Positions 1 to 64,000 of a stretch of DNA of 64,000 bases are shown in pieces; position 1 is the stretch's first letter; each line of letters opens with the position of its first letter. The notes beneath the pieces were generated by a model, which saw only the letters and a list, made by a program, of their open reading frames with translations, was not told where the DNA came from and searched no databases. The DNA is from Strigamia acuminata (lineage: Eukaryota; Arthropoda; Chilopoda; Geophilomorpha; Linotaeniidae): contig OX442318.1 in NCBI GenBank assembly GCA_949358305.1, positions 13,374,517-13,438,516 on the forward strand, given 5' to 3'. The position numbers and the translations under genes are program-made.

Positions 1-490
1 ATTACTTTTTGGAATAGAGTTTAGGCGTAAAACGGCTTGAATTAGGACAACGTTGTATCGGTTCAGAGTATAGATGCGATGCAATCTTGTGGTAGAAATA
101 GTATACGTTCAGTTGGACAATTGGGATTGATGGTCCTGATCAGGCTCAATGCTGCTTAGCACATCTATTCAAACGGGACCGATCACATACTGTCACATAC
201 CTATTACTGTCGAGTATACAGTAAATAGGATCAGGCATCGCCAAGTGACATAGGGAAATGGATTTAACTTATTCAGTATTTGGATGCAATCCCGGCCGAA
301 TCTCCACCTTTGTCCTAACGACAAGAACAGCTGCCACCCACTTCGACTGCGTTTTCCGTGACAACTGCATAAAATGAATACGAACCTGATATTTGACCGA
401 ATACATACCGCATTTTATCGATTAAGAGCCGCGGCGCTTATTCAAATCTGCCTTTTTTGTCAGCAATTACAATTTTGGTTTTTTTTTTGG
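1..490. other. Intergenic sequence, nothing recognised
   Basis: AT-rich sequence with no coding frame of note, no RNA gene and no clear repeat. A short GGCGCTTATTC motif near 433-443 also occurs several times inside the MITE at 9270-9602, so a small fragment of that family may be present. Confidence 0.4.
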
Positions 491-1227
491 TACATTTAAC
501 CACAGACCTAAATACACTAGACTGCAAACTGAGGAATTGTGGGTAAGAAGCGTATGATTTCAGTAAGTGCCATCACTAGGGTATCTTTCACTTCCTGTCA
601 ATGTTATGGCTGCCTGAAATCAGCATAGAAGCAAAATTTCCAAACGAAAATAACTCGCATTTTTATGAAAATGACTAGAATTTAAAAATGACTTGAATTT
701 TGATAAAAATGAACACAAAATTAAGCGAAATTTATGAATTTCATTTGTAAACGACTCTATATTATATTACATTTACAAATTTAAGTTGTAAATTGTCGTT
801 TATTGAATGTTATATTCCTTACCACCAGGTGTTCCCCCACCTGTGTACCTGTTTTGGCACCGACCAATCAGTGCTCTGTAATATATTTTGTGCTCTACAC
901 ACCTTTTTACATGTGTTAGTAATTAAAATGGCTCACTGTTCTTGTTCAATGTTCACCCAACAACCACGCGTCTTCACTTGTGTCTCCCAACATATTTGAA
1001 CTCTAAAACTACATAAATGACTCTAAAATATTTTTCATTTACAAATTTAACCCAAAAACGACTCGAGATCTTATTAAATTCACAAATTTAAGACGAAAAT
1101 GACTCAGAACAGGAAGTTGGAGCGCATCAGTGACGTCACTACCAGTCAACAATGCCTTTCTCCGCTCACAAGCTGGGCCCAATGCAGAGTTCGCAGTCTA
1201 GTGTATTTAGGTCTGTGGTTTAATGTA
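491..1227. mobile_element. TA-flanked fold-back element (MITE-like)
   Basis: The ends are inverted copies of each other: the left arm from 491 and the complement of the right arm ending at 1227 share ACCACAGACCTAAATACAC and continue with weaker similarity for about 100 bp. TA lies at both outer edges, as for Tc1/mariner-type insertions. The interior (about 640-1105) is a degenerate AT-rich repeat in which AAAATGACTC-like and ACAAATTTAA-like motifs recur. No transposase is encoded. A further end fragment lies at about 1500-1545. Family assignment is inference. Confidence 0.55.
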
Positions 1228-2733
1228 ACAAACAAGGTCAGAAAGTCACGAACGAAGCATACGTTCATCGTTCATGAGGTTAAATACGGAAACAATACCG
1301 TACTTTTGCAAAATTACCGTATTCTTGGTGTCTCGGCCTCATAATCGTTGCAAGCAACCCAAATGGTAATCTATGGCCAGCCAACCCCTGGTGATCTACA
1401 ATACCATTTTCCTTCCACGGCCCCCTATACCTAGCAGAAGAACTGAAAATGGCGGCCATGCTAAATGAAGAGTAAACGAACAGTTAATTTACACACAATT
1501 TCTGAGTTCGCAGTCTAGTATATTTAAGTATTTACGTCTGTGTTATGACATGGAAACGAAAAGCTTCGATGAATATGCAAGTGCACTCGGTAAATACCGA
1601 AATTCCGTGTAACATGCAGCGTAGAAATGGGAATGAAAAATGGAAATCGAGTTAATTCGGCTCAATTCGAAGGAGCTGAAAAAATAAACAGAGGCAGGCA
1701 GCCGAGGGCCTGCGCGACTCGCTTGATTGAATCACTTAGATCGAATTAAGGGACACGTTGGCGCATCGGACGATGCACAATGCCCGCAAATCTCGCCAAT
1801 TTTCTCGCGCGCGACACGCCGTTCCCCCGCTCAGAAGTGCTGACGTGGATGCTTGTGAAGTAGGACCGTTGTCACGCCACTGAAATCGAATCAATTTTCA
1901 ACGTAAGCGATTTCATTGTGGCCGTTAGTGGAAGGGGAATATGAGATAAAACGTACGACTCCCGCTGCGACGAATCGGCGCCCGGCCGCGTTTAGTTTAG
2001 CATTTTTGCTGTACGGGGGCGCGCGCTTCGCGAGAAATGCTCGACGCAGCAAACGAGAGTTGGCCCGCCTCCAATCCTGCCTCATTACATCTATTTATTT
2101 AGCTACGTGAACGTGGACTGTGAAAAGAAAGGTGAGACGGATGTCTCGTTACGAGCAATGAATGACAAACAGCACGGATACTTTCGACCATTTACGTGTC
2201 TACGCTTGACTCGCATTACGCTGCAAATCCGAAGAACGTTTCTGCGAGATAAAGATGTTTTTAATGCTTTTTGCCACGTCTCGGGACCTGCGACATTTTA
2301 TTTTTCTTTGTTTGCAGTTAGAATGAAAAAACGTCTCCACATACACTTATATGAGTCAAAAATACATTAAAATTACATTTTTGTGTGTAATACATTTTCG
2401 AAATGCATTCCCAATATTATTATTTATCAAGTATGAATGTACAAATAATATACTTAATTCATACTTACCGTATTGTTTCGATTCTACCACTGTAAAGTCA
2501 ATGTTTTTAGTTACGTACGAGCTTATAAGCGACATTAAGTTGCGGCTATCGATGCTCGCGAGGAAATTTAGTTTTCTGGGCAGAGAAATGATTTTGATGG
2601 ACTAGACGTCAATTTATTTTTATCTAATTTTGACAATATGTCATATCAACCACATGCAGGGCCAACGTGACCATTGGGCTAAAGGGCTGCATCCCAGGGG
2701 CACTTGGCGTCTTCTAAGACATAGACAACTTAT
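1228..2733. other. Intergenic; contains a CpG-rich island
   Basis: No gene is recognised. About 1690-2090 stands out from the AT-rich surroundings by high G+C and many CpG dinucleotides, including GGGGCGCGCGCTTCGCGAG near 2015-2033. Short overlapping open frames run on both strands here, as expected from GC-rich sequence, and none resembles a protein I know. The island could be a promoter or untranslated first exon of a gene outside the window, or a GC-rich repeat. A partial repeat of the element at 491-1227 lies at about 1500-1545. Confidence 0.3.
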
Positions 2734-3372
2734 TTAAAGGTCATGGGAAGAGAAAAATAAAAATTGAGGAGAAGATTGTTTGTGTCATTATTAGACCAAA
2801 TCCATTGTTGAAACGTGTTCAATTGTTTCGAGAGTGTTATATCGTTCGTTTAAACGTTTGAAAATTCTCAAATGTCCTCCATTTTTAGTTTTCGAAAGTT
2901 TCCAAAAGTTGCCGTTGGTGGCGCTATTTATGACGTCATCGGCGACAAACAAGCAGCTTTTTAGCATGGGCTTGGCTTCATTTAAGAGCTACAAAATTTT
3001 TTTTCCAAATTTGACAACACTGTTAGGTTATTGGGATTTTAATATTCAGTAAATATTCCAATTTGCTATTTGTTGCAAGTGTATAGGTTCAAAAGAACTA
3101 ATAATAAATTTTCGTAGCTCTTAAATGAAGCCAAGCCCATGCTAAAAAGCTGCTTGTTTGTCGCCGATGACGTCATAAATAGCGCCACCAACGGCAACTT
3201 TTGGAAACTTTCGAAAACTAAAAATGGAGGACATTTGAGAATTTTCAAACGTTTAAACGAACGATATAACACTCTCGAAACAATTGAACACGTTTCAACA
3301 ATGGATTTGGTCTAATAATGACACAAACAATCTTCTCCTCAATTTTTATTTTTCTCTTCCCATGACCTTTAA
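2734..3372. mobile_element. Large near-perfect inverted repeat with TTAA ends
   Basis: Two arms of roughly 260 bp (about 2734-2995 and 3112-3372) are near-identical inverted copies around a spacer of about 115 bp. The outer ends read TTAAAGGTCATGGG and its complement, so TTAA is found at both tips, which would fit a piggyBac-type target site but may be chance because the tips lack the usual CCC. The arms give matching open frames on the two strands, a by-product of the symmetry and not a gene. Likely a non-autonomous fold-back transposon. Confidence 0.6.
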
Positions 3373-3589
3373 TTGAGCATGTCTTGTGACTAAGGCTGAA
3401 ACTAAGCAGAGGTAAGCATCATTATTGAAGTGAAGGGTGTATCAGTATTCATTATAGGCATAAGTCGAAATAAGTCGTTTATTAGTTCGTAATGTGTTAG
3501 GTTTTATTTTAAGTCTGCCAGGTGGAATCACCGTGGCAACTGTTTTGAATTGCTTTCACACTGTCGAAATTCCTCAAAATTGCCATTCA

Positions 3590-4030
3590 AATTTCAAATA
3601 TTTCTCAAAGTTTCTTACAATTTCTTAAAAAATCTTAAGATCTTTCAAGTTATTTCAAGATTTCTCGAGATTTCTTAAAATTTCTCAAGATTTCTTAAAA
3701 TTTCTCAAGATTTCTTAAATTTTCTCAAGATTTCTTGAAATTTCTCATGATATCTTAAATTTTCTCAAGATATCTTAAAATTTCTCAAGATTTATTAAAA
3801 TTGCTCAAGATTTATTAAAATTCCTCAAGATTTATTAAATTTGCTCAAGATTTCTCAAGATTTCTTAAAATTTCTAAAGATTCATCAAGATTTCTTAAAA
3901 TTTCTAAAGATTTCTCAAGATATCTTAAAATTTCTAAAGACTCCTCAAGATTTATTAAAATTTCTGAAGATTTCTCAAGATTTCTTAAAATCTTTCAAGA
4001 TTTCTCAAATATTCCTCAAATAGTTTGAAA
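3590..4030. repeat. 20-bp AT-rich tandem repeat (minisatellite)
   Basis: About twenty diverged copies of a unit like TTTCTCAAGATTTCTTAAAA stand head to tail. Neighbouring units differ by one to three substitutions, so the array is older than the homogeneous satellites at 40 kb and 30 kb. One plus-strand frame stays open across part of it (3841-4023), giving a lysine/phenylalanine-rich repeat peptide that I regard as an artefact. Confidence 0.8.
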
Positions 4031-4879
4031 AGTTTTATCAAACGGCCTCATTTTTGCAGTGGGTCCCATTGATTTCGTAGTCACACTGCTCAATAAATAA
4101 ACTTTTGTCGTTATATTTTGGTTATTCAAGAAGCAGAGTGTAAGATAAACACCAACGTTGACAGGTAACGGGACTACCCTAATTTAATTAATTTAATTTA
4201 CTTACTGATTTTTTAATGACATTTATTCAGCATTAGCTCTGTGTGTTTCGGTATCAAGTCAAGAGGACAAACATAAAACTAATAAATCATGACACATAGT
4301 AAAATGGGAGGGTCGAAAAAGGGGCTCTGATTGAAAGCCCTTTTTATCGTTTATCCCCTCTCTTGTCTCCCGAGAATAAATACTCTTTACAAAGGTCCTG
4401 CTCGTTCCACTAACAACCACGCTAAAATCTCGTCGAATTATATTGCAGAGGAAAAAATAAATATATCATTTGAATAAAAACGATTTTTCACACGAATAAA
4501 TTATTGAATTTTTTAGTGTTTCTCAGTGTTTATTTACATTAAAGTTTGCAAATTTCGCCACCATGCGCCACTACTACTCAACAACAACAAAATTACAAAC
4601 AAAATCAATTATCCTCGACGGTTTTTTATTTCATCCTTCTCCTCAATAAATCCCCATTTATTTTTCCAAAAAATACAATAATAATTATTTACACAACACC
4701 CATTTCAACGAATTAATCGCATAAAATAAAAATCCCCCGTCGCATCATGCGGGTCGTAGCACCAACGTCACATGACATCATCTTCCGGTTAACGGCGGAC
4801 ATTTTTCGTGTATTGACAAAACCGTCATTCCCACACAGGCCTTAAACCACGATTTGGGCCACAAACACCTCACAAACCG
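4031..4879. other. Intergenic region and presumed BTG promoter
   Basis: AT-rich up to about 4730, then richer in CpG and G+C up to the BTG gene. The last 150 bp are the likely promoter and transcription start of the gene at 5062, judged only from position and composition. No TATA box is convincing. Confidence 0.35.
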
Positions 4880-4940
4880 GTAAGAAAAAGCAGCGAACAC
4901 CCTCTCCCGACCGTAATTGACTCGATGGATTTATTTGCAG
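4880..4940 (+). other. Candidate 61-bp intron in the 5' UTR of the BTG gene
   Basis: A good donor (CCG/GTAAGAA at 4880) is followed 61 bp later by a good acceptor (TTATTTGCAG ending at 4940), 121 bp ahead of the BTG start codon. The size is typical of a minimal invertebrate intron. Spliced transcript reads across 4879/4941 would confirm it. Confidence 0.45.
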
Positions 4941-5061
4941 ATCATCGCAACTCGTAGTGGACAAACACCTTAGACCGAGGGCCCGTTGAATCGTGACCGG
5001 TCAAGAACACTTCTATTTATGCATATTTGCGCCAAAAAGTTACTTGGCAGAGGACTAAACC

Positions 5062-6737
5062 ATGAAAGACGAAATCGCAGCAGCAGTTATATTTATAAGT
5101 CGCCTCATCGGCAAAAACGAAAACCTTAACAGCGAGCAGTTGGAGGATTTCAAGGCGCGATTGGCCGTGTTGTTGTGTCAGAGGTTCGAGAACCATTGGT
5201 TCCCCGACCAGCCGTTCAAGGGACAGGGCTATCGCTGCATTCGTCTGAATGAGTGGGATCGGCGCGACCCTTCGATCGAGCAGGCGGCCCAGCAGAGCGG
5301 CCTCAAGTACGAGGATTTGCGCTTGCCGCCCGAGTTGACCATTTGGGTCGACCCCGAAGAAGTTTGTTGTAGGTTCGTATTACGCAATTCGCGGGATTGT
5401 TGACTTGGCAATTGTTGCTTTTGGAAACGAATGTCGGTGCAATCCACGTGTCTAAAATTCGTGTAAAACTAAAACTAAAAACTAAAAATGCCGAAATTCA
5501 ATTTTTTAGGTTAAAAATTGAAACCACGTTTCTAAAATACGTGTCAAACTGTAACAATTATGCGTTTTAGTCGTTTTAAAATGCCTAAATTCAATTTTTT
5601 TTATGCCAAACGTCTAAAATTTGGTGGAAACGGTAAAAATACTGCGTTTTAGACATTTTAAACTGCCTAAAACGAATATTTATGTTTTAAAAATTGAAAT
5701 TAGTCGTTTAAATTGATTTTAAAATTATTTTAAGACTACTGAATCAAACGTTTTGGTTAAAAATTAGAAAAACTGATATTTAAATTCATGAAAAATAAAT
5801 TTTTGGTTTAGTTTTAGACGTTTTATATGAAAATCAGTAAAAACTACGAGTTGTTTTCGTTTCCAAATGTATTATTTTGCAATTTTTTTCCTCTAAAATT
5901 TAATTTTAATGAATTGAATTGAATTTTTCCAGGTTCGGCGAACATAGGGGATCATATTGCACAGTCGCATCGTTTAAGAATGCAAACCCCGACGATTATA
6001 ACAACTTTCTTAATTCGGGAGATCAAAGTAAACAGGTAAGGTGTTTGTTGTTGATGTTTTTCGACTGATAAATCGCGATAAAGTGAAAACGATAACGCGC
6101 TCCTATCGCCCCGAAACCGCGATTAATCTCCCACTTCGATTAATTTTTAAGTTTAATCACGATTTCTATCTTTTCAGAGGAATAGATTCAGATTTTAGTT
6201 AAGGTTCGAGTTGAGAAATCGGGTTTTTAACCGCCAAAATCATGGCGCCGACGAGGAGGAGGAGATTTTTTAAATTTGATTTTCATTTTCTACTTTGTAT
6301 ATTTTCTCAATTGTGGCTTAAAATTAAAGAAAACTTTTTATCGTAACATTTATCACAAAACTCTTCGTAAATTTAAAACAAATAAAATCCGATGATAAAA
6401 ATGAGCGCCATTTTGAACGACGCCATTTTCGTTACTGCGCTATGACTTTGTTGTTTTGAAATGTTTAAAAAATAAATTAATTTTTCTTTTCTTTTTTATT
6501 TTTATTTTTTATTCTTTTGGTGAAATTTAGACGACGGTGGAGTTTATAATGAGACAATTGTGCGCAGCAACGGAAGAAGGGAACAACGGCCAATCAGCGC
6601 ATCGGAATATGAACACTTCCTCGTACGAGCAAATGTTGACTAAATTCGCTCGTTTGAATCGACCTCAGCAATCTAATCCGAACTCGGCTCGCAATGACAG
6701 ATATCATTGGGTGAAGAAACCCATAGTGCAAACTTAA
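5062..6737 (+). CDS. BTG3: BTG/Tob family anti-proliferative protein, BTG3-like (3 exons)
   Basis: Three exons, 5062-5372, 5933-6035 and 6531-6737, join in phase to give about 206 residues. Splice sites are AG/GTTCGT at 5373, TTTTCCAG before 5933, CAG/GTAAG at 6036 and AAATTTAG before 6531. The protein begins MKDEIAAAVIFISRL, close to BTG3. It continues with BTG box A (residues about 43-62, HWFPDQPFKGQGYRCIR) and box B (about 90-104, [20 protein letters not shown], completed across the first splice). After the BTG domain the chain is short and polar and ends RYHWVKKPIVQT, without the PAM2 motifs of Tob. BTG/Tob proteins bind the CAF1/CCR4 deadenylase and restrain proliferation. The plain exon-1 frame runs on to 5403, but the splice restores the conserved FGE box. 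Introns are 560 and 495 bp. Complete and unbroken. Confidence 0.93.
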
Positions 6738-8557
6738 CACACAAAAGAGAAATTCTGCCGGTGATTTTAAACGAAGAACAAATCTATTTAATGAACTGAA
6801 CTTTTGTTTAGTTTTAATTTTTATATTTTTATTTTGCATGAAATTATTTTAACTCAGAACTTGCACATAAAATGAAGAAAAAATATAAAAGAAAAAATAT
6901 TTGTCATTTTTATATCGGGCTTCTTCGTCGTTTATATATAAAAAAATAAAAATGAAATGTAGAGAAATATCTGTAGTTAAATTTAAACGCAAAAAAAGGA
7001 GAAAAATTGTCACTTGAACGAAGTGTAGGAATTTTATTTAAGAGATTATTAATTTAATAAGAAATTTTGTAAGTACAAATCTATATGTTTAATCATGTAA
7101 TCTTTTTGATTGCGGTTTTATTTACTGGGACCATTATCACGTGATGTAGATTAAAAATTCATTCTGCAAATTGCTTTTCTTTTTTGGTTCTTGCAAACGA
7201 AACAAGATGGAAGAACGCACACGGTGGTCCATCATACTTCGACCAAAAATGGCGCTTTAAACGCTTAAAAATAAAAATAAAAATGAAATATTGAATCAAA
7301 TGAATAAATTAATAACTGAAAATATATTTCCAAGTGAGATATAAAATGTAAAAGACTAAAATTATAAATTGTATAACGAATCTTAAATTGTTCACTGGCT
7401 GATACTAGAGCGCGCCACGGATCAAATCAAAAATGTCGTCTTGCCTCGTTGACTATCTTCACACATAGGGATGTTTTATTAATTTATTTACAGTTTTACC
7501 ACTAGTTTTACGAATTTAACCGCGTTCAAAGGGATGCAGAAATGAAAGGTAAGAGGTTCACAACGTGTAATTACGGACCAATCACTTTAAATTGCTTGAA
7601 AAGATAAAAAATGTCGATTTTTGAAAGAATTTCAATTTTTTCCGTTGGGCTGACGAGGTTTGTTTGCTTTTGTTTTGTGTTATGTTTGGTGGTTTAATTC
7701 ATTTTTTGTTTTGTTTTTAGTGCCTAACAATTCATTTTATATTCTTTATTTTGAAATTTTCATTTATCATTTATCATTGAATATTTCAAGACAGACGTGA
7801 CTAGCAGCGCCGCTCTGGTGAGAACAAGTGTTGTGAAACAATAGCGATGCCTTTCCGTTGGCATAGCAACCAACAGTACCAACAGTCGCGTGGTTTTTCT
7901 GCCTTCCATTTCGTGCATTCCATTTGCATCGGTTGTTTCTTCTTCGGTTCGTTCTTTTTCACAATTTTCCTTCGTTTTTCAATCTTTCTACAGATTTAGA
8001 TTTTTATTTTGTCAATCTATAACTGAGGAACTGGATTGGATCTCATCTCGAGTGGATGGTTTGAATTGATTTTATTTAATATTGATTTGCATAGAATTGC
8101 AGTTTGCATTCAATTTTAGACTTAATTTTAATTTGAATTGACATGGAAGTATTTGTAGAGCAAACACACGCCTTGTTCCAAATGCAAATCCCCGTTTTCT
8201 TGACTATTTGTGAGCATGTAAGATAATTGTGCTGCAATACAAGTAATTGTGCTTGTCCACTGGCATAAACAGCAAGTCTGTTTAAGTTGAAAGATGTTGC
8301 AAAAATGGTCAAAATGGCATTTTATTAATCCATTATTGTGTGTAAGTTATGTCTTCTTTGACTTTTCTCTCTCGCTGTTCCTTCTTGAATTCTGGTGCCA
8401 TTTCCGTGCTCAGTTATTGTGCTTATGTGAGCTGTTTACTGCTAAGTGTGGGATGGTGCCATCTGGTTTACTCACTTATTGCTTTTCCCTGCTCCTTTTC
8501 CTTTGCTGCAAGTCATGCAACACCAGCATAAGCCACATAACCCTTTGTTTCTAAAAT
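6738..8557. other. BTG 3' UTR and intergenic sequence
   Basis: The first few hundred bases are presumably the BTG 3' UTR; AATAAA occurs near 6945. The rest is AT-rich and I see no gene, RNA gene or clear repeat. A somewhat GC-richer patch at about 7800-7990 holds no recognisable coding frame. Confidence 0.35.
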
Positions 8558-8582
8558 GATAATAATAATAATAATAATAATG
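8558..8582. repeat. ATA/TAA trinucleotide microsatellite
   Basis: An uninterrupted run of about eight ATA triplets. Confidence 0.85.
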
Positions 8583-8627
8583 GCTGATACTGCAAGTAGC
8601 TCGCTTCTTTTCCTTTACTTTCTTTCC

Positions 8628-9090
8628 ATTCTCTTAAATACAAAGTGCAATTGAGAAATATGTTGTAGCACAAGCGAAGGATAAAAAAAATCTAAAAATG
8701 CTGCATACAATATTACACAATTTTTGCTTAATACTTGATGCACTGGGATCATAGCTCTTCCTCTTCCTCTTTGCAAGACATTGGTGTAATTCGCCTTTGG
8801 TTTGTCTATTAATTTATCAATCGTTTTTGTTTTGCCAATAACTTTGCCAAACAATGAATAGAAAAAATCCCACCATCAACCAATACATGGCAGGAACCCG
8901 AATAGCCATTTGGTACGTTTCGTGAATGCTTTCGACAGTATGGCGGCCGACGATTCTGGCATTTCTCACCAAACAGTTATCAATACTCTTAAATACTAAG
9001 TGCAAATGAGTAATATGTTGTAGCACAAGCGAAGGATAAAAAAAACTAAAAATGCTGCATACAATATTCCACTATTCCGCTGGGCTCGTA
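8628..9090 (-). pseudogene. C-terminal exon remnants of a small membrane-protein family (two partial copies)
   Basis: Read on the minus strand, a frame ending in a glutamate run and EEEL-stop (stop near 8753) is followed by a 3' tract of about 110 bp (to about 8628) that recurs almost unchanged at 8984-9090 and 9724-9800, and partly at 13316-13345. The shared core includes CACAAGCGAAGGATAAAAA on the plus strand. Just upstream (8817-9026) a hydrophobic segment of the type MYWLMVGFFLFIVW precedes a charged tail, but frames do not join cleanly, so this copy is broken or lacks a recognised splice. Protein family not recognised. Confidence 0.4.
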
Positions 9091-9269
9091 GCTGTTCTGC
9101 AAGATGCCATCTGCTTAAAAATACCATTAGAAAGTGGTATCATGCACTTTAATAACGCAATTGGAAAATATATATTAAAAATGATTTTGTAGTTCCATAG
9201 ACTTGGAGAATGTTTATTCCAAAGGCCAACATTTGTGCAATGATTTCTTAGCTAAAACTTGTTCTACTA

Positions 9270-9602
9270 CCGTACTGCCTTGAACAATGGCCCGGGCGTT
9301 TAATTTTTTTTCCGACTCGCCCGCCAGGCGCTTATTCAAAACCAGGCGATTATTTAAGCCAGGCCTCTATCCAAAAAAAAAGTTGCTGACTCCGAATGTT
9401 TCGTTTGTTGAGGTTTCGTCCATCCAAGTTTCCTCCAAAAGGCTACTAAAAACCGTTTTTAAAAACAGTTTTTAAAATATTTTTCGGTTAACCCGGCGTT
9501 TATTTGAGCCAGGCGCTTATTGGTTTTCCGGCTGGCGGTTGCCAGGCGCTTAATCAAGAGCCGGCGCTTAATTGCGCCCGGCCATTGTTCAAGGCAGTAC
9601 GG
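9270..9602. mobile_element. TA-flanked MITE with 23-bp perfect terminal inverted repeats
   Basis: The left end CCGTACTGCCTTGAACAATG (23 bp in all, to GCC) is repeated perfectly, inverted, at the right end. TA dinucleotides at 9268-9269 and 9603-9604 mark the target site. Subterminal GGCGCTTATT-type motifs recur several times in both orientations. No coding capacity. The structure fits a non-autonomous Tc1/mariner-like element. It sits between two copies of the membrane-protein 3' tract. Confidence 0.85.
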
Positions 9603-9723
9603 TATTGCCTTTCTGATACAAACCCCCAATGCTGGACTGGCCCGATTTCCCGTACTAAATTTCTTTCCAGTCCAGCACTATTCAAAGGTTCCGTCTTAAC
9701 TTTAAACTTAAATGGTACCTTCC

Positions 9724-10061
9724 AAAAGTGCAATTGAGTAATGTGTTGTACCACGAGCGAAGGATAAAAAAACAACTAAAAATGCTGCAATTTTTGCTTA
9801 ATACTTGATAATAGTGCACTGGCATCATAGCTCTTCCTCTTCTAATAATAAGTCAATACAAAAGCCCGTTGTTACTTCTTTGTTACTACTTTGTCTGACA
9901 ATTTCTCTCATAATAAGGCACACTTGTCGAAAAGCACTTAAGATGATAATTACAAAAGCTGCAATGATCGAGAATGTAAACTGTATCCCAAAAGCGTTTC
10001 TTGCGCCCCGTAGAGTTGATGGCGTAGGGTTTATAGTAGAAAATTTTGAAAATACATACAC
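9724..10061 (-). pseudogene. Possible last exon of the EEEL-tailed membrane-protein family
   Basis: The minus-strand frame ending at 9825 encodes one hydrophobic stretch of about 20 residues (FSIIAAFVIIILSAF), then RQVCLIMR, and ends LLLEEEEL-stop. The related frame at 13340 has the same order: hydrophobic segment, REVCLVR, DEEEL-stop. The downstream tract 9724-9800 matches the 3' tract of the copies at 8628 and 8984. A single-pass membrane tail is likely. Upstream exons were not found, so it may be a functional last exon or a duplicated fragment. Family unknown. Confidence 0.4.
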
Positions 10062-10107
10062 AGGAGGTTATAGCTCGCGGCTCCGCACAGCAGTTTATCG
10101 AACATAA

Positions 10108-10865
10108 CTTTGTTCATCATGCTTGACAAATTCTGTATAATAGCGTCGGTCATTATGCTGGTGTGCACACAACAACAGTGGTTTGAGGTCGGAGGACCGA
10201 AGTTATTGCGTCGGGCAGTATTCTCTCTTTCCTCTCGTTCCGCTCTTAACCTTTCTCTACGAAGGCGGGATTCTTTACCCTTCACACTTAAGGAATTAAA
10301 CGACCTTGATGGTCTCCCTCGTACACGTTTTGCTAAATGTGTTTTTTAATTATTAAGTGTTTAGTTGAAGCTGAAAAACACTTACTGTTTCGTCAAAACA
10401 TCTATTTTTAATTTTTAATTTTTAATTTTTGTTTTTTGAAGAAAAAAAAAAAATTTTTACTAGGCAATGCTTTATTAACACATTACAATATATCACCTCG
10501 TGCTAAAACATGGCAAAACAGTCTACGGCGCTCCAATTATTTTAAAAAAAAATATTAGGTCTTTTGAAAATCATGATGTAATGCCTTTTGGCAAAACCCA
10601 CAATAATGTGACGTATTTTGAAATTGTCATTGAGACATGCCTAAAAAAATCAGTAGAAAAAGTTCCTGTAAAAAAATCGGTGTTAAAGAATTAGATGGAA
10701 TCAATAAAGGGCTAAATAATAACAACATTTAATCTAACTTTTGACTATTTACAAAAAAAAAAAAATTCTGAGCTGAGAAATCCCATGTTTTCTTAACACG
10801 GGGTTGGAAAGAAGGTATCAGATTGCTGCAAGCAGTAGAAATAAGTATGCAATATCTAAGCACTA
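10108..10865. other. Intergenic sequence, nothing recognised
   Basis: AT-rich with poly-A and (ATTTTTA) runs near 10405-10455. Short plus-strand frames (10110-10349, 10500-10694) resemble nothing I know and carry no domain signature. Confidence 0.35.
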
Positions 10866-11710
10866 AAACTCAACTGCAGCAGATAATATACCAAATGGCA
10901 TTCGTGTGACTCTAAATAACCCACTTGTTGTATTTATTGCAACTACCATAGATGATTCATGATCAAGTAACTGCTGCTGGTAAGCTTGTGCCAAAAATAT
11001 CACTTATGCGTGGTAGTGGGTATGGGTCAGGTTGTAATGCTAGATTAACAGTTTATAATTACAGCAAATCCTAATACTGCCATCTGGCTTAGGTACAATT
11101 AAAATGGGTGTAGCCCAATTGCTGTATTTAACTGCCTCTAATATACCCTGCTGCTGGAGTTTCTTTAAAACACTCTCAACTTTGGTACGTAATGCTATTG
11201 GAAGCATCCTTGGGCAAAAAAATCGAGGGGGAATACTTGAATGGACTACCAAAGGACTACCAAAGGACTACCAAACCAACTCATCTTTAAATACTTGTTT
11301 ATTTTGATTTAAAATAATTTCAACTTGCTGTTTCCCACCTTTGTCAACTGGTGTGATGTAAAATAGCAGGATTTAATTCCGCATCCATGTTCTTTTCATG
11401 TTTTATTAAACATTTAGCAACGAACATCTTTAATTTAGATAATACATTATGTCCAATTATGTCATCATTATTTCTATCCACTATCAACAATTCCACTTTC
11501 AATTGTATCTCACTAATAATCGTGTGTGTTGTTATTGATTCGAATGGGTAAACAAATTGTCCACCAAATGTTTTTAAAATGATGTCGGTCTGATGAATTG
11601 GGGGGGGGGGATGCCCCTACTCTCTCTGGCCACACCAACCTAAATGTTTTAACAGTTATAATTGATAATTCTGAACTATACTCTGGTTCCACACTATACC
11701 CAGTTCCCAT
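10866..11710 (-). pseudogene. Degenerate Ty3/gypsy pol fragment (protease end to reverse transcriptase)
   Basis: On the minus strand, pieces of a Ty3/gypsy polyprotein follow in order but in different frames. A GTG-containing protease remnant lies at about 11690. A stretch DDIIGHNVLSKLK near 11440 resembles the end of the protease domain. The RT start at 11252-11045 includes SNWATPILIVPKPDGSIRIC. Further RT blocks run to 10866, including TTSGLFRVTRMPFGILSA. Frameshifts, stops and a small tandem duplication (three copies of a short TTTGGTAGTCC-type unit near 11255-11290) show it is dead. No YVDD motif, RNase H, integrase or LTR is preserved. Confidence 0.85.
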
Positions 11711-11730
11711 TGACCGAGCGTGATCATTCC

Positions 11731-11922
11731 TAAAGCTTAGTACTCATAAGATTATCTGCTAACAGAAGTGTATGTCCACAGACTTTTCTGTATGTATAGA
11801 CTTGACAGAAAAGCCGATCAGAATCATCTGGTAGCTGAACATGTGCCAGTCTGTCACACCAGACTTTTCTGTGGGCAGACTGGTTTCCTACGTAGGAAAC
11901 TGCTTATGAGTACTAAGCTTTA
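11731..11922. mobile_element. 188-bp TA-flanked MITE
   Basis: The left tip AAGCTTAGTACTCATAAG is present as a perfect 18-bp inverted copy at the right tip, with TA at both outer edges (11731-11732 and 11921-11922). The interior has no coding capacity. It lies just upstream of the gypsy remnant. Confidence 0.8.
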
Positions 11923-12107
11923 CTGTTGACTTTGTTCTGCCACCAGGAAAAGTAGTTTGGTTCTATTTTAAATTTGTTTGATTGTTATAATAGTTAAAAT
12001 GATGTAAATTGATTTGTTTTTTAATAATAGAATGTTTTTTAAATTCTTAAATCAATGTTGTATGCTGTTCTTATTTCAAAATATGTCTGTTTAGTTTTTT
12101 TAGTTTA

Positions 12108-12560
12108 TTGGTTGCTTTGTCAGGAAAGCAAGCAATGCCTAACCGCGTGTCTAAAATTCGTGTAAAACTAGAACTAAAAACTAAAACTGATACAAAAAGA
12201 AGACCCAAAACACCAGAAATGCATTATACAGACATACATATACGAATAGAAGTACAGACATTGCAATCAATTTCCTATTGTTTGGAAATTGTTTGTTCTC
12301 CAGACATAGCAAGCAATAAAATTAAAATAAATGCATTTTATTTAAAAACAACATAAAATTTTATTTCCAAAATAGAAAACATATTTTATTACACAATAAC
12401 ATTAAATGTACATCATTTCAACCATTATTATTCTGGAAAAGACTAAAAATCATAGGGAACTACTTTTCCTCGTAGCAGTAGTTCAACTGCAGTTTTGAGT
12501 AATCAGACTTAAGCAATGAGAGCCAAGCTTCCAGGGGGGCCTTTTGAGTGTGGAAAGAGT
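12108..12560. repeat. Diverged copy of the element at 14804-15240
   Basis: Blocks such as AGACCCAAAACACCAGAAATG, TGTTTGTTCTCCAGACATAG and CTTTTATTTCC-like stretches occur in the same order as in 14870-15080, and a GGGGGGCCTTTTTGAG-like end resembles the right TIR of that element. About 12145-12187 also matches 5447-5489 in BTG intron 1. The terminal repeats are not intact. Confidence 0.5.
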
Positions 12561-12585
12561 ATAAATGTCTATTTAGATAGACATC

Positions 12586-12740
12586 TCCAGTGTTGGGTAC
12601 GATACCGGGTACGCTACCTAGAACGGTACCGCGGTCCTGGTATGCGGTACACAGCGCTGCCGCACAAAGTATTGCGGTCCCGGTACAGTACCGGTACCGA
12701 GATTTTGCGGTACATCTTGCGGTCCACGAGAAAACGCGAG
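12586..12740. repeat. GGTACC-rich repeat segment, possible hAT-type end
   Basis: The segment begins CCAGTGTTGGGTACGATACC and then repeats CGGTAC/GGTACC/GCGGTCC words in both orientations for about 130 bp, far richer in G+C than its surroundings. The CAGTGTTGGG start resembles hAT transposon tips, but no matching right end is seen. Overlapping open frames on both strands are by-products of composition. Confidence 0.35.
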
Positions 12741-13315
12741 AAAATACGTTATTCTCGTATTTTCTCCTTTTTTGTGCCATTTGGTTAATTTTTACTTTAA
12801 GTTTTAACACAAATTTATTTTATTTCAGAAATCTACAAGATACGAATAAAAAGATTTTTCCGTTGATTTCTAATTCTGTGTAGGCTTGAAAAGAACTTGT
12901 AAGAAAAAAAGAAAAAAAAACCTTGAAAATATCGTTTTGAGAAAATGTACGTTGAGAAAACGGACGACATCAATAGATCTCAACCAACTACAGAGCGTAG
13001 TCACTGCTCATTTATATGTTTCTTTAGTTATTATTATTTTTATATTTACATATTTATATTTTTTCAGGCTACATCAACATACGGGCCGTAGTAGTGGGCG
13101 CGACGTGCAGAAGAGCGACGTCGTGTTTTTGTTGTAATGTCAATCTTTAGAGGTGAGTGTGGTGTAGAAAGCATGATAAAAACTTTGGCAAAACTTAAAG
13201 CCAACCTGGCTGCCATTTTATTTTTCAACATGTGACGATGAACGTGGTCATTAGAACAACAGTGTTCCAGAGTATACATATGACGGACATAAGTTTACAA
13301 AATATTACTCAAGCC
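12741..13315. other. Intergenic sequence, nothing recognised
   Basis: AT-rich; no gene, RNA gene or repeat that I can name. Confidence 0.3.
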
Positions 13316-13525
13316 CGGTTAATACTTGATGCACTGGGATCATAGCTCTTCCTCGTCTGGGAATTTCTCTACACGTACAAGGCACACTTCTCTTAAATAA
13401 AATAAAAGGTGATAATGGCAAACAGCAATAAATGTAATTGCCGCATTAGTTACGGTGCTGGCTGTAGCGACTGACAGAAAATCATGAAGACAGTGTGATG
13501 AAACACACGGCCATGGGTTGTTCAA
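13316..13525 (-). pseudogene. Another EEEL-tailed membrane-protein last-exon copy
   Basis: The minus-strand frame ends PDEEEL-stop at 13340. It is preceded by a hydrophobic stretch around AAITFIAVCHYHLLFYL and the motif REVCLVR, which aligns with RQVCLIMR of the copy at 9825. A plausible acceptor (TTTCTGTCAG) opens the exon near 13467. The 3' tract (TTAATACTTGATGCACTGGG on the plus strand) is the same as at 8735 and 9797. Upstream exons are not visible. Confidence 0.4.
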
Positions 13526-14356
13526 CCCACTTATATGCCTAAGACAAGTTAAATCAACAAGTTAAAAAATAACACTATATATAGTGTTATTTTTTATTTG
13601 TTTCTCAGAAGTAAGCAATTAAGTGATTAGAGAGAAGGAGGAGCTAAGTACCTCAGTTGCTCTTGAGTGTACATGAGAACTAGCATATGTGATGACACTG
13701 TTGGATTAGCAGGGGTTGGAATGCACAATTTCAACACCTGTGAAAAAGCAGTGAAAGCACAGTTGCACTCTCACTTCCAAGCAGTGAACACCTCTCTCAG
13801 TTGCTGAGATGATTCCAACATTCTCTTGCTGAGAACACCTACTTTGATGCAGTTTTGTTAACCAACATAGAACAATTTTTGGACATCCAAGGAAACCACT
13901 TTGAGTCTTCATGTATCCAGTTTGAAACCAACAACCAAGTGCCATGTTGAAGTCAACTGAACCTACTAGAACTCAAGTGAACAATTGTGTGTTTGTGTGT
14001 GTGATTTCCAAGTTCTACTATGTTAATTGTAAGTACCACTTTTGATTGCCACAAATCCGTTTTTCTTCCATTTATCTATTTTATTTGATTGGATAGAAAC
14101 CTACTGTTAGTTGAGTGTATTTTGCTTTAGCTTATTTTTAGCTAGGTTATGTGTTGTACCACATAGGCCTATTTTGTAGGGTTAGTATTGGTTAGTATTG
14201 GCGTGAGCCAGCCTCAAAGAAGGCGAATTAATTATTCATTTTTGTCATTTTATTCTAGTGTGTTTACTTAATAAACCTTTTTCATTTTTACAATGAGTCT
14301 TATTATTTCTACTCTGGATTCCACCGACCACATAAAAATTACCTTGCCACAATGGC
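13526..14356. other. Intergenic; one short palindrome
   Basis: An 18-bp palindrome AACACTATATATAGTGTT lies near 13569-13586. Otherwise no gene or repeat is recognised. Confidence 0.3.
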
Positions 14357-14641
14357 AAAAAAAACAATTGGAATTGGCACCACTTGGTAGGAGTTGTGGT
14401 CGTCACTCACACGGTATACCGTCAGGTTATAAAGATAATAAAGTATACGGTATACCGTCAGGTTATAAAGATAATAAAGTATACGGTATACCGTCAGGTT
14501 ATAAAGATAATAAAGTATACGGTATACCGTCAGGTTATAAAGATAATAAAGTATACTTTATTATCTTTATACCTGACGGTATACCGTGTGAGTGACGACC
14601 ACAACTCCTACCAAGTGGTGCCAATTCCAATTGTTTTTTTT
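14357..14641. repeat. Palindrome with a four-copy 36-bp tandem repeat in one arm
   Basis: The outer arms (14357-14448 and 14554-14641) are near-perfect inverted copies from AAAACAATTGGAATTGG inward. Within the left arm the 36-bp unit starting GGTATACCGTCAGG occurs four times (starts 14413, 14449, 14485, 14521), while the right arm has one copy. The symmetry centre is GTATAC at 14551-14556, and each unit is also bounded by GTATAC-type palindromes. One base is missing in the right-arm unit. The arrangement suggests a hairpin element whose arm expanded by replication slippage. Confidence 0.85.
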
Positions 14642-14803
14642 TCCAATAGTTGAAGACATCCATTAAAATCCTCTCTAGATACAGCAGGTTTGATTGGGAT
14701 AGCTTTACGCTTCATGTACTGTAATTTCTTAATATTTGAACAACGAGGTCAGTTGGTTTTCACAGTGCCTCAAACTTTGTTTGCTTTTTGCTAATTTCTA
14801 TTC

Positions 14804-15240
14804 TATACTCTAGTTGCAGTCAAAAAGGCAGTTTACACTGTAGTTCCGTTGGTCGAGCCAGTTTACTGGTGTAGTGATCTGGAAAAGTAGACCCAAACAC
14901 CAGAATTGCATTACAATGTACAGACATTATAATCGATTGCCTAGGCAACTGCCAAAAGTTCAAAATTGTTTACTTTCCAGACATAGTATCCAATAAACAT
15001 AACAAACATAAGTTTGACATTTTTATATGCGTAAAACTTTATTTCAATGATGGAAATAACATTTTTTAATAACAAAAATCAAAATTAAATTAACTAAACT
15101 AGTCATAACAATCACAACAATAAATAAAAATTAAAACTACTTCTCCTAGTAGTAGTATACAGTCTGGAGTTAGTAGTAAACTTGCTCGACCAATGGGACT
15201 ACATTTTATAAAGGGGCTTTTTGACTGCAACTAGAGTATA
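14804..15240. mobile_element. TA-flanked MITE with about 60-bp terminal inverted repeats
   Basis: The left end TACTCTAGTTGCAGTCAAAA and the inverted right end match for about 24 bp perfectly, and more weakly for about 40 bp beyond (TTGGTCGAGC is shared). TA/TATA lies at both tips. The interior is AT-rich and non-coding and has a relative at 12108-12560. Confidence 0.75.
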
Positions 15241-15247
15241 CTCTTAA

Positions 15248-15660
15248 ATGAAATTAACATCGTGGCGCTCACTTTCGTACATCGCGCACGGCATTCAGAC
15301 GGCACCATGCGGCACTACCGCGGCAATTCCGGTTGGTACTCGCAGACGAACATCGTGGGAGCATTATACGCCTGTGTACGCGTTTATGCTTCGCGCTCGA
15401 ACTTGTGCATTACGCGAAAACGCCGTTTTGTGCCCAAACTCACTAGTTGTGAGTTTCTATGCTTCCACAACGTGTCGACACATTGTTTTATCGACCTGTG
15501 CACCCACAGAACAGAGGATTAAGAGCAGCCAATCGGATGTCAACCTTGGAGATAGGGCCAAATGGCCAGTACAAACCCAATTGGTTCTCTTAGCCGGTAA
15601 ATATAACTAATTATTATTACAATATTGATTCAATAGAATCAATATTCCATAATAATAAAT
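15248..15660. other. GC-rich hairpin-containing segment of unknown nature
   Basis: CpG-rich sequence ending in an AT-rich hairpin (about 15634-15659): 11-bp arms AATATTGATTC and GAATCAATATT with loop AATA, enclosed by weaker ATTATTA/TAATAAT pairing. GGCCAAATGGCC forms another small hairpin near 15559. Two overlapping plus-strand frames of 86 and 120 codons resemble no known protein. The style matches the hairpin-rich stretches at 16.5-17.1 and 20.9-27.8 kb. Confidence 0.4.
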
Positions 15661-16136
15661 GCTGACAAGTGAGTTAGTATTTAATAAAGTACATTTTTTA
15701 GAGAATTATTTACAACTCAATTGAATTGCGAGCCAAATTATGAAACGAGTTATCTGTAGTTAGTGTTAGATTCTTGTAGAGTTGGCGGTGTGGATGTAAT
15801 AATAACAAGATGGTGTTAATGCATAATAAATAATTGCAGCACATGCAACATAAACATCCTACCTGGATGATTTAATCACTTAGAAGTAGAGTGAGAAAAG
15901 TACATAATTGCCATCAGAATGAGCTCAAACTAAAGACACTATACAATATAAAGACAACACAGAACCAAGTTAATGATTTCAAATATTGTTACTAGGTTCT
16001 GGACAATAATAAACAAAAATATCACATTCCATTATAAATAACATACGAAAGAAAATACAGAAATGAAACATACAAATCACAGGTATATAAAACACAATTC
16101 AAAGCCCTGTCAGTTAGATTCTGAACTAATACGGTA
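15661..16136. other. Intergenic sequence, nothing recognised
   Basis: AT-rich; no feature recognised. Confidence 0.3.
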
Positions 16137-16325
16137 CAAGCAACACGGTCGAAACTCTTTATAACGAATCGCGATATAACAAATTAACGATATATAACGA
16201 ATACCTAAAAATGGCTGGTTTGGTTGGCTGGCCATAGAACACCATGTTAAAAAGTTTCGATATAACCAATTCTCGTTATAACGAATCAATTTTTCGGGTC
16301 CCATGCGATTCGTTATAAAAAAATT
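16137..16325. mobile_element. TATAACGAA-rich repeat, probably a pogo/Tigger-type remnant
   Basis: The motif TTATAACGAATC and its complement GATTCGTTATAA occur at 16160-16172, 16271-16286 and 16307-16320, with AACGATATATAACGAATA near 16184. Such repeated GTTATAACGAA words are common at the ends of pogo/Tigger-like DNA transposons. No transposase is present and the borders are not sharp. Confidence 0.4.
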
Positions 16326-16549
16326 TGGCTGTAACTATGTAAATGTAGATATTTAACATAAAAAAGTGAGAAATAACAGCCATTTGATAACAAATATCCC
16401 AAATAGAATAATTGAATTAATATGACAACAGTCATGTTTCTAGTCCTGCTCTAGACATCAAGTAAGTTCTTTCTTACTCTAAACAACCATGACCTATAGG
16501 TAAAGAGGCGTGTTAATAGCAGTAATGATAATAATGTGGCTGCTATGGT

Positions 16550-17140
16550 CTTCGCCAGGGCAATAAGGGGACTTATTACTCTGGTGTGGGACGCATACTC
16601 ACGTAAAATAACGGAGACTCCCTAATATTGGTTGGTTGGCCTTTATTATGTTGTCTAGGGGTATGGGGAATCCCGTTACCCGTTGCAGGGGTGCCATGAA
16701 GGCACGCCGCACCGGCAACCGACCCGTCACACACTGGGCGGGAGCCCAATGGGTGACGTGGTCGGTTCAACATTACATTCATGTCGTACTTACCTACGAC
16801 TCGCAGTGACCGCTCATGGAGGCTGCATCATGGCCGACACTGTGACACTGAGCTTCGCTGTGGTGAATGGGAAGGAGTGCAGAGTCCTCGTAGTTGGAAC
16901 ACGACTTGTCCCTGGGTTCACCCCTGTACTGTAGACTCTGTCAACACACGACCATCCTGGTCGGTGTCCGCACTCTCTCTCCGCTACTCCTCCCCACACC
17001 ACTCAACTCCCTCCTTCCCCCGGGCTAGATCACCTTGCCCAATCAGGGGGGTGATCTTGGGGCCGAGGGTGGTGTTTGGCAGTGACGTGGGTCACCCCAG
17101 GTGGCCAACGGTCACAATAACATACAATATCCACATATAG
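16550..17140. other. GC-rich, hairpin-dense non-coding segment
   Basis: The region is much richer in G+C than its flanks and contains nested perfect hairpins: AACCGAC pairs with GTCGGTT and CGTCAC with GTGACG (16704-16768) around TGGGC-GGGA-GCCCA, AGATCACC pairs with GGTGATCT near 17026-17058, and GTGAC-GTGG-GTCAC lies near 17082. Frames on both strands (16576-16782, 16683-16934, 16781-17140) resemble no protein. It ends where the repeat shared with 28.2 kb begins. Confidence 0.4.
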
Positions 17141-17142
17141 CA

Positions 17143-17345
17143 AAAGGTATTAAATAAAAGAAACAATAGGCAAATAATAAACAGCAATATGACACATTAA
17201 AGTAATTGATTAAATAGATATGTATATGCACAAGTAAGACTAAAGATATACATAAGTCAAAAATTTCACAAAAACTCCAAAAGTTTGAAAAAACTTGCAT
17301 GAATACGGCCCTTATTATGCGATGGTTATTGTAGCCAATTAGTAT
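17143..17345. repeat. Copy of the sequence at 28237-28440
   Basis: From AAAAGGTATTAAATAA to TTATTATGCGATG the sequence follows 28237-28440 with scattered substitutions and a few indels. At 28 kb this DNA lies just downstream of the DEG/ENaC stop codon; here it lies next to the DEG/ENaC pseudo-exon, so both may have been copied from the same locus. A dispersed repeat is the alternative. Confidence 0.65.
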
Positions 17346-17369
17346 ATCTGCATACAAAGTTGTTTTTAG

Positions 17370-18270
17370 AACAACATAAATCTTACGTAGTAATAGTTAC
17401 AAGATTTGTCAAATTTTAAGTTGATCACCATCTTGTAATTATTGTCTCCATATGGAAGTTGCAAAGCTAAGCAAAGGTAATGTTAGAAATAAAAATTTTA
17501 TACGGAGTATAATTTTTGTCAGTTTGTTAACTCACAACTTGAAACTTGAACGGTAGGCATCATAGTGGAATCGTAATTTTCAACTGTAAGATTATAACGT
17601 GATTTTCCCTACAAAAGGTGTGCTTATTCATTATACTAGTACATAAAACACGAGAAAGAGACGAGGTTTACCTTTGAGAAGTAAGCTTCAGTTATGTAGC
17701 TATGAATATCCAAATATTTGAAAGTATCAAGAAGGTCAGGATTCTCCTTGTTTGCAAGGTGCCATACTGTATCACATTGAAGTTTCTTTGTTTTCTTGTT
17801 GGTTTCTTGTTTGGTTTCTTGTTTTTTTTTCTAGCGTAATCGTAATATTCCGACGTTGTTATTGGAGTCACATAAACATATGGATAAGGACCATGTGTGG
17901 TTTCAATTAAGTATGCGTCAACTGTTGTTGGTTCATTCATAAAATAGAGTATTCGATCTGTAGATTGGTAAATGCATACGGACAAATTTAGAATGAGTAA
18001 TGAGAGAAATAGAATAGCCATATTTTTTTTCTTTTTTGAAATATTTGTTAAAGTTTCAACAAATTGTGGTATCTCGAGCTGATCTGAGGTAACGGTTCCC
18101 ACAAGGCGTTGAAGTTTTCTTTATCGGAGTTGTTGAATGCGGCCAACTGGTCGATATGGTTCATGCTCATCCATTGCAAAGACTATTTCTGTTAGGCCTA
18201 GTTAATGTAATAACAAATGGCAACAACATAATAAAAGTTTGATATAGTGTGACGGGACGTCCTTATCACT
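17370..18270 (-). repeat. Segmental duplication shared with 63113-64000
   Basis: The upstream flank, exon and downstream intron start of the DEG/ENaC first exon at 63405-63890 recur here in the same orientation with scattered differences. Shared sequence starts at AGAACAACATAAATCTTACG (17370 and 63114) and continues past the exon to the window end in the other copy. Confidence 0.85.
17672..18174 (-). pseudogene. DEG/ENaC channel first-exon pseudogene
   Basis: This is a copy of the exon at 63405-63890: same start MDEHE, same hydrophobic TM1 (ILFLSLLILNLSVCIYQ) and same HGPYPYVYVTP segment. Two lesions are visible. Codon 18 is TAA where the other copy has AAA. A short CAAGAAACCAA-type duplication after the segment YVYVTPITTSEYYDY shifts the frame, so that the normal tail (LLDTFKY.DIHSYITEAYFSK) is found in another frame. 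The donor AAG/GTAAAC at 17671 is preserved. No further channel exons lie downstream, so the copy is an orphan. Confidence 0.85.
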
Positions 18271-18587
18271 CACACCTAAGTGAATGGACAAAACTGGACA
18301 GTTTACATGAGAACTTTTCGAAAAAAACATGCGAGTGGCGGATTGATGCCATCTAGTCAGGGGAGAATCACAAAGCATCTCACGTTCTGTTAATGTTGGT
18401 TATGGCATTTTCTAATCTGGTGTCCTAGGATCATTGTCACAACCATGCATTTATTACCATTGCTGGGTTGCATTGCTGCAATTTCACTTAAGACCAACTG
18501 CTGACAGTATGGACAGGCCAATTGGCCATCACAATAAGCTCATTAACAAACAGAATTTATTGCAAAGTATTGAAATGTTGTTGCTTC
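18271..18587. other. Intergenic sequence, nothing recognised
   Basis: No gene or named repeat seen. Confidence 0.3.
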
Positions 18588-19063
18588 ATTAGACTTCTAA
18601 ACCTGATGTTTAGAAAGTCTAATATGAAACGGCTCTGTTCGTCTGTCCGTCCGTCCGCATCCATATCTAAAAAATTATAGCAGGTAGAGCCAAACGGGCA
18701 ACAGCAATGAACTCAGTATGCCTGTATTAGGTTCCTAAGGTCTTTTCGTATTTTTCCGACCTCCGGTTTAATTAATAAACTGGTCTTACCAGACTTTTAG
18801 CCGTCTATTACAGACTGATTATATGATGTGATATATTACATTAATGGTCAGCTCCTATTGGCTGTAACCACAAAACGTTTATTGGACGTATATCAAAATG
18901 CGCGTGTTACGTCCGAACGCCCTCTGGCGACGTGTTGTCGCCCGTCTGTGCGTTTCTCGAACCCAAAAACTCCACATTTTCTTTATTTTGGTGTTTTATT
19001 TCGGGACAGACGGACAGATCTATTTCTATACAGAAAAGTGTGGAAGGGGTTTAGAAGTCTAAT
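18588..19063. mobile_element. 476-bp inverted-repeat element with CCGTC-rich ends
   Basis: The tips ATTAGACTTCTAAACC and GGTTTAGAAGTCTAAT are perfect 16-bp inverted copies. Inside each end is a run of GTCCGTC/GACGGAC words (CTGTCCGTCCGTCCGC on the left, GACAGACGGACAGAT on the right), again inverted. No coding frame. It abuts the copia RT remnant. Superfamily not assigned. Confidence 0.65.
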
Positions 19064-19129
19064 ATGTAATGCTTCCATGCTTTACAGATATTTACTTGTT
19101 TTTTGTGGAACAAGCTTAACAATTATCAA

Positions 19130-19625
19130 CACTTCCCTTTGTTTCCCGGATTTTGATACCCTTTAGGTATCGCCATGAATTGTGGCTTGTCAATATTTCC
19201 GTATAAATATGCGGCTTTTATGTCTATGTGTGTGTCACGCCATCCTAATAAAATTACCAAAGTATAAAAGAATATGATCAGTTGATCACCATCACAAAAT
19301 TGACCACTGACGAGAAGACTTCATTGTAATCCACACCAGGGCGCTGTTTGAATCCCTGTGCAACGAGTCTTGCTCTGTATCGTTTGATGGCTCCCGTATT
19401 ATCACGTTTCAACTTAAATATCCATTTGTTCTCTAATAATTCTCGATCTGGCTCTCTGTCTATAACTTCACAATAAACTTCCCTTTCTTTAAAAATGTTT
19501 ATCTCCTCATTCGTTGCTCCCTCCCAATCTTTACGCCTTTCTGTATTTATTGCTTCCTTGTAAGTTGCTGGTTCCATCATACAACATAAAGCAAATAGGT
19601 TAGGAACTTCTGGTTCATTACGCAA
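19130..19625 (-). pseudogene. Ty1/copia reverse-transcriptase fragment
   Basis: On the minus strand the frame 19625-19278 has the copia RT start: EPATYKEAI, WEGATNEEI, KWIFKLK and RYRARLVAQGFKQRPGVDYN. It then breaks at EVFSSVV. RT motif THIDIKAAYLYGNIDKPQFM continues further down in a shifted frame (about 19225-19165) and ends IPKGYQNPG. The YVDD, RNase H and LTR parts are absent. It differs clearly from both copia families at 42-60 kb. Confidence 0.88.
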
Positions 19626-19639
19626 AAATTTGAAACTAA

Positions 19640-20930
19640 ATAGGCCCGCATTGTATTGTTATGTGGTGGAGCCACACCGTAAACCGGCTGTCTCCTCTGC
19701 GCTTCCGTAAGTGTTTAAACCGATTTAGTTTCACTAACAGTCACCATAGTTCGACGTTGGTGGTGACGTAATCCGATCAGTCTACTAATTAATAATAGGA
19801 ACACCCTCGTCTTCTTAATAAATGAAGAGAGCTAAAGAAGTCAGTTCTCTCCAGGTCTCTGAATTGAGAATTTTGCTCCACCAGTCTTAGTTTAAAAGTT
19901 AGAGTTGGAATGACCTTGAGGAAAAGGTCAGAGGTAAAATTTTTTCAGATTTTTGAAATGCCCTCACTTAGTTTACCAGTACAACATTCGTCTCATTCAT
20001 CTCACTGAAATGGTCTTTTCGTTATTTGAATGGCTTCGTTCATTTGGGACACCCTGTATACAAGTAGCTGCATACGGAACGTCTGCAAAACGTTACTGTA
20101 ACGTCTGCAAAACGTTACTGTAACATCTGCAAAACGTTCGTTAAGACTCAGCAATTCTATCTTTACGAATTAGTAAAAGTACCGGTAGTGGTAAAATAAG
20201 TTTTTTTTCCAAATGTAATTTTAGTGGGAAAATTATTTTTTTTGGGTTTAGTTAAAATAGTGGGACAAAAAAATTAATGTAATTAATTTAGTTTTTTTTT
20301 AGTGGAAATCCAAGGAAAATTAGTGGGCCAATAAATGGGACCCAATTAATAATCATGTTGGAGCATCTATTAATGGCTTACTTGTATTATTTATGAAGAA
20401 AGGCCTGCCAAATTTGTTTGAGTGGTTGATCATGTAGATCGTAATGATAACTGCACCAACTTATACGTTTACGTGTGTTTGTTTTTACTCAGTGTTAAGG
20501 CAGTGATTATGATTGGCAATATTTGAGGTAAACATTTGCTCTTTAGAATTAATTTTTTTCTTGTTTGAATTAAATATCGTTACTTTATTTATTTATTTAA
20601 TATCTTTCGTTGTATTTACACTAATTACATTTTCATGAAATTGGAAACAAATTTCAAGCAAAGTCTATTTTCTGCTGTTCTATTTACTTTTTGAAATCAA
20701 TAAGAACAGTCTCATTTATGGTTTTAGGGAGGAATGTTTCATCGCACATGTGATATTGTTACTTTTATGACGTGTTATTGCCATGGTGACGGGCATTTTT
20801 TTGAACACAAAAGTATTATAGTCAAACTATTAAACGACTTTTTCCAGGCACTCTGTTTTAATTACATGCATTAAAAATAACCAATTTTATTGAACAACTT
20901 GTGATGATTACAAATCCGTATTTATCAATG
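19640..20930. other. Intergenic; minor repeats only
   Basis: A tip-like GGACACCCTGTATAC at 20048-20061 resembles the ends of the fold-back element at 23264. A 22-bp repeat lies at 20078-20140 (separate entry). CCGTAAACCGGCTGT near 19677 recurs at 25617. No gene is recognised. Confidence 0.35.
20078..20140. repeat. 22-bp direct repeat, three copies
   Basis: The unit AACGTCTGCAAAACGTTACT, two bases longer in full, is present nearly three times; each copy contains the inverted pair AACGT/ACGTT. Confidence 0.8.
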
Positions 20931-21811
20931 TTCACAATAGATGGCGCTGTTTACCAAACGCGCGTAATTCAAACTCGATAAAACTAAAAAGTATGATAAA
21001 TAATTATTTAGACACGGTGAATAAAATATAACTATTTTATCCGACATAAACTAAGTATTAATTACTTGATGATGTTGATTCTGTTGAATCAATATCCACG
21101 TTACTTACCTGTCGAAGGGAACCAATCGGACCCTTCCGGACCCCAACTGGGCCCATCTGGACATAGTCATATATTAGGTCCGGACTAGTGACCCACGAAT
21201 CCGCCGATTCGTACGCTGATTGGCTGTCGCCAATCTAGTAGTTCTACAGAACTATATAAGCATCAGTTTCTCACCCACTAATCCCCCTGGCTTGATAACT
21301 GAACTTGTATATTGTCTGTAGTTGAATTGTTATCGTTTGATTTCATTATTCTCTATCGACACATCAGGCCACCTCAGCTCTCCACAGTTAGTATTCATTA
21401 CTTTTTGTTATTGCTGTTGTAGGGCTATTTCGGGAAGGCTAACTCCGGTAATAGACATGCATTCGCATGAAATGGCCCCGTAACGTTAGCCAGCTGTTCT
21501 ACGGGACAGTAGGACTTCGTACGGTGGCTTAATATAACGGTCGTATACAGTACGACCTTGCTAAATGAAAGTAGGTCCCTCAGCTAACTGGCCACAGTCC
21601 GCTGCAGGATGGTTGTTGTAAACAGCCCACGCAGGTTCCCGTCTTTCTACGATTGGTCCTTCCGCTCGTTAAAAGTCGGTAAAGGCCTAATGCACAGGTA
21701 ACACGCCGGGTTGGTAGCCCGTGAGTAATATCTTCAAGATGTTGCGATAAATAACTACCTGGATAATGGTAATCCAACGGCAGTGGCCAAATAATATTTT
21801 ACCCGGTGCTC

Positions 21812-22195
21812 GATCATTGGATCCCGCCATCGTAAGGCATGCTGGCGGATGGAGGAGTCAAATCCTCCCGCGATGGTTCTCTCGACCGTCGTGACGGTCC
21901 CTGCCCCATCGTACCCTCCGGGTTAGTAACCCGTGAACAGGAGTTGAACAACACTGTGTTAAACAAATTACTCGGGCATTGGTAATCCTGTATTGGCAAT
22001 ATCTTTTAAACCCGGTAAGTCCATAGAAATGTTTACCTGGTGGTTGGTACCACCGATAGCGAGTTAAAGCACACAATTAAATACTCGGCGCCTGATCACG
22101 AGATCTTGTCGTCGTAAGGCATGCTGGCGGATGGAGTCTCAACAACTCCCGCGACGTTCTCTCAATTGTCGTGACGGTCCCCGCCCAATTAATAT
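21812..22195. repeat. Two diverged tandem units of about 282 bp
   Basis: The block around TCGTAAGGCATGCTGGCGGA, followed by a GGAGT..CTCCCGCGA core and TCGTGACGGTCC, occurs at 21812-21908 and again at 22094-22185. The sequence between the copies also aligns in part with the stretch before the first (GGGTTGGTAGCCCGTGA against GGGTTAGTAACCCGTGA). Each unit holds several hairpins. Confidence 0.6.
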
Positions 22196-22811
22196 TTATA
22201 CAACAATTCATTTGTTGTATTCCACTAATTACTTTACTTTTATTCATTTGGAACATGGAATATTCTGCTGAATATTCCGACTTATGCGAAGGACTCTTCG
22301 CATTATTAGATACTCGAGCTGCGGACCAAATACGTCTCCGTAGCGATATTTGTGACGATGCCGCAAGTCAGCCGTATCCCTCTGGCTTCGCCCGGATCCT
22401 CAACCAGTTGATGCCGCCCGTTTACACGCATCCAGAACCCATCTTTGTTATCAATATTTAGAAATAAATATGTTATGTCACACTAAAACTGTAAGTTATT
22501 CCTACTTGATCACATATTCATGTTTGTAAGGGCTTCCGTAGCTTATCTCGGTTAGGTTGTTGCTAAACTTAGCAACGTCTTGTATAAACCGATTATTTAT
22601 CTATCTTAAATGGTTATTAAATAAGCCAAAAGTAGAATCGTCACAAACTAACATTTATAAATGGCAAAAACCCAAAGCTTCAGCTTCGTAACATTTGCAG
22701 AACTTCAGTTACAGTAATTTTTTATTTTGATAAGCAAAATAATTATTCACTCCCTTTGTGATGTGACACTTCTTGCCCACATTTGACATAAAAATTTCTT
22801 GCCCAATGTGA

Positions 22812-22858
22812 CGGTTTATAGGTTATAGGTTATAGGTTTATAGGTTATAGGTTTATAC
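22812..22858. repeat. TTATAGG short tandem repeat
   Basis: Five to six imperfect copies of GGTTATA/GGTTTATA. Confidence 0.75.
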
Positions 22859-23263
22859 CACGGCCGAATTACGAGAATTATCGGCAAAACCCGCATTTGT
22901 CAATGCTCCGTATCGCCACTAGATGGCGCAATTGCAATTTTAGCGGTAAATTCAAATTACGAATGTCAATTGAGTGAATAAATATAAGAATATATTTATT
23001 TGAGTGCAACAAAAGCTTAGTTAGCATTAATATAAATATATATTAATGTCTATGTTGATTAAGATATAGTTTAACCTCTGTTTTCTACATTAAACAGACG
23101 TTTAGCGATCAATCGATCATTTGATCGATCTGATTGGTGGATCTCATTTCCGGTCCTGGGTATCCAGTTCCGGTTATAATGAGGATTAGCATAATCCAAA
23201 TTATGCTCCACTGTATCCACTTCCGGTGATACAGGATTGGTGGGAATTAATCCCACAGGGGTA

Positions 23264-24026
23264 TATACAAGGGTGTTTCGTTTAAGATGCCCAGTCAATT
23301 TCCAGAATAAGTATATGCTTTTTTAAAAAACCAAGCAGACTATCCTATAGCAAAGTAGGGATGACGAATCCAATGGTGTATTCAAATTTTATGCCAGACA
23401 TGCAACAGTGCACTTTTCATTCGCTAACTCATTAACTGGTTGAGATAGAGCAAAATTTCCAATTAAAAAGTTGTAGAGCACCATCAAATTAGTACTATCC
23501 AACTTATCTTAGTCTTCTTAAGTTAAATTTTCTCATTTTAAAATGAAAACAAATCAGCTGAAATAAAGCCAGCCATTGTGGCAAAAATTAAATTTCTACT
23601 GCAAAAGTACTGAATTTCTTCAATAAATGTATTCAAATTTGCATTATTATGCAAGTAAACAAGAAAAACCACTGTATTTTTTTAATGCCTAAATTATTTT
23701 ATTTTCTAAGAATAAAAATTTTCAATTTGCTGATTTGTTTTCCTTTTTTTTAAAAAAAAACGTTAACTTAAGGTGACTAAGATCAGTTGGATAGTACTAA
23801 TTTTATGATTCTCTACAACTTTGTAATTGGAAATTTTGCTATATCTCAACCAGCTAACGAGTTAGCAAATGAAAAGTGCATTGTTGCATGTCTGGCATGA
23901 AATTTAATTACACCATTGGATTCGGCATCCATACTTTGCTGTAAGATAGTCTGCTTGGTTTTTTTAAAAAAGCGTTTACTTATTCTGGAAATTGACTGGG
24001 CATCTTAAACGAAACACCCTGTATAC
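23264..24026. mobile_element. Fold-back element with about 270-bp arms
   Basis: The left arm (from TATACAAGGGTGTTTCG) and the right arm (ending CGAAACACCCTGTATA) are inverted copies over most of their length; GCCCAGTCAATTTCCAGAAT and AACTTTGTAATTGGAAATTTT-like blocks occur in both. The spacer is AT-rich. The CAGGGTGT tip is typical of several invertebrate DNA transposons. No transposase. Confidence 0.75.
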
Positions 24027-27000
24027 CCAAACAACTAGCATTTTACTTCTGCTGGCATGATTTGATTTTGGTTGTTGATATGTAATGATGATAAGGTGAA
24101 GTTGGTATTCGGTGTATTTTCTTTTGGTTAAACCCTTTGGTTTCTTGTTGATTTGTTCGCAAGGAACCGTTGCATGATTCTACAGAATCATGCAGTCGAC
24201 CAATTGAAGGTGCAGGTCTGGATACTAATGTTTCAGTTGACGGTCTCGCTGAGGAGAACCTGCCTTCTGTGCAATTCAGTATCCTCCGGGCAGGACTGAG
24301 TGGCCATTTGCAGTACGAACGCATCCTGTTACCGCAAGTAGCACTGGAGATTATGAGGATTGGTTCCATCACCCGATGGTGCAGTAACCATGAGTAGCAC
24401 CAAGTGTTTGGCCAGCTGATTCTCATGATACTTTGGTGTCAAAGCAGTCAGTTTGTTACTAGTACCACGAAAGGCTAAACTGCTGTGCGGAGCCACGAGC
24501 TATTTGTTGGTCTTTGGACCCATTATATTGTCGATGAGAAATACTTCCATTTGTTTATATATTAATTCTAACTTTATTCCATCTAATTCCGATGTGTATA
24601 TTTAATTTATACAATTGTTTATGTTTATTTTCACACATATTAATGTTTGTAACATTTGGGCTTTTTATAGCATTGAGTATTATGCTACTGTTATCCATTT
24701 GATGTATTTTGATATGTTTTCACTTTTGTAATGCATGTTGTTGACACCAGAGGGCCACAATACATATCTGTACGATTTCCAAGATGGATGCCGCCATGAT
24801 ATGCAAGCTGCTCCATCTATTTCTGTTTGTAATGGACATTTCATGTGAGTTTTCGTTTATTAAACCATAGTATTTTGTTATAAGATTCTGTTTGTTTGTT
24901 CTGCACGGAAATATAAGTGCAGAACACGTCGTGTCGTGTAGAAACGACTCGCCTCGTCGCGCAAACGTTTGTGCGCGAAGCACGACGCCATTTGCGCCAT
25001 TATTCAGGCTTCCCATCGGCTATTTCGCCGATATTTGCGCACTCCTCTGCTACACTATCGACTCCTGTGTACGCGGTACCGTTAACCACTCGATGGAAAA
25101 CTGTGCTGCTGCGCAGGGGACGCTTAATACCATTCTGCATGGCAAGGCAATTCTATCAACGGCAACTGTGTGATTGCGACGGGAAGCCTAATCATTATTA
25201 CTTTATTAGCAAACAATATTAACTTGAATACAAGTTAAACAATTAAGTTGGAAGACTTAATTACTTTACATTGAATCCAATATAACAATAAGTTGGTAAC
25301 AACTTATCAAGTAGAACATCTAACGGAAAATCACAACGATTACGAATTAAATATAATTCGTAATTGGAATATTGGTAAGTTAATGGATACATTTACTTAC
25401 ACCAATATCCTCCCAAAGTTGTGGCGGTGCAAGAAAGTCAACCGCACCTCTCGGATCAATTGATCTGTCGACGCCCGATCATTAGATGTATGATTGGATT
25501 TGGGCGTGGATGACGTGGTTGTACACCGGAGTAACTGAGATTTTGTTTAGAGTAGTGGTAGTTTTTGAAAGACCAAAAAAATTAAGAGGGGGACTGTCAC
25601 GCGGCCAGAGTGACGCCGTAAACCGGCTGTTTCTCCCGTCAAGGTCCAGAAAAAATACACTTAAAAACCCTACTAAAAACCTAAGAAAACGGAAAAAACA
25701 CTTAAAAACCAAATAAACCTCCCCCCAATAAACACACACAACCCAAAGAATAGCAGTAAAAAACAGGAAAAACAAGAAAAAACACCGAAAAACCAAAGAA
25801 ACCGAGGGATAAATGTCGCTAAAACGTCACTGCGGTTCAAGTTTTGACCTTCCGCAGTTTGTGTCTGGACCGCGGTCCGCCTATTACCGACCGCTGATCG
25901 ATATTGTCACGCAGTAGAGCCGTACCATGTGTCGGCTGGCTCTAACACGCGTTTTCTCATATTTTAGTGCAATAAACTATCACCAGGTGGCGCTATATCT
26001 AATGACACGCACGGACTGAACAGTGTAGAAAAATAACAGTATTTTTAGTTGTGTTTGGTCATTTGGCTATCCCTTTGGTGGTTCTTATTCAGGTGGAACA
26101 TTGTTTTGTTTAATCATTGTCCATCTTTTGTTAACCAAGTTTATTTGATTAATGTTTGTGACGATGACGCTCTCCGCTCAAAATAAGTACCGTTGGGTTA
26201 TTTTGGCTTAACAAACAAGTCTATCTTTTCCAATACCTGAGAGATAAGCTTACAAACCTAAAGTGTGAACTGTGTACAAGAGGGTAAAATAATGAGACAT
26301 TTAGTTATCAAAACATAACATTTATTGATATGAAATATAATCACCGTAAAGTGATTTTATTAATCAATTTTCGCATAAAAAACTGTTGGATTGGACAATA
26401 CACATTTGGACTGTATTGGTCAACTCGACACTGATTGGTCGAGTGACCTGTCATGTATATAAAACGTGACATCGTCATGTTTACGGAACATGACATTATC
26501 GGGGGTATATAAACCCCAACACCATTGTTGAATAAACTATCAATTCAGTTGTCTTAAGCATTGTCGTACACTTTATTCGTTCTCGCATAACTTCAAAAAC
26601 ATTATACAATATCAAGACCGACAATAGGCCAAATTAAGCTGTCATTTAAACGAAACATACAGTAACCTAAAGGGCGCTATAATAGTATTAAATCGGCTTC
26701 TGATGGGGCGGAAAGATGTCGTCTCAACCGGTTGATTATCATCTGTTTCTAGTATTCATCTGGTCCTGGTTATACATCTGGGTCCGGTTCGAGTCTGTGT
26801 AATGAAGGGGTAAAACATCCGAGAAGTGCGGTTGACTTTTATCTGCATCGCCACATCTTGTGTGGTTATTGGTTTAAATGGCTGGTGAGAGCCATTTACC
26901 AATTGACCTCTTAAAAACATGATCAGATGTTATACAACAGGTGTGAAAGTCAAATTGGATTTAATATACGAGTAAACTGTGCTGCGATTCGGGTTTTTCA

Positions 27001-27830
27001 CACTAAATTCTAGTAATATAGCGTGAGTTACCGCAGGTGAATGCTACAATGAGACTTATATTGCGACCGTAAATTATCTAGGGTTAATTTATAAGAAGAA
27101 ATAAAGACAAGTTTTATTAAGTTCAAATGCACACTTTTTATTCGGTTTTATACAATAAATTATCAAGAATAATACGAAATATGAGAATAAAGCGACAAGA
27201 CGCTGAATAAAGGAAATGAACAATGGAAATGCTTGCAACGACTGTTGCAAGCTAAAAGCGACAGAAATGGCGCTTAACAACACACAGTTGTTAGGAAAAA
27301 TGGCTTTGCTATTCTTCCTCTCGACACTCACACGTACGATGGTCCTTGGACGATGGTTCACGGCAAGTCTTCTGCAGCTCGTACGACGGCTCGGCGGCGG
27401 TGGTTCACGGCTACAGGCGTCCGGTCTCGGTACGATGGCGATGGTTGCCGTTCGCGCGGCAACGATGGCGATGGTTCACCTCGATCGGGAAACTTCTATC
27501 TTCGATAGCTGAAATTAGCGACGGCTAATTTAAGCTGGATTGCTGGCTTCGTACGTTGTTGCACGAAGAAAGCAGGTGAAACTAAACTTTATCACGGTCC
27601 ACTGTCAATACTAATTCAGAGGAAAGAGCAGTGATGTTGTGGGTTGTGATGTTAGATTTAGAGTCCCGATTGAAGCTTGGGCGTGAGCCCGGCACGCTTC
27701 AATATTGCGCAGATAATCTGCACAATTAGCTAAAAGCTGGTGCAACAAAGGATTTGCATCGTGTTGCACCATAACGGCTAATCGTCGTTATTTCACCCCA
27801 ACCAACCTGAGGTGATATGTGCCTAGAGAA
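24027..27830. other. Second long hairpin-dense non-coding region
   Basis: Hairpins with 4-nt loops include TGCATGATTC/GAATCATGCA (24171), TTAACTTG/CAAGTTAA (25219), ATAAGTTG/CAACTTAT (25288), TTACGAATTA/TAATTCGTAA (25340), GCTTGCAAC/GTTGCAAGC (27231) and AAATTAGC/GCTAATTT (27512). Longer-loop ones include GTTCTGCAC/GTGCAGAAC (24898), TCGCGCA/TGCGCGA (24957), CTCGAC/GTCGAG (about 26433) and GGTGCAACA/TGTTGCACC (about 27738). TATATAAA boxes lie at 26457 and 26507, and AATAAA near 26530, so part may be promoter or LTR-like. A block near 25420-25460 recurs inverted near 26830-26865. Open frames here resemble no protein. Confidence 0.5.
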
Positions 27831-28236
27831 GATTTCCATATTTCCATAGTATCCGGACCCCACTTAAAATTACTTGCCCACCCCTGACTTAGATAGGGCT
27901 TGGATGCCTCCATTTTGTTTTGAGTTTCACAAGCCTCAAAATCACTTCTTTTCAAAATCACAAAAACTATCTTGTAGAAGTTTTAAGGATTTTGTGTTTT
28001 CACTCTCTTGTAATTTAGTGAATGTGAATGTGATTGGTAGAACGGATATCATGTGACAATAGCCAAAAATTACAAAATTGTCCAGAACACACAATCACAA
28101 AATTGACTGGGTTAATTGAATGTAATCCCCTTTTTGGAGTCATCAGTAAATACTGAGTTTGTGATTAATGCAAAATCACAAAATGGCAAAATCACACATA
28201 TAATGAAACCCCATATACTAGTAGTACACAGAGACT
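27831..28236. other. Intergenic sequence, nothing recognised
   Basis: AT-rich with repeated ATCACAAAAT words; no gene. Confidence 0.3.
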
Positions 28237-28440
28237 GCAAAAGGTATTAAATAAGTGAAAACAATAGGCAAATAATAAACAGCAATATGACACATTAAAG
28301 AAATTGATTAATCGAATACGTATATGAACAAGTAATACTCAAGATATAGATAAGTCAAAAGCTAACAAAAGCGACGAAAATTTCACAAAAACTCCAAAAA
28401 TATGAAAAAACTTATTATGCGATGATTATTTTAGCCAATA
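28237..28440. repeat. Sequence also present at 17143-17345
   Basis: Follows the 17-kb copy from AAAAGGTATTAAATAA to TTATTATGCGATG, with extra bases around 28360-28378. It lies about 200 bp past the DEG/ENaC stop codon, within the likely 3' flank. Confidence 0.65.
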
Positions 28441-28634
28441 AGTGTTCGAATACTAAGTTTTAAAATATGCATTACGTAAAATGAATTGGACTTTGTTTGT
28501 ATAAGGTGAACATGAAAGTGATTATTTCATCATACGAAAATACAGAGGGTGCTGTATGGTAACAGTGTCATAAAATAACAAGGTGTTTTAGGTGCAAAAG
28601 CTCATGCAGGGAACTGAACATAGGAGTAAGATTG

Positions 28635-29010
28635 TTACTGTGCATTGGGTTTGATTTTTCCGGTTTGATACTTATCAATGAAATATTCGACGAGACTAAA
28701 AATTGATAAACCAGTCAAAATAGAGATAATCGACCCAATTTGACATAGCAGTTTTACAATGGTAATTTGTTTGAATTCTTCAATTTCTTCTCGGATATTG
28801 CTACTAATAGTGTATTTTACTTCGTTGTAACCATTAACATCTAGGAATTTAATCGTCGGTAGGAATATTGTTTCTTCACAGCGTAGCAAACATAAACACT
28901 CCTTCTGGGGATCAGTGTTGAATTGAGACTCCAGATAAGTTTTGCGAGTCATTTCGGCTGTTTCTTTATTTATGCAGAGAGGTAGCTCGTTCGCATCCAT
29001 AAACGGTAAT
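28635..29010 (-). CDS. DEG/ENaC module 2, last exon (TM2 and C-terminus)
   Basis: The acceptor TTTATTAG precedes 29010. One base completes an Arg codon, and 124 residues follow to the TGA/TAA-type stop at 28635. The order is LPFMDANELPLC, CLCLLRC (the cysteine pair ahead of TM2), then KLLCQIGSIISILTGLSIFS, the equivalent of the conserved LL.D.GG..GL..G.S.LSL..E segment of TM2. The first glycine pair is weaker (QIGS instead of DIGG). A 13-residue polar tail follows. Confidence 0.85.
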
Positions 29011-32000
29011 CTAATAAAGTAGCAGTTATAGCATCCACAATATATACAGTCGGGTCACTTCATCGAATCCCGTTTTATCAAATGGCGGTTTTTATCGATT
29101 AAACGTACCATTTTTTCAAAATTTTCGATGAAATGGTACAGTAAAAAAAATCCAAAAACCAAAAACCTAACCTAACCTGACCTGACCTAATCTAACCTGA
29201 CCTGACCTAACACTACCTAACCTACCCACGTAGCCACGTGAATAACATCCCCGATCATGGCCGAAAATTCGATGAAGCGTACCGAGCGGAATTTAAATTC
29301 GATGAAATAACCCCCGTTTTCCCAAATTTCAAAAAATTATAAGAAATTAGAATTTGATGAAACGGGATTCGATGACTATTTAAAACACATTCGGTACCTG
29401 CAATCGAATGATTGTTTGGCGAGTTTCATGGCATAACACTTTCGTTCACATTTCGAAACTACATCATTTACTTGACAAGGAGACTTCGGAGTATTTATTC
29501 GAATCAACTGAAAAAAAATAGGAGCTAACAGTGCTTTTTTTAAAATTAAATTTGAAAGAATTACCTTTTGACGTGAAAAACCGACTTGAAGTCTACTACG
29601 ACGAATTAAATAAAACAGATGTTTGAGGTCAAAAAATTCATTTGGCGGCAGAAATAAGTTCTGCAATTAAAAACAAATACTATAATCACATGAACAAAAA
29701 CTGAATATTACAAAAATATAACTCACTGGTTGATGGTAATAGCACTCAGGAATAAATGTCTTATGTGTGTTTGGTTCATTTCTCCTATAATATAACGTGT
29801 TTTGATTCGGATTATGTGGGAGGTCAACTGCAGACATGAAAACACAAAAATAAATATGAATGTATACACTTGTCGTTTATTTGTTTGTACCTGCTCTAAA
29901 TTCGGTGCAGATTCCAAATACTGTTGACAACTCTGATATATTTGCAAATTCCTTGACACCTTTGCTGATGTACTGTAAAAATTATTGTTTGTAAATAATA
30001 GGCGGTCATCAGATTGTATTTTGGTATTTCCGGAAATTGTTGAAAAAAAGTTTTGAAATTCGTGACAAAATTTTCAGAAATATTTGACAAAATTTTCAGA
30101 AATATTTGACAAAATTTTCAGAAATATTTGACAAAATTTTCAGAAATATTTGACAAAATTTTCAGAAATATTTGACAAAATTTTCAGAAATATTTGACAA
30201 AATTTTCAGAAATATTTGACAAAATTTTCAGAAATATTTGACAAAATTTTCAGAAATATTTGACAAAATTTTCAGAAATATTTGACAAAATTTTCAGAAA
30301 TATTTGACAAAATTTTCAGAAATATTTGACAAAATTTTCAGAAATATTTGACAAAATTTTCAGAAATATTTGACAAAATTTTCAGAAATATTTGACAAAA
30401 TTTTCAGAAATATTTGACAAAATTTTCAGAAATATTTGACAAAATTTTCAGAAATATTTGACAAAATTTTCAGAAATATTTGACAAAATTTTCAGAAATA
30501 TTTGACAAAATTTTCAGAAATATTTGACAAAATTTTCAGAAATATTTGACAAAATTTTCAGAAATATTTGACAAAATTTTCAGAAATATTTGACAAAATT
30601 TTCAGAAATATTTGACAAAATTCTCATAGGTAATATACCGAGCACGACGTGTAATTGTCGGGATAATTAGGTCAGCACGAATCTTCTTGCCTGATAAGAT
30701 CACGAGTGCCCGTTAGGGCACGAGTGATCTTATCTGACAAGAAGATGAGTGCTGACCTAATCCCGACAATTACTCAAGCGCGAGGTATATTTGATACGAG
30801 AATTTGCCGATAGAAAATAATGTAGATAGTGAAAATGAGATAGCAAAAATGAGATAGCAAAAATGAGATAGCAAAAATGAGATAGCAAAAATGAGAAAGC
30901 GAAAATGAGATAGCAAAAATGAGATAGCGAAAATGAGATAGCGAAAATGAGATAGCGAAAATGAGATAGCGAAAATGAGATAGCGAAAATGAGATTGAAA
31001 AAATGAGATAGCGAAAATGAGATAGCGAAAATGAGATAGCGAAAATGAGATAGCGAAAATGAGGTAGCAAAAATGAGGTAGCAAAAATGAGATAGCAAAA
31101 ATAAGATAGCGAAAATAAGATAGCATAAATGAGATAGCATAAATGAGATATTAAAGATGAGATATTGAAGATGAGATAGTGAAGATGAGATAGTGAAGAT
31201 GAGATAGTGAAGATGAGATAGTGAAGATGAGATAGTGAAGATGATATAGTGAAGATGAGATAGTGAAGATGAGATAGTGAAGATGAGATAGTGAAGATGA
31301 GATAGTGAAGATGAGATAGTGAAGATGAGATAGTGAAGATGAGATAGTGAAGATGAGAATTTATACCTTGAGATTAGGCCTAACAAAACAACAATCCCAC
31401 GACATTTGACATTTGATTCTTGGTTCGTAAAGACCCCACCAGGGGGCGCAAAGCAAGAGAAACATTGACCGGGAAAAGTGGGAAAACTGTATGACGAGAG
31501 AAAAGTTTTCCCGGTAATAGCCAATGAGACGATAAAAGCGGTTTGTTACGCACTTTGGGATTGGTCGGGAGACCGATTGTTGTTTTGTTAGCCCTAATCT
31601 CATTCGTGTTGGAAATAGGCTGGTGAGTGCAGTGAAATAATGGCAGACAGTTGTATAAAACTTGCACTTGAAAACCATGCAAGTGGCCATTTTTATTCCA
31701 GGCATAATAAGTGAACATAAAATACATACATTGAGGCTAACTGCACTCAATATCTATCAATAGGACAAATCAATGATTAACATCAGTTGATTTATCCTGT
31801 ACAAAGTTAAAACAAAGATAACTAATAACAGAACAAATTATATGAACAAAATGCTCATTTGAGCAGACGACAACTTGCTAAATCATTACACAAAGGGGAA
31901 ACGGTTGTGGCAACGTAACACGCATTAATAAAAGTCAATATTAACCGATCCTCAACTCCGGGACATGATGTAACAATAAACAAGTTGCTTAACAGTCGCA

Positions 32001-35000
32001 CTAATACGGAAACGTGCGATGTGAACAATACAAACACCATACGGTTGATCAAATCTCTACAAATCCCCCTCTGATCAACGCATGGTTACATTGAAAAACA
32101 ACAACTCCATCTGTTTGATTATTCCACAACATCCCAAACGAAAAACAAATGCTAGTCTGATTAAACACAATTACATCTTAAATAATGGTCAGTATACAAC
32201 AGGTTCGAGTTCAATCATCCGCATGTTAAAAATGGGATATGCTGGGTGTACTGGATTCCTGTTACAAAAATCAAATAGACCCGAATCAAATACATTCAAA
32301 AAAATTCAAGTCCCTATTAAAGTCTCTAATTACTCCAGTATTCTCATCTAACAGAGGAGTAAGGGCATATGCTGGGAATAACGGTTTCTCGTCGTAAAAG
32401 TCAAACCAAAACTCATTCAGGTTAAAACCATTATTCCTCTTACAACTAACTATTTGACATATAAGTAATTCTCATCCCACACAAAGTCTAAGTCATGTAT
32501 CGTGACCTGTCCAGTCCGTTTTCCCAAACTTGACAATAAGGAATCAAATTTCTGATTATGAGTGTAACACCTATCTCGGTCTTCCTCCTCATTAACCAAA
32601 TTCTTTTCGGTCATGTCTAAATTTTGTTTAAGTCTCACGCCCACGTCATTTGTTTTCATTAAAGTATTACTCTTGGTTTTCTTACACCTTTTCTTACGTC
32701 TTTTTGTCTTTTCACATTCCCCCTCTATCCCAATGGATTTGTATTCATTCACACCTATGAGTGTCTCTATCGGTGTTGGGGAAATGTCATCTTCCAGTGA
32801 CGTCGAAGAAATCTCACAAACTTTCATGGGATCGATCTGTCTAAACCTTTCATCGGATTTGGACTCAAATTCCAATGTAAACTGTTCCAATTTTTGCCTT
32901 TCATTTGCAATAGTCTCAGACTCCTCATGTGTTAACTCTGAAGGAATTTCCATTAGCAAACCAATTTCCTTATCATTAAATTTCCCTTCTTGGTTCAATT
33001 CCATCGGTTTCTGTTCAACACTTCCAAAATGTTCCCCCTCTTCTATAATAGGTTTGTACTCATCTATGTCAACTTCCGTACGTGTCGACAATGCAACTTT
33101 ATCAACCCTAGATTGATAATCTTTCATGTCGTCGTTTGGAAACGCATCCACTTTAGAATCGACATGTGTCTTCAAGAGATCACATTCAATCCTTTCTAAG
33201 TGTTCCCCCTCTGTGTTGATAGTCCCACTTCTGTTCGAATCGACCAAATCAGTCGTTGGACTTGGAGGAATTTCTAATGATGAATCAATTTCCTCATTGC
33301 TGAAATTCTGTCCCACTTTGGAATGTACTTGCGGCAATAAGTGTTCCCCCTCGTTTTCAATACCTTCGCACTTATTAATGTCAATTTCTCTGCTTAACGA
33401 CAATGGGGGATTTTCTAATTTCAACAAGTCTAATGTTGAGGGGACTTCCAGATGGGAGGATATTGGCACCTCAACCCTTGATGGAATTTCAACTCCTGCA
33501 CTATCCGAAGTTTGATCCACATTGGAAAATTCCAGAGAGGGTTTAACTTCCCCCTCGTGCCAATAACTCCACTCATGTATTCTCACATTACTTGTTTGGA
33601 ATATCCTATCTCTCAGTGGATCCCAGACCCGGTATTTTCTTCCAAACCTTGAATAGCCAATTAAAGCACCCATCCAAGAACATCTCTTCCCATCATTAAT
33701 ATGGGTAACTTTAACTCTAGACCCCACGCATCTGAGATGTCGTACCGATACACCTTGGTCGTATAATACATTATGCGGGGATTTCCAATCCAAATTAGTC
33801 TTGGGGGCTCTATTTCGTAAATAGACCATTGTGTTGGCTAGCTCCAACCACAAATAACTTGGGAATTTATTTTCTACAATCAAACTTTCCACCCCATTTA
33901 TGATATCTGCATTAGCCTTCTCGGAGATGGAGTTAGCCATTGGGTCATCAGAATCTACACTGTTAATTGTAATCCCGTAATTCTTCATTACTTCTACCCA
34001 TTTTGCTAATTCATCCGTGGAAAAATCTATTCCAGGGCCCAAATAAACTCTATTTACGGTTCCTGTCAAGCATTTAATTTCACTTAGCCAATTTTGAAAT
34101 TCCACTAAAATGCTGTTTCTCTTTAATGGCCTAAGCCACACATATTCAGTACAATTATCTGTTATAATGATATATTTTTCCCCAGTTGTATGTGGGGCCC
34201 TCCAAACACTCAAATGCACAACTTCTAAAATTTTCTTGTTATTATTCTTCCGTGTTGAGGAAATTTTAACTTTGGCTGGTTCTATTGGATCAGTATCCAC
34301 TAACTGAACCCCATAAACATTTCTTGACCCATTCATATTAAGAACACTGTCTTTATCTAAATACCCTAGGCGGGTATGCCATAAATTGAATGGGAGGACC
34401 CTGTCCTTTACTGTAAAGTCCATACAGTTTACCTGTTTTCTAACATTTCCCTTTCTGGAATTCTTTTTCTGGTTTTTAGTACCAGAATTCAAGGGACCAT
34501 TCTGTTTAATCCCTGTTGTCATACTTGACTTTTGGTTACTTAAACCCCTTTTAGACTTCCCTGAAATCTTCTTCAAAGGACCAATTCTATTTGGATCCCC
34601 CTCTCTCTCTCTATTTCGAACCCGGTTCAAAAATTCTATTTTTGCTGATCTATGTCCATTAAGGGGGTCACCACCTTTAATTGTAGTTGCACAATCCAAT
34701 TCTTTATCATTTAAACATCTTTTACTCAAATTGTTTAATTTCCTGTTCTGTTTCCATGATGGGGGACTTTTTTCTTCGGTTTTTACAAAAACCCTTTGCT
34801 GATTCTGTCTACAAGAACCTTGAATGTTAATTCCATCAATCCTAATCGAGGTATTCAACTTTCTGTCCCCCTCGGTCTTTTTATTCTTTTTATTCCGAAC
34901 CCGGTTCGAATATTTCAAGTTACCAACTTCAAATTGGTCATTTTCCTTGTTTTTCATATTGGCATTCGAAATTCCTGAACAATTCTGTGTGATTTTCGAA

Positions 35001-38000
35001 ACCCTGTTTGAATTAATCACCTTTAGACCCTGTCTACAATTGTTCGTGCCCTGCACTTCACTATCCCAATGCCCATTCATTTCATTCGCACGCATCTTAC
35101 AGGTCGCTAAGATTAAATCAGCTATGCCCTTTATCACAGTATCTATGTTATCTGTTAGTGCGCTCTTATGTACTAAATGTGTTAGTAACAATACAATTTT
35201 GTCCGAATCTAAATCGGAATTCAATTCCAAATATCCTTTCTCTTTTCCTAGAACACTAATTTCCTTTTCCAATTGTTCATCAAGTGCGTTATGCACTGTT
35301 TGTCCGTTAAAGACATTTTGTGCATGAGTTTCCATCTTCAGTTGCGCTTTGCGTGTGTCGACCATTGTTTGTTTGTTGCAGGCATTCCTATTGTCCGTTG
35401 AAGACTTTCTTGCTGCACAAAACACTGTTGGCGCAAAATTTGCACCACACGACCACACCAAACTCACTAATAAATTTAGTGACGGCACAAAACACATTTT
35501 CACGAATTAAATGCAGCACTTTCACAAAATGCACTTTTCACTTTGAAAAATACTCAAAAACACTAATTTTTCCTTTTCCTCCAAAAATAAGGCGAAAATA
35601 CACTCTGCCCTGGGACTAATCTCACTAAGTGAGATGACAAACTCCACACAGTATTTCCCAAGTTCCGACCGGTGCACCTGGGCCCGCGGGACACTTGGTG
35701 GCCAGAAATAGCCTGTGTGGAAATAGGATTCTGCTACTCGACTGAGTAAAGGGCAGAAAACAAACAAAAGGACCCCAAAACAAAACCTTAAATAACTATA
35801 CAAAGTTTCACGACAACCCCGAAAATAAACAATAATATGTTGGCACGTTGTCTTCTTGTTTGCGGGACTTTTGCGTCGCAAAATCCCACATAGACGTCGC
35901 TGAAACGTCGATCCTAACGCTGGAATCCGTTGCAATTCACTTGTACACCTGGTACAAGACTTAACCGGTCCAACGATGCACAGATACCCTGTACGGGCCA
36001 ATCCGTGATCGGCGAATCTCGATTCGCACGTCGCGTGCGAAGAATCGCTCCAAAAATCGAAATGTTCGCCGCAAAAATTCCAAAAACCTCTTGAAACACT
36101 AGCCGCTGTTCCGTAGAACGTCTTCACGACGTTATCCAACGATGGAGATGCTCCAAATACTCGTTGGCGACGATTCTCGTCCTTTTTCACCAGCTTGGCA
36201 TGAGCGGCGCCATTTTGGATTCGGCTGCACCGCACATCAGGCTGAAAAATACACAAAAACGATAATTTCGATTTTCCTACTGTGTCTTGGCAATCCACGC
36301 TTATTCCAGGCGTTGAATCCTTGTTGATTCCAGTTGAATCCGTTACATTTCGACGATCTTATCGTCGTGGCGATGCCGACGTGTCTTCGCTCGTTTCTCG
36401 GGTCCCGGACACGAAAATCTCCACTATCCACCGAAATACGTTCTCCGGACGTCTTCAAAATCGGTGGGCACGTATTTAAAACGTGCGCTGTGCTCCGACA
36501 CGTTTCCAAAACGATTCCAAATCGCCGCACCCGTAATCGACGTGTGCGCAGACGATAAATCGCCAATTATCGTCGGATATTGGCGAAAAACGAAGCACAA
36601 ACACCACTATAGGTGTTGAAGAAACATTTAATACCTTTAAAGTACTTGAAAGTACTTGCAAAACTTCCGAAAACACTTTCCACAGCTGCTAATACACTCG
36701 AACTGTGTGCGCCGCCATCTTAGTATGACGCGCCATCGTTGATTTGAAACGACGAAAAATGGTGTTATTTCCACCAAACAAATTCTCAAAACACTTAGAA
36801 TTGTTCCTACTGTCTATAGTAACCATCCACCGACGATTCCACGTTGTTTTCCCACGAAAAACGTCGAATTCCACTCGTTCGCAACTCGTCGACTTCTCTG
36901 CGCCACAAAGCACGCGAATCTCGAATCGCCGTGCCGCGAAAACGTCCTCGAATGCCGCGTCTCGTTCCGACGATCTCCGGTCACCCGTAATCGACGTTCT
37001 AGGCCAGAAAAACGTCGCGAATCCGTTTTTCAACGTTGTAGCAACGTTAAACACTCACCAAACCATCCTCTGCTACCATTGTTGGAAATAGGCTGGTGAG
37101 TGCAGTGAAATAATGGCAGACAGTTGTATAAAACTTGCACTTGAAAACCATGCAAGTGGCCATTTTTATTCCAGGCATAATAAGTGAACATAAAATACAT
37201 ACATTGAGGCTAACTGCACTCAATATCTATCAATAGGACAAATCAATGATTAACATCAGTTGATTTATCCTGTACAAAGTTAAAACAAAGATAACTAATA
37301 ACAGAACAAATTATATGAACAAAATGCTCATTTGAGCAGACGACAACTTGCTAAATCATTACACAAAGGGGAAACGGTTGTGGCAACGTAACACGCATTA
37401 ATAAAAGTCAATATTAACCGATCCTCAACTCCGGGACATGATGTAACAATAAACAAGTTGCTTAACAGTCGCACTAATACGGAAACGTGCGATGTGAACA
37501 ATACAAACACCATACGGTTGATCAAATCTCTACAATTCGTAGTTATTTATAGCTTAAGCTAGTGGTAAATTCTCAGAAATATTTGACAAAATTTTCAGAA
37601 ATATTTGACAAAATTTTCATAAAGCACAAAATTCATGGGAAAAATGCACTTGGGTAGAATTTTCATTTGCTTACATCCTGCCCGTTGACTGTTATGGAAT
37701 GTCCTTTAAAATTTTTCGCGGCGTTCCATAATTTGAGTGTGTCGTTTGCGAATTCAGAGAATGGATGGAGTAAATCTAAGAGTTGGTAATTTTGACAAGT
37801 ATCGTTCAGTCTTGTAGCTAAATTTAGCTTTGCGTCGTGAATCCTATCATTGTCTCCACAATCGATAATGACTGGAAATTGAATGATGTCGTCTCTAACC
37901 AGAGTAACAGTCTTGACGATTGGAAAATCAAAATACGAACTGATCGAGTTGTAAACATTGAACCCCGAGATGACAATCAGAAATATGAATAGGCAATTTT

Positions 38001-38749
38001 TCAATTTATTTGTGCGAAAGGTTGGATTTGGTAATTTCTTCGTTCTTTCAAGAATTGTTTGAATTTTGTTTTTCAACTTAGAATTCAGTTTCCTTCTTGC
38101 GTGCAACTTGATGAAAGGAATTTTACAACTGTATACACACAATTCTACCAGTGTCAGACAAGACATTCCGAAATACAGTCCGATGTTTCCACCAATGTCA
38201 CACAGCAGTGATATGAGATCGTAAGAGAAACGCTGATGCAATGTTCGAACATATTTATTAACGACGTAAACTTCTATACCCGTGTGAGGACTTGGGATGT
38301 GATAATACGCTATGCTTTGTTGTGTCACGTCACATAAATCGAGACATTTGCAGTATTTGAGTATATCTCTAATTGAGCGGATAAACATGGTCCAATTGCG
38401 GTATTCATTTCTTAAATCACTGTCACTGCATTTTGGTAGATGCCTTGCTTCATGAAATGGAAATCTGCAAATAAGTTTAGTTTTATTGAATTCAGTTCTT
38501 CATAAGTTGATAATTGATGTAATTGTTTGCTATTTACATAACAGGCACATTCATATACAAACTTAACATGTAAATTTTTACATTTAGACTAGTTTAAAAC
38601 ATATAAACCAGTTTAAATTATTATAAATGGAAAAGGTGATTTTCAATAATAGTCTTATACCTGCATTTGATCATTTTAAGAAGACAAGTACGCAAACAGT
38701 CTTGTAAATTGTTATTGCAAGGATTTCTTTTAGTATTGATGAAGTGATA
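28635..38749 (-). CDS. Tandem (concatenated) DEG/ENaC ion-channel protein, 7 visible exons
   Basis: Seven minus-strand exons join in matching phase: 38749-38661, 38464-37675, 29972-29891, 29827-29727, 29660-29565, 29507-29398, 29010-28635. They encode the end of one DEG/ENaC subunit (cysteine-rich extracellular part and TM2), a cytoplasmic linker, then a second complete subunit from TM1 to TM2 and the stop. About 570 residues are covered. DEG/ENaC proteins form trimeric amiloride-sensitive Na+ channels; each subunit normally has one TM1-ectodomain-TM2 unit. Both modules carry the same last-exon boundary: a phase-2 exon ending in a Cys codon, then an exon opening RFPF.. or RLPF... That supports origin by duplication within one gene. 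Exons further upstream are uncertain. Introns hold many repeats, including a 5.9-kb LTR element. Confidence 0.82.
29047..29376. mobile_element. Pogo/Tigger-like MITE in a DEG/ENaC intron, with CCTAA-rich core
   Basis: The left part TTCATCGAATCCCGTTTTAT (29059 onward) has an inverted partner at 29350-29376. The left tip CAGTCGGG follows TA, as in pogo-type elements; the right tip is shortened. The core (29160-29228) is a run of CCTAACCTGACC-type units. It lies in the intron between the last two exons. Confidence 0.55.
29162..29228. repeat. Degenerate CCTAA/CCTGA tandem tract
   Basis: About a dozen pentamer units CCTAA, CCTGA and ACCTA. On the complementary strand it reads as TTAGG with variants, the arthropod telomere unit, but the tract is short and mixed and sits inside a MITE. 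Confidence 0.7.
29398..29507 (-). CDS. DEG/ENaC module 2, cysteine-rich exon
   Basis: The acceptor TTTTTTTCAG precedes 29507 and the donor GATTGCAG/GTACCG ends it. It encodes 36 residues plus two bases: RINTPKSPC then C..C spacing typical of the thumb/palm cysteines, ending FDC(R). The homologous exon of module 1 is 38661-38749, with the same phases. Confidence 0.85.
29565..29660 (-). CDS. DEG/ENaC module 2 ectodomain exon
   Basis: The acceptor TTTAATTGCAG precedes 29660 and the donor AAG/GTAATT follows. It gives 32 residues, phase 0 to 0, beginning NLFLPPNEFF. It falls at the position where DEG/ENaC proteins have their H.P.E.P region. Only splice signals, phase and position support it; the sequence is divergent. 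Confidence 0.7.
29727..29827 (-). CDS. DEG/ENaC module 2 ectodomain exon
   Basis: The acceptor TGTCTGCAG precedes 29827 and the donor CCA/GTGAGT follows. Two bases complete the split Val codon and 33 codons follow, ending ECYYHQP. Phase fits both neighbours. Confidence 0.72.
29891..29972 (-). CDS. DEG/ENaC module 2 ectodomain exon (FGICTEF)
   Basis: The acceptor TTTTTACAG precedes 29972 and the donor GAGCAG/GTACAA follows. It gives 27 residues plus one base, containing FGICTEF, the counterpart of the G.C+TFN motif of DEG/ENaC ectodomains. It starts in phase 0, matching the end of the fused exon at 37675. Confidence 0.78.
29973..30062. other. Intron 3' end before the FGICTEF exon
   Basis: Short unique intron sequence between the 22-bp array and the exon; nothing else seen. 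Confidence 0.4.
30063..30621. repeat. 22-bp satellite array in a DEG/ENaC intron
   Basis: About 25 head-to-tail copies of a unit that reads ACAAAATTTTCAG then AAATATTTG, essentially without variation. Two more copies of the same unit lie at 37573-37617 on the far side of the block holding the LTR element, so one array was probably split by insertions. Confidence 0.95.
30632..30789. repeat. Long imperfect palindrome (about 70-bp arms)
   Basis: The left arm GTAATTGTCGGGATAATTAGG..AGGTCAGCAC..CTTCTTG and the right arm CAAGAAG..GTGCTGACCT..CCCGACAATTAC pair over about 70 bp with few mismatches, and AATATACC recurs inverted at the outer edge. The tip is GGGCAC/GTGCCC. It may be a small hairpin transposon. 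Confidence 0.8.
30822..31358. repeat. 14-bp tandem repeat array with three sub-variants
   Basis: About 38 copies of GAGATAGCAAAAAT, grading into GAGATAGCGAAAAT and then GAGATAGTGAAGAT. On the minus strand no frame contains a stop within the repeat, so three overlapping open frames of 98 to 255 codons arise with SHLHYLIFTISSSL-like periodicity. These are artefacts. Confidence 0.93.
31370..31601. mobile_element. 232-bp MITE with 27-bp terminal inverted repeats
   Basis: The left tip GAGATTAGGCCTAACAAAAC and the inverted right tip match over about 27 bp with one mismatch. The interior is non-coding. It ends five bases ahead of the LTR element. Confidence 0.75.
31607..32061 (-). repeat. 3' LTR of the 31.6-37.5 kb element
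   Basis: 455 bp, apparently identical to 37080-37534. The plus strand starts TGTTGGAAATAGG and ends ATCTCTACA. Confidence 0.93.
32062..32076 (-). other. Polypurine tract of the 31.6-37.5 kb element
   Basis: The minus strand reads CAGAGGGGGATT immediately before the 3' LTR, the expected plus-strand priming site. Confidence 0.75.
32450..35503 (-). CDS. 1017-residue protein with catalytically degenerate copia integrase-like domain
   Basis: One uninterrupted frame. Residues 1-370 are unrecognised, rich in Asn, Lys and Arg, with repeated NRVRN-type motifs. Residues about 370-640 follow the copia pre-integrase and integrase order. LWHTRLGYL replaces WH.RLGH. HLSVW stands at the first catalytic Asp position (HLDLMG in copia), YLGPGIDF at the second (RSDNGGEF), and SISEKANA at the third, where Glu remains. 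A typical integrase end follows (RNRAPKTN, HLRCVGSRV, IGYSRFGRKYRVWDP). The CX2C zinc ligands are absent. Residues 640-1017 are acidic and repetitive (IEGE, EGEH motifs), probably disordered, ending with basic KRRKKRCKK and a short folded-looking tail. There is no protease, RT or RNase H. A structural or DNA-binding role is inference. The start may be the later MVDTRK. Confidence 0.8.
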   Translation of the reverse strand: MKMCFVPSLNLLVSLVWSCGANFAPTVFCAARKSSTDNRNACNKQTMVDTRKAQLKMETHAQNVFNGQTVHNALDEQLEKEISVLGKEKGYLELNSDLDSDKIVLLLTHLVHKSALTDNIDTVIKGIADLILATCKMRANEMNGHWDSEVQGTNNCRQGLKVINSNRVSKITQNCSGISNANMKNKENDQFEVGNLKYSNRVRNKKNKKTEGDRKLNTSIRIDGINIQGSCRQNQQRVFVKTEEKSPPSWKQNRKLNNLSKRCLNDKELDCATTIKGGDPLNGHRSAKIEFLNRVRNREREGDPNRIGPLKKISGKSKRGLSNQKSSMTTGIKQNGPLNSGTKNQKKNSRKGNVRKQVNCMDFTVKDRVLPFNLWHTRLGYLDKDSVLNMNGSRNVYGVQLVDTDPIEPAKVKISSTRKNNNKKILEVVHLSVWRAPHTTGEKYIIITDNCTEYVWLRPLKRNSILVEFQNWLSEIKCLTGTVNRVYLGPGIDFSTDELAKWVEVMKNYGITINSVDSDDPMANSISEKANADIINGVESLIVENKFPSYLWLELANTMVYLRNRAPKTNLDWKSPHNVLYDQGVSVRHLRCVGSRVKVTHINDGKRCSWMGALIGYSRFGRKYRVWDPLRDRIFQTSNVRIHEWSYWHEGEVKPSLEFSNVDQTSDSAGVEIPSRVEVPISSHLEVPSTLDLLKLENPPLSLSREIDINKCEGIENEGEHLLPQVHSKVGQNFSNEEIDSSLEIPPSPTTDLVDSNRSGTINTEGEHLERIECDLLKTHVDSKVDAFPNDDMKDYQSRVDKVALSTRTEVDIDEYKPIIEEGEHFGSVEQKPMELNQEGKFNDKEIGLLMEIPSELTHEESETIANERQKLEQFTLEFESKSDERFRQIDPMKVCEISSTSLEDDISPTPIETLIGVNEYKSIGIEGECEKTKRRKKRCKKTKSNTLMKTNDVGVRLKQNLDMTEKNLVNEEEDRDRCYTHNQKFDSLLSSLGKRTGQVTIHDLDFVWDENYLYVK
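35504..37066 (-). other. Leader region of the LTR element
   Basis: About 1.5 kb between the primer site and the long frame, richer in CpG than its surroundings. Minus-strand frames at 36298-35522 (258 codons), 36566-36237 and 37054-36689 resemble no gag or other protein. The sequences around 36237-36290 and 35525-35590 are partial repeats of each other. It may contain packaging and dimerisation signals by analogy with other LTR elements; none is identified. Confidence 0.4.
37067..37078 (-). other. Primer-binding site, initiator tRNA-Met
   Basis: The minus strand reads TGGTAGCAGAGG one base after the 5' LTR, complementary to the 3' end of metazoan initiator tRNA-Met. Confidence 0.88.
37080..37534 (-). 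repeat. 5' LTR of the 31.6-37.5 kb element
   Basis: 455 bp, apparently identical to 31607-32061; followed by the target duplication ATTCG. Confidence 0.93.
37573..37617. repeat. Two stray copies of the 22-bp intron satellite
   Basis: Same unit as the array at 30063-30621, 7 kb away across the inserted block. Confidence 0.9.
37675..38464 (-). CDS. DEG/ENaC fusion exon: TM2 of module 1, linker, TM1 of module 2
   Basis: The acceptor TTATTTGCAG precedes 38464 and the donor GAT/GTAAGC ends the exon; 263 codons without a stop. In order: FPFHEARHLPKCSDSD, KYCKCLDLC (pre-TM2 cysteines), TM2 with LLCDIGGNIGLYFGMSCLTL (about 38130-38210), a basic linker of about 45 residues (ARRKLNSKLKNKIQ..), TM1 of the next module (NCLFIFLIVISGFNVYNSIS, about 37945-38004), then IIQFPVIIDC, the counterpart of FPAVTICN after TM1. 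The linker would be cytoplasmic, joining the C-terminus of one subunit to the N-terminus of the next. No methionine lies between TM2 and TM1, so separate initiation of module 2 within this exon is unlikely. Confidence 0.9.
38661..38749 (-). CDS. DEG/ENaC module 1, cysteine-rich exon
   Basis: The acceptor TCCTGTTTCAG precedes 38749 and the donor AAATGCAG/GTATAA follows. It gives 29 residues plus two bases: YHFINTKRNPC then DCLRTCLLKMIKC(R). Phase and motif match the module 2 exon 29398-29507. Confidence 0.85.
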
Positions 38750-39925
38750 CTGAAACAGGAGTTACAAATAACCAATTACCAATAAAAAAACAAAATAAGG
38801 GTGTGTAATTTTTCTCATGTAATCCTTCTCAACCAATAAGGAAAAGCTCAATTTAAAAATAACTGGCAAATACTCACTAAAATATCTGTAGAATGCATTA
38901 ATAACTCATTACAAATTAAAATCAGTTTGAATCTATATTAAATTTAATGATAAATTCTGTTACACGTATGGACCTTACCGATCGTTGGCCGATCCGTATC
39001 GCGCGATTTGGTTTAATTAACTTAGTTGCTAAATTTTGTCGATAGATGGCGTTGGCGTCAGCCCTTGTCATCGGATCGATCAATTCGATTTATAGAGGGT
39101 GATAGGAGACAATTATTTCCTTTCTTACTTTCGCATAAGGAAGAAAAGTCACTTTTGAATGAACGCACTTGTTTGATGTTACTTTCCTTTTGTTTGTGCT
39201 TTCGCAAATCTAAGTTTTTGTATGCTGTAATTCGGGTTTAAGCACACGAAAATCTGTTTTTTACAGTTAAAATGGACGTTTTACCCATTATTTACCCATT
39301 TAAATGAATGTTTTACTGTTAAAACGAATGGAAGTGATTAATTTCATTCACATTTACCAATAAAAATCAATTTGGCAATTCAAGCACCAACAATTTATCA
39401 AAAACCAATTCTTTAGCCTATTTGGATACGTCATTCTAAAATTTTGATTGTTGGTACGGCTGACAAATGCCTATTGCGCATGCGCCGATCGCAAAAGTAA
39501 AGTGAAAGGAAGAAAAGTAACCGGATTGCTACCTTTTGCTAAAATAACTTTGGCTACTTTCCTTTCGGAAATAATGATGTTTTTGACGTCACTTCCGGTA
39601 TCGAAAGTAACAAAAGAAAAGATTCTTCTTTCCTTTCGCGAATTGAACGCACCTATTGAATTTATTTCGGACTTTTGACTTCTGTCATATATCCGGCTTA
39701 CAAGTTAGTTAATAAAGTCCATTTTAAGCATAAAATAGGCCTGAGTCAGTCTAGCTAAAAACGCAAACAGCTGCGTGATTTTATCATCCCCGAAACCACA
39801 TTACACAATACATTTGAAGTGACTGGAACAGAATTGGAAACTGGATCAGGAACTGAGATTGAAGCTCTGTTCGAAACTGTAGCCGGACCGGACTAACTGG
39901 CTAAGTTTTGTCCTAAAAATAGCCA
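38750..39925. other. Intron sequence with possible MITE remnants
   Basis: The ectodomain exons expected for module 1 were searched for by eye on the minus strand and not found. GAAAGGAA/TTCCTTTC-rich stretches with GAACGCAC at about 39150 and 39645 look like repeat ends. A short plus-strand frame with repeated GGAACTG-like words lies at about 39775-39893; not supported as a gene. Confidence 0.35.
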
Positions 39926-40074
39926 TTAACCCTCAGATGGTCAATCTCCAAAGACGACGCTTTGGTGCCCACAATATACCTATTTGGATACAAAATAATT
40001 AAATAAAAAAGGCCTGTAGCTGAAGCGCTGTTAGGGTAGTGTGAAAAATTGTCGCACTTGGCGCTACTGTTGTT

Positions 40075-42375
40075 GAGCCAAGAAAATTAATTTTAAGCCA
40101 AGAAAATCAATTTTAAGCCAAGAAAATCAATTTTAAGCCAAGAAAATCAATTTTAAGCCAAGAAAATCAATTTTAAGCCAAGAAAATCAATTTTAAGCCA
40201 AGAAAATCAATTTTAAGCCAAGAAAATCAATTTTAAGCCAAGAAAATCAATTTTAAGCCAAGAAAATCAATTTTAAGCCAAGAAAATCAATTTTAAGCCA
40301 AGAAAATCAATTTTAAGCCAAGAAAATCAATTTTAAGCCAAGAAAATCAATTTTAAGCCAAGAAAATCAATTTTAAGCCAAGAAAATCAATTTTAAGCCA
40401 AGAAAATCAATTTTAAGCCAAGAAAATCAATTTTAAGCCAAGAAAATCAATTTTAAGCCAAGAAAATCAATTTTAAGCCAAGAAAATCAATTTTAAGCCA
40501 AGAAAATCAATTTTAAGCCAAGAAAATCAATTTTAAGCCAAGAAAATCAATTTTAAGCCAAGAAAATCAATTTTAAGCCAAGAAAATCAATTTTAAGCCA
40601 AGAAAATCAATTTTAAGCCAAGAAAATCAATTTTAAGCCAAGAAAATCAATTTTAAGCCAAGAAAATCAATTTTAAGCCAAGAAAATCAATTTTAAGCCA
40701 AGAAAATCAATTTTAAGCCAAGAAAATCAATTTTAAGCCAAGAAAATCAATTTTAAGCCAAGAAAATCAATTTTAAGCCAAGAAAATCAATTTTAAGCCA
40801 AGAAAATCAATTTTAAGCCAAGAAAATCAATTTTAAGCCAAGAAAATCAATTTTAAGCCAAGAAAATCAATTTTAAGCCAAGAAAATCAATTTTAAGCCA
40901 AGAAAATCAATTTTAAGCCAAGAAAATCAATTTTAAGCCAAGAAAATCAATTTTAAGCCAAGAAAATCAATTTTAAGCCAAGAAAATCAATTTTAAGCCA
41001 AGAAAATCAATTTTAAGCCAAGAAAATCAATTTTAAGCCAAGAAAATCAATTTTAAGCCAAGAAAATCAATTTTAAGCCAAGAAAATCAATTTTAAGCCA
41101 AGAAAATCAATTTTAAGCCAAGAAAATCAATTTTAAGCCAAGAAAATCAATTTTAAGCCAAGAAAATCAATTTTAAGCCAAGAAAATCAATTTTAAGCCA
41201 AGAAAATCAATTTTAAGCCAAGAAAATCAATTTTAAGCCAAGAAAATCAATTTTAAGCCAAGAAAATCAATTTTAAGCCAAGAAAATCAATTTTAAGCCA
41301 AGAAAATCAATTTTAAGCCAAGAAAATCAATTTTAAGCCAAGAAAATCAATTTTAAGCCAAGAAAATCAATTTTAAGCCAAGAAAATCAATTTTAAGCCA
41401 AGAAAATCAATTTTAAGCCAAGAAAATCAATTTTAAGCCAAGAAAATCAATTTTAAGCCAAGAAAATCAATTTTAAGCCAAGAAAATCAATTTTAAGCCA
41501 AGAAAATCAATTTTAAGCCAAGAAAATCAATTTTAAGCCAAGAAAATCAATTTTAAGCCAAGAAAATCAATTTTAAGCCAAGAAAATCAATTTTAAGCCA
41601 AGAAAATCAATTTTAAGCCAAGAAAATCAATTTTAAGCCAAGAAAATCAATTTTAAGCCAAGAAAATCAATTTTAAGCCAAGAAAATCAATTTTAAGCCA
41701 AGAAAATCAATTTTAAGCCAAGAAAATCAATTTTAAGCCAAGAAAATCAATTTTAAGCCAAGAAAATCAATTTTAAGCCAAGAAAATCAATTTTAAGCCA
41801 AGAAAATCAATTTTAAGCCAAGAAAATCAATTTTAAGCCAAGAAAATCAATTTTAAGCCAAGAAAATCAATTTTAAGCCAAGAAAATCAATTTTAAGCCA
41901 AGAAAATCAATTTTAAGCCAAGAAAATCAATTTTAAGCCAAGAAAATCAATTTTAAGCCAAGAAAATCAATTTTAAGCCAAGAAAATCAATTTTAAGCCA
42001 AGAAAATCAATTTTAAGCCAAGAAAATCAATTTTAAGCCAAGAAAATCAATTTTAAGCCAAGAAAATCAATTTTAAGCCAAGAAAATCAATTTTAAGCCA
42101 AGAAAATCAATTTTAAGCCAAGAAAATCAATTTTAAGCCAAGAAAATCAATTTTAAGCCAAGAAAATCAATTTTAAGCCAAGAAAATCAATTTTAAGCCA
42201 AGAAAATCAATTTTAAGCCAAGAAAATCAATTTTAAGCCAAGAAAATCAATTTTAAGCCAAGAAAATCAATTTTAAGCCAAGAAAATCAATTTTAAGCCA
42301 AGAAAATCAATTTTAAGCCAAGAAAATCAATTTTAAGCCAAGAAAATCAATTTTAAGCCAAGAAAATCAATTTTA
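40075..42375. repeat. 20-bp satellite, block 1 (about 115 copies)
   Basis: Unit AGCCAAGAAAATCAATTTTA. The first copy has one C-to-T change; the others are identical. Interrupted at 42376 by copia A copy 1. Confidence 0.97.
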
Positions 42376-42612
42376 TGTTAGATTGACAGGCGCCAATATT
42401 GCTACAGACATTAAAGGATTAGGAACAGGACCTCGTGGACAAAGGGAGAGAAGAAGCGCAGGGTCGTGAACTGTCAGCGACCCCAACTAAACAACCAATG
42501 AGAGAATTTCGTTTTGACCCCACAAACTGTATTTAACCCCCCTGTTCAGAAATAAAACTCACTTGTCAATTTTCAACCTTTCAACACGTGTGTTCTTTTG
42601 AGATGTACAACA
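42376..42612 (+). repeat. 5' LTR, copia A copy 1
   Basis: 237 bp, TGTTAG to TACAACA, with TGTATTTAA as a possible TATA box and AATAAA as a polyadenylation signal near the end. Confidence 0.95.
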
Positions 42613-42614
42613 AA

Positions 42615-42626
42615 TGGTAGCAGAGG
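42615..42626 (+). other. Primer-binding site, initiator tRNA-Met (copia A copy 1)
   Basis: TGGTAGCAGAGG two bases after the LTR, complementary to the initiator tRNA-Met 3' end. Confidence 0.9.
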
Positions 42627-42786
42627 CCAATGGTTTAAGACACACAAAAAAGTATACAATTACAAGTCACGAGAGAAGCGGCTGAATTTTTTCAAACGAG
42701 GGAGCGATAAGACGTAAGTCGCTGAAAAATCAACCAAAAACGTGAAGTCAAAAAAAAAAAAAAAAAAAAAAAAAATACACAACAAG

Positions 42787-45700
42787 ATGACCACCACAAA
42801 ACTCCATGTGGTTTCGAACGTGGAACTCCTGAACGACTCAAACTACACCCTGTGGTCAGAGAGAATTGAAACGATTCTGAGAGGACGAAAGCTGTGGCGA
42901 GCGGCCATCGCAGGAGCGGAACCCCCACACGGTGTGGCCGACGCCGAGGACTTCGAGGCCAAAGAGAAAATATGGGAGACGTGGGACGACAAAAATGCCG
43001 AAGCGATCGAGATAATGATTGGCACATTGACGGGCGACCAGGTGTTGAAGTACCGCGCTTCCCGAAACGCAAAAATTCTTTGGGAGAAGATCAAGGAAAA
43101 TATGCAGACGGACAACACGCAGCTTCAATTAGAATGCAACATGCAATTAACGCATTGCAAGATGGACAAGACGGAGACCATCGACCACTATTTGAACCGA
43201 ATCGAAGCACTCCAGACGGAAAGCGCCCAACTCGGTAAGGACATTACTGACCTGGAAGTGAGATTTTATGCCCTTCACGGACTGAGAGACGAATTCCACC
43301 CCACCGCATTGGCAATCAAAGCAAACAAGACGCTTACAAACAAGGAGGCACGCGCGATGCTAAAACAAACCGAGACGAGGGGGCAGAAAGCCAACGAGAC
43401 ACGCGCACCAGATGCAGCTTACGAGACCAAGGTGAAAAGATTCGAGAAGGGCACGGGCGTGCGCAAGTGCTACAACTGCGACATGCCGGGGCACACGGCG
43501 GGAGAGTGCCGTAATCCCACGCTTTGCTACAACTGCCGGGGAACTGGACACCGAGCGAGCGAGTGCAGACAGCCAAAGAGGGAGAATAAAAACGGCGGAC
43601 GCAACGCAAAGAAGCCACACTCGAAGGGGCCACCAAGAACACTGCGTGCACGCGAAATCGGACCCGAGAGGCCACAGAGAATGCTGAGAGCGTTCGAAGT
43701 CGAAGATAAGGAACCACAGGAACCTATGGAGAGCATCGGGACACCTGAAGATGACGTAAGTGAAAAATTTGATGAAATATTAGAAGAAACATTAGAAGAA
43801 AATTTAGAGGAAAATTTAGAAGAAAAATTTGAAGAGAAAATAGTAGAGAAAATAGAAGAAAAATTAGTAGGAAAAATAGAAGAAAATTTAGAGGAAAATG
43901 TAGAAGAAAAATTTGAAGAGAAAATAGTAGAGAAAATAGACGGAAAATTAGTGGGAAAAATAGAAGAAAAAGGTTTCATTGCGACATGCGAGCGGGCGGG
44001 GCGTTGCGAAGAAAATAATGAGCAATGGATACTGGATTCGGGCGCCACATCCCACATGGCGAAGTCAAGGGGTATATTCGCGACGTATACGCCGGAGAGC
44101 CGTGCAATTCAAGTAGCGGACGAAGGCACGACGATTAGAACGAGCGGGATCGGGGATATCTGCGTGAAAACGACGACGAGCCAAGACGTGCTGCGACTCG
44201 AGCGGGTGTTGCACGTGCCAAGACTTGATTCAAACTTACTGTCGGTGCCCAAGATCGTTGACAAGAAGATGAAAGTCCTATTTGAAGAGAAAAAGGCAAC
44301 AATACTGTCAACAGAAGGGGAGAAAATCCTAACCGCACTACGAGAGGGAGACAGTTTCGTCATAAATTTAAAAATCGAGAAAAACGGAAACGCGCGACAA
44401 ACGAAAGAAATAAACACGACATGGCACCAACGACTTGGCCACCTGGCGCCCGACACGATGCGAACGATGATGAACGACCAACTGGTACGTGGATTGACAT
44501 TAAATCGAAACGAGAAGGCAAAATGTGACGCGTGCATTAGAAGCAAATTAACTCGCAAGCCACACAAGCCCGTGAACACACGACAATCAAGCGCTGTCAT
44601 GGATTTGTGGCACGTGGACCTCATCGGGCCCCTCAAACCCGAGTCATTAGGAAAAGCAAGATTCATTCTCACCGTGGTGGACGACTACAGCAGGAAAACA
44701 TTGATTAGAATTTTAAAAACAAAGGATGAAACGTCAGAAGAACTGAAAAATCTAATCACGAGATGCGAGCGGCAAACTGGGAGGCGACTCAGAAAAATTC
44801 GAAGCGACAACGGAGGGGAGTTCATCGTCGGGACCCTGAGCGCGTGGTTCAAGGAACGCGGAATTGACCACCAGCTGACCACACCTTTCTCACCTGCCAG
44901 CAACGGAGTCGCGGAGCGCCACAACCGGACAATTATCGAGATGACAAGGACGATGTTGTGCGACGCGCAGCTGCCACTCAACTTTTGGGCCGAGTGTGCC
45001 ACGACGGCGGCACACATACGAAACTCGTGCACATCCAGGGCACACGGAAAGACGCCATCGGAAATCTGGGACAAGCGGAAACCAACCGTGAAGTATTTGA
45101 AGCGATACGGATGTGTCGCGTACACACTCATACGAGATGCAAACCGCACGAAGTTGGAACCGAAGGCGCAGAAAGGAATATTCGTGGGCTACTCACAAAA
45201 TCGGAAAGCATACCGAATCTACAACCCCAACACGAGGAAAATAAATGAAGAAAGAAACGTGAGATTCCTGGAACACGAGTTGGGAGCGACGCTGCTACAC
45301 GGAGAAGCCCAACCCGAAACGACACACTGCAACGTACTATTTGAGTTTCAAGAAACTGATACAGAGGCTGAGAATGCACCACGAGACGAAAATGAAATCA
45401 CACGACCCGAACAAGATGGAAACGAGAACGAGCCCACACAAAACGAGAGCGAGCCGACACAAGACGAGAGGGAGTCGACACCAGACGAAAACGAACCGAC
45501 TCGAGACAAGACCGAACCGACACAAAGCGGAAATGCAGCCAATACACAAGCGAATAAAATCGGACGACCAAAGGGCACCACCAACGCTGCAAATACAGAA
45601 AAATTACGCGAACAAAGGGCCGAATACGAGCAAACACTCGTGCAACAAGGCGCGCGCAGAAGCAGCCGAAAAAGAAAACATAGAGCATATAGATCGGAAG

Positions 45701-47241
45701 TTATTGAGCCCACGACGTACGACGAGGCCATGAAGTCAATGAATTCCGAGGAGTGGAAGAAAGCCACGGATGAAGAAATCGCATCTATGAAGCACCACCG
45801 GGTCTGGAGAATTACGAAACTCCCCGCAGGAGGAAAAACTGTAAAATGCAAATGGGTATTTAAAATAAAATCCAATCCGAACACTGGGGCTCAACGATTC
45901 AAGGCGAGACTAGTCGCCGCCGGTTATACGCAACGATGGGGCCAAGATTACGACACAACCTTCGCGCCCGTGATCCGAATCGAAACGATGCGTATGCTAA
46001 TTAATGACGCAATAAAGCGGGGCGGGACACTAAATCAATACGATGTAAAAGCAGCTTACCTACACGGCGAACTCGAGGAAACCATATTCATGGAACAGCC
46101 AACCGGATACACAGAGGGAGATGGGAAGCAGGTATGCCAACTTCTGAAGAGTATATACGGACTTAAACAATCAGGCCGCTGCTGGTACGAGAAGCTCACG
46201 GAAGTCTTGAAGGGAGTCAAATTTGAACAGTCACCAGACGACCCGTGCCTGTTTATTGTGCGCAGAGGAGAGGAATATATGCTGATGGGGGTCTACGTAG
46301 ATGACGCCCTCGTATCCGCATCCAGCGCCAAATTTGAAAAATTAATAATTGGAAAAATTCGCGAAGAAATTGAGCTGTTAAGTATGGGACCACTGTCATC
46401 AATTTTGGGGATCCAAGCGACATGGGACGGAGGAGAAATCCAGTTGCACCAGACCAAATATATTGAGGACATATTACTGCAATACGGAATGGAGGATTGC
46501 AACCCCAAAAATACACCCATGGACCCCAATCAAAAATTGGACGAACACGAAGAAAGCCCAGAAGTCGATCCAAAGTCATACCAAGAACTAATTGGAAAAA
46601 TTATGTACTTGGCAACGAACACCCGTCCCGACTTGAGCTTCGCGATGAGCACATTGTCGCAGTACAATTGCAAGCCGAAGCAAATGCATTATTGCGCGTT
46701 GAAGCGCATCCTGAAGTATTTAAGAAGAACAATCGATTACAGACTGACGTATCGAAAGGAGGCGAGAAATTTGCATGCCTACACAGACGCCAGCTGGGAC
46801 CGGACAGAAGATGCGAAATCGTTTTCAGGATTCATCATAATAGACGGGACAGCAGTCATAAATTGGAGGTGCAAGAAGCAGAGCACTGTAGCAGCATCGA
46901 GCACCGAGAGCGAGATGCATGCACTTTCAGAGGGCGTGAGGGACTTGGCGTGGACACAGAATCTAAACAACTTCATCACACCTCAACCACAAGAGAAATT
47001 GGCAACAGTGTTCTGCGACAGCCTGAACGCGACGCAACTGTTGCAGAGAGGGCCGCAAAAGGCAAGATCGAAATATCACAACCGGCGAATTCATCAGATC
47101 AAAGATGAAATTGAAGGCGGACGAATTAATGTAAAACACATTCCTGGAGAAAACATGCTTGCGGATTTCCTGACTAAACCGCTAGCCGGACCACCATTGG
47201 AGAGAAACATGGTCGGACTGGGAATAAAGAAGAACGAATGA
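42787..47241 (+). CDS. Copia A gag-pol polyprotein, copy 1 (1484 residues)
   Basis: A single intact frame from ATG at 42787. Gag has the copia N-terminal fold (NYTLWSERIETIL) and two CCHC zinc knuckles (residues about 228-241 and 247-260). A Glu/Lys-rich repeat follows (about 323-396), then protease (WILDSGATSH, catalytic Asp 417) and pre-integrase (WHQRLGHL..CDACIRSK). Integrase has D611, D674 and E710 (D-X62-D-X35-E). RT has YVDD at 1170-1173 and RNase H has TDASWD (Asp 1334); the chain ends MLADFLTKPLAG. All catalytic residues are present, so it could be functional. The frame extends upstream through the poly-A run without an ATG, hence this start. Confidence 0.97.
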   Translation: MTTTKLHVVSNVELLNDSNYTLWSERIETILRGRKLWRAAIAGAEPPHGVADAEDFEAKEKIWETWDDKNAEAIEIMIGTLTGDQVLKYRASRNAKILWEKIKENMQTDNTQLQLECNMQLTHCKMDKTETIDHYLNRIEALQTESAQLGKDITDLEVRFYALHGLRDEFHPTALAIKANKTLTNKEARAMLKQTETRGQKANETRAPDAAYETKVKRFEKGTGVRKCYNCDMPGHTAGECRNPTLCYNCRGTGHRASECRQPKRENKNGGRNAKKPHSKGPPRTLRAREIGPERPQRMLRAFEVEDKEPQEPMESIGTPEDDVSEKFDEILEETLEENLEENLEEKFEEKIVEKIEEKLVGKIEENLEENVEEKFEEKIVEKIDGKLVGKIEEKGFIATCERAGRCEENNEQWILDSGATSHMAKSRGIFATYTPESRAIQVADEGTTIRTSGIGDICVKTTTSQDVLRLERVLHVPRLDSNLLSVPKIVDKKMKVLFEEKKATILSTEGEKILTALREGDSFVINLKIEKNGNARQTKEINTTWHQRLGHLAPDTMRTMMNDQLVRGLTLNRNEKAKCDACIRSKLTRKPHKPVNTRQSSAVMDLWHVDLIGPLKPESLGKARFILTVVDDYSRKTLIRILKTKDETSEELKNLITRCERQTGRRLRKIRSDNGGEFIVGTLSAWFKERGIDHQLTTPFSPASNGVAERHNRTIIEMTRTMLCDAQLPLNFWAECATTAAHIRNSCTSRAHGKTPSEIWDKRKPTVKYLKRYGCVAYTLIRDANRTKLEPKAQKGIFVGYSQNRKAYRIYNPNTRKINEERNVRFLEHELGATLLHGEAQPETTHCNVLFEFQETDTEAENAPRDENEITRPEQDGNENEPTQNESEPTQDERESTPDENEPTRDKTEPTQSGNAANTQANKIGRPKGTTNAANTEKLREQRAEYEQTLVQQGARRSSRKRKHRAYRSEVIEPTTYDEAMKSMNSEEWKKATDEEIASMKHHRVWRITKLPAGGKTVKCKWVFKIKSNPNTGAQRFKARLVAAGYTQRWGQDYDTTFAPVIRIETMRMLINDAIKRGGTLNQYDVKAAYLHGELEETIFMEQPTGYTEGDGKQVCQLLKSIYGLKQSGRCWYEKLTEVLKGVKFEQSPDDPCLFIVRRGEEYMLMGVYVDDALVSASSAKFEKLIIGKIREEIELLSMGPLSSILGIQATWDGGEIQLHQTKYIEDILLQYGMEDCNPKNTPMDPNQKLDEHEESPEVDPKSYQELIGKIMYLATNTRPDLSFAMSTLSQYNCKPKQMHYCALKRILKYLRRTIDYRLTYRKEARNLHAYTDASWDRTEDAKSFSGFIIIDGTAVINWRCKKQSTVAASSTESEMHALSEGVRDLAWTQNLNNFITPQPQEKLATVFCDSLNATQLLQRGPQKARSKYHNRRIHQIKDEIEGGRINVKHIPGENMLADFLTKPLAGPPLERNMVGLGIKKNE

Positions 47242-47267
47242 AGTATTCCATCGAGCAACATTGACGA

Positions 47268-47282
47268 CCTGTAGGAGGGATT
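47268..47282 (+). other. Polypurine tract, copia A copy 1
   Basis: GTAGGAGGGATT directly ahead of the 3' LTR. Confidence 0.7.
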
Positions 47283-47519
47283 TGTTAGATTGACAGGCGC
47301 CAATATTGCTACAGACATTAAAGGATTAGGAACAGGACCTCGTGGACAAAGGGAGAGAAGAAGCGCAGGGTCGTGAACTGTCAGCGACCCCAACTAAACA
47401 ACCAATGAGAGAATTTCGTTTTGACCCCACAAACTGTATTTAACCCCCCTGTTCAGAAATAAAACTCACTTGTCAATTTTCAACCTTTCAACACGTGTGT
47501 TCTTTTGAGATGTACAACA
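47283..47519 (+). repeat. 3' LTR, copia A copy 1
   Basis: 237 bp, identical to the 5' LTR by eye. Confidence 0.95.
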
Positions 47520-49013
47520 GAAAATCAATTTTAAGCCAAGAAAATCAATTTTAAGCCAAGAAAATCAATTTTAAGCCAAGAAAATCAATTTTAAGCCAAG
47601 AAAATCAATTTTAAGCCAAGAAAATCAATTTTAAGCCAAGAAAATCAATTTTAAGCCAAGAAAATCAATTTTAAGCCAAGAAAATCAATTTTAAGCCAAG
47701 AAAATCAATTTTAAGCCAAGAAAATCAATTTTAAGCCAAGAAAATCAATTTTAAGCCAAGAAAATCAATTTTAAGCCAAGAAAATCAATTTTAAGCCAAG
47801 AAAATCAATTTTAAGCCAAGAAAATCAATTTTAAGCCAAGAAAATCAATTTTAAGCCAAGAAAATCAATTTTAAGCCAAGAAAATCAATTTTAAGCCAAG
47901 AAAATCAATTTTAAGCCAAGAAAATCAATTTTAAGCCAAGAAAATCAATTTTAAGCCAAGAAAATCAATTTTAAGCCAAGAAAATCAATTTTAAGCCAAG
48001 AAAATCAATTTTAAGCCAAGAAAATCAATTTTAAGCCAAGAAAATCAATTTTAAGCCAAGAAAATCAATTTTAAGCCAAGAAAATCAATTTTAAGCCAAG
48101 AAAATCAATTTTAAGCCAAGAAAATCAATTTTAAGCCAAGAAAATCAATTTTAAGCCAAGAAAATCAATTTTAAGCCAAGAAAATCAATTTTAAGCCAAG
48201 AAAATCAATTTTAAGCCAAGAAAATCAATTTTAAGCCAAGAAAATCAATTTTAAGCCAAGAAAATCAATTTTAAGCCAAGAAAATCAATTTTAAGCCAAG
48301 AAAATCAATTTTAAGCCAAGAAAATCAATTTTAAGCCAAGAAAATCAATTTTAAGCCAAGAAAATCAATTTTAAGCCAAGAAAATCAATTTTAAGCCAAG
48401 AAAATCAATTTTAAGCCAAGAAAATCAATTTTAAGCCAAGAAAATCAATTTTAAGCCAAGAAAATCAATTTTAAGCCAAGAAAATCAATTTTAAGCCAAG
48501 AAAATCAATTTTAAGCCAAGAAAATCAATTTTAAGCCAAGAAAATCAATTTTAAGCCAAGAAAATCAATTTTAAGCCAAGAAAATCAATTTTAAGCCAAG
48601 AAAATCAATTTTAAGCCAAGAAAATCAATTTTAAGCCAAGAAAATCAATTTTAAGCCAAGAAAATCAATTTTAAGCCAAGAAAATCAATTTTAAGCCAAG
48701 AAAATCAATTTTAAGCCAAGAAAATCAATTTTAAGCCAAGAAAATCAATTTTAAGCCAAGAAAATCAATTTTAAGCCAAGAAAATCAATTTTAAGCCAAG
48801 AAAATCAATTTTAAGCCAAGAAAATCAATTTTAAGCCAAGAAAATCAATTTTAAGCCAAGAAAATCAATTTTAAGCCAAGAAAATCAATTTTAAGCCAAG
48901 AAAATCAATTTTAAGCCAAGAAAATCAATTTTAAGCCAAGAAAATCAATTTTAAGCCAAGAAAATCAATTTTAAGCCAAGAAAATCAATTTTAAGCCAAG
49001 AAAATCAATTTTA
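47520..49013. repeat. 20-bp satellite, block 2 (about 75 copies)
   Basis: Same unit as block 1, without visible variants. Confidence 0.97.
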
Positions 49014-49238
49014 TGTGGTGATTTTTTATGTAATAGTGTATGTTTATTTTGTGATTAATTTGTAACAATTAACGCCAGAGGGTATCGGTTTTATGTAGAT
49101 ACTCTCGACGTCACCTGTATCGTATATCTCGCACTAAGCGACCTTGTCAAAGTTCAGACAAGTACGTCGCCGCAAATAAAACGGCTATTATCATTTCGTT
49201 TAAGCAATTGTCATCTTTTTCAACCACACGCACTGACA
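49014..49238 (+). repeat. 5' LTR, copia B
   Basis: 225 bp, TGTGGTG to CACTGACA, with CAAATAAAACGG near the 3' end. Confidence 0.95.
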
Positions 49239-49239
49239 T

Positions 49240-49251
49240 TGGTAGCAGAGG
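49240..49251 (+). other. Primer-binding site, initiator tRNA-Met (copia B)
   Basis: TGGTAGCAGAGG one base after the LTR. Confidence 0.9.
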
Positions 49252-49793
49252 GTGGTTCCGTGCAGCGCACGTTGGTTAAACGTTGCAATTTCGACACTGT
49301 AAGCGACGAAACGACGACGAAAAATCAGCGAGCGAGTGTACGGAAGCCATTACAATCCGCGTGGGTTGAAGTTGCATCGTGTAACGAGAATATTGTGCCT
49401 AGGTTTGAACAGGCACAAGAAAAGCTAAGTATTTGTCGAAATTAGGGCGGCTAGAAAAGCAATATAAGCCCAATTTAAGCTTAGTAAAGTATAAATTTCC
49501 GATTAGCGGTGCGAACGATTTGATAGACGAAGGAAAACGATTCGTGAACGTCGACGATACGTACAAGACGCAAAAACGACGTACGGGCGACGGTGTACAG
49601 CCAAGCAGCGTGCACGACAAGCGATTAAGACGAAATACAGAGGAAACGTGCGGGGAAAACAACCGCAATCAGGGATTGTTCGTGAATTCCGTGTGCCTGG
49701 ATTTACAAGGCACAACTGAAGTTAAGTATCGAATTGATTCGAATTAAAAAATAGTATTTTGATCCGGTTATCCATTATTAAGCGCAGTAAAAA
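49252..49793 (+). other. Copia B leader
   Basis: 540 bp between primer site and gag. It contains two short plus-strand frames, the longer 49433-49747 (104 codons), which resemble no known protein and are probably not translated. Confidence 0.5.
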
Positions 49794-52700
49794 ATGGCGA
49801 CGGATTCGGGAATTGGAAACGTGGCAACAGTTGAAAAACTTACAAACACCAACTATTTCCTGTGGAGAATGAAAGTCCGCGGAATACTCAAAGTGAAGGA
49901 AGTTTGGCAAGAAGCTATCATTGATGACGGTCCCGCTAAACCAGAAGTCGGAGCAGCAGATTACGCCGACGACCTTGTAAAATGGCAAACGTGGGACAAA
50001 AAGAATTCTCAGGCACTAACAATCATCGCTTTAACATTGTCAACCCAACAAGCGATGCGGTACAGCATGGAAGAAAATGCTAAAGAGCTCTGGAAAAAGA
50101 TTGAAACGCACATGGCTGGCCGCATAGAAGATCAAAAAATTGATTTAACGTTTGAACTTGCGCAATTAAAGATGGGCAAGAGCGAAGATATAGACACGTA
50201 TATGGATCGATCTGAAGCCCTCGCAACAAAGAGTGCAGAACTAGGCAAAGTTCTTTCCGACAGAGAAATGACATCATACATTTTACATGGATTAAAATCG
50301 GAATTTAATGTAATGAAGAAAGCCTTAGGAGCGAACAAAGCACTCACTTTGGATGATGTCCGCGCACAACTTAAGCAAGAAGAACGCGAACATCGACGCG
50401 GAAATCAAGATTTTGGGCGAGAAAGCGCATCTGAGAGCGCGTACAAAGCAAAGAAAAAGAGTAACTTCAAGTGTTATAACTGCAATCGCCCTGGACATTA
50501 TGCACGAGATTGCTGGCGTCCAAAAGAAGAGAAAGGACGAACTGAAGAAAAGTCCAAACCGTCTACTCGGGGGCGAGGTACGCCGAAGAAAGAAGCGGCA
50601 GCGGTAGCAACCGACCTCCCTTTGCCACAGTTCACCTTTCACGTATTTCAAAAAGAAAAGGACCCGGAATGCGTAAATATTTCACTTGAGTGGCTACTAG
50701 ATTCCGGCGCTTCAAGTCACATGTCTTCACGGAAAGACCGATTTGATCAATTTGAACATGAAGATCAGAAAGTTGGTTTAGCAGGCGAGGGGACCGAATT
50801 AGAGGCGAAAGGCAAGGGTGAAATATCATTACAATTGGAACGTGCGGAAGTAAAACTGGAGAATGTTTTATATGTGCCCCAACTGAATACTCACCTATTG
50901 TCGGTTCCGAAGATCGTTGACAGCGGGTGTAAAGTGGTATTTATGAAACATGTGGCACAGGTCATCAGTCCAAAAGATGAAGTGGTGATGGAAGCGCATC
51001 GTCGTGGGGATAGTTTTGTCGTCAAAGAGAAGATGAACACAGCCACGACACAGCAAGCACAAATGGCGTCACAGGATTTGTGGCACAAACGTTTAGCTCA
51101 CGTTAATTATCGCACTTTAACTGAAATGTGTCAAAAGAAAATTGTACGCGGTTTAGACATGAAAATTTCGCCAATTACTACGTGCGAAGCGTGCATAGAA
51201 GGCAAGACAGCAGCTAAGCCACACAGTGCGGTTAGGGAGCAGCAATCAACAAGAATCTTCGAATTACTGCACCTTGATTTGATGGGTTCAATCGAACCTC
51301 CATCGTACTCCGATGGAAATTACGTTTTGACGATTGTAGACGACTTTAGTAGGAAGATTTTTGTCAAGATATTACAAAACAAAAGTCAAACTTCGGAAGA
51401 ATTACAGAACTTCATTACGCAGCAAGAAGTGCAAACTGGTCACAAATTGAAGAAAGTGCGGAGCGACAACGGAGGAGAGTTTATCGCCTCCACATTGGCT
51501 GATTTCTTCAAGAAGAAAGGAATAAAGCACCAATTTACGACTCCATACGCTCCCGCCAGCAATGGAATTTCTGAGCGTGCAAATCGCACTATTATGGAAG
51601 CAGCCAGGACCATGCTTTTGGAGTCTAAATTACCAAAAGTATTTTGGGCTGAAGGCGTTCATGCTGCTGTTCATAGCAGAAATTACTGCAAGACATCGGT
51701 TCATAATAAAAGTCCAGAAGAAATTTGGACAAATCGTGTCCCGACAGTTAAATATCTCAAACGATTTGGCTGTGTCGCGCATATTTTAAAACCAAAGTTT
51801 CGACAGTCAAAACTTGAAGCCAAAACAGAGAAGGGAATATTTGTAGGTTATTCGCAACACAGGAAGGCGTATAGGATATTTATTCCCGAAACAGAAAGCA
51901 TAAAGGAAGCACGCAATGTCGTCTTTGAAGAAGGCAAATTGGGGTATCATTTATTATCTCCATCCAAAACCCAAGAGACAGAAATGGACATTGAACCGCC
52001 GGTTGCTCACAAGGACGAAATTGTTGTCGCCTCATAAGACGAAACGGACGATAATGAATCATTTGGGTCGGCGCCGGACTTCTTTAGCTCGAGCTCAGAG
52101 GAGTTAGAGGATTACGAGGAGTCAGAATCGTCATCAGAACCGGAAGAAGAGGAACAACAGAAGCCTAAACGGGGTCGTCCAAAAGGAACGACAAAAGCGG
52201 TTTTGCAGCAACGAAAACAAACGTTTTCCCAAAATCAAGCGGGCCCATCTGGATTACGTCGTTCAAAAAGAGCAGAAGAAGAGAGAAAGCGAAAATTGTC
52301 AGAACCCAACCCCACAACCACTCCAGGGTTGAGACGCTCGAAGAGAAAAAAGGGGCACAAACACACAGCATACAGAGCAGAAATTCTTGTTCCTTCCACT
52401 TACCAAGAAGCTATGCAATCTCCACAAAAGGAACAATGGATAGCTGCTATGGACAGCGAAATGGGATCCATGGCACAGCATGAAGTTTGGGAAGTCGTGG
52501 ACCTACCGAAGGGAGCAAAATCCGTTAAATGTAAATGGGTTTACCGAGCTAAACCCGACAAGAGTGGAAAAATAGAAACATACAAAGCTCGTTTAGTAGC
52601 TTGCGGATATTCCCAAAAACCTGGCACTGACTATCACGAAACTTACGCGCCAGTCATACGAATGGAAACGTTAAGAATGTTAATTAACATCGGCGCAAAG

Positions 52701-53918
52701 ATGGGAATTACATTAGAACAAGACGATGTGAAAACTGCCTATCTCCATGGAAAACTCAAAGAGACCATTTATATGAATGAGCCACGGGGATATTCAAGTA
52801 ACAAGAAAGGAAAGACATGCCGCCTCCTCAAAAGTATCTATGGTCTGAAGCAAAGTGGACTTTGCTGGTATAAGAAGATGAAGAAAGAACTAAAGAAGGT
52901 GGGATTCAAAGCGTCATTATGCGACCCATGTTTATTCATTCTGAGAAAAGGAGCAGATTTCCTCTACTTAGGGCTTTATGTGGACGACATCGTTACTTTG
53001 GCCTCAACACCAGAGTTCAAAAAGAGCATTATGGGCCAGTTATCGAAGAAAATCGAACTCGTCCATCTTGGCGAACTATCATTCATACTTGGCATAGAGG
53101 TGGACCAGCGTGACAATGGTATCTTCCTGAGTCAGTGCAGGTACATAAAGAAGTTATTACTCAAGTATGGTTTGGAAGATTGCAACCCAGCGATCACGCC
53201 GCTGGATCCGAATCAAAAGTTGGATGTTTTTCAGGATAGCCCACAAGTCGACCCAACTTTCTATCAGGAGTTGATAGGATCTGTGATGTATTTATCAACG
53301 GGGACAAGACCGGATGTGAGCTTCGCCGTTAGCGCCTTGTCTCAATTTAATAAAGACCCAAGGAAAATACATCTACAGGCGATCAAACGCGTAATCCGCT
53401 ATATCAAGGGGACGGCAGGACGTGGATTGCTGTATCGAAGAGAAGAAGGAGATGTTTGTTCTCATGCAGATGCATCGTGGGACACAGGAAAAGATGCGAA
53501 ATCTTTTTCTGGTTACGTCATCAAGCACGGCACGAGCCTGATAAACTGGAGGAGTACGAAGCAACGCACAGTAGCTCTTTCAGCCACGGAAAGTGAGCTC
53601 AATGCCATCACCGAGGCATTGAAGGAGTTAATATGGACGGACTATTTGCTGTTAGAACTTCACAAAGAAACAACTGACAACCGGAAGAAAACGCTATACA
53701 ACGATAATACTGGTGCAATTCAACTTCTAAAAGGGGCGGCACAAAAACTAAGTACCAAACTCCTTAATCGGAAGTTCCATTACGTAAAAGAGGAGTTGAA
53801 AAGTCATGGCATCAAGTTAATTCACATTCCCAGCGAGAAGATGCAAGCGGATTTTCTAACCAAAGCGTTAACGAAGCCAAAAATTGACAGATGTTTAGAA
53901 GACTTACAGCTAATATAA
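49794..53918 (+). CDS. Copia B gag-pol polyprotein with one internal stop
   Basis: The frame runs 49794-52034, meets TAA at 52035, and continues in the same frame to 53918 (1374 codons counting the stop position). Part 1 has gag (NYFLWRMKVRGIL), one CCHC knuckle (227-240), protease (WLLDSGASSH, Asp 303), pre-integrase (WHKRLAHV..CEACIEGK) and integrase D495, D558, E594. Part 2 has RT with YVDD at 1062-1065, RNase H (HADASWD) and the end MQADFLTKAL. The stop lies in the variable acidic linker between integrase and RT. It leaves RT/RNase H untranslated unless read through. A point nonsense mutation in a young copy is the simplest reading; regulated readthrough would be unusual here. Confidence 0.93.
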
Positions 53919-53968
53919 GGTTAAACATTATAAAATCAAATAGTGTTTATATAAGATTTATTGCTTAA

Positions 53969-53984
53969 AAAATCGGAGGAGAAT
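53969..53984 (+). other. Polypurine tract, copia B
   Basis: AAATCGGAGGAGAAT directly ahead of the 3' LTR. Confidence 0.7.
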
Positions 53985-54209
53985 TGTGGTGATTTTTTAT
54001 GTAATAGTGTATGTTTATTTTGTGATTAATTTGTAACAATTAACGCCAGAGGGTATCGGTTTTATGTAGATACTCTCGACGTCACCTGTATCGTATATCT
54101 CGCACTAAGCGACCTTGTCAAAGTTCAGACAAGTACGTCGCCGCAAATAAAACGGCTATTATCATTTCGTTTAAGCAATTGTCATCTTTTTCAACCACAC
54201 GCACTGACA
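53985..54209 (+). repeat. 3' LTR, copia B
   Basis: 225 bp, identical to the 5' LTR by eye. Confidence 0.95.
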
Positions 54210-55025
54210 TTTTAAGCCAAGAAAATCAATTTTAAGCCAAGAAAATCAATTTTAAGCCAAGAAAATCAATTTTAAGCCAAGAAAATCAATTTTAAGCCAA
54301 GAAAATCAATTTTAAGCCAAGAAAATCAATTTTAAGCCAAGAAAATCAATTTTAAGCCAAGAAAATCAATTTTAAGCCAAGAAAATCAATTTTAAGCCAA
54401 GAAAATCAATTTTAAGCCAAGAAAATCAATTTTAAGCCAAGAAAATCAATTTTAAGCCAAGAAAATCAATTTTAAGCCAAGAAAATCAATTTTAAGCCAA
54501 GAAAATCAATTTTAAGCCAAGAAAATCAATTTTAAGCCAAGAAAATCAATTTTAAGCCAAGAAAATCAATTTTAAGCCAAGAAAATCAATTTTAAGCCAA
54601 GAAAATCAATTTTAAGCCAAGAAAATCAATTTTAAGCCAAGAAAATCAATTTTAAGCCAAGAAAATCAATTTTAAGCCAAGAAAATCAATTTTAAGCCAA
54701 GAAAATCAATTTTAAGCCAAGAAAATCAATTTTAAGCCAAGAAAATCAATTTTAAGCCAAGAAAATCAATTTTAAGCCAAGAAAATCAATTTTAAGCCAA
54801 GAAAATCAATTTTAAGCCAAGAAAATCAATTTTAAGCCAAGAAAATCAATTTTAAGCCAAGAAAATCAATTTTAAGCCAAGAAAATCAATTTTAAGCCAA
54901 GAAAATCAATTTTAAGCCAAGAAAATCAATTTTAAGCCAAGAAAATCAATTTTAAGCCAAGAAAATCAATTTTAAGCCAAGAAAATCAATTTTAAGCCAA
55001 GAAAATCAATTTTAAGCCAAGAAAA
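54210..55025. repeat. 20-bp satellite, block 3 (about 41 copies)
   Basis: Same unit; begins with the TTTTA duplication of copia B and ends with the GAAAA duplication of copia A copy 2. Confidence 0.97.
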
Positions 55026-55262
55026 TGTTAGATTGACAGGCGCCAATATTGCTACAGACATTAAAGGATTAGGAACAGGACCTCGTGGACAAAGGGAGAG
55101 AAGAAGCGCAGGGTCGTGAACTGTCAGCGACCCCAACTAAACAACCAATGAGAGAATTTCGTTTTGACCCCACAAACTGTATTTAACCCCCCTGTTCAGA
55201 AATAAAACTCACTTGTCAATTTTCAACCTTTCAACACGTGTGTTCTTTTGAGATGTACAACA
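55026..55262 (+). repeat. 5' LTR, copia A copy 2
   Basis: 237 bp, same as in copy 1. Confidence 0.95.
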
Positions 55263-55264
55263 AA

Positions 55265-55276
55265 TGGTAGCAGAGG
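55265..55276 (+). other. Primer-binding site, initiator tRNA-Met (copia A copy 2)
   Basis: TGGTAGCAGAGG two bases after the LTR. Confidence 0.9.
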
Positions 55277-55435
55277 CCAATGGTTTAAGACACACAAAAA
55301 AGTATACAATTACAAGTCACGAGAGAAGCGGCTGAATTTTTTCAAACGAGGGAGCGATAAGACGTAAGTCGCTGAAAAATCAACCAAAAACGTGAAGTCA
55401 AAAAAAAAAAAAAAAAAAAAAAAATACACAACAAG

Positions 55436-58400
55436 ATGACCACCACAAAACTCCATGTGGTTTCGAACGTGGAACTCCTGAACGACTCAAACTACACCCT
55501 GTGGTCAGAGAGAATTGAAACGATTCTGAGAGGACGAAAGCTGTGGCGAGCGGCCATCGCAGGAGCGGAACCCCCACACGGTGTGGCCGACGCCGAGGAC
55601 TTCGAGGCCAAAGAGAAAATATGGGAGACGTGGGACGACAAAAATGCCGAAGCGATCGAGATAATGATTGGCACATTGACGGGCGACCAGGTGTTGAAGT
55701 ACCGCGCTTCCCGAAACGCAAAAATTCTTTGGGAGAAGATCAAGGAAAATATGCAGACGGACAACACGCAGCTTCAATTAGAATGCAACATGCAATTAAC
55801 GCATTGCAAGATGGACAAGACGGAGACCATCGACCACTATTTGAACCGAATCGAAGCACTCCAGACGGAAAGCGCCCAACTCGGTAAGGACATTACTGAC
55901 CTGGAAGTGAGATTTTATGCCCTTCACGGACTGAGAGACGAATTCCACCCCACCGCATTGGCAATCAAAGCAAACAAGACGCTTACAAACAAGGAGGCAC
56001 GCGCGATGCTAAAACAAACCGAGACGAGGGGGCAGAAAGCCAACGAGACACGCGCACCAGATGCAGCTTACGAGACCAAGGTGAAAAGATTCGAGAAGGG
56101 CACGGGCGTGCGCAAGTGCTACAACTGCGACATGCCGGGGCACACGGCGGGAGAGTGCCGTAATCCCACGCTTTGCTACAACTGCCGGGGAACTGGACAC
56201 CGAGCGAGCGAGTGCAGACAGCCAAAGAGGGAGAATAAAAACGGCGGACGCAACGCAAAGAAGCCACACTCGAAGGGGCCACCAAGAACACTGCGTGCAC
56301 GCGAAATCGGACCCGAGAGGCCACAGAGAATGCTGAGAGCGTTCGAAGTCGAAGATAAGGAACCACAGGAACCTATGGAGAGCATCGGGACACCTGAAGA
56401 TGACGTAAGTGAAAAATTTGATGAAATATTAGAAGAAACATTAGAAGAAAATTTAGAGGAAAATTTAGAAGAAAAATTTGAAGAGAAAATAGTAGAGAAA
56501 ATAGAAGAAAAATTAGTAGGAAAAATAGAAGAAAATTTAGAGGAAAATGTAGAAGAAAAATTTGAAGAGAAAATAGTAGAGAAAATAGACGGAAAATTAG
56601 TGGGAAAAATAGAAGAAAAAGGTTTCATTGCGACATGCGAGCGGGCGGGGCGTTGCGAAGAAAATAATGAGCAATGGATACTGGATTCGGGCGCCACATC
56701 CCACATGGCGAAGTCAAGGGGTATATTCGCGACGTATACGCCGGAGAGCCGTGCAATTCAAGTAGCGGACGAAGGCACGACGATTAGAACGAGCGGGATC
56801 GGGGATATCTGCGTGAAAACGACGACGAGCCAAGACGTGCTGCGACTCGAGCGGGTGTTGCACGTGCCAAGACTTGATTCAAACTTACTGTCGGTGCCCA
56901 AGATCGTTGACAAGAAGATGAAAGTCCTATTTGAAGAGAAAAAGGCAACAATACTGTCAACAGAAGGGGAGAAAATCCTAACCGCACTACGAGAGGGAGA
57001 CAGTTTCGTCATAAATTTAAAAATCGAGAAAAACGGAAACGCGCGACAAACGAAAGAAATAAACACGACATGGCACCAACGACTTGGCCACCTGGCGCCC
57101 GACACGATGCGAACGATGATGAACGACCAACTGGTACGTGGATTGACATTAAATCGAAACGAGAAGGCAAAATGTGACGCGTGCATTAGAAGCAAATTAA
57201 CTCGCAAGCCACACAAGCCCGTGAACACACGACAATCAAGCGCTGTCATGGATTTGTGGCACGTGGACCTCATCGGGCCCCTCAAACCCGAGTCATTAGG
57301 AAAAGCAAGATTCATTCTCACCGTGGTGGACGACTACAGCAGGAAAACATTGATTAGAATTTTAAAAACAAAGGATGAAACGTCAGAAGAACTGAAAAAT
57401 CTAATCACGAGATGCGAGCGGCAAACTGGGAGGCGACTCAGAAAAATTCGAAGCGACAACGGAGGGGAGTTCATCGTCGGGACCCTGAGCGCGTGGTTCA
57501 AGGAACGCGGAATTGACCACCAGCTGACCACACCTTTCTCACCTGCCAGCAACGGAGTCGCGGAGCGCCACAACCGGACAATTATCGAGATGACAAGGAC
57601 GATGTTGTGCGACGCGCAGCTGCCACTCAACTTTTGGGCCGAGTGTGCCACGACGGCGGCACACATACGAAACTCGTGCACATCCAGGGCACACGGAAAG
57701 ACGCCATCGGAAATCTGGGACAAGCGGAAACCAACCGTGAAGTATTTGAAGCGATACGGATGTGTCGCGTACACACTCATACGAGATGCAAACCGCACGA
57801 AGTTGGAACCGAAGGCGCAGAAAGGAATATTCGTGGGCTACTCACAAAATCGGAAAGCATACCGAATCTACAACCCCAACACGAGGAAAATAAATGAAGA
57901 AAGAAACGTGAGATTCCTGGAACACGAGTTGGGAGCGACGCTGCTACACGGAGAAGCCCAACCCGAAACGACACACTGCAACGTACTATTTGAGTTTCAA
58001 GAAACTGATACAGAGGCTGAGAATGCACCACGAGACGAAAATGAAATCACACGACCCGAACAAGATGGAAACGAGAACGAGCCCACACAAAACGAGAGCG
58101 AGCCGACACAAGACGAGAGGGAGTCGACACCAGACGAAAACGAACCGACTCGAGACAAGACCGAACCGACACAAAGCGGAAATGCAGCCAATACACAAGC
58201 GAATAAAATCGGACGACCAAAGGGCACCACCAACGCTGCAAATACAGAAAAATTACGCGAACAAAGGGCCGAATACGAGCAAACACTCGTGCAACAAGGC
58301 GCGCGCAGAAGCAGCCGAAAAAGAAAACATAGAGCATATAGATCGGAAGTTATTGAGCCCACGACGTACGACGAGGCCATGAAGTCAATGAATTCCGAGG

Positions 58401-59890
58401 AGTGGAAGAAAGCCACGGATGAAGAAATCGCATCTATGAAGCACCACCGGGTCTGGAGAATTACGAAACTCCCCGCAGGAGGAAAAACTGTAAAATGCAA
58501 ATGGGTATTTAAAATAAAATCCAATCCGAACACTGGGGCTCAACGATTCAAGGCGAGACTAGTCGCCGCCGGTTATACGCAACGATGGGGCCAAGATTAC
58601 GACACAACCTTCGCGCCCGTGATCCGAATCGAAACGATGCGTATGCTAATTAATGACGCAATAAAGCGGGGCGGGACACTAAATCAATACGATGTAAAAG
58701 CAGCTTACCTACACGGCGAACTCGAGGAAACCATATTCATGGAACAGCCAACCGGATACACAGAGGGAGATGGGAAGCAGGTATGCCAACTTCTGAAGAG
58801 TATATACGGACTTAAACAATCAGGCCGCTGCTGGTACGAGAAGCTCACGGAAGTCTTGAAGGGAGTCAAATTTGAACAGTCACCAGACGACCCGTGCCTG
58901 TTTATTGTGCGCAGAGGAGAGGAATATATGCTGATGGGGGTCTACGTAGATGACGCCCTCGTATCCGCATCCAGCGCCAAATTTGAAAAATTAATAATTG
59001 GAAAAATTCGCGAAGAAATTGAGCTGTTAAGTATGGGACCACTGTCATCAATTTTGGGGATCCAAGCGACATGGGACGGAGGAGAAATCCAGTTGCACCA
59101 GACCAAATATATTGAGGACATATTACTGCAATACGGAATGGAGGATTGCAACCCCAAAAATACACCCATGGACCCCAATCAAAAATTGGACGAACACGAA
59201 GAAAGCCCAGAAGTCGATCCAAAGTCATACCAAGAACTAATTGGAAAAATTATGTACTTGGCAACGAACACCCGTCCCGACTTGAGCTTCGCGATGAGCA
59301 CATTGTCGCAGTACAATTGCAAGCCGAAGCAAATGCATTATTGCGCGTTGAAGCGCATCCTGAAGTATTTAAGAAGAACAATCGATTACAGACTGACGTA
59401 TCGAAAGGAGGCGAGAAATTTGCATGCCTACACAGACGCCAGCTGGGACCGGACAGAAGATGCGAAATCGTTTTCAGGATTCATCATAATAGACGGGACA
59501 GCAGTCATAAATTGGAGGTGCAAGAAGCAGAGCACTGTAGCAGCATCGAGCACCGAGAGCGAGATGCATGCACTTTCAGAGGGCGTGAGGGACTTGGCGT
59601 GGACACAGAATCTAAACAACTTCATCACACCTCAACCACAAGAGAAATTGGCAACAGTGTTCTGCGACAGCCTGAACGCGACGCAACTGTTGCAGAGAGG
59701 GCCGCAAAAGGCAAGATCGAAATATCACAACCGGCGAATTCATCAGATCAAAGATGAAATTGAAGGCGGACGAATTAATGTAAAACACATTCCTGGAGAA
59801 AACATGCTTGCGGATTTCCTGACTAAACCGCTAGCCGGACCACCATTGGAGAGAAACATGGTCGGACTGGGAATAAAGAAGAACGAATGA
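55436..59890 (+). CDS. Copia A gag-pol polyprotein, copy 2 (1484 residues)
   Basis: Same protein as 42787-47241 with no difference that I can find: two zinc knuckles, Glu-rich repeat, protease DSG, integrase DD35E, RT YVDD and RNase H all intact. Here the longer upstream frame is closed because the leader poly-A run is one base shorter, which supports ATG at 55436 as the true start. Confidence 0.97.
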   Translation: MTTTKLHVVSNVELLNDSNYTLWSERIETILRGRKLWRAAIAGAEPPHGVADAEDFEAKEKIWETWDDKNAEAIEIMIGTLTGDQVLKYRASRNAKILWEKIKENMQTDNTQLQLECNMQLTHCKMDKTETIDHYLNRIEALQTESAQLGKDITDLEVRFYALHGLRDEFHPTALAIKANKTLTNKEARAMLKQTETRGQKANETRAPDAAYETKVKRFEKGTGVRKCYNCDMPGHTAGECRNPTLCYNCRGTGHRASECRQPKRENKNGGRNAKKPHSKGPPRTLRAREIGPERPQRMLRAFEVEDKEPQEPMESIGTPEDDVSEKFDEILEETLEENLEENLEEKFEEKIVEKIEEKLVGKIEENLEENVEEKFEEKIVEKIDGKLVGKIEEKGFIATCERAGRCEENNEQWILDSGATSHMAKSRGIFATYTPESRAIQVADEGTTIRTSGIGDICVKTTTSQDVLRLERVLHVPRLDSNLLSVPKIVDKKMKVLFEEKKATILSTEGEKILTALREGDSFVINLKIEKNGNARQTKEINTTWHQRLGHLAPDTMRTMMNDQLVRGLTLNRNEKAKCDACIRSKLTRKPHKPVNTRQSSAVMDLWHVDLIGPLKPESLGKARFILTVVDDYSRKTLIRILKTKDETSEELKNLITRCERQTGRRLRKIRSDNGGEFIVGTLSAWFKERGIDHQLTTPFSPASNGVAERHNRTIIEMTRTMLCDAQLPLNFWAECATTAAHIRNSCTSRAHGKTPSEIWDKRKPTVKYLKRYGCVAYTLIRDANRTKLEPKAQKGIFVGYSQNRKAYRIYNPNTRKINEERNVRFLEHELGATLLHGEAQPETTHCNVLFEFQETDTEAENAPRDENEITRPEQDGNENEPTQNESEPTQDERESTPDENEPTRDKTEPTQSGNAANTQANKIGRPKGTTNAANTEKLREQRAEYEQTLVQQGARRSSRKRKHRAYRSEVIEPTTYDEAMKSMNSEEWKKATDEEIASMKHHRVWRITKLPAGGKTVKCKWVFKIKSNPNTGAQRFKARLVAAGYTQRWGQDYDTTFAPVIRIETMRMLINDAIKRGGTLNQYDVKAAYLHGELEETIFMEQPTGYTEGDGKQVCQLLKSIYGLKQSGRCWYEKLTEVLKGVKFEQSPDDPCLFIVRRGEEYMLMGVYVDDALVSASSAKFEKLIIGKIREEIELLSMGPLSSILGIQATWDGGEIQLHQTKYIEDILLQYGMEDCNPKNTPMDPNQKLDEHEESPEVDPKSYQELIGKIMYLATNTRPDLSFAMSTLSQYNCKPKQMHYCALKRILKYLRRTIDYRLTYRKEARNLHAYTDASWDRTEDAKSFSGFIIIDGTAVINWRCKKQSTVAASSTESEMHALSEGVRDLAWTQNLNNFITPQPQEKLATVFCDSLNATQLLQRGPQKARSKYHNRRIHQIKDEIEGGRINVKHIPGENMLADFLTKPLAGPPLERNMVGLGIKKNE

Positions 59891-59931
59891 AGTATTCCAT
59901 CGAGCAACATTGACGACCTGTAGGAGGGATT

Positions 59932-60168
59932 TGTTAGATTGACAGGCGCCAATATTGCTACAGACATTAAAGGATTAGGAACAGGACCTCGTGGACAAAG
60001 GGAGAGAAGAAGCGCAGGGTCGTGAACTGTCAGCGACCCCAACTAAACAACCAATGAGAGAATTTCGTTTTGACCCCACAAACTGTATTTAACCCCCCTG
60101 TTCAGAAATAAAACTCACTTGTCAATTTTCAACCTTTCAACACGTGTGTTCTTTTGAGATGTACAACA
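59932..60168 (+). repeat. 3' LTR, copia A copy 2
   Basis: 237 bp, identical to the 5' LTR by eye; preceded by the same GGAGGGATT purine tract. Confidence 0.95.
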
Positions 60169-61600
60169 GAAAATCAATTTTAAGCCAAGAAAATCAATTT
60201 TAAGCCAAGAAAATCAATTTTAAGCCAAGAAAATCAATTTTAAGCCAAGAAAATCAATTTTAAGCCAAGAAAATCAATTTTAAGCCAAGAAAATCAATTT
60301 TAAGCCAAGAAAATCAATTTTAAGCCAAGAAAATCAATTTTAAGCCAAGAAAATCAATTTTAAGCCAAGAAAATCAATTTTAAGCCAAGAAAATCAATTT
60401 TAAGCCAAGAAAATCAATTTTAAGCCAAGAAAATCAATTTTAAGCCAAGAAAATCAATTTTAAGCCAAGAAAATCAATTTTAAGCCAAGAAAATCAATTT
60501 TAAGCCAAGAAAATCAATTTTAAGCCAAGAAAATCAATTTTAAGCCAAGAAAATCAATTTTAAGCCAAGAAAATCAATTTTAAGCCAAGAAAATCAATTT
60601 TAAGCCAAGAAAATCAATTTTAAGCCAAGAAAATCAATTTTAAGCCAAGAAAATCAATTTTAAGCCAAGAAAATCAATTTTAAGCCAAGAAAATCAATTT
60701 TAAGCCAAGAAAATCAATTTTAAGCCAAGAAAATCAATTTTAAGCCAAGAAAATCAATTTTAAGCCAAGAAAATCAATTTTAAGCCAAGAAAATCAATTT
60801 TAAGCCAAGAAAATCAATTTTAAGCCAAGAAAATCAATTTTAAGCCAAGAAAATCAATTTTAAGCCAAGAAAATCAATTTTAAGCCAAGAAAATCAATTT
60901 TAAGCCAAGAAAATCAATTTTAAGCCAAGAAAATCAATTTTAAGCCAAGAAAATCAATTTTAAGCCAAGAAAATCAATTTTAAGCCAAGAAAATCAATTT
61001 TAAGCCAAGAAAATCAATTTTAAGCCAAGAAAATCAATTTTAAGCCAAGAAAATCAATTTTAAGCCAAGAAAATCAATTTTAAGCCAAGAAAATCAATTT
61101 TAAGCCAAGAAAATCAATTTTAAGCCAAGAAAATCAATTTTAAGCCAAGAAAATCAATTTTAAGCCAAGAAAATCAATTTTAAGCCAAGAAAATCAATTT
61201 TAAGCCAAGAAAATCAATTTTAAGCCAAGAAAATCAATTTTAAGCCAAGAAAATCAATTTTAAGCCAAGAAAATCAATTTTAAGCCAAGAAAATCAATTT
61301 TAAGCCAAGAAAATCAATTTTAAGCCAAGAAAATCAATTTTAAGCCAAGAAAATCAATTTTAAGCCAAGAAAATCAATTTTAAGCCAAGAAAATCAATTT
61401 TAAGCCAAGAAAATCAATTTTAAGCCAAGAAAATCAATTTTAAGCCAAGAAAATCAATTTTAAGCCAAGAAAATCAATTTTAAGCCAAGAAAATCAATTT
61501 TAAGCCAAGAAAATCAATTTTAAGCCAAGAAAATCAATTTTAAGCCAAGAAAATCAATTTTAAGCCAAGAAAATCAATTTTAAGCCAAGAAAATCAATTT
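60169..61600. repeat. 20-bp satellite, block 4 (about 72 copies)
   Basis: Same unit, ending in a truncated copy followed by diverged AATTTAATTTTAACTG-like sequence (61601-61670) that looks like a decayed array edge. Confidence 0.97.
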
Positions 61601-62020
61601 AATTTATCCTAAAAAATTTAATTTTAACTGAAAAAGTTAAATTTATCCACAAAAAATTAATTTTAAATATATATTTTAGCCAGAAATGGAACCGTAATCA
61701 TAACCGTAATCACATGTGTTGGACTACTAGCGCCATACGGTGTCTGCTGATAAAAATTGGAAGCACTAAGTAGAAGCGCTTTAATAAGATTGGGAGAAGC
61801 CAACGTAAATTTAAGCTGGAATTTCTAAGGGGCAGAACTTTCAAAGGTGAATAAATACATAAATAATGTACAGAACACTCCAAATTTTTTTGGAAACAAA
61901 CATTATCGTTGTGTGAACAATGTCAGAAATTTTCAGAAAATTATATTAAACCAAAAAAAGAGTTCTCCTATTCAAGAAGAGTGTTGTACCCAAATAGGTA
62001 TAGGGTTGCCCATCTGAGGG
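61601..62020. other. Right unique end of the piggyBac-like element
   Basis: Non-coding. Holds TAGAAGCGCTTTAA and GCGCCATAC words that mirror the left end, then the TACCTATTTGG-type subterminal repeat and the CCATCTGAGGG tip. Confidence 0.55.
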
Positions 62021-62024
62021 TTAA

Positions 62025-62251
62025 CTCGTTTTTGTTAATCAACATCCTCTTGTGGCAGACAGTTGTGTTTTTAGAACTACTATTCTATTGTTCATTTGTA
62101 TCTATGATTCAATGGTTGTGGACAGGTCAATAACCAATGGGAGTTTGTCACAAGTGTTATGAAACAGAGTATAGTGCTCTTACTGTTTGAAAATGAGTAG
62201 TAACAATATGCTTAGTCTTGTACTTGTAGTACCGGTACACCTTTTTTTTAC
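62025..62251. other. Probable DEG/ENaC intron sequence
   Basis: Between the transposon border and the candidate second exon. No exon-like stretch was found on the minus strand. Confidence 0.35.
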
Positions 62252-62342
62252 CCTTAATTTCAGAGAAAGATTTCTCTGCTGCCATGTAGAAATAGTTCTC
62301 GAAATGAACATGATATTTAATTGGTGATGGATCAATTAATCC
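62252..62342 (-). CDS. Candidate DEG/ENaC module 1 second exon
   Basis: The acceptor ACTTTTTCAG precedes 62342 and the donor AAGG/GTAAAA follows. It gives 30 residues plus one base, open in only one frame, phase 0 to 1, the same phases as the module 2 exon 29891-29972. It starts GLIDPSPIKYHVHFENYF. The FGIC motif of the module 2 exon is missing, so homology rests on position, phase and splice signals. Confidence 0.5.
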
Positions 62343-63113
62343 CTGAAAAAGTAAAGAACAAATATAAGTAATTTTTTATGGTGGCGTGCAAGGGTATAAT
62401 AATCACAGCATAAGTAAAGAACAAGGGGCGGGATGTAGCTGCATTGACCTAAGGTGTCGAGTCATCGTCCATCGAGATGTGTTGAGTTTTAACGCTGATC
62501 TGGTATAGTGCTGTTCACTATACCAAATAATATACTCAAAACCACCACAATGTTGTTCTAACTCCTAACTTATTGGCTAAGCCGGTTTATGCCTAACTGG
62601 GGACTGTTCTCAACTATGTGGAAGAGTCATTCTGTTTATTTTCAATGTATTTTAGTTTAAAAAGTGCTTAGAGTGATGAATTTTATTTATTTGATAGTAA
62701 AATATTTATTTTATTTGCTATATAAACTTTTTCCACTTTTAATCAATCGAACAATGTTAGCATAGTTTGTTAGTTTCTTTTGGCAGGTAAACAAAGGTTT
62801 AGTTGTCTATTTTTTAAGCCAGGTTAAGTCAGATTAAGTCAGGTCAGGTGTGTTATTATTGTTGAAAGTGGTAAACATGGAAAAAAAGCACCCCCTGAGT
62901 TGCTATTATGATCGTCGTTCTTTTGTGCCAACATCAATACAAGTGTAAAGATTTCTAGCCAGTCTCCCCTCACCGAAAACAACATTGGGCACATGGGCCT
63001 CAAAAACATCTTTTTACTGCTGGCTCTTGCAACTAAATTTCATTACAGCTAATCTTTTACATACTATATGCTATTCTCATTTAGTGCTGATTTCACTTAA
63101 CACTATTTATTCT
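62343..63113. other. Intron sequence with one strong hairpin
   Basis: Contains a 10-bp perfect stem TGGTATAGTG/CACTATACCA with loop CTGTT (62501-62525). Repeated GTCAGGTCAGG/TTAAGTCAG words lie near 62820-62850. Nothing else recognised. Confidence 0.4.
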
Positions 63114-63404
63114 AGAACAACATAAATCTTACGTAATAATAGTTACAAAGTTTTAGAAATTTTAGGTTGATCACCATCTTGTAATTATTGTCTCCATATG
63201 GAAGTTGCAATGCTAAGCAAAGGTAATGTTAGAAATAAAAATTTGATATAATTTTTGTCAGTTTGTTGACTCACAACTTGAAACTTGAGCGGTAGGCATC
63301 ATAGTGGAATCGTAATTTTCAACTGTAAGATTAATACGTGATTTTCCCTACAAAAGGTGTGTTTATTTATTATACGTTAAACACGACAAAGAGACGAGGT
63401 TTAC

Positions 63405-63890
63405 CTTTGAGAAGTAAGCTTCAGTTATATAGCTATGAATATCCATATATTTGAAAGTATCAAGAAGGTCAAACTGCGGTTTCTCTTTAAGGTTCCATAC
63501 AGTAGTACATGGAATATGTTTCAATTTTTTCATTTTTTTCTTTTTTCTAACGTAATCGTTATATTCTGACGTTGTTAGTGGAGTCACATAAACATAAGGA
63601 TAAGGACCGTGTGTTGTTTCAATTAAGTGTGCGTCAACTGTTGTTGGTTCATTCAGATAATAGAATATTCGATCTGTAGATTGGTAAACGCATACCGACA
63701 AATTTATAATGAGTAATGAGAGAAATAGCATGACCATAATTTTTTTCTTTTTTGAAATATTTGTTAAAGTTTTAACAAATTGTGGTATCTCGGGCTGATT
63801 TGCCGTAACGGTTCCCACAAGGTGTTGGAGTTTTCTTTTTCGGAGTTGTTGAATGCGGCCAACTGGCCGATACGATTCGTGCTCATCCAT
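63405..63890 (-). CDS. DEG/ENaC first exon (N-terminus and TM1)
   Basis: ATG at 63890; 162 codons end exactly at the donor AAG/GTAAAC, phase 0. The basic N-terminus (IQQLRKRKLQ) and KKKKI precede TM1 (VMLFLSLLIINLSVCVYQ), followed by HGPYPYVYVTPLT, equivalent to the FPAVT region after TM1, and a Lys-rich stretch. Module 2 has the same arrangement and the same phase-0 exon end. A duplicate at 17672-18174 is broken. Whether this exon is spliced to the exons below 38749, across the 22-kb transposon, is an inference from order and strand. Confidence 0.8.
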
Positions 63891-64000
63891 TGCAAAGACT
63901 ATTTCTGTTAGGCCTAGTTAATGTAAAGTAATTATTTAATAACAAATGGCAACAACATAATAAAACAGTTTGATATAGTGTGACAGAATGCCCTTATCAC
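63891..64000. other. Upstream flank of the DEG/ENaC first exon
   Basis: Presumed 5' UTR or promoter, conserved in the 18-kb duplicate (GACTATTTCTGTTAGGCC and TTTGATATAGTGTGAC). No clear promoter motif. Confidence 0.35.

Follow-up and report, generated by a model that had tools for sequence, protein, structure and literature searches.

Channels of the DEG/ENaC family (ENaC, ASICs, degenerins and pickpockets) are known to be trimers in which every subunit has one module. A locus of the centipede Strigamia acuminata raises the question of whether a single gene might encode two such modules in one chain, and how a chain of this kind would assemble. The window, i.e. the whole stretch of 64,000 nucleotides that was analysed, corresponds to C6:13374517-13438516 of the 237.5 Mb genome that we searched. 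According to the original prediction, one exon in it joins the second membrane helix (TM2) of one DEG/ENaC module to the first (TM1) of the next.

The window gene and its fused exon

The gene extends from 63890 to 28635 on the minus strand, and its 11 exons, separated by introns that all have GT-AG boundaries, add up to 813 codons and a single terminal stop. Its product contains two DEG/ENaC (Pfam ASC) modules, A followed by B: module A is encoded by exons 1-5 together with the beginning of exon 6, and module B by the remainder of exon 6 and exons 7-11. The original prediction had the gene begin at 38749; the actual start lies at 63890, with exons 1-4 at 63890-62184. The elements of the gene are as follows:

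63405..63890, minus strand: exon 1, with the start codon, cytosolic N terminus, TM1 of module A and first part of ectodomain 1
about 63740-63678, minus strand: TM1 of module A, within exon 1
63275..63347, minus strand: exon 2, phase 0 in and 1 out
63133..63212, minus strand: exon 3, phase 1 in and 0 out
62184..62342, minus strand: exon 4, phase 0 in and 0 out
38661..38749, minus strand: exon 5, phase 0 in and 2 out, part of ectodomain 1 with cysteines
37675..38464, minus strand: exon 6, the fused exon, phase 2 in and 0 out, with the end of ectodomain 1, TM2 of A, the linker, TM1 of B and the start of ectodomain 2
38140..38214, minus strand: TM2 of module A, core LLCDIGGNIGLYFGMS, then CLTLVEL
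37999..38139, minus strand: linker, 47 residues
37936..37998, minus strand: TM1 of module B, hydropathy peak at residue 462
29891..29972, minus strand: exon 7, phase 0 in and 1 out
29727..29827, minus strand: exon 8, phase 1 in and 0 out
29565..29660, minus strand: exon 9, phase 0 in and 0 out
29398..29507, minus strand: exon 10, phase 0 in and 2 out
28635..29010, minus strand: exon 11, with the end of ectodomain 2, TM2 of B and the stop codon
about 28757-28680, minus strand: TM2 of module B, core LLCQIGSIISILTGLS, within exon 11

Intron 4, of about 23 kb, separates the exons at 63890-62184 from that at 38749-38661 and contains retroelements and satellite sequence. Beyond intron 6, of 7.7 kb, lie the remaining exons of module B, 7-11 (29972-28635), in keeping with the earlier claim that a second module is completed downstream with its own TM2 and stop.

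Taken alone, module A scores 36.2 bits and module B 34.6 bits against the Pfam ASC profile (PF00858), whose cut-off is 23.6, with the match of module B covering profile positions 27-453 of 455; the full 813-residue chain gives three ASC stretches. A post-TM1 segment of the FPxxTxC type is typical of DEG/ENaC proteins; it reads QFPVIIDC in module B and PYPYVYVTP in module A, where the cysteine is absent. A His-Gly pair before TM1 is likewise common in DEG/ENaC proteins; in the four chains examined it is absent both from module A and from the linker before module B, the DEG/ENaC assignment resting on the Pfam ASC cut-off, of which this pair is not part. Each DEG/ENaC subunit is described as having two membrane helices around one large ectodomain (PMC10148893), and this layout of two helices per module is also found in the window chain, whose hydropathy profile shows four peaks, at residues 60, 399, 462 and 787.

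The fused exon is 790 nt in length and is bounded by an AG acceptor, TATTTGCAG, and a GT donor, GAT/GTAAGC. Its own frame is free of stops, the other two frames holding 19 and 15, and at the local stop-triplet frequency of 0.051 a run of 263 open codons would arise by chance with a probability of about 1e-6. The Pfam ASC profile hits its TM2 half, and the exon reads TM2, a basic linker and a new TM1 in one uninterrupted frame, which agrees with the 263-codon TM2-to-TM1 exon with good splice sites that had been claimed. The linker is indeed basic, with a net charge of +13 and zero methionines; its length, earlier put at about 45 residues, is 47 by the bounds used here. A structure model of the fused exon alone was uninformative (mean pLDDT 33). 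The exon has the appearance of a gene's terminal exon continuing directly into the initial exon of the following gene.

By the positive-inside rule basic loops are cytosolic, and the termini of DEG/ENaC subunits, before TM1 and after TM2, are cytosolic as well. Because the linker is strongly basic it is expected to lie in the cytosol, and we infer a chain with four membrane passes whose ends and linker are all cytosolic. Given the cytosolic termini of DEG/ENaC subunits, joining two of them head to tail would need no extra helix and would thus be topologically simple.

Several repeats and one other coding exon were recorded in the window. Arrays of a 20-bp satellite with nearly identical units lie in intron 4, at about 40061-42390, 47519-49014 and 60168-61603, and abut the ends of copia-type elements. 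Two near-identical, unbroken copia-type gag-pol frames lie at 42718-47241 and 55376-59890 on the plus strand, the former matching Pfam RVT_2, rve and Retrotran_gag_2; the likeness of this pair suggests recent transposition. A 22-bp minisatellite array is found at about 30060-30620 in intron 6, just upstream of exon 7, and an exon of the BTG/Tob family at 5059-5403 on the plus strand (Pfam BTG, E 1e-40). Rfam and tRNA scans of the window gave no matches.

Satellite arrays and near-identical retroelements of the kind found in introns 4 and 6 are error-prone for assemblies, which lends some plausibility to an artefact whereby the assembly or the gene model wrongly joined neighbouring genes. Against this, the fused exon is one continuous frame with at least 144 further scored matches in the genome, which exclude the assembly error inside the exon that the original prediction had raised, and the complete structure is present in three paralogs within about 4.3 to 6.0 kb. 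Accordingly, we regard such an artefact as extremely improbable.

A broken duplicate lies at window positions 18269-17364 and 17361-17140 on the minus strand. It carries the 5' flank and exons 1-3 (86.5% identical), with a stop and indels in exon 1, and its exon 1-3 part is joined directly to a copy of the 3' flank (28459-28237; 80.5%); it resembles a second copy of the entire two-module gene that has lost its central part. The identities between exons 1-3 and this copy are 0.908, 0.959 and 0.900, and those of the introns and flank 0.912-0.968, so that the pair does not support selection on exons 1-3, the exons being no more alike than introns and flank. The presence of this broken partial copy 10 kb downstream, along with introns full of retroelements, might be taken to mean that the window copy itself is a decaying gene and that other copies of the family do the work; however, all 11 exons are open, with GT-AG sites and 813 codons, and we think decay of the window copy quite unlikely.

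Recurrence of the two-module gene

A genome search with the exon 6 protein recovered at least 145 scored matches, its own copy included (best of 1379 first-look candidates); some near-identical matches on small contigs, which may be allelic or duplicated pieces of the assembly, are included in this and the following counts. The matches listed range in identity from 100% down to 44%, all of them cover TM2, linker and TM1, and 142 of the 145 are free of in-frame stops. Exon 1 is found in at least 160 places (at least 150 with its own protein and 10 added by the query with a Strigamia protein described below), and the exon 11 protein in at least 150 scored places. The true numbers of fused exons and exon-1 places are probably higher than those listed.

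Within 40 kb, exon 1 is next upstream of 120 of the 145 listed fused exons and exon 11 next downstream of 117, with both expected neighbours in the correct order in 103 cases (98 of 145 using 150 exon-1 places); one or both expected neighbours are missing for 42 fused exons among the matches listed. With the 150 exon-1 places, the other upstream neighbours are exon 11 (11 cases) or exon 6 (3), with none within 40 kb in 18, and the other downstream neighbours are exon 1 (9) or exon 6 (3), with none in 16. Among the matches listed, a fused exon directly follows another in three cases, 15-35 kb apart, and the intervening exons may be missing from the matches listed. Loci in which all three exon types are present follow the order exon 1, fused exon, exon 11, which makes two modules and not three or more. 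A third module upstream of exon 1 was rejected: within the 1.5 kb preceding exon 1 in one locus (L071) the sole match to a chain is at chance level (15 residues, E 0.69), and in the window the interval of 18.3-28.6 kb, from the broken copy to exon 11, gave no third-module match with E up to 10.

The matches listed also include 20 pairs in which exon 11 follows exon 1 within 60 kb with no fused exon between them, and single-module relatives of the two-module family are possible. One of these pairs, on C6 near 7.69 Mb (L082/L085), turned out to be a two-module paralog: it contains a fused exon whose reading frame shifts between the ectodomain and TM2, and immediately upstream lies a fragment resembling exon 9 from a different copy.

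Three compact paralogs could be rebuilt end to end, each with 11 exons, the intron phases of the window gene and one terminal stop, their products of 776, 770 and 773 residues being 59-62% identical to the window chain. The entire gene of one (L081; C6:1919301-1923900) fits in about 4.3 kb; the other two were read from overlapping loci, and all three lie within about 4.3 to 6.0 kb. In one paralog (gB) the hydropathy peak of the module A TM2 falls below the threshold of 1.5. All four rebuilt genes code for two modules, and the exon order in the genome agrees with this. Of 30 loci of the fused exon, 29 have an in-phase AG at most 7 nt from where the exon should start. When the best in-phase GT was chosen, 24 of the 30 gave a GTAAG donor, and none was found in L056. 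Thus the genomically encoded two-module chain of the original prediction recurs in more than 100 places with frame, phases and linker kept, which supports the assignment of the window gene to a putative large, lineage-specific family of more than 100 two-module genes.

The linker was compared in 28 of the 30 loci, after dropping L058, which has an in-frame stop, and L053, which equals L052. It is exactly 47 residues long in 22 of these 28 and 40-46 in the other six, with a net charge of +8 to +16; methionine is absent from nine (the window gene and eight more loci) and present in 19. Pooled dN/dS is 0.31 up to TM2, 0.55 in the linker and 0.51 from TM1 onward, values that describe the 37 pairs of at least 70% identity and, as these pairs share lineages, carry no p-value. 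By these values constraint is weaker on the linker than on the TM2 side (0.55 vs 0.31), and the linker appears to evolve in a coding-type manner. Among the top-scoring Pfam ASC loci in this genome, 29 have a C-terminal match (30 loci less L014, whose match is N-terminal); in 28 of them the stop comes 7-25 codons past the TM2 match, and in the remaining one 74 codons past it; these figures show where TM2 exons usually end and not the number of modules per gene, exon 11 ending likewise. DEG/ENaC genes outside the two-module family are also numerous in the genome. Other clusters of ASC exons that end soon after TM2 are located on C4 near 7.36-7.38 Mb, C1 near 28.8-29.1 Mb and C11 near 5.27 Mb, and four TM2-type ASC matches outside the family list have long open frames of 283-390 aa (C8:11122379, C1:27689296, C1:16793615 and C1:7348933).

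These data bear on the alternative that each locus makes two single-module proteins. The message might then be bicistronic or have alternative starts, and module B would be translated either from a start codon within it or after splicing of a different first exon into the linker. Internal initiation is conceivable in the 19 of 28 linkers with at least one methionine codon, and in Drosophila a DEG/ENaC gene, llz, is reported to be co-transcribed in an operon-like manner. Nevertheless, the junction is stop-free in 142 of the 145 listed matches, the linkers of the window gene and eight of the 28 loci are methionine-free, and conservation of the linker's frame and length (the same in 22 of 28; dN/dS 0.55) would serve no purpose in a bicistronic locus. 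Further, ASIC concatemers engineered in the laboratory are reported to be made mostly full-length (PMC10329638). We therefore consider two separate proteins highly improbable and a two-module DEG/ENaC chain very likely the product of the window gene, in which case the sequence would point to a single transcript and a single uncut chain.

Origin of the modules and their nearest relatives

The intron phases after exons 1-5 are 0, 1, 0, 0 and 2, and those after exons 6-10 are again 0, 1, 0, 0 and 2 (5 of 5 the same). In an alignment of module A with module B, intron pairs 4 and 5 fall in the same column and pairs 2 and 3 one column apart; the first pair is four columns apart, in a weakly aligned stretch. 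The matching phases on which the original prediction based an internal duplication are therefore upheld, and such an event fits: a tandem duplication with loss of the intervening stop and start would yield exon 6. However, with an identity of only 23% between the modules, exon 6 could equally well stem from the fusion of two adjacent paralogs that had diverged beforehand.

Among solved structures, the best match of module B is the centipede DEG/ENaC channel BRTNaC1 (broad-range thermal receptor 1, from Scolopendra; PDB: 8ymw and 8ymr), aligned from TM1 through TM2 (8ymw; E 3.8e-08). It differs from the window chain in having one module, of 431 residues in the deposited chain. The whole chain best matches PDPNaC1, a DEG/ENaC channel of the centipede Scolopendra subspinipes mutilans (PDB: 9jf7; E 4.3e-07), over module B and a weak stretch over the TM2 of A; its module is of similar size, but it is described as a single module of 421 residues forming a homotrimer (PMC12714832). 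BRTNaC1 and PDPNaC1 lead the structure matches for module B, and ASICs those for the TM2 of A alone. Strigamia maritima T1IJG4, an uncharacterised UniRef entry, is 48% identical to exon 1 over 160 residues, including the run TVDAHLIETTHG; it differs in being a predicted protein of 216 residues that covers the exon 1 region only. Used as a query, it found at least 150 scored places in the genome of the window, with 43-57% identity among the matches listed.

Among 5.8 billion sequences, no annotated two-module protein was retrieved either with the full chain (E up to 0.01) or with a three-chain alignment (E up to 10), neither query giving any hit at its threshold; the one hit of a third search was T1IJG4. 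Searches of this type reach only relatives with 5-residue words in common. Natural linkage of channel modules at the gene level is known from two-pore-domain K+ channels and two-domain TPC channels; there, the pore is four-fold, a multiple of the two modules in each chain, whereas a DEG/ENaC trimer is not. The original prediction did not regard a two-module DEG/ENaC arrangement as established, and we likewise found no natural two-module or concatenated DEG/ENaC protein in the open-access papers searched; as far as could be seen, the predicted chain represents a new architecture within DEG/ENaC. The nearest precedent is man-made: engineered ASIC concatemers also link DEG/ENaC modules head to tail on the cytosolic side, but they contain three modules that fill one trimer, in contrast to the two modules of the natural gene (PMC10329638, PMC5449180). 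The genome paper of S. maritima reports sodium transport among the functions enriched in lineage-specific duplicates, and the terms 'sodium channel', 'amiloride', 'pickpocket' and 'degenerin' are all absent from its main text (PMC4244043).

Pore segments and assembly of the chain

The TM2 of module A is LLCDIGGNIGLYFGMS in all four rebuilt chains and is nearly invariant over 30 loci; searched alone, its first PDB match is the TM2 of ASIC. That of module B reads LLCQIGSI(I/F)xILTGLS in all four chains and is similar in 10 exon-11 loci, the window's included, with His replacing Gln in one; searched alone against PDB it gave no match. In each of the four chains, the Gly-x-Ser tract of TM2 reads GMS in module A and GLS in module B. 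In the outer part of TM2, module A has an ASIC-like Asp and Gly-Gly, and module B a Gln and Gly-Ser, so that each of the four chains combines one module with an ASIC-like TM2 and one Gln/Gly-Ser module. Because ENaC subunits too lack the outer TM2 Asp and Gly-Gly, the outer pore segment of module B may be ENaC-like rather than degenerate. The Asp and Gly of module A align with Asp372 and Gly375, which are given as the gate residues of PDPNaC1 (PMC12714832), module B having Gln and Ser at these positions. The Glu that follows Gly-x-Ser, nearer the inner end of TM2, is kept in both modules and is taken to match E18', which is reported to set Na+ selectivity in ASIC1a (PMC5449180). The predicted chain would be expected to have ion (cation) channel activity.

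How such a chain might form a channel is constrained by the DEG/ENaC channels of known structure, which are trimers of two-helix subunits (PMC10148893). We tentatively favour, among the assembly models, one in which A and B of the same chain would be neighbours in a single trimeric pore, with the third place going to a module from another chain; alternatively, this place might be occupied by a single-module subunit. The pore would then be lined by two unlike outer segments, the Asp and Gly-Gly of A and the Gln and Gly-Ser of B, and the chain would constrain the stoichiometry of the channel. Functional trimers are known from engineered ASIC concatemers of three modules joined through 19-residue linkers, and most such constructs reach the membrane mainly full-length, though some give small monomer or dimer by-products (PMC10329638). 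As 19 residues suffice in ASICs, the 47-residue linker could plausibly join neighbours in one ring.

A different assembly has arithmetic on its side: three is not a multiple of the two modules in a chain, and three chains contain exactly enough modules for two trimers, so that they might form one A3 pore and one B3 pore tethered by the linkers. The TM2 cores of A and B also stay distinct across the loci read, as such twin trimers would lead one to expect. Yet neighbours within an ASIC trimer can be linked by 19 added residues together with their own termini, and by analogy with these engineered proteins an arrangement within the same trimer is at least as easy (PMC10329638); we consider the twin trimers somewhat doubtful.

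Within the same-pore model, the third subunit might also come from the gene itself. Because intron phases match between the modules, exons could be skipped without loss of frame to give single-module chimeras, as would result from joining exon 1 to 7, 2 to 8, 3 to 9, 4 to 10 or 5 to 11. The combined picture of a centipede sensory family of well over 145 A-B pair genes in which skipping chimeras supply the third subunit seems to us rather unlikely.

In terms of function, a sensory receptor family is the most likely identity of the two-module genes, given their copy number, their arrangement in tandem arrays and their nearest known relatives, which are centipede heat and proton receptors; we lean towards this reading with some confidence. 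A natural two-module family would break the rule of one module per subunit and, fitting a trimer poorly by arithmetic, raises the question of how its chains assemble. It would also offer ready-made tandem constructs already tested by evolution. For centipedes, the finding points to a large, apparently undescribed receptor family, the nearest studied relatives of which sense heat and protons.
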